A stretch of 64,000 bases of DNA from Craspedostauros australis. Lineage: Eukaryota > Bacillariophyta > Bacillariophyceae > Mastogloiales > Achnanthaceae. The stretch covers positions 1,550,001 to 1,614,000 of the forward strand of contig JAMXDE010000004.1 in the NCBI GenBank assembly GCA_026770025.1, given 5' to 3'. Shown here one piece after another: positions 1 to 64,000 of this stretch (the stretch's first letter is position 1; each line of letters starts with the position of its first letter). The notes below the pieces were generated by a model, which was not told the origin of the DNA, made no database searches, and saw nothing but the letters and a program-made list of their open reading frames with translations. The position numbers and the translations under genes were made by a program.

Positions 1-934
1 GACTGTTGTCAGTTGGAGGCAGCGGCGGAGGATGCCATCCACACAGTAAGCTGGCGCAAAGACACAGGGCGCCCCACAGTGCCCAGCATCAGCGCATCCA
101 AATTCGTGACGCACTCACTTCGGTTTGAGTCACTGGCGAAAGACGGAGAAATCGCCCCAAAGACCACACAGCAACAAGCTGGCTGTCGCAATCATCCCCC
201 GTGGTTGAAACTGCAACACAAACATCGCAACGCACACGAGATGAGCAGAATTGTCTTGGCTCAGTGATGAGCACGCCCGCTGTGTTCACCGTGACAAAAT
301 TGCAAATGATTGGTTGCGCGGCGTAGTGCGAGAGAACAGATGAGACTGTGTGTCTCGCAATTGGGTGCCGGACAGCACATGCGACACGACCTTCACTCTC
401 CAATGTTCATGTGATTCACTGTGATGTTTATTGCTGATGTCATCACGCGCGTCCGTCTGTGAGGAGTCGCGGTGGAGCACATCGAGATGATAACGGTAAC
501 AGTTTGCTCCATGCGACAGTGTAGTACCGCGCGTGGCGAGAGCACGTTTCCCTGGATGCGCACCTCCTCACGAAGCAAGCACGCGAAAGGCGGTTACACA
601 ACAAGTGAACGATGTTCGCCTGAGTCCCACACACAAAACGATGGAAACGAAGCACGATCAACATGTATGCCCCTGCAGCTCTTTGTGTCACGATGTGCAT
701 TGCTCGGGGTATTTCCCGCGGATAGCACAGGCGCCTATTTATGGGGTCGAAACAGACGGACCAACGGAACGGACACTAGTTTCTCCGCGCGCATGCGTTG
801 AGCGTCACTGTCATTCGCAACGCCCCTCGTGCAGCCATGTGTGCGAAGTCGTACCTATGTCGTGTCCATGTCGTGACAGGGTCGCGTCCAAGTCGTGTAT
901 CCATTGCACCCTTGTCACATCCAAGGCACGTCTA
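1..934. other. Non-coding stretch, nothing recognised
   Basis: Several short open frames overlap here on both strands, but none has a recognisable domain, a convincing start or a splice pattern. The right end (from about 840) already becomes rich in short GTCGTGTC- and CGTCC-like words that continue into the repeat beginning near 935. Confidence 0.4.
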
Positions 935-1445
935 CGTCGCGTTCACGTCGTGCTCACGTCGTGCTCATGTCGCGTCCCTTGCACGTCCCCTTGCTCGTCA
1001 CTTGCTCGTCCCCTTGCTTGTCACTTGCACGTCCCCTTGCTTGTCGATTCCTGAAAAATCGACATGTCCCTTACCGCACTTTACTTATAGAGAGATGTCA
1101 CAGTATCGTAGGTGATCAGTCTGGAGACGCTGCGATGCAAATCTCTGTTGTCAACTGTGTTTCAGAATGATGTTACAATCAAGATCAAATACGTGTGCTA
1201 CCATGGTATAGACAGTACGCTTACATTCATGCAGTCTATTTTTGAAAAGTGCACTCTGCCACCCTTTAACATGCAACTAGATTAGACATCGTAGTATGGT
1301 CTACTTTCGCGACATGTCACACCGACAAAACCACGGTAATTGCGAGAAATTTGGTTGTCACTTGCGCGTCCCCTTGCTCGTCGATCCGGTCCTCTGTCGT
1401 GTCTGTCGCATGTCCATGTCGTGCTTGTCGCAGGTCTGTGTCGTG
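935..1445. repeat. ~0.5 kb dispersed direct repeat, copy 1
   Basis: This block is nearly the same as 5918-6450, in the same orientation. Each copy opens with an array of short units built on CTTGCTCGTC and CTTGCACGTC. An unusual ~300 bp unique part follows, containing TTACTTATAGAGAGATGTC and GGTGATCAGTCTGGAG. The copy closes with a second short CCTTGCTCGTCGATCCGG array. No open frame is shared by the copies. It could be a satellite-like unit, or the end of a larger non-autonomous element lying between the copies; no inverted termini were seen. Confidence 0.75.
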
Positions 1446-3394
1446 TCCAAGGCGTGTTCATAGGGATCCCACGTCTATCCTGTGTCGTGACCATGTCGCT
1501 TCCAACGCATTTCACTTCACATACTCAGTGTCGCTTGCGCGAGCACAGTTGCGCGTTCGCGAGTGCGAAACTTCGGAAGAACACCGATCCGACGGGGCTT
1601 GGACATTGGAGCGTGTTCTCCCCCATGTATTGCCCCTCCCTCTTCGACGTGCGGGTGCGTCCGACACATCGGTTACTGTAGTTTCACCGCTCCCCATGTG
1701 TGTTGGGGCATAGTATCATGATACTCACATGTGCCGAAAGCGCTCGTGTTCGCTGGACATCCGAGACGAAGAACGTGCTACCATTCCCAGGTACTGAGCG
1801 TGGCTCTCAATGACTCAACGGACAAACACAGCCTGGGGGATGCGGATAACCTAGAATAGATTGTCGTATCAGTCCACACCGCGGTCGATCGTCACGATCA
1901 TGCAGTGGTCAACCTCGCCAGCGGAAGAACAACCACGAAGATGTCTGCTACCGGGTACCCCTCAATTCGAGCACCATCAAACGTGCATCATCAGTCAGGC
2001 CAATCCACGTTCAGGATAGGCTACCGTTGTTTGAATAGTCAGACATGAACATGCATGTACAGTTTTCAGAAGTATTACCTCAACTCTTCACGTCTAGCAA
2101 CGATGTCAATGAGCGCAAATGAAGATGTTGCCAATCTATCTCGCAATCTGTGTGGTTGCATACACGTGCTATCGCATGTCTAGCTTGGTGTCTCAAAGCC
2201 ATGTGCCTCGAAGATAGGAAAACTGGCAGGAGCGAAAGCAATGACTGGGTGTCTCTCGCGAAGCAGTACTTCGAACACAACCATCGCACGCTGCGCATCT
2301 CTTCGAACACCCAACACAAAACAAGTGATCCTGGAGGAGGGGCTATGTTGAGGTGAACTGTTCCGCGTGAGGGAAGAGAGCCCCTCGTTTCTGACATGTC
2401 GCTCGCATCGTGCACCACAAACAAGAAGTTGACGCATTCATGGCTGATAAATAATGATCACAAGTTCGACTTGTCTCGCATGGCGTATAGCCGTGGCCCA
2501 ACTCTTCTGTGGACGACGAATGCCGGCAGCTTCCTGTGCTTGTTCGGTCCAGATGATGTGCTGACGTTTCCCTAACCAGGCTGTGCGAAAAGAGAACTTC
2601 TCCCCATTCGTGTGAGTCAGACTCGAGGTGACAACTGATCGGGCGACGTGCGGGAATGACCTGCTCCAACATCAGTGACTACAAAAGCGACGTGAAGGCC
2701 GATGCGATCTGCATCATCGTTCGCGCTGGTGGACGCTCACTGTGTCATTTCGAGTCATGTGACGCCACTAACCTTGCGTGTTATCTGCGCAATCAAACAA
2801 TTAATCGCATGGATCGTGGTGTGGACTCACATGACGACTCCTCATGCATTGTGACGTCAAAGAAGGCATAGTTGTTCCGCCATCTCCTGTTGCTGTAGGA
2901 CAAAGCACTCGTTCTCATCAAGATGAAGAAATTGCTTTCGGACATTTGGACAGCCAAGCAGCCCCGTGCATCAATCATCGTACTGGCGAATACCGCTTCG
3001 AAGTTCACGCAACTCCATCCACCTTCTCTTTCTATCGCCCTTGCCTCAGTTTGCAAACGGAACGTGTCGTGTCACATTCGGCGAGCGGGATGTGTCTGCT
3101 CGCACTCGGAGGCTATTCTGGTCAGGACAGACGTGCTTTCTGTACCACAGAGTACGCGCGAGGCTTTGCCCTCTACCTGCGTTCGTGGTTGCGCTCACTG
3201 TTTCCGCTGTTGAAGCAAGACTGCACAACGAAGATCAAGCCCAGAAAGCGCGTACCTGGGCGATTGGCCTCGACACCGATGGTGGCAACATGTCCAAAGA
3301 CATCCAGCCAAAAATTGATGGCGCAGACGCTGTCTAAGCCCCGTCGAGCTGTCCTGCACTGGGCAATCAATGGCAACTGAAGTAGCTCCTAGTG
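1446..3394. other. No recognised gene
   Basis: Open frames of up to about 178 codons occur (for example 2844-3380, plus strand), but two other frames are open over the same bases and no domain is recognisable. A short frame at 2656-2871 (plus) is also unrecognised. I see nothing else that I can support. Confidence 0.35.
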
Positions 3395-3540
3395 TTCATA
3401 GCCTCGCCCACGAGACGTCGATCACACGTCTACAGTAGTACCTTTGCGTTTTGTGATGCCAAGAGCACGGACTAAATGGACTACTAAGGCAGTCCCATCC
3501 GAAAACGACGCCGAAAACGTATTTACCGCGGTTCCCGTGG
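3395..3540 (+). repeat. Dispersed repeat, copy 1 (pair at 9075-9215)
   Basis: A segment ending in a very well kept ~60 bp core, containing GTCCCATCCGAAAACG and GAAAACGTATTTACCGCG, recurs in the same orientation at 9075-9215. The flanks upstream of the core are only loosely similar (AGTACCTT words are shared). The pair brackets the DDE_Tnp_4 transposase and the three-exon gene at 7107-9015, but the termini are direct, not inverted. Confidence 0.65.
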
Positions 3541-4228
3541 GGGTGTTTTTTTTTTCGCGCCACAATTCATTGCTGCGCAGCACTCCAACAAACATGCATT
3601 GTCTCATCATACTCTTGCCCAGTGTGCTTCGGTTCTTCACTTGTCACTCTCCACACCCGTGACGAAAGTGAGCATGTTCGTTCGCAGGGGGGTAGGCAGC
3701 ATCATGTCCTCCCTTTCCTGTCCTGATAGGCACGCGTCATTGCGTGATGAACCCTGCTCGTGTCGCTTCCCTGCTCGTGTCGCTCTCATCGTCGGTTGTT
3801 GCTGTGAACATCCTCCCACCCCTCCGCTGAACGTGCGTGTGATTGCACAGTCCAGATGTTTCTCTGGTGATTTCGTTCGTTTCATTAGGACACACTCGGA
3901 TTGTTTTGCGCAAGCAACAGTGTCTGGTTGCCTAGTCCATCCTCTTTTCATCCAGGAAGCATGTCGCCCCATGGGGACGAACGTCCTTACCCGTTCTCCA
4001 CACTGCACTGTCAGTGGGTCCGAGATGCATTTTTTGACAAATAGTGTTCCCCACAGTAAAGCATAGCACTTACACGATGAACCAGTCAGTGTGATGCTGT
4101 GCTCGCGTTTTTTCAAACCAGGACACCAAACACGAACTCACTACAACAGACAAGGGAGGACATCTACGATTATAATTTAATGCTCGTTAAATTCTGGCTA
4201 TTTGTTTGTACTAGGTGGGATGCGCTAA
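3541..4228. other. No recognised gene; 3' flank of transposase
   Basis: The stretch begins with a T-tract and GCGCC motif and runs to the stop codon of the minus-strand transposase. Overlapping open frames at 3599-4066 and 3637-4116 lie on opposite strands and neither resembles a known family. Confidence 0.35.
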
Positions 4229-5242
4229 TTAGTGTGTGTGTTGTGCATCTGCACGGGCGATGGCACGTTCGCGTGCTTCTTGCATCGCGACAACCACGTC
4301 AAACGAGGGGAAGCCGTTGCTCAATTCAATTTGCGTCACGATGGCAACCGCGTTGAATGCAAGGCGATGCTTGTCCACGTGGTGCCGCCACTTCAGGTGC
4401 ATGCATTGCCAGTGCTTGATTCGCCTGTTGACCGTTTCGTGGCGGCACCGCATGATCCCATCCGCGCGAAAAGTTGGGGGGAACACACAAGGGTCCCCAC
4501 GGTATCCGGCGTCTGCGACGACGACTTCGTGTTGCACTAATTTCGGTTTCAGACCCAGACGGAAGATCGAAAGATCGTTCAACAGGCCACACGGGAAAGG
4601 ACCATTCGCCCAAACGATCTCACCAGTGGAAATCGCAACAGCCAACTCATAGCGCACACCAGAGGCGCGAAACTTGAACGAGTACCACTTCTGGCTAAAC
4701 GGTTTGGGTTCGGTGATTCGCATGTCAGTCCCGTCCACAGTGACAAGAGCTTTTGCATCGTGACTTGCGCCAACGAAACGACGGTTCCAGACAATCTGTC
4801 AATGGGAGCGGTACCAGGAAAAATCAGAACCATGTGTGAGTGAATGGAGTGAACAGAATTTTGTGTCGTAGTTCGGGTGTGCGAATTTATTAGTACTTAC
4901 AATGCGATCCTTAACGGTTTCAACGGCTTCCATCATTAGCCACATCCATTTCCGAAGTGTTTTGGCAGAACACTTGCACATGGTGGCAAGGGCAGTCTCA
5001 GACACGTACAGACGAAGAAACGCGCACGTCCACAGGAGATGTTTCGGTTTCGCCGTGAGTGGCAGAGCTCGCGCATGACAGAGCTCGTTCCACAAGATGT
5101 GCACGATGTCAGGATGCGTTCCGAACACGGATGCGAACTGTCGCAGTGACTCCCTGGAAAGGTTGTTTGTGTCCAAGCCTCTTGGGCGTGACCCAATCAG
5201 CCCGAACCCCACGGTGGCAAAAGTTCCACTTGGTAGAAGCAT
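4229..5242 (-). CDS. DDE_Tnp_4-type transposase with one intron
   Basis: Predicted transposon-encoded DDE endonuclease of the IS5/Harbinger-like DDE_Tnp_4 group, which would cut and join transposon ends in the nucleus. Two exons fit: 5242-4901 and 4795-4229. They are joined across a 105 bp intron with GTAAGT donor and CAG acceptor, which keeps the frame and makes 302 residues. Residues ~65-114 look like a helix-turn-helix (TALATMCKCSAKTLRKW). The catalytic set is visible: D135 in VDGTDMRI, D209 in VADAGYRG and E234 in RHETVNRRIKHW. The arrangement WNRRF, then VDGTD, then RYE, then WANGPFPCG is one I know from diatom transposase-like proteins. The start is uncertain: family members are often longer, an in-frame TAA lies just upstream of this ATG, and an earlier exon may exist near 5477-5767. 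No inverted termini were found. Confidence 0.8.
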
Positions 5243-5917
5243 TCTCGTGTTCCTTGCGAATTATGAGCTCTTGTGCAACTAGAAATGTCAAAATGAGGCG
5301 AAAAACAACAATGCCAACAAGTAACCGTTGAGCTAGTACAAATTGTGCGCAAATCAACTGCAACTTGCCAATGACGAAACGAGCTTTTCTTGTGGGGCTT
5401 CGCATGCTCTCCAGCTACAGTGGTTGTTCCGCGCTTTGCTGTGGGGAAGCCAATCAAGCGAGGGCGTTCTTCCAGATTAATCGCAGAGAAGTTGAACAAA
5501 GTGTACGGTTGTCCTCCAATGCTTCGCCAACTTGTGCTTCGTTGTGACCAAGGTACCAAGCAAGGCAGGATTCAACGGACGAAACATCCAATGAATTCCT
5601 GCGTTGCCGTATGTAGCGTAATGATCAGGGGCACATCCACGACTTCGTGGGAGGCTCTCTTGGACGAACGTGCGCGCTGCTCCGTTCGCCCGGCACTGCA
5701 AGCAAGCACGCTCTGGAGGGGAAGCAAACGAGTATCGAGCTGAATGCCCTCCAGTGTGCTGTATCATTCTTGCACGCGTGCTGTTGTGCTCTATCTGGGG
5801 AGCCCGCAGTTCACCTTGCGCTCAACACGAACAATCATGGACATACAGCCATGGATAGACAACGTCGGACCGCGCACTGTGGTGGAGTCTTACCCTTGTC
5901 GTGAATCGGTCTTGTAC
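5243..5917. other. Possible upstream exon region of transposase; otherwise anonymous
   Basis: The minus strand has open frames (5197-5559, 5477-5767) upstream of the transposase and a TTTCTAG acceptor-like site near 5280, so part of this stretch may hold an N-terminal exon. I could not build a convincing joined model. The right edge runs into the second copy of the 0.5 kb repeat. Confidence 0.3.
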
Positions 5918-6450
5918 TAGTCGTGCTCACGTCGTGCTCACGTCGTGCTGAAGTCGCGTCCCTTGCTCGTCTCCTTGCTCGTCACTTGCTCGTCTCCTTG
6001 CTTGTCACTTGCACGTCCCCTTGCTCGTCGATTTCTGAAAAATCGACACCTCCCTTACCGCACTTTACTTATAGAGAGATGTCGCAGTATCGTAGGTGAT
6101 CAGTCTGGAGTCGCCGCGATGCAAATCTCTGTTATCAACTGTGTTTCAGAATGATGTTGCAATCAAGATCGAATACGTGTGCTACCATGGTATAGATCGT
6201 ACGCTTACATTCATGCATTCTAATCTTTGAAAAGTGCACTCTATCGCCCTTGAACATACAACTAGACTAGACATGGTAGTATGGCCCATTTCGCAGCATG
6301 TCGCACCGACAAAACCGCGGTAATTGCGAGAAATTTGGTTGTCACTTGCGCGTCCCCTTGCTCGTCACTTGCGCGTCCCCTTGCTCGTCGATCCGGTCCT
6401 CTGTCGTGTCTGTCGCATGTCCATGTCGTGCTTGTCGCAGATCGATGTCA
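5918..6450. repeat. ~0.5 kb dispersed direct repeat, copy 2
   Basis: Same orientation and same internal order as 935-1445: short CTTGCTCGTC-type units, the ~300 bp unique part, then a second short array. The second array holds one extra CACTTGCGCGTCCCCTTG unit compared with copy 1. Divergence by eye is low, so the duplication is fairly recent. Confidence 0.75.
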
Positions 6451-7106
6451 TGTCGGTGTCTGTCCCGACGTGTTGCACATGGTGAAACACACGCCAGCCT
6501 CACGTCAATGTCCCGTTGGCTCCCCACAAACGAACTCCCCATGTCGTTCCTCACGAAACACATGGCAACGTGCCAACACGCCAGTGTACTTACATGTGTA
6601 TACTCCGAGAGAGTGTCGCACACGACAGAAGACCCATGTTTCTCCACCATCGTCGACTAACAGGAGCAAATCAAATAGATACGTTGAGCGTTGAATCTAG
6701 ACCAACGCTAGATATACACTTATACTCGTAGGGGTATAGTTATTTATGCTTCTAGGAAACATCTATGTTTATTCAATGTATACATTCATTGCATTTTAAA
6801 TAAATCAAAACGGATGTACTATTGGATATTCCAGGCAAAATGGATGCGTTGAACTATAGTAGAGCAGCGTAGACGTCTACGTATCCCGTGTTTTTGTGTT
6901 TCGCATTATCACGCTGCAACGCGGTGATCGATTGCTCCACGGATCCTCCCAGCGTGCGTGCTCCACAGCGCAAGGCACCAGTTCATCACACGTCGCACAC
7001 GAACTCCTCAGGTTGCCGCGGAATGGAGCGAAGTCTTCCTCTCACAAATGACGTTCATACTCCATCGATCACTCGTTCACGATTAAAAAGTAAGTGCCGA
7101 TACAAC
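6451..7106. other. Upstream region of the three-exon gene
   Basis: The stretch becomes AT-rich around 6700-6840. No recognisable gene or terminal repeat was found. It should hold the promoter of the gene starting at 7107. Confidence 0.35.
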
Positions 7107-9015
7107 ATGCCACGAAAAGCTGCTCCCACGAAGCACGACAGTTGTGATGGAGCGGAGTGGAACGAGCAGCTGTACTCCCAGATCCGCGAATTGAGGGCGA
7201 AGATCGAGAGCGGCGAAATTCCGATGGAAAAGACCGCGAGGAATGTGTGGAAAGAGAATCCCGATTTGGCATTCCTGTCCAGGCGCAACTTCGCTCGGAA
7301 CCTTCGGAAATTGCGAAATTCAGTGAAGAGAAGCCGCGAGAAGGAGGCGACTGAGGCCGGTACGTGACTTGAAGTGCATGCCTGAAATTGTCGTTTGTTA
7401 CTCGTTTATTCACGACATCATTTCTCACCCTTCTCAGTGCGCATGGATACGAAATTCTCTCCCAACGTTTCCGATCTTGTCGCGAACGCAACTTCGTACA
7501 AAGATCAATTTGACAAAGCGATCAAAAAAGTATCAACGCAGCAACCCGAAGACGCGAAGGAAACCATGGACGCTTTTTCGCGCATGGCCTACAGCCCGGC
7601 ACCCACCGCTCCAACCGCGATGCCAACAACAGCCCGTCCCTCCGCCGAACCAAACACGGCGCACATGGCATCGCCCATCCCCACCCATCCATCACCAACA
7701 CCAAGACCTCTCTACCACGCCATGGACACGATGACTGCTGCTCGTACTGAGCCCTCGTCTGTTCATGTCCCTCCACCGCATGTGGCTTCTCCTCCTGCTG
7801 CTCCTCCTGGCTTTGCTGCAAGTCGTGGCATGCTGGTGACGAACACTGTTACTGGGACACCCTTGCAAGAGGGCCCCAGTCGTGCGCGTGCGATCGAAAC
7901 GTGGATGAACAAGAACACCGAAATTTTCTTGCCCGCTGTTCGCCACGTGTACTCCCCAGCCGGTCGTGGGGAGGTGTTCGAAATCACGTTCGAGCTGCCT
8001 GGCGGGACTTGCTACGGCGATGTGAACGTGCTCATCAAGGAGCACGGGCGCGTGTTGGAGGTGAGAATCACGCAAAACCAACAACTCGCATCATCCGCTG
8101 CCACGGACAACGAGCTGCTTGAGCGCCTGAACGAAACGGTTCCTTCGCTCCTCAAGATTCGTTCTTTCCGCGGGCAACGCGAACGCAGCGAATCATACGC
8201 GTTGGCAGTTCGCAACATGTGTCGTGGGCACCCGCAGCCTGCCCGTGTGCACAAGGAGTTCTTGCCAATCCAAGTCAGTGACCGGTTTGAAATGACCTCC
8301 GACCAAGCCATGCATGGGATTGATTTTATCAATCCTTCTGTTGGCATCAATGATCGGGAGAGCGATGTGCACACTGATGCGCCCCTGCTGATCGTGCGCA
8401 TGGTGCCGGTTTACAGCGCGAGCCCAGTCACCCATTGCGCCACCAACTTGGCGCGTTACAGGCGAACAGAGAGGCATAGCAAACTTAAGCTGAACTCTGG
8501 TGCTCACCTGAGAGAGGATGACTACAGTTCGTCCGATGACGAGTGCACATTTTCCCGTCCTGCTCCTGTTCGCATGACGATTGCTCGTGGTCGCAAAGCT
8601 ACCGGATCAGGGCATTCTGCAAAGGTAAGTGTTGTCAATACCGGTTTCGTCTTCTGTTCTTCACAACTCCCACTTGTTCACTCACACATCCTTGCGTTGT
8701 TGCTTTTTCACTGCGCAGTACGCTCGTCAACCATCTCGTGTGACTGTTGGTTCGATGGACATGCCTGCTCGTGCTTCCCGCCGCGCGGCTGCTCGCAGAC
8801 GTGCTCGTCACGCTGATATTCCTGACCCCGTCGTGGTGCCTTCCACTGTTCTCTCCAGCGCCAGCAACCAGCGTTGCACCAAAGTCAGGCGCAGGAAGCG
8901 TGTGCCCGAGTTGATTAAGATTGACTGCGAGTCAGACAGCGACGGCCAGGAGGAGGTCAACCTGCCATCGGCGAGCCTCAAGAGTGAGGGGGACGAGACC
9001 ACACAGACTGAGTAA
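7107..9015 (+). CDS. Unrecognised three-exon gene, 578 residues
   Basis: I do not recognise the family. Three exons fit exactly: 7107-7359, 7438-8624 and 8719-9015. The introns are 78 and 94 bp, with GTACGT...CAG and GTAAGT...CAG borders, and the frame holds through both junctions. Residues 1-85 are charged and helix-rich with a basic end (KLRNSVKRSREKEA). Residues ~115-235 are Pro/Ala/Thr-rich and probably disordered. Residues ~240-430 form the only globular-looking part; its pattern ITFELPGG, DVNVLIKEHG, VLEVRI and later LLIVRMVP faintly recalls an HSP20-like beta sandwich, which is speculation. The tail has a basic stretch (RRAAARRRARHADIP) that could be a nuclear signal, then an acidic Ser-rich end. 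It lies between repeat copies, so it may be a transposon accessory gene. Confidence 0.65.
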
Positions 9016-9074
9016 GAGTGGAGCAAGTCCCATGCAGCACGAACAACCAACATAACATAACTAGTGACCAACCG

Positions 9075-9215
9075 TAATACCATGTTCACACTACGTCGAT
9101 GAACTGTCTATGGGAGTACCTTCTAGATTGTGAACATGTTATACGATGACTACTTGGACTACCAATGGAGTCCCATCGGAAAACGACGCCGAAAACGTAT
9201 TTACCGCGCTTCCAT
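9075..9215 (+). repeat. Dispersed repeat, copy 2 (pair at 3395-3540)
   Basis: Carries the same ~60 bp core (GTCCCATCGGAAAACG, GAAAACGTATTTACCGCG) as 3395-3540, 60 bp after the stop codon of the three-exon gene. Its function is unknown. It could be an element end or a shared 3' processing region. Confidence 0.65.
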
Positions 9216-9777
9216 AGGATGATGGGCGAAAAGTTCTGGATCGTGAACGCGCTCTTCTCTTCCGTTGTCTCGCACCCGTATGACCCACGAGGTTGGGTCC
9301 TCAACTCCGTGCTCTCTGCTGCACACTATTATCCTATTCCGTGATAGAACATAGATTGACGCACAACATACGATGCACAGCGGACTCGGTACTCCCTGTC
9401 GCGGCTCGTGTGCACTGCCGACCAGCCATCACCGAACCAGTGAAACTGCCTGCCAGTGTTCACGCGTGTGCTGGGTACTGTCGCATGGGTTGCCCTGTGT
9501 TGGAGTGTTTGTACATGCACGTGTAAATACTTGTGCACGTTTGTACATACGCGCCTCAGTACCGCAATATGCCCTCAGAGTAGCTCGGATGTCCAGTGCG
9601 GTGCCCTGCAACATGTCAGCCGCGGCGTTCGATGTCACCACGGGGCGAATTGCCGCGAAGTGTCTTCACTCAGCTCTTCGCTCAGCTGTTCGCGCCTCCC
9701 TCTCATCTCACAAAATCAAATCTTGACCAAATCAAGCAAAGAAAACAAACCAAACAAAGCAAAGAAAACAACGCAAG
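9216..9777. other. No gene; upstream region of secreted-protein gene
   Basis: Overlapping open frames without recognisable content. The last ~60 bp before the ATG at 9778 are rich in A and in CAAA words, which is compatible with a 5' leader. Confidence 0.35.
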
Positions 9778-10530
9778 ATGAAGACCCACCTCGTCCTCCT
9801 TCTCTCTGCTGTCATCATCGCGCAGGCAGCCGAGAACGTTGCCAGCAATCCACGCGAGCAAGACCTTTCCAAACGATTCCTCCGAACAGGTCGTCGTCTT
9901 CCACCAGTCAATGATGATTCTCAACCCGAAGGTGAGCCAAACGCGGCACTTCGAAAATATGAAGGCCAAGAAGGCCGAAGCCCGGCACGTCGAAGATATG
10001 AAGGCCAAGAAGGCGGAGGCCAAGGAAACGCAGGCGCAGCAAGCGGAGCTGGGACAAACCAAGGAACCACACCTGCCGCGGGTGGAAGCGCAGGCCCAGA
10101 TGACCAAACACGCACAGATTCACGTAGTGTGACTCCGGGCAGTGGAAGCTCCGGCCAAGGTGGATCAGGCCCAGGCAGCGAACCGGGTTCAAGCGGTGAA
10201 GCACGTTCAGGCCGTCGATCACGTCCACGTCGATCACGCCCACGTCGATCACGCCCACGTCGATCACGTTCAAGGAGTACATCACGTTCAAACAGTGCAC
10301 CAGATTCAAGCAGTGCACAAAGTTCAAGCAGTGGATCGGCTTCAAAGGGATCGGGTTCAAAGGGAGCGAGTTCAAGCAGTGAATCTGGCTCAAGCAGTGG
10401 ACCAGGCTCAAGCAGTGGACCAGGCTCAAGCGGCGGACCAGGCTCAAGCGGCGGACCAGGCTCAAGCGGCGGACCAGGCGCAAGCAGTGAACCGGGTACA
10501 AGCGTTGGATCGGGTTCAAAGAGGGGATGA
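9778..10530 (+). CDS. Secreted Ser/Gly/Arg-rich low-complexity protein
   Basis: Predicted 250-residue protein. Residues 1-18 are a clear signal peptide (MKTHLVLLLSAVIIAQAA), so it should enter the secretory route. Two RXL-type motifs follow at residues ~33-41 (RFL in KRFLR, then RRL). In diatoms RXL sites are known to be cut in silaffin-like cell-wall proteins, while in oomycetes RXLR marks effectors; which applies here is open. Next come a KYEGQEG/RYEGQEG repeat, a Gly/Gln/Thr-rich part, an Arg-Ser block (RRSRPRRSRPRRS) and a C-terminal Ser-Gly-Pro repeat. It has no Cys and few Lys, so it is not a typical silaffin. A second plus frame (9839-10132 and 10142-10537) is also open and Ala/Gln-rich, so the true frame or a spliced form is uncertain. 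Confidence 0.55.
   Translation: MKTHLVLLLSAVIIAQAAENVASNPREQDLSKRFLRTGRRLPPVNDDSQPEGEPNAALRKYEGQEGRSPARRRYEGQEGGGQGNAGAASGAGTNQGTTPAAGGSAGPDDQTRTDSRSVTPGSGSSGQGGSGPGSEPGSSGEARSGRRSRPRRSRPRRSRPRRSRSRSTSRSNSAPDSSSAQSSSSGSASKGSGSKGASSSSESGSSSGPGSSSGPGSSGGPGSSGGPGSSGGPGASSEPGTSVGSGSKRG
10215..10520 (+). repeat. Tandem repeats within secreted-protein gene
   Basis: Two adjoining arrays. At ~10215-10270, units of CACGTCGATCACGCC encode the Arg-Ser block. At ~10379-10510, 18 bp units of the type GGCTCAAGCGGCGGACCA encode the Ser-Gly-Pro repeats. Units are close to identical, suggesting recent expansion or homogenisation. Confidence 0.85.
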
Positions 10531-11316
10531 GGTGTAACCTGCGAAACAAGCACAAGACGCGAACCAGGAGAAGGTCGCTGAAGATCATGTTGTGGAGGTG
10601 CAGATTGAGGTGGCCAAAGTGATACCACGAGTGCGAGCGGAAGCACAGGGGTTCGATACTTTGGACCGACGAAGATTTTTGCACCGCAGCAACAGGCGCG
10701 CAGGCACAAATCCAAGGAGGAGGCAGTCCATGCGCTGTTTTGAGCGCCTGCACAACTGCCGATTGTATTCAAGTAACACGCCACATGGATGAGCTCATCA
10801 TAACGCTATACTCGTATTCTATTGTGTACGACCCAACTCCATAATGGCTTCAGCGCCAATGGCTCCTCCCAAAGAAGAGTTTCTACATCGATATGAGAAG
10901 GGACTACATATGTGTACAACAGAAGAGTAGAGTACTTGACTTACATTGTACCAATGCTCTCCTTGATCGTACCTGTGTGGTTGATAGCCAATTGTTTGTC
11001 ATTGGATGAGACTGAATTGTCGGAAGGCAGTTTCTGTCTCCCCGTTTGGCTTGCCTGCATCTCCTAGTTCATTTCGTGCTTCCAGTGCTTCCCAATCTTC
11101 TGCTCTTCCTGGATCTCATTGAGATGAGATACAGTCTCCCCTGCCCGGGTCTGGTGTCATTGCCTTCAACAGTTGCACTCGTCCTGGCACGTCCAATCGT
11201 GATCGATACTGGTCCATCGTCCATGGCACATTGTCCATCTGCACGTTCCCACAATCCGGAGCGAACGAAGCGGACTTTTCGTTGATTCCGCTTTGCGCGT
11301 ACGAGCACCTCGCACA
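10531..11316. other. No recognised gene
   Basis: Holds the downstream end of the secreted-protein region (frame open to 10792 in a second frame) and then anonymous DNA. A minus-strand frame at 11069-11605 (178 codons) runs into the duplicated block but has no recognisable domain. Confidence 0.35.
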
Positions 11317-12154
11317 GATGGGGAAACGAGCGTTCCGAGAAGCTCATCTCGCATGAATCGACGTCGCTGATTGTCCGGTACAAATCACAAGCGGGCTGAT
11401 CTTCGGTAGTCATACTACGAGCTGCTCGTATCCTGGTATCCATATCTCCCGCTGCACGCTGCACATGTGTACAGTACGATTGTACTCGTATGGCCTTGCG
11501 AGTTAGTGCTGGATGGGACCTTCGATTGGAACGGATGTCGTTCTGCGGCGGCCTGTTGCATCCCCCCGTTCTGCCACCTTCTTCGTCTTCTCGTATCATC
11601 GCCAACGCGAGGACCCTCGGATGCCTTGGGCACCTCGTTTCTCACTGTTGCCCTTCATTAGATCTCAACCACTGTCCCACCCACAGAGCACGTGTTGCCA
11701 GCCAATGTGGCTGCCGACCAATGCACGAAATGAAAGCGTGTGGGAGTTGGTTGTGTGCAGCCTGCCTCCAACGTCAAACGGTGTCACGATAACACTCCAG
11801 TTGTAGAATTTTGGCCCCTCTTTGAAGTTGGTGTGCTCCGTGCTGGTTGCTGTTGGGCGAAGCGGTGATTGCAGACGATCTATCTAGAGCCATGACCCGC
11901 TTGAGTGAGGGGACTTACAGTCGGCCTAAAGGGGTGGCAACATACGGGCGTTTCAACCAAACCACTCCCGTATTCATAAACTAGATAATACTATAAGATG
12001 CGTAGTGGAGCCCAATTTTGCTCAAAGGTCTTATTTTAATTTTTGTGGAGCTTCGTAGATTTACGGTCCTCTTGGTCGAATATGCGGGTCACATATGGAC
12101 ATAATTGACTGGTTGATACAGCCGACCCATATGACTCCAGGGCACCATCTGTAG
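11317..12154. repeat. Duplicated non-coding block A, left copy
   Basis: Nearly identical to 47295-48155 in the same orientation. No open frame looks like a gene. The last third is AT-rich and ends near a CCATCTG word. Here the block is followed at once by a solo LTR, while in the right copy it is preceded by an LTR, so the two LTRs abut opposite ends of the block. Confidence 0.85.
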
Positions 12155-13631
12155 TGTTGGCAAGTTCCACTCACGGAAGCCTACAATCGTGGAAAACGGT
12201 GTTGGTTGATAGTTGTTTGTTTGCTATTTCATTACATTGGCACTCCAATCCTCTCAGTGTCCGTTCTCTTGCCTGATGCTCTTGGCACGTTAATCTGTTT
12301 TGTAGATTGGTCTCTACTACCCCTGACTATGAGTCAGTACACAAGATCCTCTCTTGCTGCTATTCGTATTCTCTCTCTCTCAATATTGTGTACATGTGCT
12401 ACACGATACTTCATGTTCAATGCATACTCCGCATTTGACACTCCATTTGTTCAATACTGGTTCCTACTCCATGAGTGCTTACCATTTAAACTTCTCTTCA
12501 TGTATCCATGATCTTGATGCCCTTTGGTCATCAAATCTTTACCTTCTGCTTCTGACATGGAGACAGATGTCGACATGGTGACATGATGACATCCTGTCAA
12601 CATCAGTAGGCGTCCTTCTGCTCTCCAGATGTCATGTTCCATTGATGATGCAATGGTCTCTCAGATGATATTGTCATCTGGGGTTTAGTTGGGAGGTACC
12701 TCAAGCTTCGCTCGATGCCATACGTTTCCATTGTTAGAACAGAATACAATACAGGGTACTTACTTCAAATAGAGACTGATTAGATCCGACAATGAAGTAT
12801 GTAGATGGTTGGTATTGTGTGTATGTGCTCAAGTAGGTGATTAAGTTAATGAAAGCTGGCCCAATTCTGATCTGTTGAAGTCAGAATTGTGAGCATGAAG
12901 AGTGCAATGCAAGATGATGATGATGATGCAATGAGATTGCACAAGTTTCACACAGCAATACTGCTGTAAAATGATGCCTTGCATTGTTGCATTCACATGT
13001 GGGAGGAAATGCATGTTTGCAAGCACAGAGGTGAAGACAAGATCAGATGGCACGTTCAGGTCCACGATGACCAGTACTGCCATAATTCTGAAGCTGTGCA
13101 ATTGAGGACCTCTTATTCAGATCTATTGGATGAACCAATATATCTGAATTGCAAGGTGTCAACAAGATGGTGTGGAATTGAGGAATCAATATATCTGAAT
13201 TGCGAGTCAGTCTGTGAGACGAGAAAGCGATCCCACATGGAGGTTGCGGCAATTGCGTATATCATGACATTACGATTCATCACACACGAAGAGTCTCGTG
13301 ACTGCATCAGTATTCGTCCTGTGGTACACGAATACCATACGACTCATTCGAATACTACCAAGACGAGTGTAGTTGGAGTGTTCGATGTGTTATTATCCAT
13401 TGATGGATGGACGGACGATGTTTCTAATTCTCTCAGAAATCGTCGATTGCGAATTTCTCTAGAAATTCTGCTCATTTTCGTGTGTTCCATTTCCACTGTG
13501 ATTCTGACAAATCACAGCATACTATTGACACTAATGTAGTTGTACCGTCCAAGTGTGTATGAGAGAATAACGGGTGAACGATGCACATATACATGTACAT
13601 CTCGACATATACTCACATGTACATCTCGACA
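12155..13631 (-). mobile_element. Solo LTR of Copia family 2, reversed
   Basis: Reading the minus strand, it begins TGTCGAGATG (13631 downward) and ends TTGCCAACA (12155). Both ends match the 790 bp LTR at 46505-47294. This copy is about 1.48 kb because ~0.67 kb of unrelated sequence sits in its middle (about 12720-13390). No internal Copia coding sequence is attached and no matching target duplication flanks it. Its right edge abuts a truncated gene X copy. It is an old retrotransposon fossil. Confidence 0.8.
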
Positions 13632-14195
13632 AGCATTGGGACAACCAGCAAAGTGGGTACGAACGTCAATTCAGCGCCTCAGACGTGGAGGCTAAAATGA
13701 ACATGGTGGTGACATCCGATGTCACGGCCGCACAGCAACGGAATGCAGGATTCACGACGATGGATGATCTCCACACGACATCTGGTGCCACTTCATTCTT
13801 TGGTACGTCCATCCAATTTCAATGCCATTTTGTTGTTGCTTTTAGTGCTAGTTGTACGAGTATTGTTGTCACGGATGTCTTTTGCGTGCCCGGCGTATTC
13901 TCACGCAGACACGAGACCACTCACCAATTCACTCAATAACTGACTCACCCCTGCGCATGTTTGTTTCTCCTACATCTTCTTCATCGCTCCGCGCACAGAA
14001 CCACCGCAAGAAATGATCATTGATCCTAACGGGATCGACAGCCGCCCTTCAGCGTGGAAGGCAAAGCGTATCGAACGAGTGCGGCGACAGCCAAAGTCAC
14101 CACATGAAGAATTGGCAATGCAAGCCAAGTACGCAGAGATCGAGGACGTGGGAGAACGAGCGTACCAGATACTGGTCGATTTGTACATGATATGA
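13632..14195 (+). pseudogene. 3' fragment of gene X (duplicate copy)
   Basis: Matches the last part of gene X (52584-53140). It has the end of exon 1 (13632-13802), an intron of ~196 bp with GTACGT donor and CAG acceptor, and full exon 2 (13999-14195) with the same TGA. The upstream ~390 codons, including the plastid-targeting leader, are missing; homology stops exactly where the solo LTR begins. What remains is well conserved, with only a few changes, but without a start it is probably not expressed as the same protein. Confidence 0.85.
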
Positions 14196-14421
14196 CGGCG
14201 AGACTTCGTCGTTTCTCTGGCAGGATTCATGGACACATTGCCAATTTTGGAACAATACGCAACATCATGTCGCTCAAACGCGACTGTCCATGCGCCATCC
14301 TTGTTGCACACTAATACGTACCCACAAGAGTGCGAATTCGCACAGCGACCCATTCAAGCCTGGACCAAAGGAACTTCAACGCTATTACCGTCAATAGGGA
14401 AATCTGACCTTTTTAACAACC

Positions 14422-17400
14422 TCATCTATCAGTCACGCCGACGCTCTTGCGACGCTCCCGCAGTAACGACACCTTCTTGTCGGCGCCCCATTCCTCGTAC
14501 AGTCGAATAGCCTCATCGAAATGATACCCCGCGCCCTCCATGTCATCCTCCAGCACCATGTGCTCCGCCAGCCGTTCGTTTGCGAGTGCTTGGTTCTGAG
14601 AGAACCCTCCTCGAGCAGCGGTCCGGATCGCATCCCGATAGAGCTTGACTGCAGCATGGAACGCGTCGTCTCTCTGCTTGCTCTTGTGCGCCTTCCATGC
14701 AGTTCTTTCCGCGCTCAGAATGGCAAAACAGTGCACCGCATTTGGGTTGCCCTTGTTCACCATGGCGCGCAGCGCCTTTCGCGATCGTTGGGCCAGCCGT
14801 TTGACCTTGTTGCGCTTTGACCATGAGAGATGGCCATTTTGGTGGACGCTGATCGTCGCGGCGAAGGAGGAAAAGAAAAAGAATGACATGCTCGAGATGT
14901 AGTACTTCGTATTCTCATTGACATGCTCATACGCCTCGAAGGCTGTCTTGACAGCATCGTCGTAGTCACCGAAGTATGTCGCTGTGAACAGCTTGATGTC
15001 AAGCAGGTCAATGGTTTGTGCCTCATCCTTCGCTTGTGCAAGGCGTCGCATCACAGTGATTTCATCGAAGACCTCACCGACGAGGAGGGTCCGTTGATCG
15101 GACCATCCTCTGAGATGCAACACCATTTGCCATCTGCTTGCAAGGAACTCACGCACCCTGGTTTGATTGAAGTCTTCACATTGATTCGTGTATGTCGAAA
15201 GATCCAACTCCAGATCTCCCAACGGCTTCGCTGTGAAGAAGCACAGGTCCAAGTAATAGATTAGGACCCACATCGCGTTTTGAATATCTCCTGTCGCCAT
15301 GCCGTCGAGATGTGCATCCAGGAGTGGTTGTGCGCAACTCTCGTACGGTATGAAGTTGGTCAGCACAAAGCCGTACGCAGCAAGTGTGGGACGGACTGAT
15401 TCTGCCTTGCTGCTGTTTGCTTCGCACAAATGCATGGCGTAGTTGGCATACAGCTTCCCAGCTTCCATGTTCCCCAAAACAGGACCGATGGCCGCCGCAA
15501 GATTTGCGATGGCATACGCAGTGGAGTTTGTTGTGCCTTTCGTCAAACCATAGTTGATGAGGTCCACCAGGACCAAAGGGTAGAGAACTCCATCGGCAAG
15601 TATAGCACCCACCAAGCACTTACCCAAGGTCCTCATGGTAAGCCCGTCCATAGGATCTTCAGATGGCTGCATCGAGTTCAAATACTCGATCGTCCACTTC
15701 TTTGCGGATACTTGCAGTTTCATCATTCGCCATATGGTCATCACTAGTCTCATCGTGTTGTTCTTGGGATAGTGGTAACCAAGCTTGGCCATCACCTCTA
15801 CACCCAGCTTCATCACATCACTCGCTTTGCCATGATCGGCCGAAGCCAGTTCTCCATTTATCAACACGTGATACGCTCTCATCTTGTCGATCAGCGGACA
15901 GTCGTCGCGCTCGACCACCGCATTGCCGTACTTCTTCATCTTCTCAAACCTGTTGCTCACATAAGCGCACTCTGCGGCTGATGTGAAAAGCTGGAGACTC
16001 ATATCATAATGGGATTGCCAGTGGTCTGGTGGCATCATGTCGATGGTGTTTTGCAGATAGGCATATGCTGCCCGGAAGGCTGCATGGGATGCGGCCTTGA
16101 TTCCAGCATCGAAGTTGAGCTGTGCAACTCGGAAGCGTCGTGTTTGTGTGATGTCGATGTCTTCCATTGATGTTGGTTTTGGCGTTGGGTACTGCGGGAC
16201 CATGTCCAAGCAACTATTGAGAAGATTCACCACCACGAACAGTGACGACTCAAAGTCATCCAGAGATAGCCGATCCATCAAGATGATCCCGATGCGATGC
16301 TGCAGCTCGAGCAAGTGCATCTTCGATGGGATCATTCCAAGTGCTGCTTCCTGCACCTTGTCGTGGATGAAGGAGTATTCGGACGCAGCAGGTGACGGGG
16401 CTGCCATGGCTGTACGGCTACCGGTATGAGCCTCAATGAGTCCCTCCTCTTCGTACACCTTCAGGATGTCCAACCATTCATCTTCGCTTGCAGGTGGTGG
16501 TCCACCAAACAACGACTCGTACAATGCACGATACCCATCCTCATTCATCTCATCGTCCTCCACGAAGCCCTCCAGCGCCGTTCGCAACAGCAACCACGAA
16601 AACGTGGATCCTAAACATGCGGCCAGCGGCAGCAGGTACTGCGCCGTATCGATCTGCTGCAGCTTCAGCTCCATCAACTCCACCACGTTGATGGTTGCCG
16701 GAGTCTCTCGCTTGATCTGATCGTTGTCCCACACCCACTTCATCGATGCGATGTCGTATGACAGCAGGGTGTCCTTGACGAGCATCCGGATGAACTGCTG
16801 GACGAAGAAGACGTTTCCATCCGTCTTCTTGAACACGATCTCTGCCAGTCCGTAGCTGCTGCGACTGTTGGTGTTGGTGTTGTCGTCGTTGAGAGTGGCA
16901 GTGATGGCGTTGCCCACACCTTCACTACCCACGCCGCCATCATCGTTGTAGATCCCCAGTAGCTGTTTGAGCATGGTATGCACGTTGTCCAATGAGAGGT
17001 TGTTTACCTCGAGATTGACGTATCGAATGAAGCGCTCCCGTTTCTTCTTCTGGATGGATGACAGCATCTGGCCAACCAGATCGGCTGTGTTCGATGTGGC
17101 CACAGAGTCCAAGTCCGAAGTGCGCTTGTTGCTGGTGCCAATAGTATTCCTGACATTGCCTTCAGCATTGCTGGTGTTCCCATTATCGATTCCGTCCATG
17201 TTGACGAGGTTGGATCGGAAGCAGATGACGACCATGAGAGAGGAGATGGTGGTGTCCAGCATCCACGACTCGATCATGTTGAGTGATTCCTTGTCTGCCC
17301 ACTGGACATCGTCAGATACCCACACGAGGGGACAGCAGCTGCAGATGATCTTGATGAATCGTCGGAAGGCGAACTTGAGTCGAATGGACTGCTCCTTGAA

Positions 17401-18495
17401 GCCTTCTGCAGAGTGAGCGTGTGCACACTGACTTGCAGATGTTGCGGTGCTTTCGTCACCGTCGACGTGGTTGTCTTGTGTGTTTGTGTATGATAGCGCC
17501 TCGTTTCCGACGACATCGACCAGGTTGGGGATGAGCTTGTTGAGTGATTGCAGCTCATCGATGTTGAGATCATCCGTGATGCGCTGCTTGATCGCATCGA
17601 AGGTCTGGGTGTCCTCTTCTCCACGCTGCTTGGGGTCAACACGGCTTCTTGGAAGAGCGCAGATCTGCGAGCACAGATCAGCCATCGCGATTCGGAAACC
17701 GGAGTATGGCTCATCCATCTGCTTGAGATCGAACTTTCCGGACACGAAGAAGACATTGCTCGCCTTGCACTTCGGTCGCATTGTATTGGCCAGGGCCGAT
17801 TTTCCAGTGCCCGAGTATCCGGAGATGGTCACGAGAGATCGGATTGTCGTTGGCTGCGTTTTTGCATGTTGGCCGAGAGCGTTTTGATTGTCTGGGTTGG
17901 TCGCATTGCTCGCATAGCTTGCGTTGCTTTCCTCGTCATTCGGACCCGTTGACCTCTCTTCGTCTGGCGAAGATGGAGATGGTGGTGGGACTGCGGACGT
18001 TGGCTTCTTGAGGATCTGCTGGAATAGACGGTCGAGGACGCGCTTCTCCTTTTCTCGTCCGATGAGACTGATGCGCGAGAAGTCGAGAGAGTTTTGGGAG
18101 AGTTCCGCTAGCTTTCTGGCTGTGCGCATGCGGTTGGTCTCCGTTGCCAACGCTGGCCGATGTTCGAACATCTCATTTGGCGCACCATTCCGGCCAACGG
18201 AGAGCCTACCACCGATGGAGAACTTTCGAGATTGAAGATTCTCCGGACGCTGGCTGCTGACATCGATTCCGATGCCCGAGTCAGTGGACACTATTGATGG
18301 TGACCTCGAGTAGCTGAATGAATTGGTCGTGGACGAAAGACGTTGTTGATGGGCTGTTGGCTTTGCTTGCTCGTTGTTGTTGGCTGACGGAGAGCGATCG
18401 GAGGGGACACCAACACCAGCGGGATGAGATGCTGTAGTCCCCTCATCGAGCTTGCTGTCATCGCAGTGCGTGGTTCCAGTTATCATCATCTTCAT
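14422..18495 (-). CDS. Orc1-like AAA ATPase with helical repeat tail (copy Y1)
   Basis: Single-exon gene, 1357 residues. Residues 1-140 are Ser-rich and low in order. SLIGREKEKRVL (~143-154) starts the Orc1-like/predicted-ATPase domain. Walker A is GYSGTGKS (226-233). VSGKFD...EPYSGF (~251-266) is a signature of this family. Walker B is VWVSDDVQWAD (391-401). Beyond ~600 the protein is helical and TPR-like (for example AAECAYVSNRFEKMKKYGNAVV). Related ATPase modules sit in bacterial sensor kinases and are expanded in diatoms, usually without known function; an ATP-driven signalling or scaffold role is inferred. No kinase domain or membrane segment is visible. It converges on the truncated X fragment and is a paralogue of Y2 (53365-57411), with an extra Asn/Asp-rich insert near residue ~520. 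Confidence 0.85.
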   Translation of the reverse strand: MKMMITGTTHCDDSKLDEGTTASHPAGVGVPSDRSPSANNNEQAKPTAHQQRLSSTTNSFSYSRSPSIVSTDSGIGIDVSSQRPENLQSRKFSIGGRLSVGRNGAPNEMFEHRPALATETNRMRTARKLAELSQNSLDFSRISLIGREKEKRVLDRLFQQILKKPTSAVPPPSPSSPDEERSTGPNDEESNASYASNATNPDNQNALGQHAKTQPTTIRSLVTISGYSGTGKSALANTMRPKCKASNVFFVSGKFDLKQMDEPYSGFRIAMADLCSQICALPRSRVDPKQRGEEDTQTFDAIKQRITDDLNIDELQSLNKLIPNLVDVVGNEALSYTNTQDNHVDGDESTATSASQCAHAHSAEGFKEQSIRLKFAFRRFIKIICSCCPLVWVSDDVQWADKESLNMIESWMLDTTISSLMVVICFRSNLVNMDGIDNGNTSNAEGNVRNTIGTSNKRTSDLDSVATSNTADLVGQMLSSIQKKKRERFIRYVNLEVNNLSLDNVHTMLKQLLGIYNDDGGVGSEGVGNAITATLNDDNTNTNSRSSYGLAEIVFKKTDGNVFFVQQFIRMLVKDTLLSYDIASMKWVWDNDQIKRETPATINVVELMELKLQQIDTAQYLLPLAACLGSTFSWLLLRTALEGFVEDDEMNEDGYRALYESLFGGPPPASEDEWLDILKVYEEEGLIEAHTGSRTAMAAPSPAASEYSFIHDKVQEAALGMIPSKMHLLELQHRIGIILMDRLSLDDFESSLFVVVNLLNSCLDMVPQYPTPKPTSMEDIDITQTRRFRVAQLNFDAGIKAASHAAFRAAYAYLQNTIDMMPPDHWQSHYDMSLQLFTSAAECAYVSNRFEKMKKYGNAVVERDDCPLIDKMRAYHVLINGELASADHGKASDVMKLGVEVMAKLGYHYPKNNTMRLVMTIWRMMKLQVSAKKWTIEYLNSMQPSEDPMDGLTMRTLGKCLVGAILADGVLYPLVLVDLINYGLTKGTTNSTAYAIANLAAAIGPVLGNMEAGKLYANYAMHLCEANSSKAESVRPTLAAYGFVLTNFIPYESCAQPLLDAHLDGMATGDIQNAMWVLIYYLDLCFFTAKPLGDLELDLSTYTNQCEDFNQTRVREFLASRWQMVLHLRGWSDQRTLLVGEVFDEITVMRRLAQAKDEAQTIDLLDIKLFTATYFGDYDDAVKTAFEAYEHVNENTKYYISSMSFFFFSSFAATISVHQNGHLSWSKRNKVKRLAQRSRKALRAMVNKGNPNAVHCFAILSAERTAWKAHKSKQRDDAFHAAVKLYRDAIRTAARGGFSQNQALANERLAEHMVLEDDMEGAGYHFDEAIRLYEEWGADKKVSLLRERRKSVGVTDR

Positions 18496-20558
18496 ATAAT
18501 GGGTGCGGTCGCAGCGGGTATGGCTCTAGACTACACTTTCGCGTGCGAGCACAGGTATGGTTGCTAGTGTTGCTGCTGGTTTGCGAGTACGTCTTTTCGG
18601 GCATCGGGGGTCTCTCGATCACTGCGCTCTTTCCAGTTTGTGACTCCATGCCGCTTGCTGATGTGATGATGGGTGTTCCCTTCCTTCACATTGATCATTT
18701 CCGAATTGCTCATCTCGTTTTCCGTGCCGAGACACAGAACCCCATCTCCGCCAAAGCGTCATCGACCCTGCTCGGACGGAATAACCGCAAAAGACCCACG
18801 AATTTGTCACTCCGATCGTGACTTCGTCGGGCCGATGACACAGGCTTTCTGCAACTGGGTGTGTCACAATGTCAACACACGTGTCAATTGTTTGTGTCTG
18901 TGCGATCTGTGCTCAAACTCCGCAGTTCGGTCACTCCCCATGCGCTTTGGCATGGACAAATGTCCATCACGAATCATCAATCAAGAAGGCTATGACATCA
19001 CAATGTTGACCCGATCGACTTAACCACCTGGACGCGCGATCCACGCATGGTACCCGAACAGGCCAATCAACGAACAGATGCCACGCTGCCTTCATCTGGC
19101 ACTAACCTTCGGTTGGGGCAGGCACACCAGGATCAGGAAGTGAGTTGAAGTTCATCTAAAGAACGGACTACTGTGATATTGGTTCCAGATGTCAGCACTG
19201 TGAGACCGGCGTGTGCAGTGGTGAGATCGTGGGCTCTGGTTTGGAGGTAAATTGGTAATCGTTAGTTGTCGATTTAGTTGGTTTGCGTTGTTGAGTTGAT
19301 TGAACTCTCGGATTATGAGATGATGACGAGATGTTGTTCTGTCAGAATGCAAGTTGCAGGGTCAGCAGCATCTCCCGTGTAATTCGTCGTGATCATCATC
19401 CTCATTCGATTTGGGTCCTCGCAATACACCGTGTTGTACTTCATTTGGTCTTGGGTTGCGATGGCACTCCGAGGTCGTGCTCGGTTGGTCGATAGTTATC
19501 CAGATCCACGATCGATCCAGAATCTTTCGCCGTGCTTTGATAAAACATAACACACAAGGAACATTGTTGAAAAAATGGCGCGCATGGTTCCTGGAGTCGT
19601 GATTGATTTGATTGAGGAACAAAATTCATTCACGACACAGTTTGATCACTCTCAAGGTCACAAAGTATGCGTATCATTGGAATATTCCCACAACTACTTC
19701 TTACTCAGTGTGTTCCTTGTCGCACCATGAAATTATTTTGGCGCGAAATTTTGGCGCGAAAACCTCCCAACAACAAATACGGGACAATCCCTATTTTCCC
19801 TCCTTCTCCCACCTTCACTCATGAATCACCATTGACTCAAATACTATTCGAGTCAATGGGATCAAGGCACCCTGGGAACTATATGCTCTCCTGAACTATT
19901 GTAATGCAGCCAACCTGAATTCCGTTGTCAGCTAAACAACCTGACAACCTTGCATGACAACAGTCAAGAGATCTTCCCTGCTTCAACACATGCAGGGAAT
20001 CCTACATCAAATTCCCTTGGCTTGACAACCTGTGTTCTCGATCTCAACCTCAATCAAGGTGTCAAGGCTTAGTACTCGAACGTAGAACTACTACGACGAG
20101 ATACTGGAGAAAGAGAGGAAGAGAGGACTCGTCCGCCCTCAGCACTGAACCTCTGAAGGTCAGTGCAGAGCCGCACTATTCAAACTGACTATCGTTTCTT
20201 CATCCTGCATCCCAAACTGATCAACTCACAATGCAGACTATTCAAATAACAAATAGCACAACTCAAGATCAGCACAACAACACTAATCTACTTCATTGTC
20301 ATTCACTACTAATCTCCAGACGGTCGCCCCACGTTGACTTCACCATCAGATTCCTCGAATCTGGCAGTCAACTAGGCCATCCCTTCCGGATCGTGTCACA
20401 ACAGCACACAAAAATCCAACTGGTAGCTGAGAGTGGTTACAATAACATTCACCAACTCTTCTGAGCATCTTCCTCTGCCAACCGCTCGCACGGTCTCATT
20501 GAGACCAAGCCCCAAGGCTAAGCTCGCAAACCGAGCAATCTGCAAGGACCCTCAGGTC
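18496..20558. other. Long intergenic stretch with palindromes
   Basis: No gene is recognisable. Visible structure: two adjacent TTTTGGCGCGAAA words at 19736-19763, a perfect 9 bp stem CATTGACTC/GAGTCAATG near 19833-19861, and a GGTCTCATTGAGACC palindrome near 20493. The part from ~19900 is rich in AACCTGACAACC-like words. It may contain remains of older transposons and the upstream region of Y1. Confidence 0.4.
19736..19763. promoter_or_regulatory. Tandem E2F-like sites
   Basis: Two copies of TTTTGGCGCGAAA lie back to back. The TTTSGCGCGAAA form is the classical E2F/DP binding consensus and is nearly self-complementary. No gene is visible close by; the nearest recognised start is Y1, ~1.2 kb away. 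Functional status is inferred only. Confidence 0.35.
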
Positions 20559-20766
20559 TGTCGAGATGTACATGTGAGTATATGTCGAGATGTACACGTA
20601 TATGTGCATCGTTCACCTGTTTTTCTCTCATACGCACTTGGACGGTACAACTACATTCGTGTCGATAGTATGCTGTGATTCGTCAGAATTACAGTGGAAA
20701 TGGAACACACGAAAATGAGCAGAATCTCTGGAGGAAATTTGCAAATGACGATTTCTGAGAGAATTT
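20559..20766 (+). repeat. LTR-related sequence, left side of Copia 2
   Basis: Begins TGTCGAGATGTACATG and matches the first ~205 bp of the 3' LTR at 46505-47294 in the same orientation. The adjoining sequence up to 20797 and from 40612 onward forms the leader of the gag region once the nested insertion is left out of view. Confidence 0.75.
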
Positions 20767-21190
20767 GTGAGCAAATCAATCTCCGCGAAACAACTAGTGC
20801 CTCAAAGAGCCGGACCCCAAAAATTGGTTACAATTGGTTACAGATTTTGGATCAGTTTTTCCCAAACTCCGCCTTAGTTTTATAGACACTCAATCGAATA
20901 TCTCTTTGCATCTACATAAACTTAAGAGCCAGGGCTATCCAGGCAAGCAATAACATTATCTTGTTGTTACTACTATCTAGTCGATCTTTTAGTGTTTGTT
21001 GACCCCATTGGTGTGGTTTTTCTTCCGACGACGGACAGACCGGACTTTTTTTGATCTCATTGGTTGCAGTTGGTTACACGTAGGATTCTACAGGAGTCCG
21101 GTAGGATCATGCCTCTTTTCTTCGAGAAATTCGACCCTCCATCTTTGAAGTCTCCGCGCTGAGCATTCTTTGGCTCAATCTGTACAATAG

Positions 21191-24100
21191 ATATCCATGA
21201 GGAAATTCGTCCACGATAAAAGTCCAAAATTGTCTCAGGAGACCAAGCGGATTCGAGGGGTGCCAAAATTGGTCTCCTCAGACCAAAATCAAGCAACGCG
21301 ACGTTTTATCGCGATGGCATTTTCTTCGACCACCTCGACTAAAACTATTTGTTCGCGCTCACTTTTTCCCCCCCTCATATCGTTTTTTCCGATTTCTCAA
21401 CGTCCTGGCATGCCCTCCTGCTTACTATGGCTCAATGCTTCTCCTGGATGCATTGAGCCACTTGCATCTCATCACAGTTCTTCGTATACATACGTTCATT
21501 GCATGCTTATCCACGTCCTCCACGCTCTTCACAGGACATGATCGTTCCGCAGCGTTCTTCCTCTTGCATCACAATGATTTGTGATCACGCCTCTTCACAG
21601 GAACGATACACCACCCTGTATTTGATGGACGTTTGTGTGTTATTACTTTGCTATATGTTACATCTCGACCCATTCCCATGGCTGTACTTTCCTTGTTGAG
21701 CTGCTGCGCGCGTTCGCGGTCGTTGTGGAGTTGTCTCCGAGCGCGTCCGCCGTCTCTGTGGTGCTGGTGAAGTCTCAGCAGGAGTCTGGGATGAGGCTTT
21801 CGCTCGTTTCCTTCCTTGGCTCGATTGGATATCTTTGCTTGTTTGCACTGCTGATGGAGTCTTGCGCTTCCCTCCTTTCCTGTCCGGTTGCTTCGCACTC
21901 CACTCAGTGTAATCCGCCTTGGTCTTCCTTGTCCATGATCTGTTGCTTCCGTGGAGCATTCGGAAACATGTGTTGCTTGCAATGATTCGTTCGTTCGCCT
22001 TCTTTCGTAGATTTGACATTGAGATGCTGGTATGCACTCCATTTGCCTTTCCCCATCTCTTGTGATTTGCAGTGGGAGGCACGCAGGCGAAAAAGTGACA
22101 CTGCATGCACATCCATTTCGTTACAACCCCACATACAACGCAGGGTTTCTTCACGTTTTCACAAAAGATGGGCTCATGGCTGCCCGTGCGGAGACGTCGT
22201 TCGAGCGCAGCCATGGCGGGTGTTGGGGCAGCTGGATTCCCAGACAGCAGGTTCCGGATGCTCTTTCCGTCCCTCTCTTCAGTTTCAACAGTCGGTCTAC
22301 CATCGTAGATTTGATTGTCTGTATCCGAATCTGTGTCTGCTGTGTTGTTGATTGCTCCCTGAATAAACCAGTTTGCGTGTTCGCCGTCATCACCTGCTTC
22401 TCTGTTGCTGCCAGCGGCTTGGGCGACAATGACTCCGAATGCCCCTCGCAATGTTTCCAACGAAACCGAAACACTGCTGCGATGATTCAGCATGTTACGG
22501 TAGGTCTGCAGCACCGTTGCGTTGTCCAGGTCTCTATTCGTGTGAACATCGTCTGTGCAACAGTAGTGCATTAGCTTGTGCAGAAACAGAAGGATGACTT
22601 CCACAATCCGTACCACTGCTTGGCATTGGAAGGTTGCGAATGGCGGCTGCACCTTGTGCTGCCTCATCATCCTGGTCATCAAATCAGAGCCGCCCTTGAA
22701 TGAATTCCAACGGGCTACAAACGATGGAACCAAGGTGTGGACCTTTGGCACCGGCATTGGTAGTTCCTGGCATGCCTTCCATATCATCAATTGGTGGAAT
22801 ACATCCTCTTCTGTCAATGACGCAATGTGTTTCCCCCCGGTTGAGCCCATGTGGGGGTTGCGTTTCGAATTCAGATACTTTCGCAGCGTCTTGCCTGACG
22901 CTGCCTCGCGGGACGCGGCAGTGGAGTGCGCGTATGCAAACTCCAACTTCAGCTCATACAGATTTTGTAGCACGATTCCGTATGATTGAAGTACATTGGG
23001 TTGGAAGTGTGTGGACATTGATCTTATGGTGTTAGCAGTTGCATCACCTGGTGGTAGGAGGAGGTTGGTTCGAGAGGATCAGTGGAGAAAAGCAAGAACA
23101 GTTGGAGTGAGCACCGCGTATCGACTTTTGAAATTCATGGCAGGAGCTCCATCCATTTCATACAAGGACGTACCAATTACAATCATCGCCCCTGTCACCC
23201 CAAAGACGAAGGCATGATGAAGCAGTTGAATCATCTCTGATTTCTTTTCGAATAATGCCCTCCACTTGTCGTCTTGGAGATCCACGAACACATGGCTCTT
23301 TCCCTCTGTCCCATGCTCCCAATCGGCCTTCCGCTGGTGCCGTCTTTCGAGGTCTTCTGTGTCTGTCGTTGCCCGAGTCTTGATCTCCACAACAAAGACT
23401 TCATCGTCGCTGTCGTCCTCTGGATCACCGACGATTGCAAGGAAGTCGACGGAGGCGCGGGCGTATGGTGCATTGGTGTTTCGCACCACCCCCACTTGGT
23501 ATGTTGCCTTCACTTGCCTTCCCTCGCCGCCCACTCCAACACAGTGGAGGGCCTGCTTCATGAGGGGAGCTTCGTTTTTGTGGCCCAGCTTGGCGAGCTT
23601 TCCAGCCTTGCCCCGAACCGACTTCATGAACCACGATTGTAACATGAGAGTCGTGAGGTCGTTGTCAAGCTTGTGCATCCACTCTGAAGTGGTGCTTCCT
23701 GCCTGGAAACTGGATGGATGGTCAGGCTCCTGCTCGATCTCCTTCATTGCCAGGGCAACCAATCTCTCCACAACCTTCTCTCGTGGCATTTTCGTTATGT
23801 TGGTCTTGGGGAGACGAGCCTTGAGGTCTTTCTTGAGGGAGGCGTCGCTGAAGGCCAGGAATCGCCGTCGAACCTTGTCATCATCAGCAAGGATGGTGCG
23901 GAGCATTTTGCATCGTGTGGCTTTGCTTCGCTGGGCCTTGCTGCGGTAAAAAATAGCCATGAGTTCGATGAAGTCTTTGTCTGAGAAGGTATCCTCTTCA
24001 GGGGCATCGTCGCGGAGAGAGGAGAGAAGTGCAATTTCAACATGACGGGAATTGAAGGTGGGAGATGTGAGTTTGGAGTATAAATCAAGTGCGCGCAATC

Positions 24101-26461
24101 TCGCCTTTTCTGCTTGCAATGCTTGGAGGTACTTCGCCTTCCGACCAAGCACGTCATATCCCAAGTAGCGGCCAATGCACTCCCATGCAGGTTGATTGAA
24201 TATGGTGGCGTTGTCAGCATTGCACCACTCTCCGCTTTCAAGCACTTTCTGTATCATGCTGTAGGTGGAGGTGCTCGTGAACGCGAAGCGGCGGTGGACG
24301 AACCACAGATGGTCACCCTGGCCACAGGTGAGTCCATCCACAGGTAGATCCCACATCATGTCTGCCCAACGCTGTTTCACATTCTTGGATGCGGCAGCCA
24401 CAATGCTGGTTGCGCCAAGGGGAGTTTGGGATATGGCAGCTCTGACTGCCGACGAGCGTGTTGGATTGACAGTGCATGTTTGGAAGAAGTGTGGGTAGTG
24501 TGGGGATCTTCGATTGTTCCCATGCTTGTCCTCCACCATGTCTTGGTACTTTTGTTGGTCACTGGCGTTGGTGAGGGTGAGGTCCCACTCAAAGCCACTC
24601 GATCTTGTGGAGAGTGCAAGTACAGTTTGTTCGTTGAGACGGTATCCATAGCATGTCAATTGTCGTTTGCCGATGCTGTTGGTGACAGTGCTATGCACCA
24701 TCCTTGGCCCCTTCCTCCCAATATTCATCTGGAGTGCACCCTTGCCAATGGATGGGCCGAAGGTGAATGGTAGGTATCCAGCTCGCATGTGTGTACCCTC
24801 CAGATTAGCACCCCTGGTAGTGAGGAAGACGGTGGTGCTGCGGCAGTTGTATCCTCAATCTGTCATGAGGGTTAGATTTCGAAAAGAACCATCTGGTTCT
24901 TTTAGTTGGGTGAACAACCGATAGGTGTCGTCATCCAACCCATCTCGGCAAGCAGCCAACCCCACAACAAGTCCAGAAGCAGACTGGACAAGAGTGTTCA
25001 GGGTTAATCTGAAGGAACGCAGAAGACGGAAACGAGACGGAGACCTGGGGTGAGGAATTGTAATATGAAATGGAGATGCCACCCCTCTGCAACAAAACAC
25101 ACAATGCTGTTCGTCACTTACCCATTACGATTTGCATGAGTATGTCTCATGCCAAGCAAATAGCTGCTCTCTGCACGGCTGCTGCAATGGACCTTGTCAT
25201 CATCCAATGTGACGATCCGATTCGGGCAACGATGCCGAAGACAAAGAATCTCAAGTGTCAAGTTGAAAGCACTTTCCAATTCGGTCCAAACAAAGCGATG
25301 GCCATTCCGAGAGACAGGGTTTCCATTACGTCGAATACGATCCCAGAGATTGACGTAGTGCTGTCTGGTGGGAAAGCTGGGAAGTGTGGAAGCGTTGCCG
25401 CCATCGTAGAGCCGACGAACGGTGCCGCCTTCCACCATCTGTGATGTGATGGCATAGAGGAACTCCATGTACTCAGCATATGAGAAACCCAGCTCACTTG
25501 GGCCAAATGCACGGATGAAAATGGGAGATGTGGGGCCCAGCACATCGTGGATCAAGTCATGGGGTGTTGGCACGTATGGTGGAGACCCAGGAGGACTCTT
25601 GGGGAAGCGCTGCAAGACAGCTGTTCGCAGTGAACGAATCTCTTCCTTTGCATGGAGGAGAGCGAGCTTCTGGGCTTCTCCAACAGTCACTTTTGTTGCA
25701 TGCTCGTAGGCCGAGAGCACCTTCCACTCCACAGAGATCTCCCTACTCCCCTTCTTCGGAGGGAGGACGATGCGATGGCTGTAGCCAGGAAGCGAGCACG
25801 GTTGGACTCCAAAATCGCCAACAGGATCTGGAGGCACCGCTGTAGGCACCGCACCTTCGTCATCACTGTTGACACAGATGCCATCTCCTTCTTCTTCATG
25901 GGTGTGTTTGCCTGCATCACCCATTCCATCATCCAAAACTTGTCCAAAGGGATGAAGCTGCTGGGATGGAGAGACATTGCCATGGCCGGTTGTTGCAAGT
26001 GGAGTGGAAGCTGTGGGCAAGTCGTCATTGGCATTGGGAGCATCAGGCGGAAGAGAAGATGCCATGATGAAGTTGACGTATCGAAGAAGGCAAGCTGGAA
26101 GAAGAAGGCAGTATGGGGGATGCTGCGAATGATAAGCAAGGAGGTGCGAGGTTGATGATGGGATGAAATGAACCACAGCAGGCAAGGAGGTTGGAGAGGG
26201 AGGGTTGTTGCCATCTGGAGGAAAGCGAAGAAACAATGACGATGAAGAAAATCTTGGAGGAGGAGATGTCAGAACGAAGAGCTGGCAGAGTTTCTTTTAG
26301 TCAAAGTATTCGACCGCAAAATCCTATCGTGGAGATTTATCACGTGGAACTGAAAATTGTCTCCTCAGACCGGATTTTGGCGAACCTCCGGGTAACTTTG
26401 TCTCCTGAGCCCAAAATGGCCATTTTTGGTCTCCCCAGACAGAATCTGTCCTCATGGATAT
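21191..26461. mobile_element. DNA transposon with DDE/PD-(D/E)XK-like transposase
   Basis: Inverted termini of ~110 bp: the left reads ATATCCATGAGGA inward from 21191, the right reads the complement ending at 26461. Both termini contain internal TTGTCTCAGGAGAC- and GGTCTCCTCAGACC-like words. The outermost ATAT on each side is best read as a 4 bp target duplication, giving an element of 21195-26457. It holds one long minus-strand transposase gene (21651-26065). It has no close neighbour of its type in this window. Confidence 0.75.
21651..26065 (-). pseudogene. Composite transposase: DDE-like region plus PD-(D/E)XK-like module
   Basis: Exon 1 is 26065-25122 and exon 2 is 25086-21651, across a 35 bp GTAAGT...CAG intron that keeps the frame, for ~1459 codons. 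Two in-frame TGA codons (24855-24857 and 23079-23081) interrupt it, each one step from CGA. The first sits where a D-R-G-Y motif would be expected (LMTD, stop, GYNC), so it is probably inactive. An RNase H-like fold is suggested by VTLDDDKVH (D288-290) and LMTD (D391). Residues ~819-935 carry a PD-(D/E)XK-like set: E in GHKNEAPLM, D862 in SVDFLAIV, E882-K884 in VVEIKTR and Q935 in EMIQLLHH, in the order seen in YqaJ-type nucleases. Next come a WNSFKGGSDLMTRM motif, a Cys cluster (CVVC...CMQC) and a basic tail. The superfamily is unassigned, perhaps a distant piggyBac relative. Confidence 0.6.
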
Positions 26462-26957
26462 GAGCCCCCCGAGTGAGTCGACCACTCGTTTGAAACGGGC
26501 ATTCTAACTTTTCATCTTTGATATCCAAACCAAGCACATATTCGTAATCCTTATAATCTTCTTACAAATAATTAACCGATAGATTTTTGATGTATATCCT
26601 TTTTTAAGTTTTATGGATCGATCTATATGTTCATTCTAGTCGCGTGGATCCAACAGCACAAAACCCGTTGTTTTTCGCCGAAGGTTCTATGCTGTTCTCA
26701 CGCATTTATCGTGAGGTGATCAGTCACGGACTTGCTTCCGAAGGTCTCAGTCGTTTGGTACGCGTTAATTACACGTTAGCATGTGGCACCTGATTCCACA
26801 TTCTGCTCGTCACAAAACACATGACACAAAACACATCACACAAAACACATCATCTCCATCATTTCACAAAATCGCGCCACACTTTGGCTCCATTCACAAC
26901 TGTCCTCGCCAATGCCCGGCACACTCGCCCTTTCGCTCCATGCCCGTTCTCGTCAGA

Positions 26958-27022
26958 CTAGTAGTAGCAGTAGTAGTAGTAGTAGTAGTCGTAGTAGTTG
27001 TTGTTGTTGTTGTTGTTGTTGT
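26958..27022 (+). repeat. Trinucleotide microsatellite
   Basis: A GTA(n) run passes into a GTT(n) run ~115 bp before the transposase ATG at 27137. It lies in the leader or promoter of that gene and is likely variable in length. Confidence 0.9.
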
Positions 27023-27136
27023 CAACGAATGGTCCACCCATCATCGCATGCTCTCCTTTCGTCACTTCGTCCTCCACCAGTGCACACCATCACATCGAAC
27101 TAGCAAACAGCACTACTCTACAGCAACAACTACATC

Positions 27137-30100
27137 ATGCCTCTCTCTACCACCCCCAAGGCCCTCTCCAAGGATGCCAACCCCTCCCCCAGTAAGAAAC
27201 CACGTGCTCACCCTGTGTCTGCTCCCTTCGATTCGAAGGGATTCCTGTTGCCGACTGCAGAGCAACTGTTGCCCGACAAGCCGTCCGCTACGTTGAGGAA
27301 GCAGAGCACCATCACGCGAGTGATGGATGTGAAGCCGATGCATGCAGCGGATGGCAACCTCGTCCCGAACGGTATGCATGCGCACGCTCGCGAGCTGCAC
27401 GTGTACGTTCACATCCTCGACAACAACGGATGCGTCTACGACGACTCCCACGTCGAGGTGCGTTCGGAGGGACGAGGTGTCGGCGATGGGACTTCGGTGA
27501 GCGTTATCGTGAACGCGCCACCCCCGCCTGCTGCAGCTGACGTTGCATCACCTGTCGCGCCGACCCCACCAGCGAGGATTCCTCGTCGCTGCAATGCTGT
27601 TGTTGCTGGGGGCTACGCAGATGCCTCTAGCGATAGCGACAGCGCGTACGAGGACAACGGCAAGGAGCAACGAACACGTGCCAGCAGGAACAGGAGAGGA
27701 GGCCAGTTCGGGTACGATCCGGAAGAGGCGGGAAACTGGAGGCGTGATGCCATCGTCGATGTGATTGCAGTGCTAAGATCTAACCTAGATCCAGAACTGT
27801 TGCACCACATGCCCAAAAAAGGATTCGTTCTTGCAGGCACACACGATCGGACCATCTGGAGCTATGTGAAACAGATGTGGAGTGTCCTATCGTCTGCACT
27901 TTGGACTGTCCTGCTCCCAGAGGAGGGCATGCCAACTCGTCAGATGGAACAGGTACTTACATACATACGCGGCAACGTGGAGCTTCCTCCTGTGATGTTG
28001 GCATCTAACCTCTACACCCTGGGTTTGCTTGGAGAATCCGAATCATCCCGCACGGTGAGAGCTGCTTTGGCCGTGTCTGCGCCGCACGCACTGTGCACTA
28101 CTATCCTGGAAAGGCATGCACATGGACTATCGGAGGAACAGAAGGCGCGCATGCTCCCCAAACGCGACATCGTCACGCAAAGCCAGGCAAGCACCTTGCG
28201 CCGCTACTATGACATGTTGAGTCATGGCGAAAGCATCCCTCCAAAGGTTCTCCAGTATCGCGTGCGTGCTTGCGATCTGTCTGCTGTGGCATCGTTCCTT
28301 GTGACCACCGCTACGTACAAGGCAGGCCTGAGTCACACGGTACAGTACGGAGGCGCCAAATTTGAAAATGTCCCCGTGTTCGATCGAGGAAGCACGACTA
28401 TCGAACAACTATTCGGCATGTACACATCAACGACCAACAGCCCAGTGGGAATGCCTGCGTTCACCACCATGACCCACCTACTCACGCGCAAAAGCAAGAT
28501 CAAGACGGGCCTTTCTTCCTTCGAGAGCTACTTCTGGATGGCGACGGAGAAACTCAAACAGGCAATTTCGCGCCTAGTAGACCTCCTGAAGGCTAAGTAT
28601 GAAGCAGACGAGGAGGAACAAAACGATGCCAATGACAAGAGCGACAGCGACAATGACGAGCCAGATGACGTCATCGCACCACATGCGCGCACAGCCGATT
28701 CTCTCTTGCATGCACTCGAACTGCTTGTTGTGTTCCTCAAATGGGAGTTCACCGCCTCTCACATGCAGCTTCAGTGTGATGATCCAATGCACTCGGCCAC
28801 GTTCGCTCTCACCACCAAAAAGGAGAAGAAGAAGGCACCATCCACATCAACCAATCAACGCAAACCACGCACCAACAAGCACAAGCGCAAGAAGACCAAT
28901 CTCAAAAGCGACACGCCAACCATCACAAATGACATTCCAGTGGTCACAACAAACGAACAACCGCGTAAAGTATGCAACCGTTGTGGATCAGCAATGCGAT
29001 TTGTGAATGATCGTTTTGTCCCATTCGTCGAAATGCTTAAGGACAATGAACTCGCAGAACACAAGGACGAATTGCAATCAATGCTCGCGGCGGCGCCGGG
29101 ATTCGCCAACGAAATTGTTAACTACATGGCTCACAAAGTGCGTGCAAAAGTTCAATTCCGACAAATCGCCTTTTATCAATCCGAACTCAATGATAAGCCT
29201 GAAAGAGCCTATGTGGTACTTGACCATAAGCAAAAAATTCTACCGACAGGCCAAAGCGAAGCCCAACAAGAATATTGGGGGAAGAAGGGAATGTCACTGC
29301 TTGGGGCGATGGTCATCACGTGTCGCAATGACATTTTTACTTATCAGTTCATCGACATTGTGGTCGGCGGAAGACCGACACAAGACACACTTCAAGTTGG
29401 TGGACTACTTGACATCCTGCAAAAAACGGTCAAAGACATTCTCCCATCCGTGACTGAAATCATCCTACAGAGCGATAACGCTTGTTGCTTCGCCAGTCAC
29501 GAGCACATCGCGCTCATCACATCGGTACTCAACAAGAACCTTGCGACACGAAAGGCGGCCAAAATCATCGCGTGGATTTACACGGAGGCCCAAACTGGTA
29601 AGAGCATGCTGGACACCCACTTCGCGTACATCACACGTGTACTGCGAAAATACGTGCAAAGTGGACGCAACATCAAGACCCCGTTCCAACTCTTCCTCGC
29701 GCTCCAAGCCGGTGACATCGCAGGTACCACCACGGTACTTGCCAACGCGTCGTCCCTCCAAGGCAACATCACCACGCTTCCTGGCGCACCAAAACGACGA
29801 TTCCGCGCGAACGGACAACAGGTACGTCAGACTCACGAGGTGAAGTATGACGATGACCAGGCGCGGTTGGTGGCTGCATCTGGCATCACGGAAGACGTCG
29901 TTGTGAAGAGCGCTGAATGGGACGGCTGGATCATCAACCAGCTGGGCGTTGTCGCTGTTCACACACACAAGTCCGACAAGCTGCCGATAACGTCCGAATC
30001 GTTCAGGAAGACGGACAAGACGCGAAAACTCGGGCGCACAGCGGCGGAGAGCAAGGCAATTGTGTTCGGCAAAGTCCTCCAAGTCGCACAACGATGTCTG

Positions 30101-30658
30101 CCGTCCGACAACACCGCGGAGTTGAAGGACAAGACCGCCGAAACTGAACACCCACCACTCGCAGTGCCAGGCTGGGCGAGCAAAACCGTACGGATCAACG
30201 CGAAACTACCAGACTACATCGCGGACAAATTGAAGGACATCAGTGAAGCGTCTGCGAAGGACCCGAAAAACAGACCATCCGAACACGAAGCACACGAACA
30301 ATTGATGGCCAACGAAAGAACCAAAACTGACTGGTACGTACAACTGCACGCAAATCCCATGCGCGTGAAAGCGTCGCTGTCTGCAGCGTACAACGCGAAA
30401 CAACGCAAGGACAAGAAGCAGGCCGCTCTCATCAAGGCGGAAACCAACACCAACACCAACCCAACAAGCACAGCAGCAGCATCTGTAATCGTGGCAACCC
30501 CCAATGCGCCAGCTGCAACAGAGGAGGAACGAAGAGAAGAAGCGTTGTGGAGAGAGGAAGAGGAATTGGAGAATCAGAGGTGGTGTGATGCTCACACAGT
30601 GAAGGTGAATGCAGAAAGTGAGGCTGTGTTGGATGATGATGGCACGAAAATTTTGTGA
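27137..30658 (+). CDS. DD36E-type transposase, 1173 residues, uninterrupted
   Basis: The only large gene of the 26462-32506 transposon and presumably its transposase. Residues 1-200 are Pro/Ser/Lys-rich. A helical part with FFxLF-poor, acidic inserts (EEEQNDANDKSDSDNDEPDD) runs to ~560, followed by a Lys/Thr-rich linker. CNRCG (~614) and an upstream C/H group could bind zinc. The catalytic core reads D696 (VVLDHKQKIL), D780 (LQSDNACCF) and E817 (YTEAQTGKSMLDTHF), so 36 residues lie between the second D and E, as in many DDE enzymes. FGKKG/WGKKG and QSDNA motifs remind me of an unnamed transposase-like family in other eukaryotes, but I cannot assign a superfamily. The C-terminus is Lys/Glu-rich. 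The frame is whole and the TIRs are good, so the element could be recent. Confidence 0.75.
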   Translation: MPLSTTPKALSKDANPSPSKKPRAHPVSAPFDSKGFLLPTAEQLLPDKPSATLRKQSTITRVMDVKPMHAADGNLVPNGMHAHARELHVYVHILDNNGCVYDDSHVEVRSEGRGVGDGTSVSVIVNAPPPPAAADVASPVAPTPPARIPRRCNAVVAGGYADASSDSDSAYEDNGKEQRTRASRNRRGGQFGYDPEEAGNWRRDAIVDVIAVLRSNLDPELLHHMPKKGFVLAGTHDRTIWSYVKQMWSVLSSALWTVLLPEEGMPTRQMEQVLTYIRGNVELPPVMLASNLYTLGLLGESESSRTVRAALAVSAPHALCTTILERHAHGLSEEQKARMLPKRDIVTQSQASTLRRYYDMLSHGESIPPKVLQYRVRACDLSAVASFLVTTATYKAGLSHTVQYGGAKFENVPVFDRGSTTIEQLFGMYTSTTNSPVGMPAFTTMTHLLTRKSKIKTGLSSFESYFWMATEKLKQAISRLVDLLKAKYEADEEEQNDANDKSDSDNDEPDDVIAPHARTADSLLHALELLVVFLKWEFTASHMQLQCDDPMHSATFALTTKKEKKKAPSTSTNQRKPRTNKHKRKKTNLKSDTPTITNDIPVVTTNEQPRKVCNRCGSAMRFVNDRFVPFVEMLKDNELAEHKDELQSMLAAAPGFANEIVNYMAHKVRAKVQFRQIAFYQSELNDKPERAYVVLDHKQKILPTGQSEAQQEYWGKKGMSLLGAMVITCRNDIFTYQFIDIVVGGRPTQDTLQVGGLLDILQKTVKDILPSVTEIILQSDNACCFASHEHIALITSVLNKNLATRKAAKIIAWIYTEAQTGKSMLDTHFAYITRVLRKYVQSGRNIKTPFQLFLALQAGDIAGTTTVLANASSLQGNITTLPGAPKRRFRANGQQVRQTHEVKYDDDQARLVAASGITEDVVVKSAEWDGWIINQLGVVAVHTHKSDKLPITSESFRKTDKTRKLGRTAAESKAIVFGKVLQVAQRCLPSDNTAELKDKTAETEHPPLAVPGWASKTVRINAKLPDYIADKLKDISEASAKDPKNRPSEHEAHEQLMANERTKTDWYVQLHANPMRVKASLSAAYNAKQRKDKKQAALIKAETNTNTNPTSTAAASVIVATPNAPAATEEERREEALWREEEELENQRWCDAHTVKVNAESEAVLDDDGTKIL

Positions 30659-32327
30659 GGGGTGTGCATCACCGCGATAACACGAGTTGTGGAGTTTCGT
30701 GGGTGCCCGGTCAGGCTAATAAAACTAGTCTAGAGGTCATCCAAAAACACATCCAAACATCTGCTTATCATGCTATATCTCAACAACATATCGCTTAAAA
30801 TTAAAACTAAACATTTCATTCAGACGCCTGACTAGTGTTTATACAGAATATCGAAGTTAAATTGACAAAGAAATTATTTTTAGTGTCATGTTGGTCCACC
30901 ACACAGTTGTGTGGTGGATTCACAAAATTCTCGACCAAGCAATGTTGCCCTCCAATCAGCACCCATGATCATCATCATCATCCTGGTATTTTGGCAAACT
31001 GCGCACCACAATGGTTTGGTATACTCTCCATCTATCCACTCCATGAAGCTTGGCCACAGATACCCACATGACATGGCCCAAAGTGTCCCTGCAGTGAAAA
31101 AGAGCGTTGTCAAAAAACCATTCACAATCTGGATGCGGCGCGGATACGGATACATACCTCATTCATCCGATCCTTGCAGCCCCTCCACGTGATCCTCGTG
31201 CATTCTCATACTCCCTGGCGACACGCTGATGCATCCATAATGGGCGCGGCATTTGTGCTCCCAAAGATACACCTCCATTTGGTGATGCCATTGAATTTTT
31301 GGGGCACCCACCACCAACGACCATTCGACGGATATGGTGGGGTGCCGCCTCTTGTAGACCGTCTCCGCGACGGACACTTCGCGAGGTGGATCTTCGGGCG
31401 ATGTCGCACGCATCTTGTATGGGTGGCTTGGTGATTGTGTGAGTTGGCGATGGTGCCCTGCACAGCCAAAGCCACATGATGGAAGCCCCACGACACACCG
31501 CGAAAACTCTTGCCCTCCACTTTTTCCTCCGCGCGGAGGCCTTCCCGGTCCTCCCCGAGCCTGAAACTTCGTGGGAATCTTGGTCTTGGCCTCTTGGAGC
31601 CATCCTGCCCATCCATAGGCGTTGGGGTGGGTTGTGGATGGAGTACACCGGCCATATGCAACGAGGCAATCTGGTGCGAAATTGTGACGTTTGATCTGGG
31701 GCCTGCGACGGCCCCAAATCAAGCGCTCTCGCGACCCCCTCTCGTCCACCCACCAACGGATGCATCGCGGTGACGGCGATGTGCTTGGATTTGTCATTGG
31801 ACCGCTGGTTGGTGCGGCGCAGTGATTGCCGTTGGACGGCCATTGTGGCGTTTTTTGGTGTTCCGCCATTGTCATGTTGTTGTTTTTGGAGTCTGGCACT
31901 CTCAACCAGTCGGACATAATGGGGGATAAGGTAATTGCAAACACCTAACCAAATGCACGAAAAAAGCATGACACAAAACACTTCCGGAGTACCAATGCAA
32001 CTCGACCATTCCGTCACGAAGAAACGTGGCTGATGCTGCTTCACATCGTGCTGTGATTGGTGGCTCATGACGCAGCAGCCAGTCTGGTGACGTAGATGAC
32101 GGATCAGACAAGCACAGGGTAGAATGGATGTAAACGCGAACTCGCCGCTTCTCCCCAAACTCTACAACTAGCGCTATCGCGGACGGGGCGTTGGATGCTC
32201 TGATCGGAACACCTCAAAAAGAGACTAAACAATTCAAAATGGGAACAACGTCGCTGAAACGAAGAACAGCAAAGGGTTAAATTGGATCGATGTAGTCGTA
32301 GGCGAAAGGCTGAAACCCGAGAGAGAT
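30659..32327. other. 3' part of transposon; possible minus-strand second ORF
   Basis: Between the transposase stop and the right TIR. Two overlapping minus-strand frames are open (31159-31944 and 31163-32158, up to 331 codons), rich in Arg/Pro/Gly and Trp, with a GTATGT donor-like site at the end. They may be an accessory gene or a by-product of composition; no domain is recognisable. Nothing else is seen. Confidence 0.35.
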
Positions 32328-32533
32328 CGAAAATTGCGCATATCCATCGGTCCGTAAAACTTAAAATAGGATCTAACTAAAAAATGTAATGGTTAATTAT
32401 TTGTATTAGACCTACAAGGATTACGAATATGTGGTTGGTTAGTATGTAGGAGAGAAAATTTCTGGAGGTCCGTTTCAAACGAGTGGTCGACTCACTCGGG
32501 GGGCTCATATCGTTTCAGAATCCTCTCTCCGAG

Positions 32534-33323
32534 TGTCAGGAATCGAGGGTGCGACTATGTCGTATTATCCTAGATTGCCGCACCTCCCATAATACCAAAA
32601 TTAGACTGACCGATCTATCAAAGTCGGACACGCTCCCAAGTCCATTGTGGACCTCCTCCTCTGTGTGTCAAGAGTATGACGGACGACGGACAGACTAATC
32701 GTGAGACATGGTTTGAGTGGATTGACGAACTGGCATGGCGAACGATGGATGTGAAAGAGAGACCGGAACACCGAAGTGTTCCAAACATGAGGGTTGACTG
32801 GTTAACCTGAAACATCTATGCGAATGCGCTATCACGGTTGAGTCGCTCGGAACCCAGAACATGATTACGTGACTGACAGAGAACCAGCGAAGGAGAACAA
32901 AGCGCGGACTGGAACAGCATCGAAGGACTGGACTGATCGTGCCAGAACTCCATGTTCTGAGCAAGTGTGATTGTTGGTGAACACGTGAGAAGAGTGAGTG
33001 AACAATACGGAAGAGTACACTGAATGAGTGAATGGATGCCTGATGAGAAGAGAGTGAATCGAGCATCAGCATGTATGCGCCTCAGGAGTGTAGACCAATC
33101 TCTCAACAGCTGAGCATGATGAAATGCACTTGTCATGAGCAATGAAATGTGCATGACGGAGAGAGTCTGTAATGATGATCATGAGGGGCAACTACAGAAG
33201 GCCATCAGCATCATCATGGGCAAACGAGTTGACGATTTGAGAAAGGAGTATGTTGTTCTCACAGTTCTAAAACGGTAAAGTTTAATAAGCATTAGACTCT
33301 ACTATAACCCCGGATTTCCAACA
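32534..33323 (+). repeat. 5' LTR of young Copia element
   Basis: 790 bp, with TG...CA ends. Same length as the copy at 39287-40076 and almost identical to it. Confidence 0.93.
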
Positions 33324-33410
33324 CGTTTCGAAACGTTACGATTGAAATCCTACGTTTCTACCACCATCAGCACAGCAACACTCGCCATTACCCTTACCAC
33401 CACCATCATC

Positions 33411-36400
33411 ATGAGCTCCCTCTTTGGCAAGTCCGATCGTTACCCCATCGTGTTCGACGGAAAGAAGTCCAACTGGAACGCATGGAGCGCTAAGTTCCTC
33501 ACCCGCGCTGAACGCAAGGGCTACGGGAACTTTTACCTCCAAGCTGCGGATGCCGTGGTGGTGAAGGATGAACCTCTCGGACCATCCGGTCTTGCCCCAA
33601 CGACGGGCGGAGACTCGGGTACGGGGGAACCCAAGAAGGTGTCAGCCATGTCCTACACGGAGAAGGCTGAGTACCGGAAGGCGTTGGCGAAGTACGCGTT
33701 TGAAGAACTGACCATGGCTATCAACCATGAAACTCCGGAAGGCAATGTTGCCTTCATGGCTGTGCTGGGATGCAAGAGCGGTACCTACAAAGATGGTGAT
33801 CCACGCAAGGCGTGGAAGGCGCTCGAGCGCATCTACGAGCAACGTACTGCTCCAGTGAAGGCACAGTTGTTGGCTCAACTCAACGGAATGCGGTTGAAGA
33901 AGGGCGAGCGCCCTGATTCGTTCCTCACCGAGATGGAGGTGCTCCGCAACCGTTTGGGGAATGCTGGCGTGAAGATCGACGTCGAGCAATACAACATGCT
34001 TGTACTCAACGCTCTCGGGAGAGACTACGAGATGGACGTGAAGCTCATAGAGCTCAAGTTCGCAGGCAAAGAAGACAAGATGACAGTTAAAGACATCCGC
34101 GAGGCCGTGTGCCTCACCTACGACCGCCACCATACCAAACATGGTTCTAAGCGCGAAGGAGGCAACCATGGCAAGGAGGAGATGGCCTTGGCCGCGATCG
34201 GCGGATTCAAGGGCAACTGTCGCAACTGTGGCATCTACGGACACAAGAAGGCGGACTGTCGCTCCCCTACAAAGAGCGGCAACGGCAAGCAAGGCGGTGG
34301 CGCCAAGAAGAATGGCAACCGCGGCAACGGCAACCGCAACAACGGCAACTTCAGCGCCGGAGGCTTCAACGGCAAGTGCAAGTTCTGTGGCAAGACAGGC
34401 CACAAAATCTTGCAATGCTTCAAGTTGAAAGCAGCGATGAAGGACGCAGACTCAGCCAATGTAGCTACTGACGGGATGGACGGCATGAACGACGTCGCGC
34501 TGGTCACCGTCGATGATGTGATGATGTGTCACGAAATCGCAGAGGATGGAAAAATCGCGCGCAACATCGAAAATGTGAGCGAAACCAAAATTCTCACCAA
34601 CCACGAAATCGTGACAACACACACCCACGACACGGAGAGCGGCATCGAAAACCTCATGGAGGACATGGCTCTCATGGTCGTCGATGGAAACCTGGCCGCA
34701 GGATTCTACAACGGGACCAACAACAACAATGACGATGGATCGGTCGAAGTGGTTGGGATTCGCAGCCCGAACGACTACGGTTATTACGGACCACAAGTCA
34801 ACGCGGATCGCATGATGAGTGACAACTTGTTCTCGTCTGATGAGAGCGAAGCTGACGAAACCGAAAGCAACGAGATCGCGATGCCCGGCATCGACCTCCA
34901 CGCGACGGCCTCAGCAAGGCGACCAGAGCCAATCCACAACGTGCGCCCCATCCGCTCCTACTTGGACGGATTGATCGAGACCGCGTCTCGACGCGACAGA
35001 GACAACGCGTGGTGCCCACTGTGCCTAACCAAAGGGCCTTTGTTCTCGTGGTGTGTTGACTGCCCGTTCTGCCCATTCTTGATCCTCATCCCAGGAGGAC
35101 CAAAGGGAGACGTGCCTGTAACACCAGCCGAGAAGCTCCAACGCCGCCAAATCCTTGGAAGCGACAACCCTCCCTATGCGGTGAGATGCTCGCTGTCCAA
35201 CGTGATGCCTGCGAACGATGTTCGTTCCGACCTCTCGCTCATCTGCTATGACGCGATGGAGGCATACCAAGGCATCAACGAGAACCGCATGGAAGTGCGG
35301 AGTGTGTACTTCATGCTGATGACCATCGGCGTGATCGGAGCATACGACGTGGCGAGTAAGGCAATCGACATCAACGATCTGCTTGAGGAGAATCGTCTCC
35401 CGCCACTCCCGAAGAACCTGATCTCGCGTATGAGCGCCATGGCCGCGGATCGCCTGCTCTGGATTCACCATCCATCGGACAACGGCGTACGCGACGGACA
35501 CATGTTCGACGAGTTGCCTGTCTACGGGTACAACCATGCGCATGAACTAGCCATGGTGATCGGTGACATGTACGACGCCGGCGAACGCAAGAAGACCATC
35601 GCGCCAGATCGCCACGAGGCAAACACCTGGCTTGGCGACTCGGGGGCATCGTGCCATCTCACCAACAGCGACGAGGGCATGACCAACTTGCGCCTCGCGA
35701 GCTTCGCAGTGAAAGTGGGAAGCGGGCGCTACCTCAAAGCAACGAAGGTGGGCGACAAACGCATGAAAGTGATGCAGAAGGATGGCTCGGAAGTCATCAT
35801 CATCCTCAAGGCGGTGAAGTTCGTCCCCAAGCTTTGGGTCAACCTCCTGAGCATCACGAAGGCACTCGAAAGCGGATTCGACATCAGCAACAAGGGTGTG
35901 GTGATGGCTCTCGAGAAGAACGGATTGCGCATCCGTTTCGACCGCATCATGGCGACTCACAGTGGATTCGTCTCCGGCGTGAACATGGTGGCGGTCCCAG
36001 CCGAACATGAGATGGCAAACATTGGTGTGTCCACCGGCAAGGCGGTCGACATCAATCAAATCCATAAAATGTTAGGCCACGTTGACACTTACACTATCTC
36101 GCGCACTGCTGCGCGATACGGATGGAATGTCATAGGACGAATGAATCCATGTGAGGACTGTGCTATCGGCAAATCTCGACAAAAATGTTTGTCGAAAATG
36201 TCACAGGCGAAGGCGAGCAGAGTTGGCGAACGGCTGTTCATGGATACCTCCAGTGTCCAGACGTACAGTTTTGGTCGCGGAAAATTCTGGCTCCTGATCA
36301 TTGACGACCACAGCGACTACTGCTGGAGCTACTTCATCAAAGAGAAGAGTGAAGTGGGATCGAAGATGATGTCGCTCTTGAGATGGCTCAAGGCGAATCA

Positions 36401-39215
36401 GAACGTGACTGTCATGAATATCAGGTGTGACAACGCAGGAGAGAACTACAGCGCAGAGGCGCAGCTACTCAAGGAGGGATTCGGCCCGACGTTCGAATAC
36501 ACGGCAGCTTCAACTCCACAGCAGAATGGTCGCGTGGAACGGAAGTTCGCTGTGCTATGCGGAAAGGTCAGGGCGATGCTCAATCAGACCCACGTACCAA
36601 AGCATCTACGAGGAAAGCTATGGGCCGAAGCAGCAAGAACAGCAACGCAACTCGAGAACATCATTGGAACGAAGTCGAGAGAACCGGCTTGCGTACTATT
36701 CAATGGGCAGACACCCACATACGTGGACAGACTGCGTTTGTTCGGCGAGATTGGCATGGTGTTCATTGGAGGCCGAGTGATCAAGGCGAAGCTGGACGAT
36801 CGGTCCAAACCGGCCATGTTCGTCGAATACGGACAGTCACATGCGAGCGGTGTATACCGAATGATGAATCTCGCAACGGCAAGGATCCTAATCACGCGAG
36901 ACGTGACATGGATGAACCAGTCGTATGGGCAATTCAAGGGTGTTGAGAATGCCAACAGGTCGGTGATATATGATCTAGATGACGACGACTATGAGACTGG
37001 AGATGCAATCCAGAGAAAGAGAGTGACTTGGGGGCGAAGCTCGAATATCGCGAGGAACGCGAAGATCGGCGTAGCAGAGAGGAGCGGAAGAGCCGGACAC
37101 ACGAAAGGAAACACAGATGACACCGCTCACGAGCAAGATGACTTGCTACCTACCCAAGGGGAAGAACCATCGTACAATGATGAGGGCGATGAATCCGGAA
37201 GGGACAATGACCGTGCGGGGCGGATCGATTCAGCTATTGAGCAATCGACTGCTCGCACTCCCGTGAGACCATTGGCGCGCGTACCGAGGATGGTGAGTGG
37301 CCTGGCAGGCTACAACAACTCACCGATTCCCCAAGAGGAGAGGGAACGAGAATCAGAATCAGATTCGGAATCGGAGGCAGACGAAGCATCAGCATCAGGA
37401 GATGAGGATGGCTATGACACTGCGCAGGAGACAATGATAGTCCCCGCGGCTACTGGAGGACCCAACTTCCACACAGATGGGTCGATGTTCAACAGAGACG
37501 TCGCCAGCATGATGATTGATACTACCCAAGGGAGGATGAGACTCATCGACTTCATCGCTGCGAGTCAAGATGTTGAGAACGAACGGAATGGTGAATGGTC
37601 CGAACAAGCCAATACGGCTGTGATGTTGGATCCAACGACGTTCGAGGAGTGCTGGGATCATGCTGATCCCGAGAAGAGAGAGAAGTGGCGCGGGGCTATC
37701 AACAAGGAGTTTACCGACATGGCCAGAAGAGGAGTATGGCAGAAGATCAAAAAGAGCGAGATGCCAGACGACCGACGATGCGTGAAGACCAAATGGGTGT
37801 TCAAGGAGAAGAGGAACGGCGTGTTCCGCGCCCGACTGGTTGCATGTGGGTACTCCCAGATTGCAGGAGTCGACTTCTCAGCGCATCATGCACCGGTGAT
37901 CCACGACGCTACCTACCGAGTGATGCTAACCATGAAGATGCTTCTTCGAATGGACTGCATCATCATCGACTTCGAGACAGCGTTCTTGCATGGGGATCTC
38001 GAAGAAGAGATCTACATGCAATGCCCGAAAGGCATGAGGCATGAGGCAAATGAATGCTTGTTGCTCAAGAAGACAATCTATGGGCTCGTGCAGAGCGCCA
38101 GGCAATGGAACAAGAAGCTGGTCGACATGCTGATCGAAATGGGATTCAGACAGAGCAAGGTGGATCCATGCCTCCTGATTCGGAATCAGGAAGGGAGACT
38201 GTTACTGATCGGAACCTACGTCGACGACTGCCTGTGCATCGGGGATGAACAGGAGCTGAAGGACCTTGTGGGGGACATCAAGGCAAAGCGATTCGGTATC
38301 AAGGTGGAAGAAGATCTCGAAGACTACCTCAGTTGTAAGATCAACTTCAACCACGACGAGACCAATTGCTGGGTGAACCAACCGCACATCATCAACAACA
38401 TCGTCAGTACTTTCAAGGACGACGTGATGAAGCTGCAACGATACGGTACACCAGGGACGCCGGGACAAGGCATCCAGAGAGAGAGTGACTCACCAAAGGT
38501 CGACAAGCAGCGACACAGCAACTACCGAAGCGGAGTGGGGATGCTGCTGTACCTGGTGAAACACTCAAGACCCGACATCGCCAATGCAGTGCGAGAGCTG
38601 ACCAAGGTGTTGGACGGACCAACGGCCGCAGCGTACAAAGAGATGCTGAGAGTCATGAAGTTCGTGTCGGACACGAGGGAGTACGGTCCGAAGATGAGAC
38701 CGAAACCCTTGGAGAACGATGCATGGAAGATTGTGGTGTACACCGACAGCGAGTTCGCTGGTGACAAGGACAATCGCATCAGTGTGGGAGGACACCTCGT
38801 CCTACTACAGGGAGTACCTATCATCTGGAGATCGAAGGCACAACGCAGCGTGACGCTGAGCTCAACGGAGGCAGAGTACGTTGCACTGTCGGAAGCAGGC
38901 AAGGAGATCCGCTTCCTGACGCAATTGATGAGTGACATCGGGTTGGAGATACACAAGCCGACAGACGTGATGGTTGACAACGTGGGAGCAATCTTCATCG
39001 CTTCCAACCCATCAACATCGGCCAGAACCAGGCACATCGATATCCGACATCACTTCATCCGAGAGCTGATTGCGAACAAAGAGGCTAGAGCCCGGTTCGT
39101 ACGTTCAGAGGACAACATCGCAGACGGCTTCACCAAGAACACGAAGAAAGAGATCTACGACAGACACAAGGGAGATATCATTCAGCCTCGGTCAGCAGTG
39201 GACCGAGAGGAGTGA
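33411..39215 (+). CDS. Copia Gag-Pol polyprotein
   Basis: A single 1934-residue frame; the ATG at 33411 (MSSLFGKSD) is the first in frame. Order: Gag domain (to ~34190), two CCHC knuckles (CRNCGIYGHKKADC ~34216 and CKFCGKTGHKILQC ~34377), an acidic spacer, and a Cys-rich patch CPLC...CVDCPFC (~35010-35080). Next come aspartic protease (LGDSGASCH ~35630), integrase zinc part and catalytic core (~36050-36950), an acidic Ser-rich linker, reverse transcriptase with YVDDCLCIG (~38218) and RNase H with TEAEYVALSEA (~38865). The order PR-IN-RT-RH is diagnostic of Ty1/Copia. The long spacer between Gag and protease with a Cys patch is unusual; a related segment occurs in the older Copia element of this window. 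Confidence 0.92.
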   Translation: MSSLFGKSDRYPIVFDGKKSNWNAWSAKFLTRAERKGYGNFYLQAADAVVVKDEPLGPSGLAPTTGGDSGTGEPKKVSAMSYTEKAEYRKALAKYAFEELTMAINHETPEGNVAFMAVLGCKSGTYKDGDPRKAWKALERIYEQRTAPVKAQLLAQLNGMRLKKGERPDSFLTEMEVLRNRLGNAGVKIDVEQYNMLVLNALGRDYEMDVKLIELKFAGKEDKMTVKDIREAVCLTYDRHHTKHGSKREGGNHGKEEMALAAIGGFKGNCRNCGIYGHKKADCRSPTKSGNGKQGGGAKKNGNRGNGNRNNGNFSAGGFNGKCKFCGKTGHKILQCFKLKAAMKDADSANVATDGMDGMNDVALVTVDDVMMCHEIAEDGKIARNIENVSETKILTNHEIVTTHTHDTESGIENLMEDMALMVVDGNLAAGFYNGTNNNNDDGSVEVVGIRSPNDYGYYGPQVNADRMMSDNLFSSDESEADETESNEIAMPGIDLHATASARRPEPIHNVRPIRSYLDGLIETASRRDRDNAWCPLCLTKGPLFSWCVDCPFCPFLILIPGGPKGDVPVTPAEKLQRRQILGSDNPPYAVRCSLSNVMPANDVRSDLSLICYDAMEAYQGINENRMEVRSVYFMLMTIGVIGAYDVASKAIDINDLLEENRLPPLPKNLISRMSAMAADRLLWIHHPSDNGVRDGHMFDELPVYGYNHAHELAMVIGDMYDAGERKKTIAPDRHEANTWLGDSGASCHLTNSDEGMTNLRLASFAVKVGSGRYLKATKVGDKRMKVMQKDGSEVIIILKAVKFVPKLWVNLLSITKALESGFDISNKGVVMALEKNGLRIRFDRIMATHSGFVSGVNMVAVPAEHEMANIGVSTGKAVDINQIHKMLGHVDTYTISRTAARYGWNVIGRMNPCEDCAIGKSRQKCLSKMSQAKASRVGERLFMDTSSVQTYSFGRGKFWLLIIDDHSDYCWSYFIKEKSEVGSKMMSLLRWLKANQNVTVMNIRCDNAGENYSAEAQLLKEGFGPTFEYTAASTPQQNGRVERKFAVLCGKVRAMLNQTHVPKHLRGKLWAEAARTATQLENIIGTKSREPACVLFNGQTPTYVDRLRLFGEIGMVFIGGRVIKAKLDDRSKPAMFVEYGQSHASGVYRMMNLATARILITRDVTWMNQSYGQFKGVENANRSVIYDLDDDDYETGDAIQRKRVTWGRSSNIARNAKIGVAERSGRAGHTKGNTDDTAHEQDDLLPTQGEEPSYNDEGDESGRDNDRAGRIDSAIEQSTARTPVRPLARVPRMVSGLAGYNNSPIPQEERERESESDSESEADEASASGDEDGYDTAQETMIVPAATGGPNFHTDGSMFNRDVASMMIDTTQGRMRLIDFIAASQDVENERNGEWSEQANTAVMLDPTTFEECWDHADPEKREKWRGAINKEFTDMARRGVWQKIKKSEMPDDRRCVKTKWVFKEKRNGVFRARLVACGYSQIAGVDFSAHHAPVIHDATYRVMLTMKMLLRMDCIIIDFETAFLHGDLEEEIYMQCPKGMRHEANECLLLKKTIYGLVQSARQWNKKLVDMLIEMGFRQSKVDPCLLIRNQEGRLLLIGTYVDDCLCIGDEQELKDLVGDIKAKRFGIKVEEDLEDYLSCKINFNHDETNCWVNQPHIINNIVSTFKDDVMKLQRYGTPGTPGQGIQRESDSPKVDKQRHSNYRSGVGMLLYLVKHSRPDIANAVRELTKVLDGPTAAAYKEMLRVMKFVSDTREYGPKMRPKPLENDAWKIVVYTDSEFAGDKDNRISVGGHLVLLQGVPIIWRSKAQRSVTLSSTEAEYVALSEAGKEIRFLTQLMSDIGLEIHKPTDVMVDNVGAIFIASNPSTSARTRHIDIRHHFIRELIANKEARARFVRSEDNIADGFTKNTKKEIYDRHKGDIIQPRSAVDREE

Positions 39216-39286
39216 GAGGGATGGTGGTGCAAGAGAGTGATGGAGTGTGGAATCTATGGTATGATGTCGATGCGACAATGGAAGGG

Positions 39287-40076
39287 TGTCAGGAATCGAG
39301 GGTGCGACTATGTCGTATTATCCTAGATTGCCGCACCTCCCATAATACCAAAATTAGACTGACCGATCTATCAAAGTCGGACACGCTCCCAAGTCCATTG
39401 TGGACCTCCTCCTCTGTGTGTCAAGAGTATGACGGACGACGGACAGACTAATCGTGAGACATGGTTTGAGTGGATTGACGAACTGGCATGGCGAACGATG
39501 GATGTGAAAGAGAGACCGGAACACCGAAGTGTTCCAAACATGAGGGTTGACTGGTTAACCTGAAACATCTATGCGAATGCGCTATCACGGTTGAGTCGCT
39601 CGGAACCCAGAACATGATTACGTGACTGACAGAGAACCAGCGAAGGAGAACAAAGCGCGGACTGGAACAGCATCGAAGGACTGGACTGATCGTGCCAGAA
39701 CTCCATGTTCTGAGCAAGTGTGATTGTTGGTGAACACGTGAGAAGAGTGAGTGAACAATACGGAAGAGTACACTGAATGAGTGAATGGATGCCTGATGAG
39801 AAGAGAGTGAATCGAGCATCAGCATGTATGCGCCTCAGGAGTGTAGACCGATCTCTCAACAGCTGAGCATGATGAAATGCACTTGTCATGAGCAATGAAA
39901 TGGGCATGACAGAGAGAGACTGCAATGATGATCATGAGGGGCAACTACAGAAGGCCATCAGCATCATCATGGGCAAACGAGTTGACGATTTGAGAAAGGA
40001 GTATGTTGTTCTCACAGTTCTAAAACGGTAAAGTTTAATAAGCATTAGACTCTACTATAACCCCGGATTTCCAACA
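39287..40076 (+). repeat. 3' LTR of young Copia element
   Basis: 790 bp direct copy of 32534-33323, immediately after a purine-rich tract and ~70 bp past the Gag-Pol stop. Confidence 0.93.
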
Positions 40077-40607
40077 TCCGAGGCGGTCACAACCATATGG
40101 TCTATATTGTGTTTGAGTTTGATGGTATGGAGGTATGCTTGCGTTTAGTGCTCCCATGGAGGTCGGAACGATATTTGACCACTCCGATCCACATTTTCGG
40201 TGGCAAGTTTGGAGAATTCTGGTTCCAATTCTTGCGTCATCGTGATGTGTCGATGGTTGGATCACTTCTTTGGACCAATCAGAACAAGAAAACATGTCAA
40301 CCAGAACCCAAAAACGTCCGTGAATGATAGGGGTGCTTGATGGATCACATCAGTGCTCATAGAGCAAGAGAGAAACAGCCACCAAACTTCAGGATTCTAT
40401 ATATAAACGCTATATGATGCTATATTGGAAATATGAGTACAGGATGGCCCACACGAGCTGAGCGCGGAGAGTTGGACTACGGTTGATGCTGTGTTTTGGC
40501 CTGTTTTTGTTCGGGACTTACGTAGAACGTGTACCACGATCTACACGACATTTTTCTTGTAACCAACTGTAACCAATTTTTTTGGTTACAGCCGGCTCTT
40601 TGAGGCA
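40077..40607. other. Right subterminal part of the TGCC-ended element
   Basis: No gene. The last ~60 bp hold GTAACCAACTGTAACC and GGTTACAGCCGGCTC and end in the inverted TGCC terminus. The segment starts with the 3' copy of the TCCGAG target duplication of the young Copia element. Confidence 0.65.
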
Positions 40608-43600
40608 CTAGCGAAAATCGAAGAAACGACAACACCGAAACAGACGGAAATCAAGGGCGCGAGCGCACCAACGACGAAACAACAAGACAAGATGGTGACA
40701 TCAGCCAACACGAACAAGCGACACATCAAGGCGCCGATGTTCAGTGGTAAACAAGAAGACTATAGTGCATGGGAGTCCCAAGCGAAGGCATACGCTCGTG
40801 CACAGAAGACGAGAGACGTGATGTTGGGCAAGACGAAGATTCCAACAGTGAGTGAGATCGTGGCAGCCACCAATGATGCCAAGGAAGCGATGGAGGAAAC
40901 CTACGAGCTGGCATGTGACTGCTTCAGCAATCTAATCCTCATGATGGATGCAGAGAAAGGGAAAGGCAAGCAGGCCATCCAGTACATCAATCAATGCGTC
41001 TCCGACAACTACCCTGAGGGGAATCCACACACGGCGTGGAAAGTCCTTGCGGAGAAGTTCCGCCCATCCGACGCGGCGACGAAGATCAAGCTCAAGCGCC
41101 AATTCAACAACAAAAAGATGAAGAGAGACTCGGACCCCGACGTATACATCACGCGACTCGAGCTTCTACGCTCACGTCTCCACAATGTTGGATACACGAT
41201 CACCAACAAGGAAATGATCATGCAAATCCTCAGTACAGTAAGCGTGGAGTACAGAACTCACATTGTGAGCTTCAATCATCAACTCACGTTTAATCCGACA
41301 GTGGTCACCATCAACGCGATCAGAGGAGTACTCCGCACAGCACACGCCACTCATCAAGGAGGAAAGGCGTACATCGGCGACTTCCAAGACAGTAACATGA
41401 AGAGCAACGACACCGGCTTCACAAGCACCGGTAACTTCAAGGGGACCTGCCACAACTGTGGTGTGTATGGTCACAGATCCGCCGATTGCCCAGAACGCAA
41501 GAAATCGAACAACAAGAAAAACAACAACTACAACAAAATGAACGGAAAGCGCAACAACAATCGCAACAAGGGAAGCGGCTTCAACAGGAAGCGCAACTAC
41601 TGCGGCATCTTTGGACATCGCGAGGCGGAGTGCCGAAAGAAGAAGTTCATCGAGAAGAAGAAGGCCGACGAGCAGGCCAACACAGCAACACAAGGACACG
41701 ACAAGAGCGGGCACGAGATGGTACTCTCTGCAAAGGACATGCCGCTCTGCATGTTGGTGTCCGATGACTACATCAAAGACTCCTTCTTCGATAACTTCGA
41801 GTATGTCGGGAGTGACGACGAAGTGCAGGACGATGAGATCGTCCTGGAGTGGCTCAGCGAGGAGCCCATCATCCACGAGGTGGATCCAAGACGCGAAGTG
41901 AGCTACAAATGCTGCTTCAACGCAAACAACCTGATCGGTCCATACGGCGACGGAGCCGAGATGGGCAACGAGGCCATCGATAGCGACATCGAAGAGGCCA
42001 TGAGCGAAGACAACAAAGACGCCGACGAAGATGGCGCAGACGAAGACGACGACGATACTACCAGAGACGGGGCGAACCGCGCCGAGGCGTTGCCTCCCCC
42101 AGCAATGCGAAACGAGAGAACGGGCATCTTCGACGAGGATGACAGCGACGAATCCGAGGACGGCAATCATCCAGACGACAGCTTCAATCCAAACGAGCGT
42201 GTCGTCTACCCAGGGAACATCGACTTTCCACCAATCGAGGATCCCAACAGGTCCGACTACCTCCATCGTCAGGATACCGTTCCATATGCAACAGAGACAG
42301 CATTGGTAATCCAGAAGCAACTCATCTTCGATGCTGTGATGGAAGCAGGAGTGAAACTGTTCCCAGGAGTCGCAGAAGGCGTACTCAGACCAATATGGGT
42401 GAACATGATGGGATCCATCCTATCCAAGAACTTCAGATCAATTGAAGAGATCCTCGCCAACTCGGTCATCATCAACCAACTGTTGGAAGCGGACAACACA
42501 GAGACGATCCCAGAGACGGACCTACACTACCTCCTTGGGGGATGCATGCGCGTGCTCTTACGCGAACGATCACGCGTCCATCCTTACGATCCAGTCACAG
42601 GATCACATCGAAACAGTACGATTCCATCGGACTATGCACAACTACCCGACAACATGGATGATGAGGATCACCATGATCCGTACGACCAAGATAGAGTTCA
42701 CGAAGACGACGACGACGGCAGCTTTGACGACAAGATAGCTGCAGCTGCCGTGGAGCAGCTCCACAAGCTGAGCGCCAAGTACAAGGACAAGGTCAACAAG
42801 GACACCTGACTCGCCGATAGCGGAGCTTCGTGTCACATTGTCAACTCGGACGCCGCTCTCTTCAACGTGCGGCACATCAAGTCCTTCGTCCAAGTGGGGG
42901 ACAGCATGAAGCTGGACTCTCCCAAAATGGGATCCATTCGCTTGAAAGTCAAACAGCGAGACAACACTGGCCACGTCATCCGGCTCGATGATGTGAAGTA
43001 CACACCCAAGATGGCGGTGAACCTTTTCTCCACGAACAAGGCTCTGTACAACGGTTACCAGCTTGGTAACAACGGCATTCTGATGGACATCATCAACGGA
43101 TCCGGAACGAAGATCGTGCTCGATCGAGTCTTCCCCACATCCAACGGATTCATCACGGGAGTGCAGATGCATCCCATCATGCCAACAGACGACGACAAGG
43201 CTTGTACAGTCATCGTCAAGAATCCATCCAAGGAGATCAGCGCGGTGAACCTGCACCGAATGCTCGGACACGCACCACTCGAAACCATGAAGCGGACAGC
43301 CGCCCAATACGGAAGGAAGATTATCGGCGAGATGCTGGTATGTCGCGACTGCGCGGTCGCGAACGCAAGAGTGAAGAACATCTCGAAGGTGACGATCCCG
43401 AGAGCAACTCGCCGCGGCGAACGTCTCTTCATTGACATTAGTTACACTAAACACAGAAGCTTCAGAGATAAACGCTACTGGACCCTGATCGTGGACGACT
43501 GCACGGATCACTGCTGGAGTTTCTTTCTCAAGAACAAAAGTGATCAACCAGGATACATCAAACGATTCGTCCAGATGATCAAGTCACAGACTGGTGATCA

Positions 43601-46504
43601 ACAAATCATCTTCCGAGGAGACAACAGTGGAGAGAACAAATCCACGCAGGATATTCTCATCGATGCAGGACTCAACGTGAAATTCGAGTTCATGGCATCG
43701 AACACGCCGCAACAGAATGGCAGAGTGGAACGGAAGTTCGCGTATCTCTACACCAAGATCCGCTCCATGCTCAACGGAGCACAGCTCAACAAAGAGTATA
43801 GGCATGGCCTGTGGGCAGCAGCTGCGAGCACTGCCACCGCCATCGCCAACATCACCATAGCGAAGAATCAGAAAGAGTCGCCACATCGCCAATTCTTCGG
43901 CAACGATCCACCATATGCGGATGTACTCCGCACATTTGGAGAGGTGGGTGTTGTGAAGACTACCTACGGCGGGATTACCGCGAAACTCAAGAATAGAGGA
44001 GAAGAGATGGTGTTCATTGGATATGCACACCAACACGCATCAGGGGTCTACAACATGTACAGACCATTGACCAAGTCACTCATCTGTTCACGGGACATCA
44101 AGTGGCTCAACCAATCATACGGACAGTTCTGTGGCTGGGCACCAGCACCGAACATATCCAACGAAACAGGAACAACGGACGCAGACGGCTTCACAACCAT
44201 CGGACGGAAGGGAGCAACGCCAAGGACGGCAACGCGTCGAACATCAGAGGCGAAGAGAGTATCTTTCGCTGACAGCAACAGGTACTACATCCTATCAGAC
44301 AGCGACGATGAGGATAATGAGGACGATGGAGTAACGACTCAACTAGTCCACAATGACGAGGAAGATCGGAGCGAATCCAATCATGAAGATGATGAGATCC
44401 TACCATCCGGCGACGAAGCCGACGATGACACAGGCGTCACTCCTCCGAACACACCAGCGAGGTCTACACATGGCACACCATCCAGACCTCCACCGAGCAA
44501 ACCAAGCAAGCGTGACATAGCTAGAAAGGAGAGGATCCGACGTCACGAAGCACGAGGCAGGAAGGGAGAAACAAATCCCAAATCAACTACAGGGAAGAGT
44601 ATTCCCAGAGCTCTACGTGAGCTCGCGGACTTCAATGAACGAGGTTGAAAGGAAGAAGGCTATGAGAGCGATCCATCATCCAATGAGGCGAGTGACGAAC
44701 TCAGCGATGAAATGATCGACGATTCCAACAACGAAACTACAGATGACGAAGAAATCGAAGACGATGATGAAGAGATCGAGATCACTCACCATAGCACAAC
44801 TGGACTATACGGGATGAATGCAATCATCACCGAGAGACCAGCGATCGACATCGGATTGTCGATGCAGGACGAGAACAAGGAACCAGAGAAGCACATCGAA
44901 CCTACAACGTTCGATGGAGCCTTCAATCACCTAGATCCTATCCATCGGAAGGGATATCGAGCAGCCATCAAGAAGGAGTTCGACTCCATGGATACACGCA
45001 AGCTGTACAGCAAGATCAAACGAGACGCCATCCCACGCGGCCGCAGATGCTGCAAGTGCAAATGGGTCTTCAAGCTGAAGCATGACGGCACACATCGAGC
45101 ACGACTCGTTGCATGTGGCTATTCACAAATCGCAGGAGTAGACTTCCAAGAGCATTACTCACCCGTCATCCATGACGTGACCTATTGGGTCATGATGGTG
45201 ATCATGCTAATCAAGAAGATGGACTGCGCACTCGTCGATGTCGTAACGGCATTCCTACACGGAGACCTCGACGAGGAGATCTACATGAACTGTCCCAACG
45301 GGATGGATCATCAACCAGACGAAGCCCTGACCCTACACAAGCCAATCTACGGACTTGTGCAGAGCGCCAGGCAATGGTTCAAGATGTTGGTATCGACCCT
45401 CAAGAATATCAACTTCGAACAGAGCGCAGCAGACCCATGCCTGTTCTACAGAAAGACGAACGAAGGAAGCATGATCGTGGCCATCTACGTAGACGATTGC
45501 TTCTGTTGTGGAGACTCCAAGGCACTGGAGACATTCCTGAAGGACATCCAAGGCAGCAAATTCAAGGTGACAATCGAGCGCGGACTCGGAGACTACCTCA
45601 GCTGCAACATCGAACTGAATCATGACAAGACTAGAGCGACATTGCGTCAACCACATCTCATCCGACACCTCATCGAAGAGTTTGGAACCAAGGTTGAGAA
45701 GATGCAACGCTATGGGACACCGGGAACCCCAGGTCAAATCATCGTACGACCATCCGAAGATAATGGACTACAAAAGGTCGGACCGGAAGAACATGCCAAA
45801 TACCGCCGAGGCGTCGGTATGCTACTCTTCCTCATCAAGCACTCGCGACCAGACATCGCGAACCCTCTGAGGGAACTCTCCAAGGTATTGATCGGGCCCA
45901 CCAAGGCCGCAATGAAGGAGATGTATTGGATCATCAAGTACGTGATCGATACAAAGGACTATGGATTGAAGATCCATCCAGCATGTCCAGACAACGACGG
46001 CTGGGACATGGAGCTCTTCTGCGATAGCGAATATTCAGGAGACAAGAACACGAGAATCAGCGTAGGAGGGTTCATCCTATACCTGTGCAAGGTACCAATC
46101 CTTTGGCGATCCAAGGCATAGAAGGCCGTCACACTCAGCTCATCCGAAGCAGAATACGTTGCCCTTTCCGAAGCGGCAAAGGAAATCTTCTTCGTCATGC
46201 AGCTACTCGAAAGTGTAGGCGTCCCAGTGAAGACACCGATCAAAGTCCGCGTGGACAACATCAGAGCGATCTTCATCGCCAAGAACCCATCAACATCCCA
46301 ACAATCGCGGCACATCGACGTGCGCCATCACTACGTGAGGAACATGGTAATCAACAAAACCATCGAAATCATTTTTGTCAAATCCGAGCAGACCACAAGC
46401 GACGGATTCACCAAGAACATCAAGGCCGACTTACAACGCGAACATGAGAAGTCGTACCTTGACACATCGAGAACATTCGAATGACCGAATGCACACAGGA
46501 AGGG

Positions 46505-47294
46505 TGTCGAGATGTACATGTGAGTATATGTCGAGATGTACACGTATATGTGCATCGTTCACCTGTTATTCTCTCATACGCACTTGGACGGTACAACTAC
46601 ATTCGTGTCGATAGTATGCTGTGATTCGTCAGAATTACAGTGGAAATGGAACACACGAAAATGAGCAGAATCTCTGGAGGAAATTTGCAAATAACGATTT
46701 CTGGGAGAATCAGAAGATCGTCCGTCCATGCATCAATGGTACCAAGAGAATCTCGAGGTACTTCCCAACTAAACCTCAGATGACGATATCATCTGACAGA
46801 CTGCAGCATCACCAATGGAACGTGACATCTGGAGAGCAGAAGGACGCGTACTGACGTCGACAGGATGTCAACATGTCACCACGTCGACAGCTGTCTCCAA
46901 GTCAGAGCAGGAGGCGAAGATACAATGACCCATGAAGATCATGGATACTGAAGGTGAACTTCAAATGGTAAGTACTCATGGAGTAGGAGCCAGTACTGAA
47001 TGAACGGAGTGTCGAATGCAGAGCACGCATCGAACACGGAGTATTGTGTAGCATGAGCACACGATGTTGAGAGAGAGAGAGAGAATACAGAGAGGAGTGA
47101 GAGAGGATCTCGCGTACCGACTCATAGTCGAAGATTGAATCTACGAAACAGATTGAAGCACCAAGAGCATCGGGCAAGAGAACGGCGTACACCGAGAGGA
47201 TCGGAGTAGCCAAGTAATGAAATAGCAAACAGACGACTATCAACCAACACCATCTTCCACGATCGTAGGTTACCGTGAGCGGAACTTGCCAACA
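46505..47294 (+). repeat. 3' LTR of old Copia element
   Basis: Starts TGTCGAGATG just after a GGAAGGG purine tract and ends TTGCCAACA, for 790 bp. Matched in reverse by the solo LTR at 12155-13631 and, over its first ~205 bp, by 20559-20766. Its right edge abuts duplicated block A. Confidence 0.8.
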
Positions 47295-48155
47295 GATGGG
47301 GAAACGAGCGTTCCGAGAAGCTCATCTCGCATGAATCGACTTCGCTGATCATCCGGTACAAGATCACAAGCGGGCTGATCTTCGGTAGTTATATAATCCG
47401 AGCTGCTCGTATCCTGGTATCCATATCTCCCGCTGCACGCTGCATGCTGCACATGTGTACAGTACGATTGCACTCGTATGGCCTTGCGAGTTAGTGCTGG
47501 ATGGGACCTTCGATTGGAACGGATGTTGTTCTGTGGCGGCCTGTTGCATCCCCCCGTTCTGCCACCTTCTTCGTCGTCTCGTATCATCGCCAACGCGAGG
47601 ACCCTCGGATGCCCAAGGCATCTCGTTTCTCACTGTTGCCCTTCATTAGATCTCAACCACTGTCCCACCCACTGTCCCACCCACAGAGCACGTGTTGCCA
47701 GCCAATGTGGCTGCCGACCAATGCACGAAATGAAAGCGTGTGGGAGTTGGTTGTGTGCGGCCTGCCTCCAACGTCAAACGGTGTCACGATAACACTCCAG
47801 TTGTAGAATTTTGGCCTCTCTTGGAAGTTGGTTTGCTCCGTGCTGGTTGCTGTTGGGCGAAGCGGTGATTGCGGACGATCTATCTAGAGCCATGACCCGC
47901 TTGAGTGAGGGGACTTACAGTCGGCCCTCAAGGGGTGGCAACATACGGGCGTTTCAACCAAACCACTCCCGTATTCATAAACTAGATAATACTATAAGAT
48001 GCGTAGTGGAGCCCAATTTTGCTCAAAGGTCTTATTTTAATTTTTGTGGAGCTTCGTAGATTTACGGTCCTCTTGGTCGAATATGCGGGTCACTTCTGGA
48101 CATAATTGACTGGTTGATACAGCCGACCCATATAACTCCAGGGTACCATCCGTCG
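47295..48155. repeat. Duplicated non-coding block A, right copy
   Basis: Nearly identical to 11317-12154 in the same orientation, including a small tandem difference (CACTGTCCCACC is doubled here near 47660). No gene is recognisable. The left boundary is the LTR end; the bases ACAG are shared at the edge in both copies. Confidence 0.85.
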
Positions 48156-49639
48156 GAAGATGATGGGATACACAACAGAGATGCAAGTTGTACACACAAC
48201 TCTGCAGCAGAGACCCAACACAACAGTCTTAATGGCTACACATGGCCCAGACTCCTAAGGAATGATAATTCAAACAGTGTGCGACAATGGCCATTTGATG
48301 GCAATGCGGAGCTCACAAAATGATCGACTGCAGCGACAAAGTCAAACCACAGCAAAAACTTGGGAACACAGAATGCACCATCTTGGGTAGCATCGCAAAC
48401 CCACCAGAAGAGATGTGATTGGATAGTGAAGCCTGACCAAGACCCAATTCAAACAAATGAGAAACAAAGAGGGTCTAACACAAGAGATCGAGGAGCCTGA
48501 AACAGAAAGAGAGAAGAAGAGAAGGTAAACAACAAGCAGAGAAGCAATGGAACAGCAGCAATCGAATCACCCACAATTTGGAAAAGACAACAGAGTTGTC
48601 ACACCCTCGCTTCAAATAACACTTCCTCCAATGCTTCAAACTTTATCACCCACCTTCCTGTCCTTTGGGGATTCCAGCACTCTCCCTCCAACCAAGATCG
48701 ACTCACTCAAAACCAACTCAAACAGCTGAGGCAGTGACAAGAAACAAACTTGACCAGGAGGGAACAAGCCGGATGATTTGTAATAGAGCTAAACTAGTAC
48801 CCATCTTAGAGAGAGAGACTACGAATCATCCGACCTGTCAGCATTCCAGTAGATCGAATGAATACTTCACCGGCCCCCACGTTTGGGGACAGATCCAGAA
48901 CATTGAAGCAGATCTTTGGAACCCATGTCAAGGAACCAGTAGGGTTCCAATAACCAAGCCACTGACACCCACCATCGCCAAAACGCTGGCACAAGGAAAC
49001 AGTACCCCAGTAACGCACATCATCACACCTTGTCTCTCACGGAACACAGCCAAGGGATCTCAACCAACGGTACATGGGCTACACGACCCATACACACTGT
49101 CATTCAGGACACCACAGGAGATCCTCCCCGCAGGGAAGAACCATAGCACTAATCTCATAATCCGCACTTTTCTTCACCATCTACCAGTATTCTCAATTGA
49201 CTACTTGTGGAACAGAAGACTCACGTTTGGACCGCTTGCCAGTCAAGCCTCTGCCTACAGCTAAACAACAGCCAACAAGACAACAGCCATTACGTTTGGG
49301 CTCTATTAATTCGAGGCAAGCTTGAAGGTGCTAGAAACCCTGCCACCCAATGAAGACAAGCTATGTGACTATGGATTAGTCACGCTGTTCCATGGCAATT
49401 AGACGGCATTCACTGATCTTTCCAATGCAAACAACATGGTGTGCGCAGACGCGTTCGGGAAAGAATGTTTTTTTGACGGGTTGCGTATAGAATTTGGCTT
49501 TTCAGCCACATCATGGTTTGATCTCTTCGAACACATTTTCATAGCGAATAACCGTTATTCCACGTTCAAATTTGTGACTCTGGTGACATGTCAGAAATCT
49601 GCTCACATTTCGGCACATAAATAACCTTTGCTTTTCCGC
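48156..49639. other. Anonymous region, possibly decayed element
   Basis: A 199-codon plus-strand frame at 48665-49264 is open but has no recognisable domain. Composition is rich in CA and AACA words. I see no terminal repeats. Confidence 0.35.
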
Positions 49640-50350
49640 GGCGGTGTGATGTGCTTGTTGCATGTTCATGCAGTGTTTGTATCATCACCTTCTTGCACTG
49701 CTCCTGCCCAGTTCACTTCCATCCATATTAATCTTCTCCATTCACCCTTCAGTATCCATCAAGCAATCAAGCAATCAAGCAATCAACAAACATCCTGCAT
49801 ATCTCTACTGCACAAGCTGCATCCAAGACTGCCACTCATTCCCCCTCTAAGAAGCAGCGTTTGCCATCCTCTTGTTCCGTGCGCCCCTTTCCAACGGGTC
49901 CAATTGATCGCACGAACTCTTTGCGTCATGTGCTGCTGAGAAGTTGTTGCCTCCACTGGATGTGGATGGGAAGCAGCACATTCCGCCACCTACAACAAAC
50001 AAGCTCTTGCCTCCTGTGCTCAAAGGCACAACTTTCGACAACGAGTGTGATGTTGAAATCCTAACCAACAACGAACGGAATCGCACACTTCAGCAAATGC
50101 AACAAACACAACAAACACAACAAACACAACAATTGCCCAACCACTGACGAACGCAAACAACACTGACGCAGGAATTGTGCTTGCACAACAGACAACAGAA
50201 GAAGAAGGGGAAATTGAGCTGCAACAAGAAGCAAACAAAGCATGGGAGCGAATCATTTGTGAGACACGAACAATGAAGGAAAACACAAAATCTCCTGAGA
50301 TGATGGAACAAGATGTGAGGACACAATTGCTGCAATGAGTCAGAGCGGCA
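49640..50350 (+). pseudogene. Decayed N-terminal fragment related to the 1173-residue transposase
   Basis: In one frame near 49800-49880 the translation reads AASKTATHSPSKKQR, then a Ser/Arg/Pro-rich part. It resembles the transposase start at 27137 (ALSKDANPSPSKKPR, HPVSAPF). Downstream, in other frames, come an Asn/Gln-rich part with an ACAACAAAC array (~50095-50135) and a Glu-rich stretch, with several stops and frame changes. The catalytic region is absent. It appears to be a relic of a related plain DNA transposon. Confidence 0.5.
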
Positions 50351-50940
50351 ATGGAGGGACTAAAACAATAGATTCACATTGAAGTTGACATCAACAATCC
50401 TGTTGTTGGCGATGCCAACCAATGCACCAAGACACAGAGTCTGGCCGTAATGTGCTAGCGGTGTCTACATGAGGGCAAAATCTGCAAGACTCCATCAAAC
50501 TTGAAATAAGACGTTGGAGCAAAGTCGACGTCAACCACGCATTCTATTCTATATCAATATTATGTTTATGAATATGTGAGTGGGCTGGTTGAAAGCCCCA
50601 ATTGTGCCGGCATCCTAGGACAGACTACAGGTCCTGCCACTCAAGTGGGTCGCAGAGGAGAAGTCTCTTGTTGGTTGTGGACAGGTAGGTACCGTTTCGT
50701 GTGGGTGCGACCTGTGTCATTGTCCTCTCATGTTCTCGTATCACGCGCAGCATCTGTGCTGGATGAATTTCCGTCGAGAAACTTCATCCAAAACTTCCTT
50801 GCGAAAGCAGAAAATAATAAATGAGTAAATATGCGTTTACCGTAACTTTTACGAACCATCGCACGATGGCAAACGTATAGTCTGGACTGCCATACGCAAG
50901 GCTGTACTCTGTTTCTCCTTGTTTCCACGTGAGACGAACC
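50351..50940. other. Intergenic stretch upstream of gene X region
   Basis: No gene that I can support. A short plus frame at 50576-50824 and overlapping minus frames have no recognisable content. Confidence 0.3.
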
Positions 50941-51333
50941 ATGAAATCCGCAGTACGACAAAATGCAACAACTGCCGAATGGGAACACGGCAATAATGAC
51001 AACAACGACGACAACGACGACAACAAGAACCGTGTCACTGGAGGGAACAGCCGCAATGGCGACATCCACAATGCAAGATTGGCTGTCGTTGCTCTGTGTT
51101 GGACGTTGTTGCTGGGCATCGTATTCGTCCGCTTCCTCCCCATTTCCTCTGGTGTCGCCATCCTCTCTCGCAAGGCTGATCAACCTTGTCAATCAACCCA
51201 TCTGCCGCTGGGCATACATACACGTATCTACATCGCTGCTGCCATTGAAGAGCGGACTCAGCGTGTTGTCCCTTTGCTTTGCCTTGCTAGTGCCACAAGC
51301 ACAACAGCGTCCATCGAATACTGCGGCGTATAA
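50941..51333 (+). CDS. Possible small membrane protein, 130 residues
   Basis: Weakly supported. The frame starts at an ATG and has an Asn/Asp-rich run (DNNDDNDDNKN) from a GAC repeat, then one hydrophobic segment (LAVVALCWTLLLGIVFVRFL) that could span a membrane. It ends 76 bp before the ATG of gene X. The opposite strand is also open (50784-51173), so coding direction is uncertain. It could instead be 5' leader or promoter of X. Confidence 0.25.
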   Translation: MKSAVRQNATTAEWEHGNNDNNDDNDDNKNRVTGGNSRNGDIHNARLAVVALCWTLLLGIVFVRFLPISSGVAILSRKADQPCQSTHLPLGIHTRIYIAAAIEERTQRVVPLLCLASATSTTASIEYCGV

Positions 51334-51356
51334 TATAATATAATATTATACGATAC
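51329..51356 (+). promoter_or_regulatory. TATA-like AT tract upstream of gene X
   Basis: A run of TATAATATAATATAATATTATA, which includes the palindrome TATAATATTATA, lies ~55-80 bp before the ATG at 51410 in otherwise mixed-composition sequence. Its position suits a core promoter; this is inference. Confidence 0.35.
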
Positions 51357-51409
51357 ATCAAAGAAAGAGCATATCGCAGCGCGCCGCTGTACGGAAGAGA
51401 AGGTTGCGG

Positions 51410-53140
51410 ATGAGTTCGCGACTACCGCTGCTGCTGCTTCGGCCGTCGCTGGTGGTACTGCTGGTGCTGGTGGGTCATGCCCGCCAAACGACGCTCCTTG
51501 TGCAAGGATTCTCCGTCGCCCCAGGCAGCCATCATGTGCATTCAGCGCGGCCTCTTCGCTTCGACGTGAATCATGGGCTGCATCTCGATGCAGCACATCA
51601 ATCGATATCAGGCCACTCGTGGGGCCTGCCCAAGGGGGGACGCTCGCGGACGGGGACGTCAAGAGGACTTACATTCAGCAAGCACTTGTCCGGCCTTTCG
51701 CCTCCTCCTTCTTCTGCTCGGCGGCAGCTATACGAACCAAAGCGACAGCAGCAGGATATGTTGCGGCAGCAGCAACAGCATCATCAGAGGGATCCGCAGA
51801 GAATCAGTCAACTCACATTCCAACGCTCCGGCAACACCCACGGAGGACACAAAGCCAGCGAATCAGCATCGCCCAAACTCGATTGTGCCAACTCGTACAC
51901 CTACGAATACGGACACAAGCCCACAAACACAAAAGCAACGCCTTCATTGCCTACCCCATTGCCTTCATCAGACGATGACGATACAGCAACCGAAGATGAC
52001 GCTTCGCAAGTGAGACCAACCCAGTCTCGGTGGAAGCGCTTCCAGTCGAATATTGTCGGCAAAGGCAAGCGCATCATCTCATCCTTCCTCTTCGGCCGCA
52101 AGGAACCACAAGCTGCGCCGCCGAAGTTCGGACGCGCCTTCCTCCAAACCATGCTCACAGTTGCCGTGATGTGGCACTTTGGTACTGCCCCGGCCCACGC
52201 AGCATCCAGCACGTCCGCAACAGCCGGGATGGCGCTGCTGCACCACCACCACGATTGGACCATGCCCCATTACGTGCGGAAACGCACCCTCACGGTCCTG
52301 CTGGTCAGCGTGGCCACGGTGTTTCACTTCACGCGCAGATCACGCCGAGGATACCAGGTTGGCGCGCCCGAGTACCACGAAATCGAAAGCCAAGACGGCG
52401 CTGTGACATCCAACATGATCCAGTCCCTTTCCAACAACATCCAGAGCGCCGTCGCAGTCGATGAACCAGAACTTGCGCTCAGTTTTGCGAGCGCGAAAGA
52501 GCAAGCCGAAATTGACCCAACCGTCGACTCCTACTTCCGAAGCGACATTGCGGCACGACGCGACGCTCGGTCCCGAAGTCAGCAGCATTGGGACGACCAG
52601 CAAAGTGGGTACGAACGTCAATTCAGCGCCTCAGACGTGGAGGCTAAAATGAACATGGTGGTGACATCCGATGTCACGGCCGCACAGCAACGCAATGCAG
52701 GATTCACGACGATGGATGATCTCCACACGACATCTGGTGCCACTTCATTCTTTGGTACGTCCATCCAATTTCAATGCCACTTTGTTGTTGTTTCTGGTGC
52801 TAGTTGTACGAGTATTGTTGTCGCGGATGTCTTTTGCGTGCCCGGCGTATTCTCACGCAGACATGAGACCAATTCACTCAATAACTGACTCACTCATGCG
52901 CATGTTTGTTTCTCCCACATTTTCTTCGTCGCTCCGCGCACAGAACCACCGCAAGAAATGATCATTGATCCTAACGGGATCGACAGCCGCCCTTCAGCGT
53001 GGAAGGCAAAGCGTATCGAACGAGTGCGGCAACAGCCAAAGTCGCCACACGAAGAATTGGCAATGCAAGCCAAGTACGCAGAGATCGAGGACGTGGGAGA
53101 ACGAGCGTACCAGATACTGGTCGATTTGTACATGATATGA
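51410..53140 (+). CDS. Gene X: probable plastid-targeted membrane protein
   Basis: Two exons, 51410-52754 and 52944-53140, joined across a 189 bp GTACGT...CAG intron, give 513 residues. The N-terminus has a hydrophobic signal-anchor-like stretch (LPLLLLRPSLVVLLVLVG) and then VQGFSVAP (residues 31-38). That resembles the bipartite plastid leader of diatoms, whose cleavage motif usually reads ASAFAP, with Phe after the cut; here Gly replaces Ala before it. The middle (~45-240) is Gln/Ser/Pro-rich. A second hydrophobic stretch ends in APAHA-A (~250-268), as in thylakoid lumen signals. A third (LTVLLVSVATVFHF, ~290) looks like a membrane span. The C-terminal ~200 residues are charged and best conserved in the duplicate at 13632-14195. 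No known domain was recognised. It converges on Y2. Confidence 0.7.
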
Positions 53141-56100
53141 CGGCGAGACTTCGTCGTTTCTCTGACAGGATTCATGGACACATTGCCAATTTTGGAACAA
53201 TGCGCAACATGATGTCGCTCAAACGCAACTGTCCATGCGCCATCCTTGTTGCATACCAATACGTACCCACAAGAGTGCGAATTCGCACAGCGACCCATTC
53301 AAGCCAGGGCCAAAGGAACTTCAACTCTACGGTCAATAAGGGAAATCTGACCTTCTTAACAACCTCATCTATCAGTCACGCCGACGCTCTTGCGACGCTC
53401 CCGCAGCAATGACACCTTCTTGTCGGCGCCCCATTCCGCATACAAACGAATCGACTCATCGAAATGATACCCTGCGCCCTCCAGGTCATCCTCCAGCACC
53501 ATGTGCTCCGCCAGCCGTTCGTTTGCGAGTGCTTGGTTCTGGGAAAACCCTCCTCGCGCAGAGATTCGAATCGCCTCCTGATAGAGCTTGACTGCAGCTT
53601 GAAATGCATCGTCTCTCTGCTTGCTCTTGTGCGCCTTCCATGCAGCTCTTTCTGCGTTCAGAATAGCAAAACAATGCACCGCATTTGGGTTGCCCTTGTT
53701 CACCATGGCTCGCAGCGCCTTTCGCGATCGTCGGGCCAGCCGTTTGACCTTGTTGCGCTTTGACCATGAGAGATGGTCATTTTGGCGGACGCTGATCGTC
53801 GCGGCGAAGGAGGAAAAGAAAAAGAATGACATGGTCGAGATGTAGTACTTCGTATTCTCATTGACATGCTCATACGCCACGAAGGCTGTCTTGACAGCAT
53901 CGTCGTAGTCACCGAAGAATGCCGCTGTGAACAGCTTGATGTCAAGCAGGTCAATGATTTGCCCTTGATCCTTCGCTTGTACAAGGCGGCGCATCACAGT
54001 GATTTCATCGAAGACCTCACCGACGAGGAGGGTCTGTTGATCGGACCATCCTCTGAGATTCAACACCATTTGCCATCTGCCAGCAAGGAACTCACGCACC
54101 CTGGTTTGATTGAAGTCTTCACACTGATTCGTGTATGTCGAAAGATCCACCTCCAGATCTCCCAACGGCTTCGCTGTGAAGAAGCATAGGTCCAAGTAGT
54201 AGAGTAGGACCCACATCGCGTTTTGGGTGTCCCCTATAGACATGCCGTCGAGATGTGCATCCAGGAGCGGTTGTGCGCAACTCTCGTACGGTATGAAGTT
54301 GGTCAGCACAAAGCCGTACGCAGCAAGTGTGGTACGGACTGATTCTGCCTTGCTGCTGTTTGCTTCGCACAAATGCATGGCGTAGTTGGAATACAGCTTC
54401 CCAGCTTCCATGTCCCCCAAAACAGGACCGATTGCCACCGCAAGATTTGCGATGGCATACGAAGTGTAGTTTGTTGTGTCTTTCGTCAAACCATAGTTGA
54501 TGAGGTCCACCAGGACCAAAGGGTAGAGGGGTCCATCGGCAAGTAAAGCACCCGCCACGCACTTCCCCAAGGTCCTCATGGTAAGCCCATCCATAGGATC
54601 TTCAGATGGCTGCATCGAGTTCAAATACTCGATCGTCCACTTCTTTGCGGATACTTGCAGTTTCATCATTCGCCATATGGTCATCACTAGTCTCATCGTG
54701 TTGTTCTTGGGATAGTGGTAACCAAGCTTGGCCATCACCTCTACACCCAGCTTCATCACATCACTCGCTTTGCCATGATCGGCCGAAGCCAGTTCTCCAT
54801 TTATCAGCACGTGATACGCTCTCATCTTGTCGATCAGCGGACAGTCGTCGCGCTCGACCACCGCATTGCCGTACTTCTTCATCTTCTCAAACCTGTTGCT
54901 CACATAAGCGCACTCTGCGGCTGATGTAAATAGTTCGACGCTCATATCGTAGTGCGATTGCCAGTGGTCTGGTGGCATCATGTCGATGGCGTTTTGCAGA
55001 TGGGTATATGCTGCCCGGAAGGCTGCATGGGATGCGGCCTTGATTCCAGCATCGAAGTTGAGCTGTGCAACTCGGAAGCGTCGTGTTTGTGTGATGTCGA
55101 TATCCTTCGTTGGCGTTAGTTTTGGCGATGGTGGTGATGGCGGCGGCAGGCTTGATGACAGCCATGACGATGGGTACTGCGGGACCATGTCCAAGCGACT
55201 ATTGAGAAGATTCGCCACCACGAACACAGATGACTCGAAGTCATCCAGAGACAACCGATCCATCAAGATGATCCCGATGCGATGCTGCAGCTCGAGAAGG
55301 TGCATCTTCGATGGGATCATTCCAAGTGCTGCTTCCTGCACCTTGTCGTGGATGAAGGAGTATTCGGACGCAGCAGGTGATGGGGCTGCCATGGCTGTAC
55401 TGCTACCAGTATGAGCCTCAATGAGTCCCTCCTCTTCGTACACCTTCAGAATATCCAACCATTCATCTTCGCTTGCCGGTGGTGGTCCACCAAACAACGA
55501 CTCGTACAATGCACGATGCCCATCCTCATTCATCTCATCGTCCTCCGCGAAGCCCGCCAGCGCCGTTCGCAACAGCAACCACGAAAACGTGGATCCTAAA
55601 CACGCGGCCAGCGGCAGCAGGTACTGCGCCGTATCGATCTGCTGCAGCTTCAGCTCCATCAACTCCACCACGTTGATGGTTGCCGGAGTCTCTTGCTTGA
55701 TCTGATCGTTGTCCCACACCCACTTCATCGATGCGATGTCGTATGACAGCAGGGTGTCCTTGACGAGCATCCGGATGAACTGCTGGACGAAGAAGACGTT
55801 TCCATCCGTCTTCTTGAACACGATCTCTGCCAGTCCGTAGCTGTTGCTATTGCGGTCATCACCGTCGTTGCTGTAGATCCCCAGTAGCTGTTTGAGCATG
55901 GTGTGCACGTTGTCCAATGAGAGGTTGTTTACCTCGAGATTGACGTACCGAATGAAGCGGTCCCGTTTCTTCTTCCGGATGGATGACAGCATCTGGCCAA
56001 CCAGATCGGTTGTGCTCGATGTGGCCACAGAGTCCAAGTCCGAAGGGCGCTTGTTGCTGATGCCAATAGTATTCCTGACATTGCCTTCAGCATTGCTTGC

Positions 56101-57411
56101 ATTCCCATTGTCGATTCCGTCCATGTTGACGAGGTTGGATCGGAAGCAGATGACGACCATGAGAGAGGAGATGGTGGTGTCCAGCATCCACGACTCGATC
56201 ATGTTGAGTGATTCCTTGTCTGCCCATTGGACATCGTCGGATATCCATACGAGGGGACAGCAACTGCAGATGATCTTGATGAATCGTCGGAAGGCGAACT
56301 TGAGTCGAATGGACTGCTCCTTGAAGCCTTCTGTGGAATGGGTGTGTGCGTGCGTGAACAGTGCGCTGCTTGCGTCGTCGCTTCTGGCCTCCGCCGCTGA
56401 TGTATTATTGTATGATAGTGCCTCGATACCGACGACATCGGCTAGGTTGGGAATGAGCTTGTTGAGCGATTGCAGCTCGTCGGTATTGAGACTGTCCATG
56501 ATGCGCTGCCTGATCACATCCAAGGTTCGGGTATCCTGTCCTACAGACTGCATCGTGCCGGGATGGCTTCTTGGAAGAGCGCAGATCTGCGAGCACAGAT
56601 CGGCCATCGCGATTCGGAAACCGGAGTACGGTTCATCCATCTGCTTGAGATCGAACTTTCCGGACACGAAGAAGACATTGCTCGCCTTGCACTTTGGTCG
56701 CAGTGTGTTGGCCAGGGCCGATTTTCCAGTGCCCGAGTATCCGGAGATGGTCACGAGAGATCGGATGGTCGTTGGCTGCGTTTTTGCATGTTGGCCGAGA
56801 GCGTTTTGATTGTCTGAGTTGGTCGCATAGCTCGCATAGCTTGTGTTGCTTTCATCATCATTCGAAGTCATGCAATTGTCTTCGTCTGATGAAGATGGTG
56901 CCGAGACTGCGGACGTTGGCTTCTTGAGGATCTGTTGGAATAGATGGTCAAGGACGCGCTTCTCCTTTTCTCGTCCGATGAGACTGACGCGCGAGAAGTC
57001 GAGAGAGCTCTGGGAGAGTTCCGCTAGCTTTCTGGCTGTACGCATGCGGTTGGTCTCTGTCGCAAGCACTGGTTGCCGTTGCGCGAGTTCGTTCGAGTCT
57101 CTGTGTCGACTTGAGGATAGTCTGTTGCTGATGGAGACCTGGTCGGATAGTTCGCTATCAAAATGATGGCTGCCAGTACCGCTCCCGATGCTGAAGTCTG
57201 TAGATGGCAGGGATGGCGACCTGGAGAAGCTGGACGATCGAAGGATGGACGAAGAGCGCATGCCGTCTCCACTTGGTTCCGACTGTCTATTGGTATTGCT
57301 GTCGGCAGAAACAGAAAAGCAACACGAGCCGTCGGAGCCAGCGGTGCCAGATGCCGTGGTGCCATCATCGTGCTTCCTGCTATCGTGTGGGGAGGGTGTG
57401 ATTGCTGCCAT
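52584..57411. repeat. Segmental duplication X-Y, right copy
   Basis: Counterpart of 13632-18495. Here X is complete, and homology to the left copy begins inside its exon 1 at 52584. Confidence 0.85.
53365..57411 (-). CDS. Orc1-like AAA ATPase with helical repeat tail (copy Y2)
   Basis: Single-exon paralogue of Y1, 1348 residues from the ATG at 57411. An upstream in-frame ATG at 57543 would add 44 residues, but Y1 starts at the position equivalent to 57411. It has the same order: Ser-rich N-terminus, SLIGREKEKRVL, Walker A GYSGTGKS, VSGKFDLKQ with EPYSGF, Walker B VWISDDVQWAD, then a long helical TPR-like tail ending RRKSVGVTDR. Differences from Y1 cluster in the N-terminal ~130 residues, in the loop after the SGKFD motif, in a shorter Asn/Asp segment near residue ~540, and in a Pro/Ser insert (SSLPPPSPPSPK) in the helical region. 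All key ATPase residues are kept in both, so both copies may be active. Function is unknown. Confidence 0.85.
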   Translation of the reverse strand: MAAITPSPHDSRKHDDGTTASGTAGSDGSCCFSVSADSNTNRQSEPSGDGMRSSSILRSSSFSRSPSLPSTDFSIGSGTGSHHFDSELSDQVSISNRLSSSRHRDSNELAQRQPVLATETNRMRTARKLAELSQSSLDFSRVSLIGREKEKRVLDHLFQQILKKPTSAVSAPSSSDEDNCMTSNDDESNTSYASYATNSDNQNALGQHAKTQPTTIRSLVTISGYSGTGKSALANTLRPKCKASNVFFVSGKFDLKQMDEPYSGFRIAMADLCSQICALPRSHPGTMQSVGQDTRTLDVIRQRIMDSLNTDELQSLNKLIPNLADVVGIEALSYNNTSAAEARSDDASSALFTHAHTHSTEGFKEQSIRLKFAFRRFIKIICSCCPLVWISDDVQWADKESLNMIESWMLDTTISSLMVVICFRSNLVNMDGIDNGNASNAEGNVRNTIGISNKRPSDLDSVATSSTTDLVGQMLSSIRKKKRDRFIRYVNLEVNNLSLDNVHTMLKQLLGIYSNDGDDRNSNSYGLAEIVFKKTDGNVFFVQQFIRMLVKDTLLSYDIASMKWVWDNDQIKQETPATINVVELMELKLQQIDTAQYLLPLAACLGSTFSWLLLRTALAGFAEDDEMNEDGHRALYESLFGGPPPASEDEWLDILKVYEEEGLIEAHTGSSTAMAAPSPAASEYSFIHDKVQEAALGMIPSKMHLLELQHRIGIILMDRLSLDDFESSVFVVANLLNSRLDMVPQYPSSWLSSSLPPPSPPSPKLTPTKDIDITQTRRFRVAQLNFDAGIKAASHAAFRAAYTHLQNAIDMMPPDHWQSHYDMSVELFTSAAECAYVSNRFEKMKKYGNAVVERDDCPLIDKMRAYHVLINGELASADHGKASDVMKLGVEVMAKLGYHYPKNNTMRLVMTIWRMMKLQVSAKKWTIEYLNSMQPSEDPMDGLTMRTLGKCVAGALLADGPLYPLVLVDLINYGLTKDTTNYTSYAIANLAVAIGPVLGDMEAGKLYSNYAMHLCEANSSKAESVRTTLAAYGFVLTNFIPYESCAQPLLDAHLDGMSIGDTQNAMWVLLYYLDLCFFTAKPLGDLEVDLSTYTNQCEDFNQTRVREFLAGRWQMVLNLRGWSDQQTLLVGEVFDEITVMRRLVQAKDQGQIIDLLDIKLFTAAFFGDYDDAVKTAFVAYEHVNENTKYYISTMSFFFFSSFAATISVRQNDHLSWSKRNKVKRLARRSRKALRAMVNKGNPNAVHCFAILNAERAAWKAHKSKQRDDAFQAAVKLYQEAIRISARGGFSQNQALANERLAEHMVLEDDLEGAGYHFDESIRLYAEWGADKKVSLLRERRKSVGVTDR

Positions 57412-58461
57412 CGTCTTTCTTGCTTTCGATTGTGAAAGGAACAGATACAGGTATGGGTCGCTGTTCGTATCGCGAGCGTGTGCTGGTATTGTCGGTGATG
57501 CTGGTCGTTCTGGCTGCAGAAGCGCTGCACTTTGTGTGTGCATGTGTATGTGTGTGTCTGTTGCGGACGTTTGGAGGCCTGCGCCATTGTGGAGCCCCTT
57601 GTGCTTGACAGCCTGGTCGTGAGGTATTGGCTTGGTGTTCGTTCATTTCGCCATGGTCAAATCCTTTCCTTGTTGCCCTGGCGACCCCACATCAAGCGGA
57701 CGATGTGTGCATACACGGAAATCAAGACTAACAGCCACGCGCCTCGCGCATACAATAGTTCGCAGAGCACGACCTGTCTGCACGAAAGGGACATTCGAAC
57801 AAGACGACGCTCGAATTGGGTGGTCATGTAGTCGTCCTGCGACAATTCAATAATTAGCGCGATGATACGTTCCTTCTGAGGTGGTGCTGCAAACGCTGAC
57901 AACGAAGGGAGAAGAACGACATGATTGGTTGCCACCATCCGTGGCCACATGCGGTGGGAAACCCAGGTAACCGGTGAGAGTGTCGTGTTCCTCACAACTT
58001 GGCCTTGAACTTGGGGCAAAGCCGGAACTTTGGTCCTTCGCACTTGGGCATATCCCGTCCCATCTTTGTTCTGTCGAATCCTTCATGCTGTGTGCAGCCC
58101 GTGTTCGAGTTGAGCGAGTCGAGCAGAGAAGACGGACTGATGCTTGCGAACGCGGGACCGAAGAGCGGAGACAGGCAACTTGATGAAGACTTGACAACTG
58201 TGATTTGTTTCTGCAAACATTAACAAACTCAGTCTCAGGATATCTCACATTAGAGAATTCTCGCAAGGAACCACTTCCCGATTTCAGCCGCCCACGAAGA
58301 CAGAGATGCGACACGGGTCTGGCTGGTCTTGAAATCGGGAAAAGTTGCTCGTTGGAGTCAATTTCAGAGCGCTTCGTGAACAAATAAGTACTTGAACAGT
58401 TCCCCCATGGCACTGCATCAGTTCTCCTACAATAGTTCTTCTATCTTTTTCAGTCTACTAC
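57412..58461. other. Intergenic stretch between Y2 and piggyBac-type element
   Basis: Contains the Y2 upstream region, with TGTG-rich words near 57530-57560. Minus-strand open frames (57657-58043, 57847-58413) have no recognisable domain. It ends in CTAC, the left target-site copy of the next element. Confidence 0.4.
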
Positions 58462-61400
58462 TGCCTATCCGCTTTTTTGCCGAAAAGGGGCGCAAAGGGG
58501 CTACAATTGGCCACATGGGGCTACAAGTTTCCCGGATCAAAACAACCAACCCTTATCACCAACAACAATGTATAATAATGGTATCAATCGAAAGCCAAGA
58601 GTGAGATCTATCTGATGATGTTGTCAAACTTGCTGTGTGTTGATCGCTTGGATTCCATTTTATCGCTTGTGTTGACCCCATTTTGGAGGTTTTCCCCAAA
58701 CCGACCGCGAATAAAAACGGTGGGAAACGCAGGGGCTACACAGGGGCTATACGTACAATTCTACTGGGCCCTGGTACAAAACATTTTTCGGAACCCGTTC
58801 AAAACAGGCGCGCAAGCCTCTTCCATCCCCAGTTGGCACTTTGTTTCGTCTGTTGGACCTGTTCGTGGCATTGATGGAATCGCGAGTCTCTTCTGGTTGC
58901 GGTGGTGTGGTGGTTGCCTGCTGTGTGTTGTTCGTCAGCCCCTTGTGTGCCGTTGAAGTTGGTGCTCCCGGCTCGTGATTCGAACTTTTTTGTCGTGTCG
59001 GTTGGCGCCAATCTCCATTCATTTTCTGCGCGCTGGACCGCGTGTGTCGTGTCGGCGACTTCAAACACACCAACACCTGTATTTGAATCCAATGTTCACA
59101 TGCAGCAATGACCATGAGGCCGTTTCAAGATGTTGCCACCATCTATCAATGATCGTTGCTGGCGACAATGGTTTCAGAGCAGTGCAACGGATCCATAACA
59201 GTTGGCGATCGCTCGATTTGTTGGGGCATGACGCTGTATCACTTCTTGCACATCAACATGCACACAACATTTGATTGAGACATGAACACTTTCATCACAC
59301 ACATTCTGATCATCCCCTGCCCAACATCTCCACAACACAAACAACATCAACATGAGGATCACTCTTGGCCCCAAGCTCACTGGCAGATGCAGGCCTCGTT
59401 GGTCCAACGCACCTCGCAAACAGCATGACTACATTGTGGGACACACAATCAAGGTTCTTCCCAAACACAACTGGATCGTCCACTGGGAATCCTTGGGTGT
59501 CGTATACCAAACACAGTTCCCAAACCCTCATTCGCCTGGAAGGTGATGAAAGTCCACTTCCTGACACCAAGGTCGAAGAATACATTCAAACCATCTTCGT
59601 CGGAAAAGGAGTTGCGGCGTTGGATGCTTTCGCGAAGAGCCACAGATTCCTCCCGCCACCAGAGGCGATCACTGGACCGGCGGATGCGCCTGCAGTCAGC
59701 CAAGACTTGGGTGTTGGGATGAACTCTCCATCCAGCAACATTCTCCTGAGCAATGATCTGGCTGCAACTTCTCTACCACTGAACTCTCCTCCCATCAACA
59801 TTCACCTGACCAATGTTCCGGTCGCAACTTCCCAACCAACGAAGTCAGTATTGATGGCAGATCCAAAGAGCCGGAGGATGACGCATCTATGGATTGCAAC
59901 ATCAACAACAACTTTGACAACAACGTGTTGAATTATGCAATTGAGATAGAGGAACAAACCCTCCACTACGAACCACATCACACAGAGAAGGCCACACTGA
60001 TCTCCAACAACACCTCCATCAGCATGGGATCTTGAGCTGACGTAATGACATGGAAGGTTGTACCAGATGACCACATTGGCAGCCCCAAAGATGGATCTTT
60101 GCGGGAGTGGGTGGGGGTTGCAAACTTTGACTTTGCCAACCTAGCCGTTGCAGGCAGGGGCAGAGACAGCAGGTACCAACATATCAACATGCTGCATCTC
60201 CTACAGCACATGTGGCCTGGCGACTCGAAGGCCCAGGTTGACAAGCTCCATCAAAGGATTATCACAAGGCAACTTCCCACAAGAATATCGGAGGATCAGA
60301 TTGACAGTCACCTCATATCTCATCACAAGTTTTGGGTGTTCTTTGGATTGCTCCTTCTGGGCACTATCAAAGGCACATCCTGCCTGTGGGGCGACAGAGA
60401 CACTGAAGGATTCAAACAGCCAATGGTCGTCACCGACCACATGAAGAATTATTGGTTTCGTGCCATCCGAAAATCACTGATCCCACACATCTTCGCGGAT
60501 ACATCCAAGCAATTCTCGGATCCATGGTGGCAAATTCAACCAGGTGTGGATGCTTTCAACGCGAAGCGGGCAGAGATCATGTGCGCGAGCACACTGAAGG
60601 TGATGGATGAATCCATGAGTGCCTTCAAGCCACAAACAACCAAGAATGGGAACCTTCCTCACCTATCCTTCGTCCACCGCAAACCTGAGCCGCTGGGCGT
60701 GGAATTCAAGACCGTCGCCAACGGAGAGACAGGGATCATGCTGTTCTTGGAGATCCAACGGGGCAAGGAGGGCATGGAGGGTGCGGCCTTCCTCGACAGG
60801 ATGAAGGGCAAGAACGCCGCATGCACCCTTCACATGGCAGCAGCAACCAACGTCTGCACCGATCCTTCGAAATCTCCGGATGATCCGCAGTTCGAACAGG
60901 GCAAGAGCATCTTCCTGGGAGACTCGTGGTTTGCGTCTGTAGAGGCCACCAAGGCGCTTGAAACAGAGCTGGGTGCGAAGTTCATCGGCATCGTGAAGAC
61001 GGCTCATCGGTTGTACCCCAAAGTCTTCCTGGAGACCACAATGAAGGCGTGGCCATCCGGAAGCCAGCTGCTGATGGAAAGCAAGTGTGGTGGCCACAAG
61101 TACTACGCACTGGGGTACAAGTACTGCAAGGTCAAGGTACTCTGCTTCGTCTTTTCCGCAGGAGCTGGGCGTGCAGGCCACGGGGCGCCGTATTTGTCGA
61201 AGTGGATCTCGGACGATGGGCGCCCCATGACGAAGAAAGTGGATGGGCCGAGTGTCGCTTCGAAGTACTTCGAAAGCTGTAACAAGGTTGACGTCCACAA
61301 CCAGGCTCGACAGGACATCCTCGGTCTGGAGAGAACTTGGCCCACACGCGACGGATACTTCAGGCTTGTCACGACTCTCTTTGGGATAACCGTTGTGGAT

Positions 61401-62404
61401 GCATGGAGGGCATACCGGTGCCACTTGGCGGGCAAGCACTGACACAAGAATGTGCCTCTCATGGATTTCGTGAACATGATGGTCAAGGACATGCTCCACA
61501 ACAACGAAGCCCCTGATCCACCAAGCTCATTTGCCAGGATGAGAAGCGACTAGCCATTGGAAGTGCAATGTGATGGCAATGGTGGCTCCTTGTCTTTGTT
61601 GACAACCGACAGTCTGGCCCATGCGACGACACAGGTGGCTGAGTGGCACTGAGCAGACTTGATCAATGGCCACCACTTGGTAAAGCACCCAGGTAGATTC
61701 CGGAACAGGAAGATTGACCATACAAAGCAGGGGATCGCCAGGTTCATGACGAGAGGGGAACGAGGCAGATGCTATGTGTGCACGAACTCGTCAAGGTACC
61801 ATTGCCTGAACTGTCGAACGGGGTCTCCAGGCCAAACTGTTTGGTGCTGCGAAATGAAGGAGTACGACGGAATATTTCAACGATGTTTCGAAATCCATGC
61901 AGAGAAACACACAGATTCAAGGTCGCGTAGTTCCACACACCCAGACACCATGACAGATAGTTAAAGAAAGATGAGTGAAGAAGTCTGTGTCACAACTCTT
62001 TCTATGTTCAATGGATCGTATGCGAAAGCCAATGCAATGCAGGACAGGAAGCGAAACGCCGCAGGGGGAGGGATGATCGGCAGGAAGAAGCGATGCCACC
62101 GGTTTCCAGTGACGGGACCCGACGATATTGGATGTGGCAGAACTCAACGAGGAGAAGAGATGTGAACACCAAACTTCGGGGAGGGATGCAACAGATGCAG
62201 GACAGATAGCTGGTAAAGTTTGGTGTTGGTAGGATTGAGTGAATGTTAATCCGGAGCAAAAGAGTGCGGATGTTGGTGCTTTTTTTTGCAAGTTGGTGCT
62301 GTTTCCCTCGTAGCGGCTCCGTAGAGTTGTACCAGGATTCGGCTACTTCGACCCTGTAGCCCCTTGTGGCCCCAAATGGGGGCGACACAAAAAGCGGATA
62401 GGCA
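58462..62404. mobile_element. piggyBac-type DNA transposon with CTAC target site
   Basis: The ends read TGCCTATCCGCTTTTT in inverted orientation at 58462 and 62404, with CTAC on both sides (58458-58461 and 62405-62408). Subterminal GGGGCTAC words occur at both ends. The inside carries a decayed piggyBac transposase. Typical piggyBac elements duplicate TTAA; the CTAC here, and CTAG around the related TGCC element at 20798, differ. Confidence 0.8.
59352..61964 (+). pseudogene. piggyBac-type transposase, decayed
   Basis: The best part is 60045-61439, with the DDE_Tnp_1_7 core. Catalytic candidates, counted from 60045, are D188 (LKVMDESMSAFKP), D293 (FLGDSWFASV) and D416 (CNKVDVHNQ), followed by GYFRLVTTLFGITVVDAW. 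The N-terminal part starts at the ATG at 59352 (KQHDYIVGHTIKV...WIVHWE), shifts frame near 59515 and returns near 59830. In-frame stops lie at 60033 (TGA), 61440 (TGA), 61551 (TAG) and 61650 (TGA), all in the main frame and all one C-to-T step from a sense codon. Beyond them is the Cys-rich tail usual in piggyBac (CYVC...CLNC...WCC...CFEIH, ~61770-61905). The gene is therefore inactive, though the core is well kept. Confidence 0.8.
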
Positions 62405-62631
62405 CTACCGTCCGTTGTGTTTGCCACCGTCGAAAATTTTTTAGTGACTTTTCCGTTTTGCATGTGTGAACAGCACTCTCTTTTGTCGACTTCCACGCTC
62501 CCCTGTTTTTTCCATCTGCGTTCTCAGCGACTTGCCATCCGCTGACAAGATCTCTTCAGTTGGAAAATTGCAAAGTGCTTGTCATAAAGTCATCAGCTCT
62601 CTCCCTCTCTCTACTCTTTTCCATCTCCAGC

Positions 62632-63846
62632 ATGAGCAACCGGACTTGGAACAGCCTTCCTGAGCGCCTTGCCTGCAAGCATGCCAGGCTTGCGTTCATC
62701 AACGCGGCAACCGACCTCATCGACATGCATGAGGAAGAGATCGATACCGACATGCTATCCAACCTGTGCCATCAATTCGACCTCGTCATCGACATGGGTG
62801 TGCATGTCCTCAACCTGGACCTGAAGTATCTGCTTCCAGCCGAACCTCCACGTGCGCCGATGTCGGCTGAGCTCCGGATTGAGCAGCTGACGGAGATGCA
62901 AGCCGTTTCGCATTTCCGATTCCGCAAGGATGCTTTGCATCGCATCAAGGAGGCACTGTGGCCAAAGTTCCAAGCTGTTTCTGGTGCTACTGACCCAGAA
63001 AACATAACAGTGAGGAACAGGTACTCCATTGCCTTCGAGACAGGCATGCTGATCATGCTTTACCGCTTGTCGCATCGCGGAACTCTCATGGACATGGAGG
63101 CTGTCTTTGGTGTCCGATTTGGCAAGATCTCGGCTGTGGCTCTCACCTTCTACGAGTACTTCTACGAAATTGCACTCCCATACTTGGTCGACATTTCCTT
63201 GTTCACTCCTCGTTTCCCTTCATACGCAGCATACGTCGAACGTGCGACAAATGGTCTGGTGAACAACGTCGTCGGGTTCGTCGACGGTACCTTGCGCAAG
63301 ACCTGCCGACCACATCGTTTCCAAGAATTTGCGTACTCCGGACACAAACGCTGCCACGGTATCAAGTTCCAAGGCATCGCAGCACCCGACGGAATCATGA
63401 TGCATTACTTCGGTCCCATCTCGGGGAACCGCCATGATGGCTTCATGCTCAGCGAGAGCCGCATCCGAGAGGATATGGCAATGCTGATGCCAGTGGATGG
63501 GCCGGATCCAGTCTATCGGATCTATGGGGATCCTGCATACAGCAACACGCTGTATGTTTTCGGCGCATACAAGGATACCATTCCTGGGTCCACAGAGGCC
63601 CTCTGCAACAGGGACATGTCCTCTGTGCGCATTTGTGTCGAATGGGCATTTAAGGAGATCGTCAAGCTCTTTCCTCTCCTTGATGTGAGGAAGGTCATGC
63701 GCATTTATGGCGTGCCTCTCACCCACATACACTATGTTGCTGCATTCTTGACCAACATCCATTGCACTCTCTATGGTAACCAGCAGTCTGCTCGATTTGA
63801 TGGGCCCCGCATGACATTTGAGGAGTACATTGCACTGGTGCCATAA
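62632..63846 (+). CDS. Harbinger-like DDE transposase, uninterrupted
   Basis: 404 residues from the ATG at 62632, with a C/T-rich tract just upstream. Residues 95-180 include FRFRKDALHRIKEALWP and a YRLSHRGTLMDMEAVFG segment, the usual helix-turn-helix region before the core. The catalytic set is D218 (GFVDGTLRKTCRP), D300 (YGDPAYSN) and E337 (RICVEWAFKEI), 36 residues apart for the last two, as in DDE_Tnp_4/Harbinger enzymes. YSGHKRCHGIKFQ and GPISGNRHDGFML are family-typical. No frameshift or stop is present. Harbinger elements usually also carry a Myb-like partner gene, which is not in this window and may lie past its end. Element termini were not found; the left one should be close after 62408. 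Confidence 0.88.
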   Translation: MSNRTWNSLPERLACKHARLAFINAATDLIDMHEEEIDTDMLSNLCHQFDLVIDMGVHVLNLDLKYLLPAEPPRAPMSAELRIEQLTEMQAVSHFRFRKDALHRIKEALWPKFQAVSGATDPENITVRNRYSIAFETGMLIMLYRLSHRGTLMDMEAVFGVRFGKISAVALTFYEYFYEIALPYLVDISLFTPRFPSYAAYVERATNGLVNNVVGFVDGTLRKTCRPHRFQEFAYSGHKRCHGIKFQGIAAPDGIMMHYFGPISGNRHDGFMLSESRIREDMAMLMPVDGPDPVYRIYGDPAYSNTLYVFGAYKDTIPGSTEALCNRDMSSVRICVEWAFKEIVKLFPLLDVRKVMRIYGVPLTHIHYVAAFLTNIHCTLYGNQQSARFDGPRMTFEEYIALVP

Positions 63847-64000
63847 CTGTGAATACGGTAACCTAAAATAGCAACGCAGAGTGAACATGTGATCAAAGCC
63901 TCGTACACGATTGCTCCAGTTACACTTTCCAACAATTTGTGATTGGAGCATGCAATTATTTGATCAGTGAATTGGAGAATTCGTGTAAGCTACGATTCTG

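Follow-up and report, generated by a model that had tools for sequence, protein, structure and literature searches.

The pairing of a transposase with a nuclease of the λ-exonuclease type is already known from two groups of jumping genes, KolobokE and ISL2EU. In the first of them a YqaJ-type nuclease is described as fused downstream of the transposase domain (PMC9587614), and ISL2EU, assigned to the PHIS superfamily, is reported to combine within a single element a DDE transposase with a YqaJ exonuclease domain (PMC4482050; PMC9179366), organized as two ORFs with a separate YqaJ protein (PMC4482050). In piggyBac the insertion domain follows the fifth beta-strand and is placed between D346 and D447, a location described as common to DDE transposases having insertion domains (PMC7351741). 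A piggyBac-type transposase carrying a YqaJ or λ-exonuclease-like nuclease was not found in the literature among the matches listed, as represented by titles and the beginnings of abstracts. Here, we characterize a locus of Craspedostauros australis, for which a preliminary description proposed a DDE-like domain followed by a PD-(D/E)XK nuclease and was aware of no named eukaryotic superfamily so arranged. The latter statement is contradicted by two precedents, KolobokE with its fused downstream nuclease and ISL2EU, where YqaJ is a protein of its own.

The window, that is the whole analysed stretch of 64,000 nucleotides, contains the gene exactly where it had been placed, and its parts are as follows.

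21651–26065, minus strand: gene, with ATG at 26065 and stop at 21651
25122–26065, minus strand: exon 1, residues 1–314 plus 2 nt
25009–25121, minus strand: putative intron 1, GTAAGT...CAG, with different reading frames in the flanking exons
23174–25008, minus strand: exon 2, carrying D365, an in-frame TGA and most of the nuclease module
23048–23173, minus strand: probable intron 2, GTACGT...CAG, holding the stop of the 569-aa ORF
21651–23047, minus strand: exon 3, to the stop
22083–22142, minus strand: C-terminal Cys cluster CxxC...CxxC...C, residues 1229–1248, with a weak zf-UBP match

Intron 1 is proposed because the reading frame shifts from exon to exon, while for intron 2, a GT-AG sequence of 126 nt, splicing would keep the frame and take out a stop. 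With both removed, the predicted coding sequence has 1,391 codons, including a single in-frame stop, the TGA at 24857–24855 in exon 2, immediately behind the candidate for the second catalytic Asp (D365). The frame is not an uninterrupted one, since the gene appears to be split by two introns (25121–25009 and, probably, 23173–23048) and has TGA between LMTD and GY. Unspliced, the region offers ORFs of 569 aa (ending at 23079) and 455 aa (from 23018) with a stop in between; the putative intron 2 is what joins the nuclease and the third Asp candidate into one protein. A 61-aa piece with the Cys cluster matched zf-UBP at E=0.017, below the Pfam cut-off.

All motifs quoted in the preliminary description are present, namely VTLDDDKVH (D288–D290), LMTD/GY (D365), NEAPLM, SVDFLAIV, VVEIKTR and EMIQLLHHAFVFG, and the order of the nuclease residues is the same; the four that had been numbered are all 26 lower in the present numbering, and this uniform offset leaves their spacing unchanged. 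The following features belong to the nuclease module.

22902–23642, minus strand: YqaJ/λ-exonuclease-like PD-(D/E)XK core, residues 771–975, spanning intron 2, defined by profile matches
23226–23573, minus strand: nuclease signature E794, D836, E856, K858 and Q909 in the hmmsearch alignment, carried by NEAPLM (E794), SVDFLAIV (D836), VVEIKTR (E856, K858) and EMIQLLHHAFVFG (Q909)
24249–24317, minus strand: YqaJ N-terminal W-x-x-x-R...S motif (GDHLWFVHRRFAFTST..., residues 546–568), at its best place in the protein

Using a 50-sequence YqaJ profile and hmmsearch without filters, with E-values referring to the search of one sequence, the core 771–975 was matched at E=4.1e-6, the stretch 539–975 at E=1.7e-5 and the whole protein at E=1.6e-4. 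The hhalign score of the core, the borders of which were picked after the motifs had been seen, was 28.0 with this profile against a mean of 12.5 (sd 2.3) for shuffles and was reached by none of 400; with the first, 12-sequence profile, none of 300 shuffles reached the score of the core. For the stretch 539–975, 3/300 shuffles scored as high with the 12-sequence profile and 0/200 with the larger one. Among 134 window segments of 205 aa, those of the protein itself included, the two ranked on top by the 12-sequence profile both contain the core. E794, D836, E856 and K858 fall into the main stretch aligned by hmmsearch with the 50-sequence profile (9.7 bits) and Q909 into a separate weak one (0.5 bits; −1.5 in the larger piece); hhalign with the same profile aligned E, D and ExK, leaving Q unaligned. 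Taken singly, the YqaJ sub-motifs are weak: four of five score best within the whole protein at the expected place, in the right order, the best place of the E sub-motif is elsewhere, and the N-terminal W-x-x-x-R...S part is equalled by 119/500 shuffles.

Pfam detected no YqaJ domain (PF09588) in pieces of the protein, which is the absence of a PD-(D/E)XK profile match that the preliminary description regarded as refuting; YqaJ profiles, NCBIfam and PHROG contradict it. The better of two NCBIfam matches was the λ-exonuclease family TIGR03033 (E=0.037), and the sole PHROG match of the 198-aa core was the RecE-like exonuclease phrog_434 (E=0.12), both weak and below cut-off; a longer nuclease-containing piece of 422 aa had no match in PHROG. 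AlphaFold models built without alignment for 397 and 175 residues (mean pLDDT 36.2 and 34.5) were too poor for a fold search. The sequence supports a YqaJ/λ-exonuclease-like module that shares its gene with DDE-type motifs, and the resemblance of the module to these nucleases exceeds chance, on evidence firmer than that for the DDE motifs.

The candidate catalytic residues of the transposase are located as follows.

25196–25204, minus strand: first Asp candidates D288–D290 (TLDDDKVH), from the 13-residue piggyBac/piggyBat motif
24858–24860, minus strand: second Asp candidate D365 (LMTD), from its spacing to the first, with the in-frame stop next to it
22683–22709, minus strand: third Asp candidate WNSFKGGSD (D1048), from the 26-residue piggyBac/piggyBat motif

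The 13-residue first motif has its best place in the protein at D288–D290, yet 174/500 shuffles are equal, so that the match is not significant, and its 31-residue version scores best elsewhere in the protein. The distance between the first two candidates is 75–77 residues against 78 in piggyBac (D268, D346; as given in PMC7351741), and the second piggyBac motif itself is not matched. More can be said of the third, WNSFKGGSD against YNQTKGGVD of piggyBac type: among the 51,626 positions of all window ORFs with 60 aa or more it ranks first with the 26-residue motif, and 2/500 shuffles are as good with either 26 or 55 residues. The 13-residue form also has its best place in the protein at D1048, but 209/500 shuffles equal it, which is not significant. 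No piece of the protein matched a DDE domain or DDE_Tnp_1_7 in Pfam, whereas another ORF of the window (60045–61439) does match the latter. DDE_Tnp_1_7 was found in 1/296 prokaryote genomes at E≤0.001, below cut-off, and in 0/398 of a second set; because of this near-absence the piggyBac profile was kept at three sequences. It gave no significant result for two pieces (77/200 and 26/200 shuffles as good), although in the latter case the place of the third candidate was aligned. The IS4 signature Y..R...E......K has no meaningful place in the protein, Y..R...E occurring once, at 1174. C/DxxH is lacking between D365 and the nuclease core; strings of this type are DWEH at 877, which belongs to the nuclease module, and, beyond the module, DVFH at 1008.

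D1048 is the probable third catalytic Asp, as suggested by one motif, and lies 683 residues from D365 with the nuclease within this interval. Such a position implies that the nuclease may sit inside the transposase fold, at the place of the piggyBac insertion domain. DDE-type motifs and nuclease do share one gene, as proposed, but the probable third Asp lies beyond the nuclease, so that insertion into the DDE domain appears more likely than a DDE domain followed by a nuclease.

The borders of the element were sought in the flanks of the gene.

21195–26457, minus strand: candidate element with ends 5'-CCATGAGGA...TCCTCATGG-3', from a perfect 13-bp inverted match at the ends
26458–26461, no strand: putative target duplication ATAT on the 5' side (preferred reading), adjoining the element end
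21191–21194, no strand: putative target duplication ATAT on the 3' side (preferred reading), adjoining the element end

The inverted match ATATCCATGAGGA is perfect over 13 bp between 26449–26461 (minus) and 21191–21203 (plus), and matches of at least 13 appeared in 4/1000 Markov-resampled flank pairs. We prefer to read the ends as being of the CCATGAGGA type with a 4-bp ATAT duplication; since ATAT is its own reverse complement, a single copy of the element would look the same if it belonged to an outer inverted repeat. In its second copy, the repeat of the left flank has the sequence CTCATATC, with a single ATAT at the same place. The 5' ends are CC on the preferred reading and AT if ATAT is counted into them; neither end has TTAA, and 5'-RR was not found at the ends.

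Sequence searches of Pfam, PADLOC and PDB returned nothing relevant. Scans of contigs started from exact 8-residue patterns, detecting for this reason close relatives only, and covered viral, bacterial/archaeal, plasmid and phage collections, none of them eukaryotic. No relative was confirmed in viral contigs for three queries (with 1, 0 and 2 pattern-matching stretches), in GTDB bacterial and archaeal contigs for exon 2 (17 stretches), or in plasmids and phages for the 569-aa ORF. A degenerate W-F...R...F pattern had three matches in viral contigs, none relative-like on inspection of the translations. The piggyBac-like ORF of the window gave nothing in viral contigs or in PDB at E≤1, and neither did piggyBac itself in viral contigs.

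In our estimate there is about an even chance that the locus is one broken copy of a cut-and-paste DNA transposon, the sole gene of which would encode a transposase of DDD type, similar to piggyBac/IS4-type enzymes, in which a PD-(D/E)XK nuclease of the YqaJ/λ-exonuclease type lies after the second catalytic Asp and before the third, where such enzymes have their insertion domain. Its RNase H-like site would cleave the transposon ends and join them to AT-rich targets of 4 bp, and the nuclease, kept at these ends too, would most likely process 5' strands, either by trimming the overhang that is released or by resecting the donor break so as to direct its repair. The preliminary description had suggested that the nuclease could act, loosely like TnsA, in second-strand cutting. 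Only tentatively, and with somewhat more doubt than belief, we suggest that an exonuclease-type domain, whole and catalytically competent, forms the RNase H-fold insertion in a lineage apart from KolobokE and ISL2EU, implying independent nuclease gain.

The layout of KolobokE (PMC9587614), in which the DDE domain would be complete before the fused nuclease, with the third acid within 366–545 and KGGSD as coincidence, appears rather unlikely here. It is favoured by the very existence of such a fusion, by the reliance of the third Asp on one motif without significance in its 13-residue form and by a second motif unlike that of piggyBac, but C/DxxH is absent between D365 and the nuclease core, the ends carry neither TTAA nor 5'-RR, and the 26-residue motif tops all 51,626 window positions. 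Less probable still are two separate genes, for a protein with the first two Asp candidates and the nuclease ending at 23079 and for a Cys-cluster protein from 23018, intron 2 being not real. Both ORFs (569 and 455 aa) are indeed open with a stop in between, and for ISL2EU, an element of two ORFs, a YqaJ protein is described (PMC4482050); however, the putative 126-nt GT-AG intron would take out the stop in frame, and, unlike in ISL2EU, it is the exon of D365 and not the second ORF that carries the nuclease.

It is very improbable that the PD-(D/E)XK likeness arose by chance within an ordinary insertion domain, as might be argued from the lack of a Pfam match, the NCBIfam and PHROG matches below cut-off, the weak individual sub-motifs and the poor AlphaFold models (mean pLDDT 36.2 and 34.5). 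This is opposed by 0/400 shuffles and E=4e-6 for one sequence, by alignment of E, D, ExK and, weakly, Q in order, and by the fact that the best NCBIfam and the sole PHROG matches are exonucleases of λ-exonuclease type.

If the insertion is real, the element would represent a third transposon group with a λ-exonuclease-like nuclease, here inside the transposase, suggesting 5'-end processing as a recurrent need in eukaryotic transposition. One polypeptide would then bring two different metal-dependent nuclease sites to each transposon end, a version in which the question can be tested by point changes in either active site. With KolobokE the locus shares the fusion of a transposase and a nuclease of the same type in one protein, but in KolobokE the nuclease follows the transposase domain and here it apparently lies between the second and third Asp; of the Kolobok traits, TTAA duplications and 5'-RR ends are absent, and C/DxxH, expected between the second Asp and the last Glu, is not seen from D365 to the nuclease core, with strings of this type at 877 and 1008. 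ISL2EU differs by its THAP/HTH domains, its AT duplications and its division into two ORFs, whereas here the nuclease and D365 share one exon and no THAP domain was matched by Pfam in the protein pieces searched. The YqaJ/λ-exonuclease family (PF09588, TIGR03033) has G...E, D, ExK and Q in the same order, although the N-terminal W-R-S motif ends at 568, about 225 residues before E794, a distance far greater than in the profile. piggyBac is unlike the locus in having TTAA instead of ATAT, a different second motif and, according to the description in PMC7351741, a three-stranded insertion at 372–433 instead of a nuclease in a 683-residue gap, and its profile gave no match. The two are alike in the spacing of the first and second Asp, the third motif [Y/W]-N-x-x-KGG-x-D, the C-terminal Cys-rich part, the palindromic target of 4 bp if the preferred reading holds and the insertion of something between the second and third Asp. 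What may be new, as read from motif order, is the piggyBac-like third Asp motif beyond the nuclease, which would place the latter in the middle of the transposase.

The minus-strand gene for the transposase-like protein occupies exactly the span 21651-26065 named in the preliminary description, with its ATG at 26065 and its stop at 21651, and consists of three open stretches connected in frame by two GT-AG introns into 1,391 codons:

25121-25009, minus strand: intron 1, GT-AG, 113 nt, predicted from sequence only
23173-23048, minus strand: intron 2, GT-AG, 126 nt, predicted from sequence only

The stop of a 569-aa ORF would be spliced out with intron 2, and the single in-frame TGA left after splicing (24857-24855) lies immediately 3' of D365 in LMTD, the candidate second catalytic Asp (D2), so that this gene copy is broken at its second catalytic motif. 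A C-terminal Cys cluster, searched as a short piece of the protein, matched zf-UBP in Pfam (E=0.017). Residues 701-732 (FSDASLKKDLKARLPKTNITKMPREKVVERLV, about 23757-23852, minus strand), which by eye we take to resemble a SAP-type DNA-binding motif, gave no Pfam match to a SAP domain. Homologues of the protein were not found in the non-eukaryotic collections searched, and no structure model of its pieces was usable.

The module proposed to be a nuclease is very probably a divergent YqaJ/λ-exonuclease-like enzyme, as suggested by profile comparisons of its core (residues 771-975, signature E794, D836, E856/K858 and Q909), the borders of which were set after the motifs had been seen. Two YqaJ profiles were made from prokaryote genomes, the first from 12 sequences and the second from 50 of 51 loci. 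With the 12-sequence profile, hhalign aligned the YqaJ D, ExK and Q motifs with SVDFLAIV, VVEIKTR and MIQLLHHAFVFG; no shuffle out of 300 equalled the score of the core, 3 out of 300 did so for residues 539-975, and among 134 segments drawn from the window, which include this protein's own, the top two contained the core. Unfiltered hmmsearch with the 50-sequence profile, each time as a search of one sequence, gave E=4.1e-6 for the core, 1.7e-5 for residues 539-975 and 1.6e-4 for the whole protein, its main stretch aligning E794, D836 and E856/K858 and a separate one that scores just 0.5 bits containing Q909. In hhalign the same profile aligned E, D and ExK and left Q unaligned, with scores reached by 0/400 (core) and 0/200 (residues 539-975) shuffles. 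Four of the five YqaJ sub-motifs (W-R-S, D, ExK and Q) had their best place in the protein at the expected site and in correct order, the best place of the E sub-motif being elsewhere in the protein; taken singly they are weak, shuffles being as good in 119, 276, 126 and 26 cases out of 500, respectively. Pfam gave no match for the module, and the 198-aa core had two NCBIfam matches, the better to TIGR03033 (lambda-exonuclease family, E=0.037) and the other to a phage tail protein model (E=0.14), as well as a single PHROG match, phrog_434 (RecE-like recombination exonuclease, E=0.12); PHROG gave nothing for a larger, 422-aa piece of the protein. These matches are weak, yet NCBIfam and PHROG both point to the same type of enzyme. 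Separately, Lambda exo was encountered at 100% identity on seven contigs assigned to Shewanella, Leeuwenhoekiella, Oceanobacillus, Kitasatospora, Neobacillus, Streptomyces and Pseudomonas, three of them 48.4-48.5 kb long, and probably reflects contamination of the respective assemblies with phage lambda DNA.

What would be novel here depends on the assignment of the third Asp (D3) and on intron 2: the nuclease would lie within the transposase catalytic domain, between D2 and D3, a placement which the motifs lead us to favour slightly. A 26-residue motif around the third Asp of piggyBac (6x67) and piggyBat (9c0f) was compared with all window ORFs of 60 aa or longer, and its top score over 51,626 positions fell on the segment containing WNSFKGGSD (residues 1040-1048), C-terminal of the nuclease module, with 2 of 500 whole-protein shuffles as good; a 55-residue motif ranked the same site top of 35,212 positions (2/500). 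Within the protein the 13-residue motif also fits best at this site, but 209 of 500 shuffles equal it and other places of the window score higher. For the first Asp (D288-D290), the 13-residue motif fitted best in the protein at VTLDDDKVHCSSR (174 of 500 shuffles equal) and the 31-residue motif elsewhere in the protein; the piggyBac/piggyBat D2 motif did not fit at D365, and a three-sequence piggyBac profile was not significant for two pieces of the protein (77/200 and 26/200 shuffles as good). With D1048 as the third Asp, D2 and D3 would be 683 residues apart and the nuclease would take the location of piggyBac's insertion domain.

The gene is flanked by a perfect 13-bp inverted match, ATATCCATGAGGA, one arm about 0.4 kb outside the start codon, the other about 0.45 kb outside the stop; inverted matches of at least 13 bp arose by chance in 4 of 1,000 Markov-resampled flank pairs. 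The candidate transposon (the element) would span 21195-26457, if ATAT is read as a 4-bp direct duplication outside the ends CCATGAGGA...TCCTCATGG. Since ATAT is its own reverse complement, it may, judged from a single copy, instead belong to the inverted repeat as its outermost part. A repeat in the left flank (26457-26629) recurs at 32339-32511 (81% over 174 bp), with 40 bp next to the element border identical in both copies, and the second copy has CTCATATC there, a single ATAT occupying the corresponding position, which counts for the duplication; past this ATAT it weakly matches the right flank of the element. Further copies of the element were not found within the window. The palindrome caveat has no bearing on the nuclease claim.

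The repeat of about 174 bp may be the end of a transposon of another family. Its second copy is adjoined by a Copia-type element recognized by eye (32533-40076, 1,957-aa ORF at 33342-39215), the flanking repeats of which (32533-33323 and 39286-40076) are 99.4% identical, indicating recent insertion. A plus-strand 1,173-aa ORF (27137-30658) points away from the candidate transposon and contains LQSDNACCF, DDE-like by eye, with no Pfam match. A second transposase of piggyBac type in the window, a 465-aa ORF (60045-61439, plus strand; DDE_Tnp_1_7, E=9.3e-12), shows no similarity by tblastn to the proteins of the element, and a Harbinger-like transposase is encoded by a 428-aa ORF (62560-63843, plus strand; DDE_Tnp_4, E=1.6e-15). 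Minus-strand ORFs of 1,357 aa (14422-18495, with an AAA_16 ATPase domain) and 1,392 aa (53365-57543) lie in duplicated DNA (about 94% identity over 3.3 kb, 89% over 1.2 kb).

As to the role of the module, piggyBac is described in excerpts of PMC7351741 as performing cutting, hairpin formation and hairpin reopening with its own active site. The YqaJ module is for this reason more likely an accessory than a second-strand cutter. Relatives of λ-exonuclease digest 5' strands, and most simply the nuclease would process the excised 5' ends or resect the gap left in the donor.

The preliminary description saw no named eukaryotic precedent for such a fusion, an opinion that has to be given up, since a DDE transposase is already paired with a λ-exonuclease-like nuclease in KolobokE (excerpts of PMC9587614) and with a YqaJ nuclease in ISL2EU (excerpts of PMC4482050 and PMC9179366). 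Unlike Kolobok, the element is devoid of TTAA and 5'-RR ends; unlike ISL2EU, it does not have the nuclease on a separate ORF; and it fails the profile, D2 motif and TTAA of piggyBac. It is assigned to none of these groups. Among the literature matches listed, no piggyBac-type transposase had such an internal nuclease. The D1-D2 spacing is 75-77 residues in the protein and 78 in piggyBac, and WNSFKGGSD corresponds to the third-Asp motif YNQTKGGVD of piggyBac, whose residues Y439 and N440 touch the hairpin and its TTAA (PMC7351741, in part). According to the same excerpts, the piggyBac catalytic domain is interrupted at 372-433, after the fifth strand, where other DDE transposases that have insertion domains carry them too.
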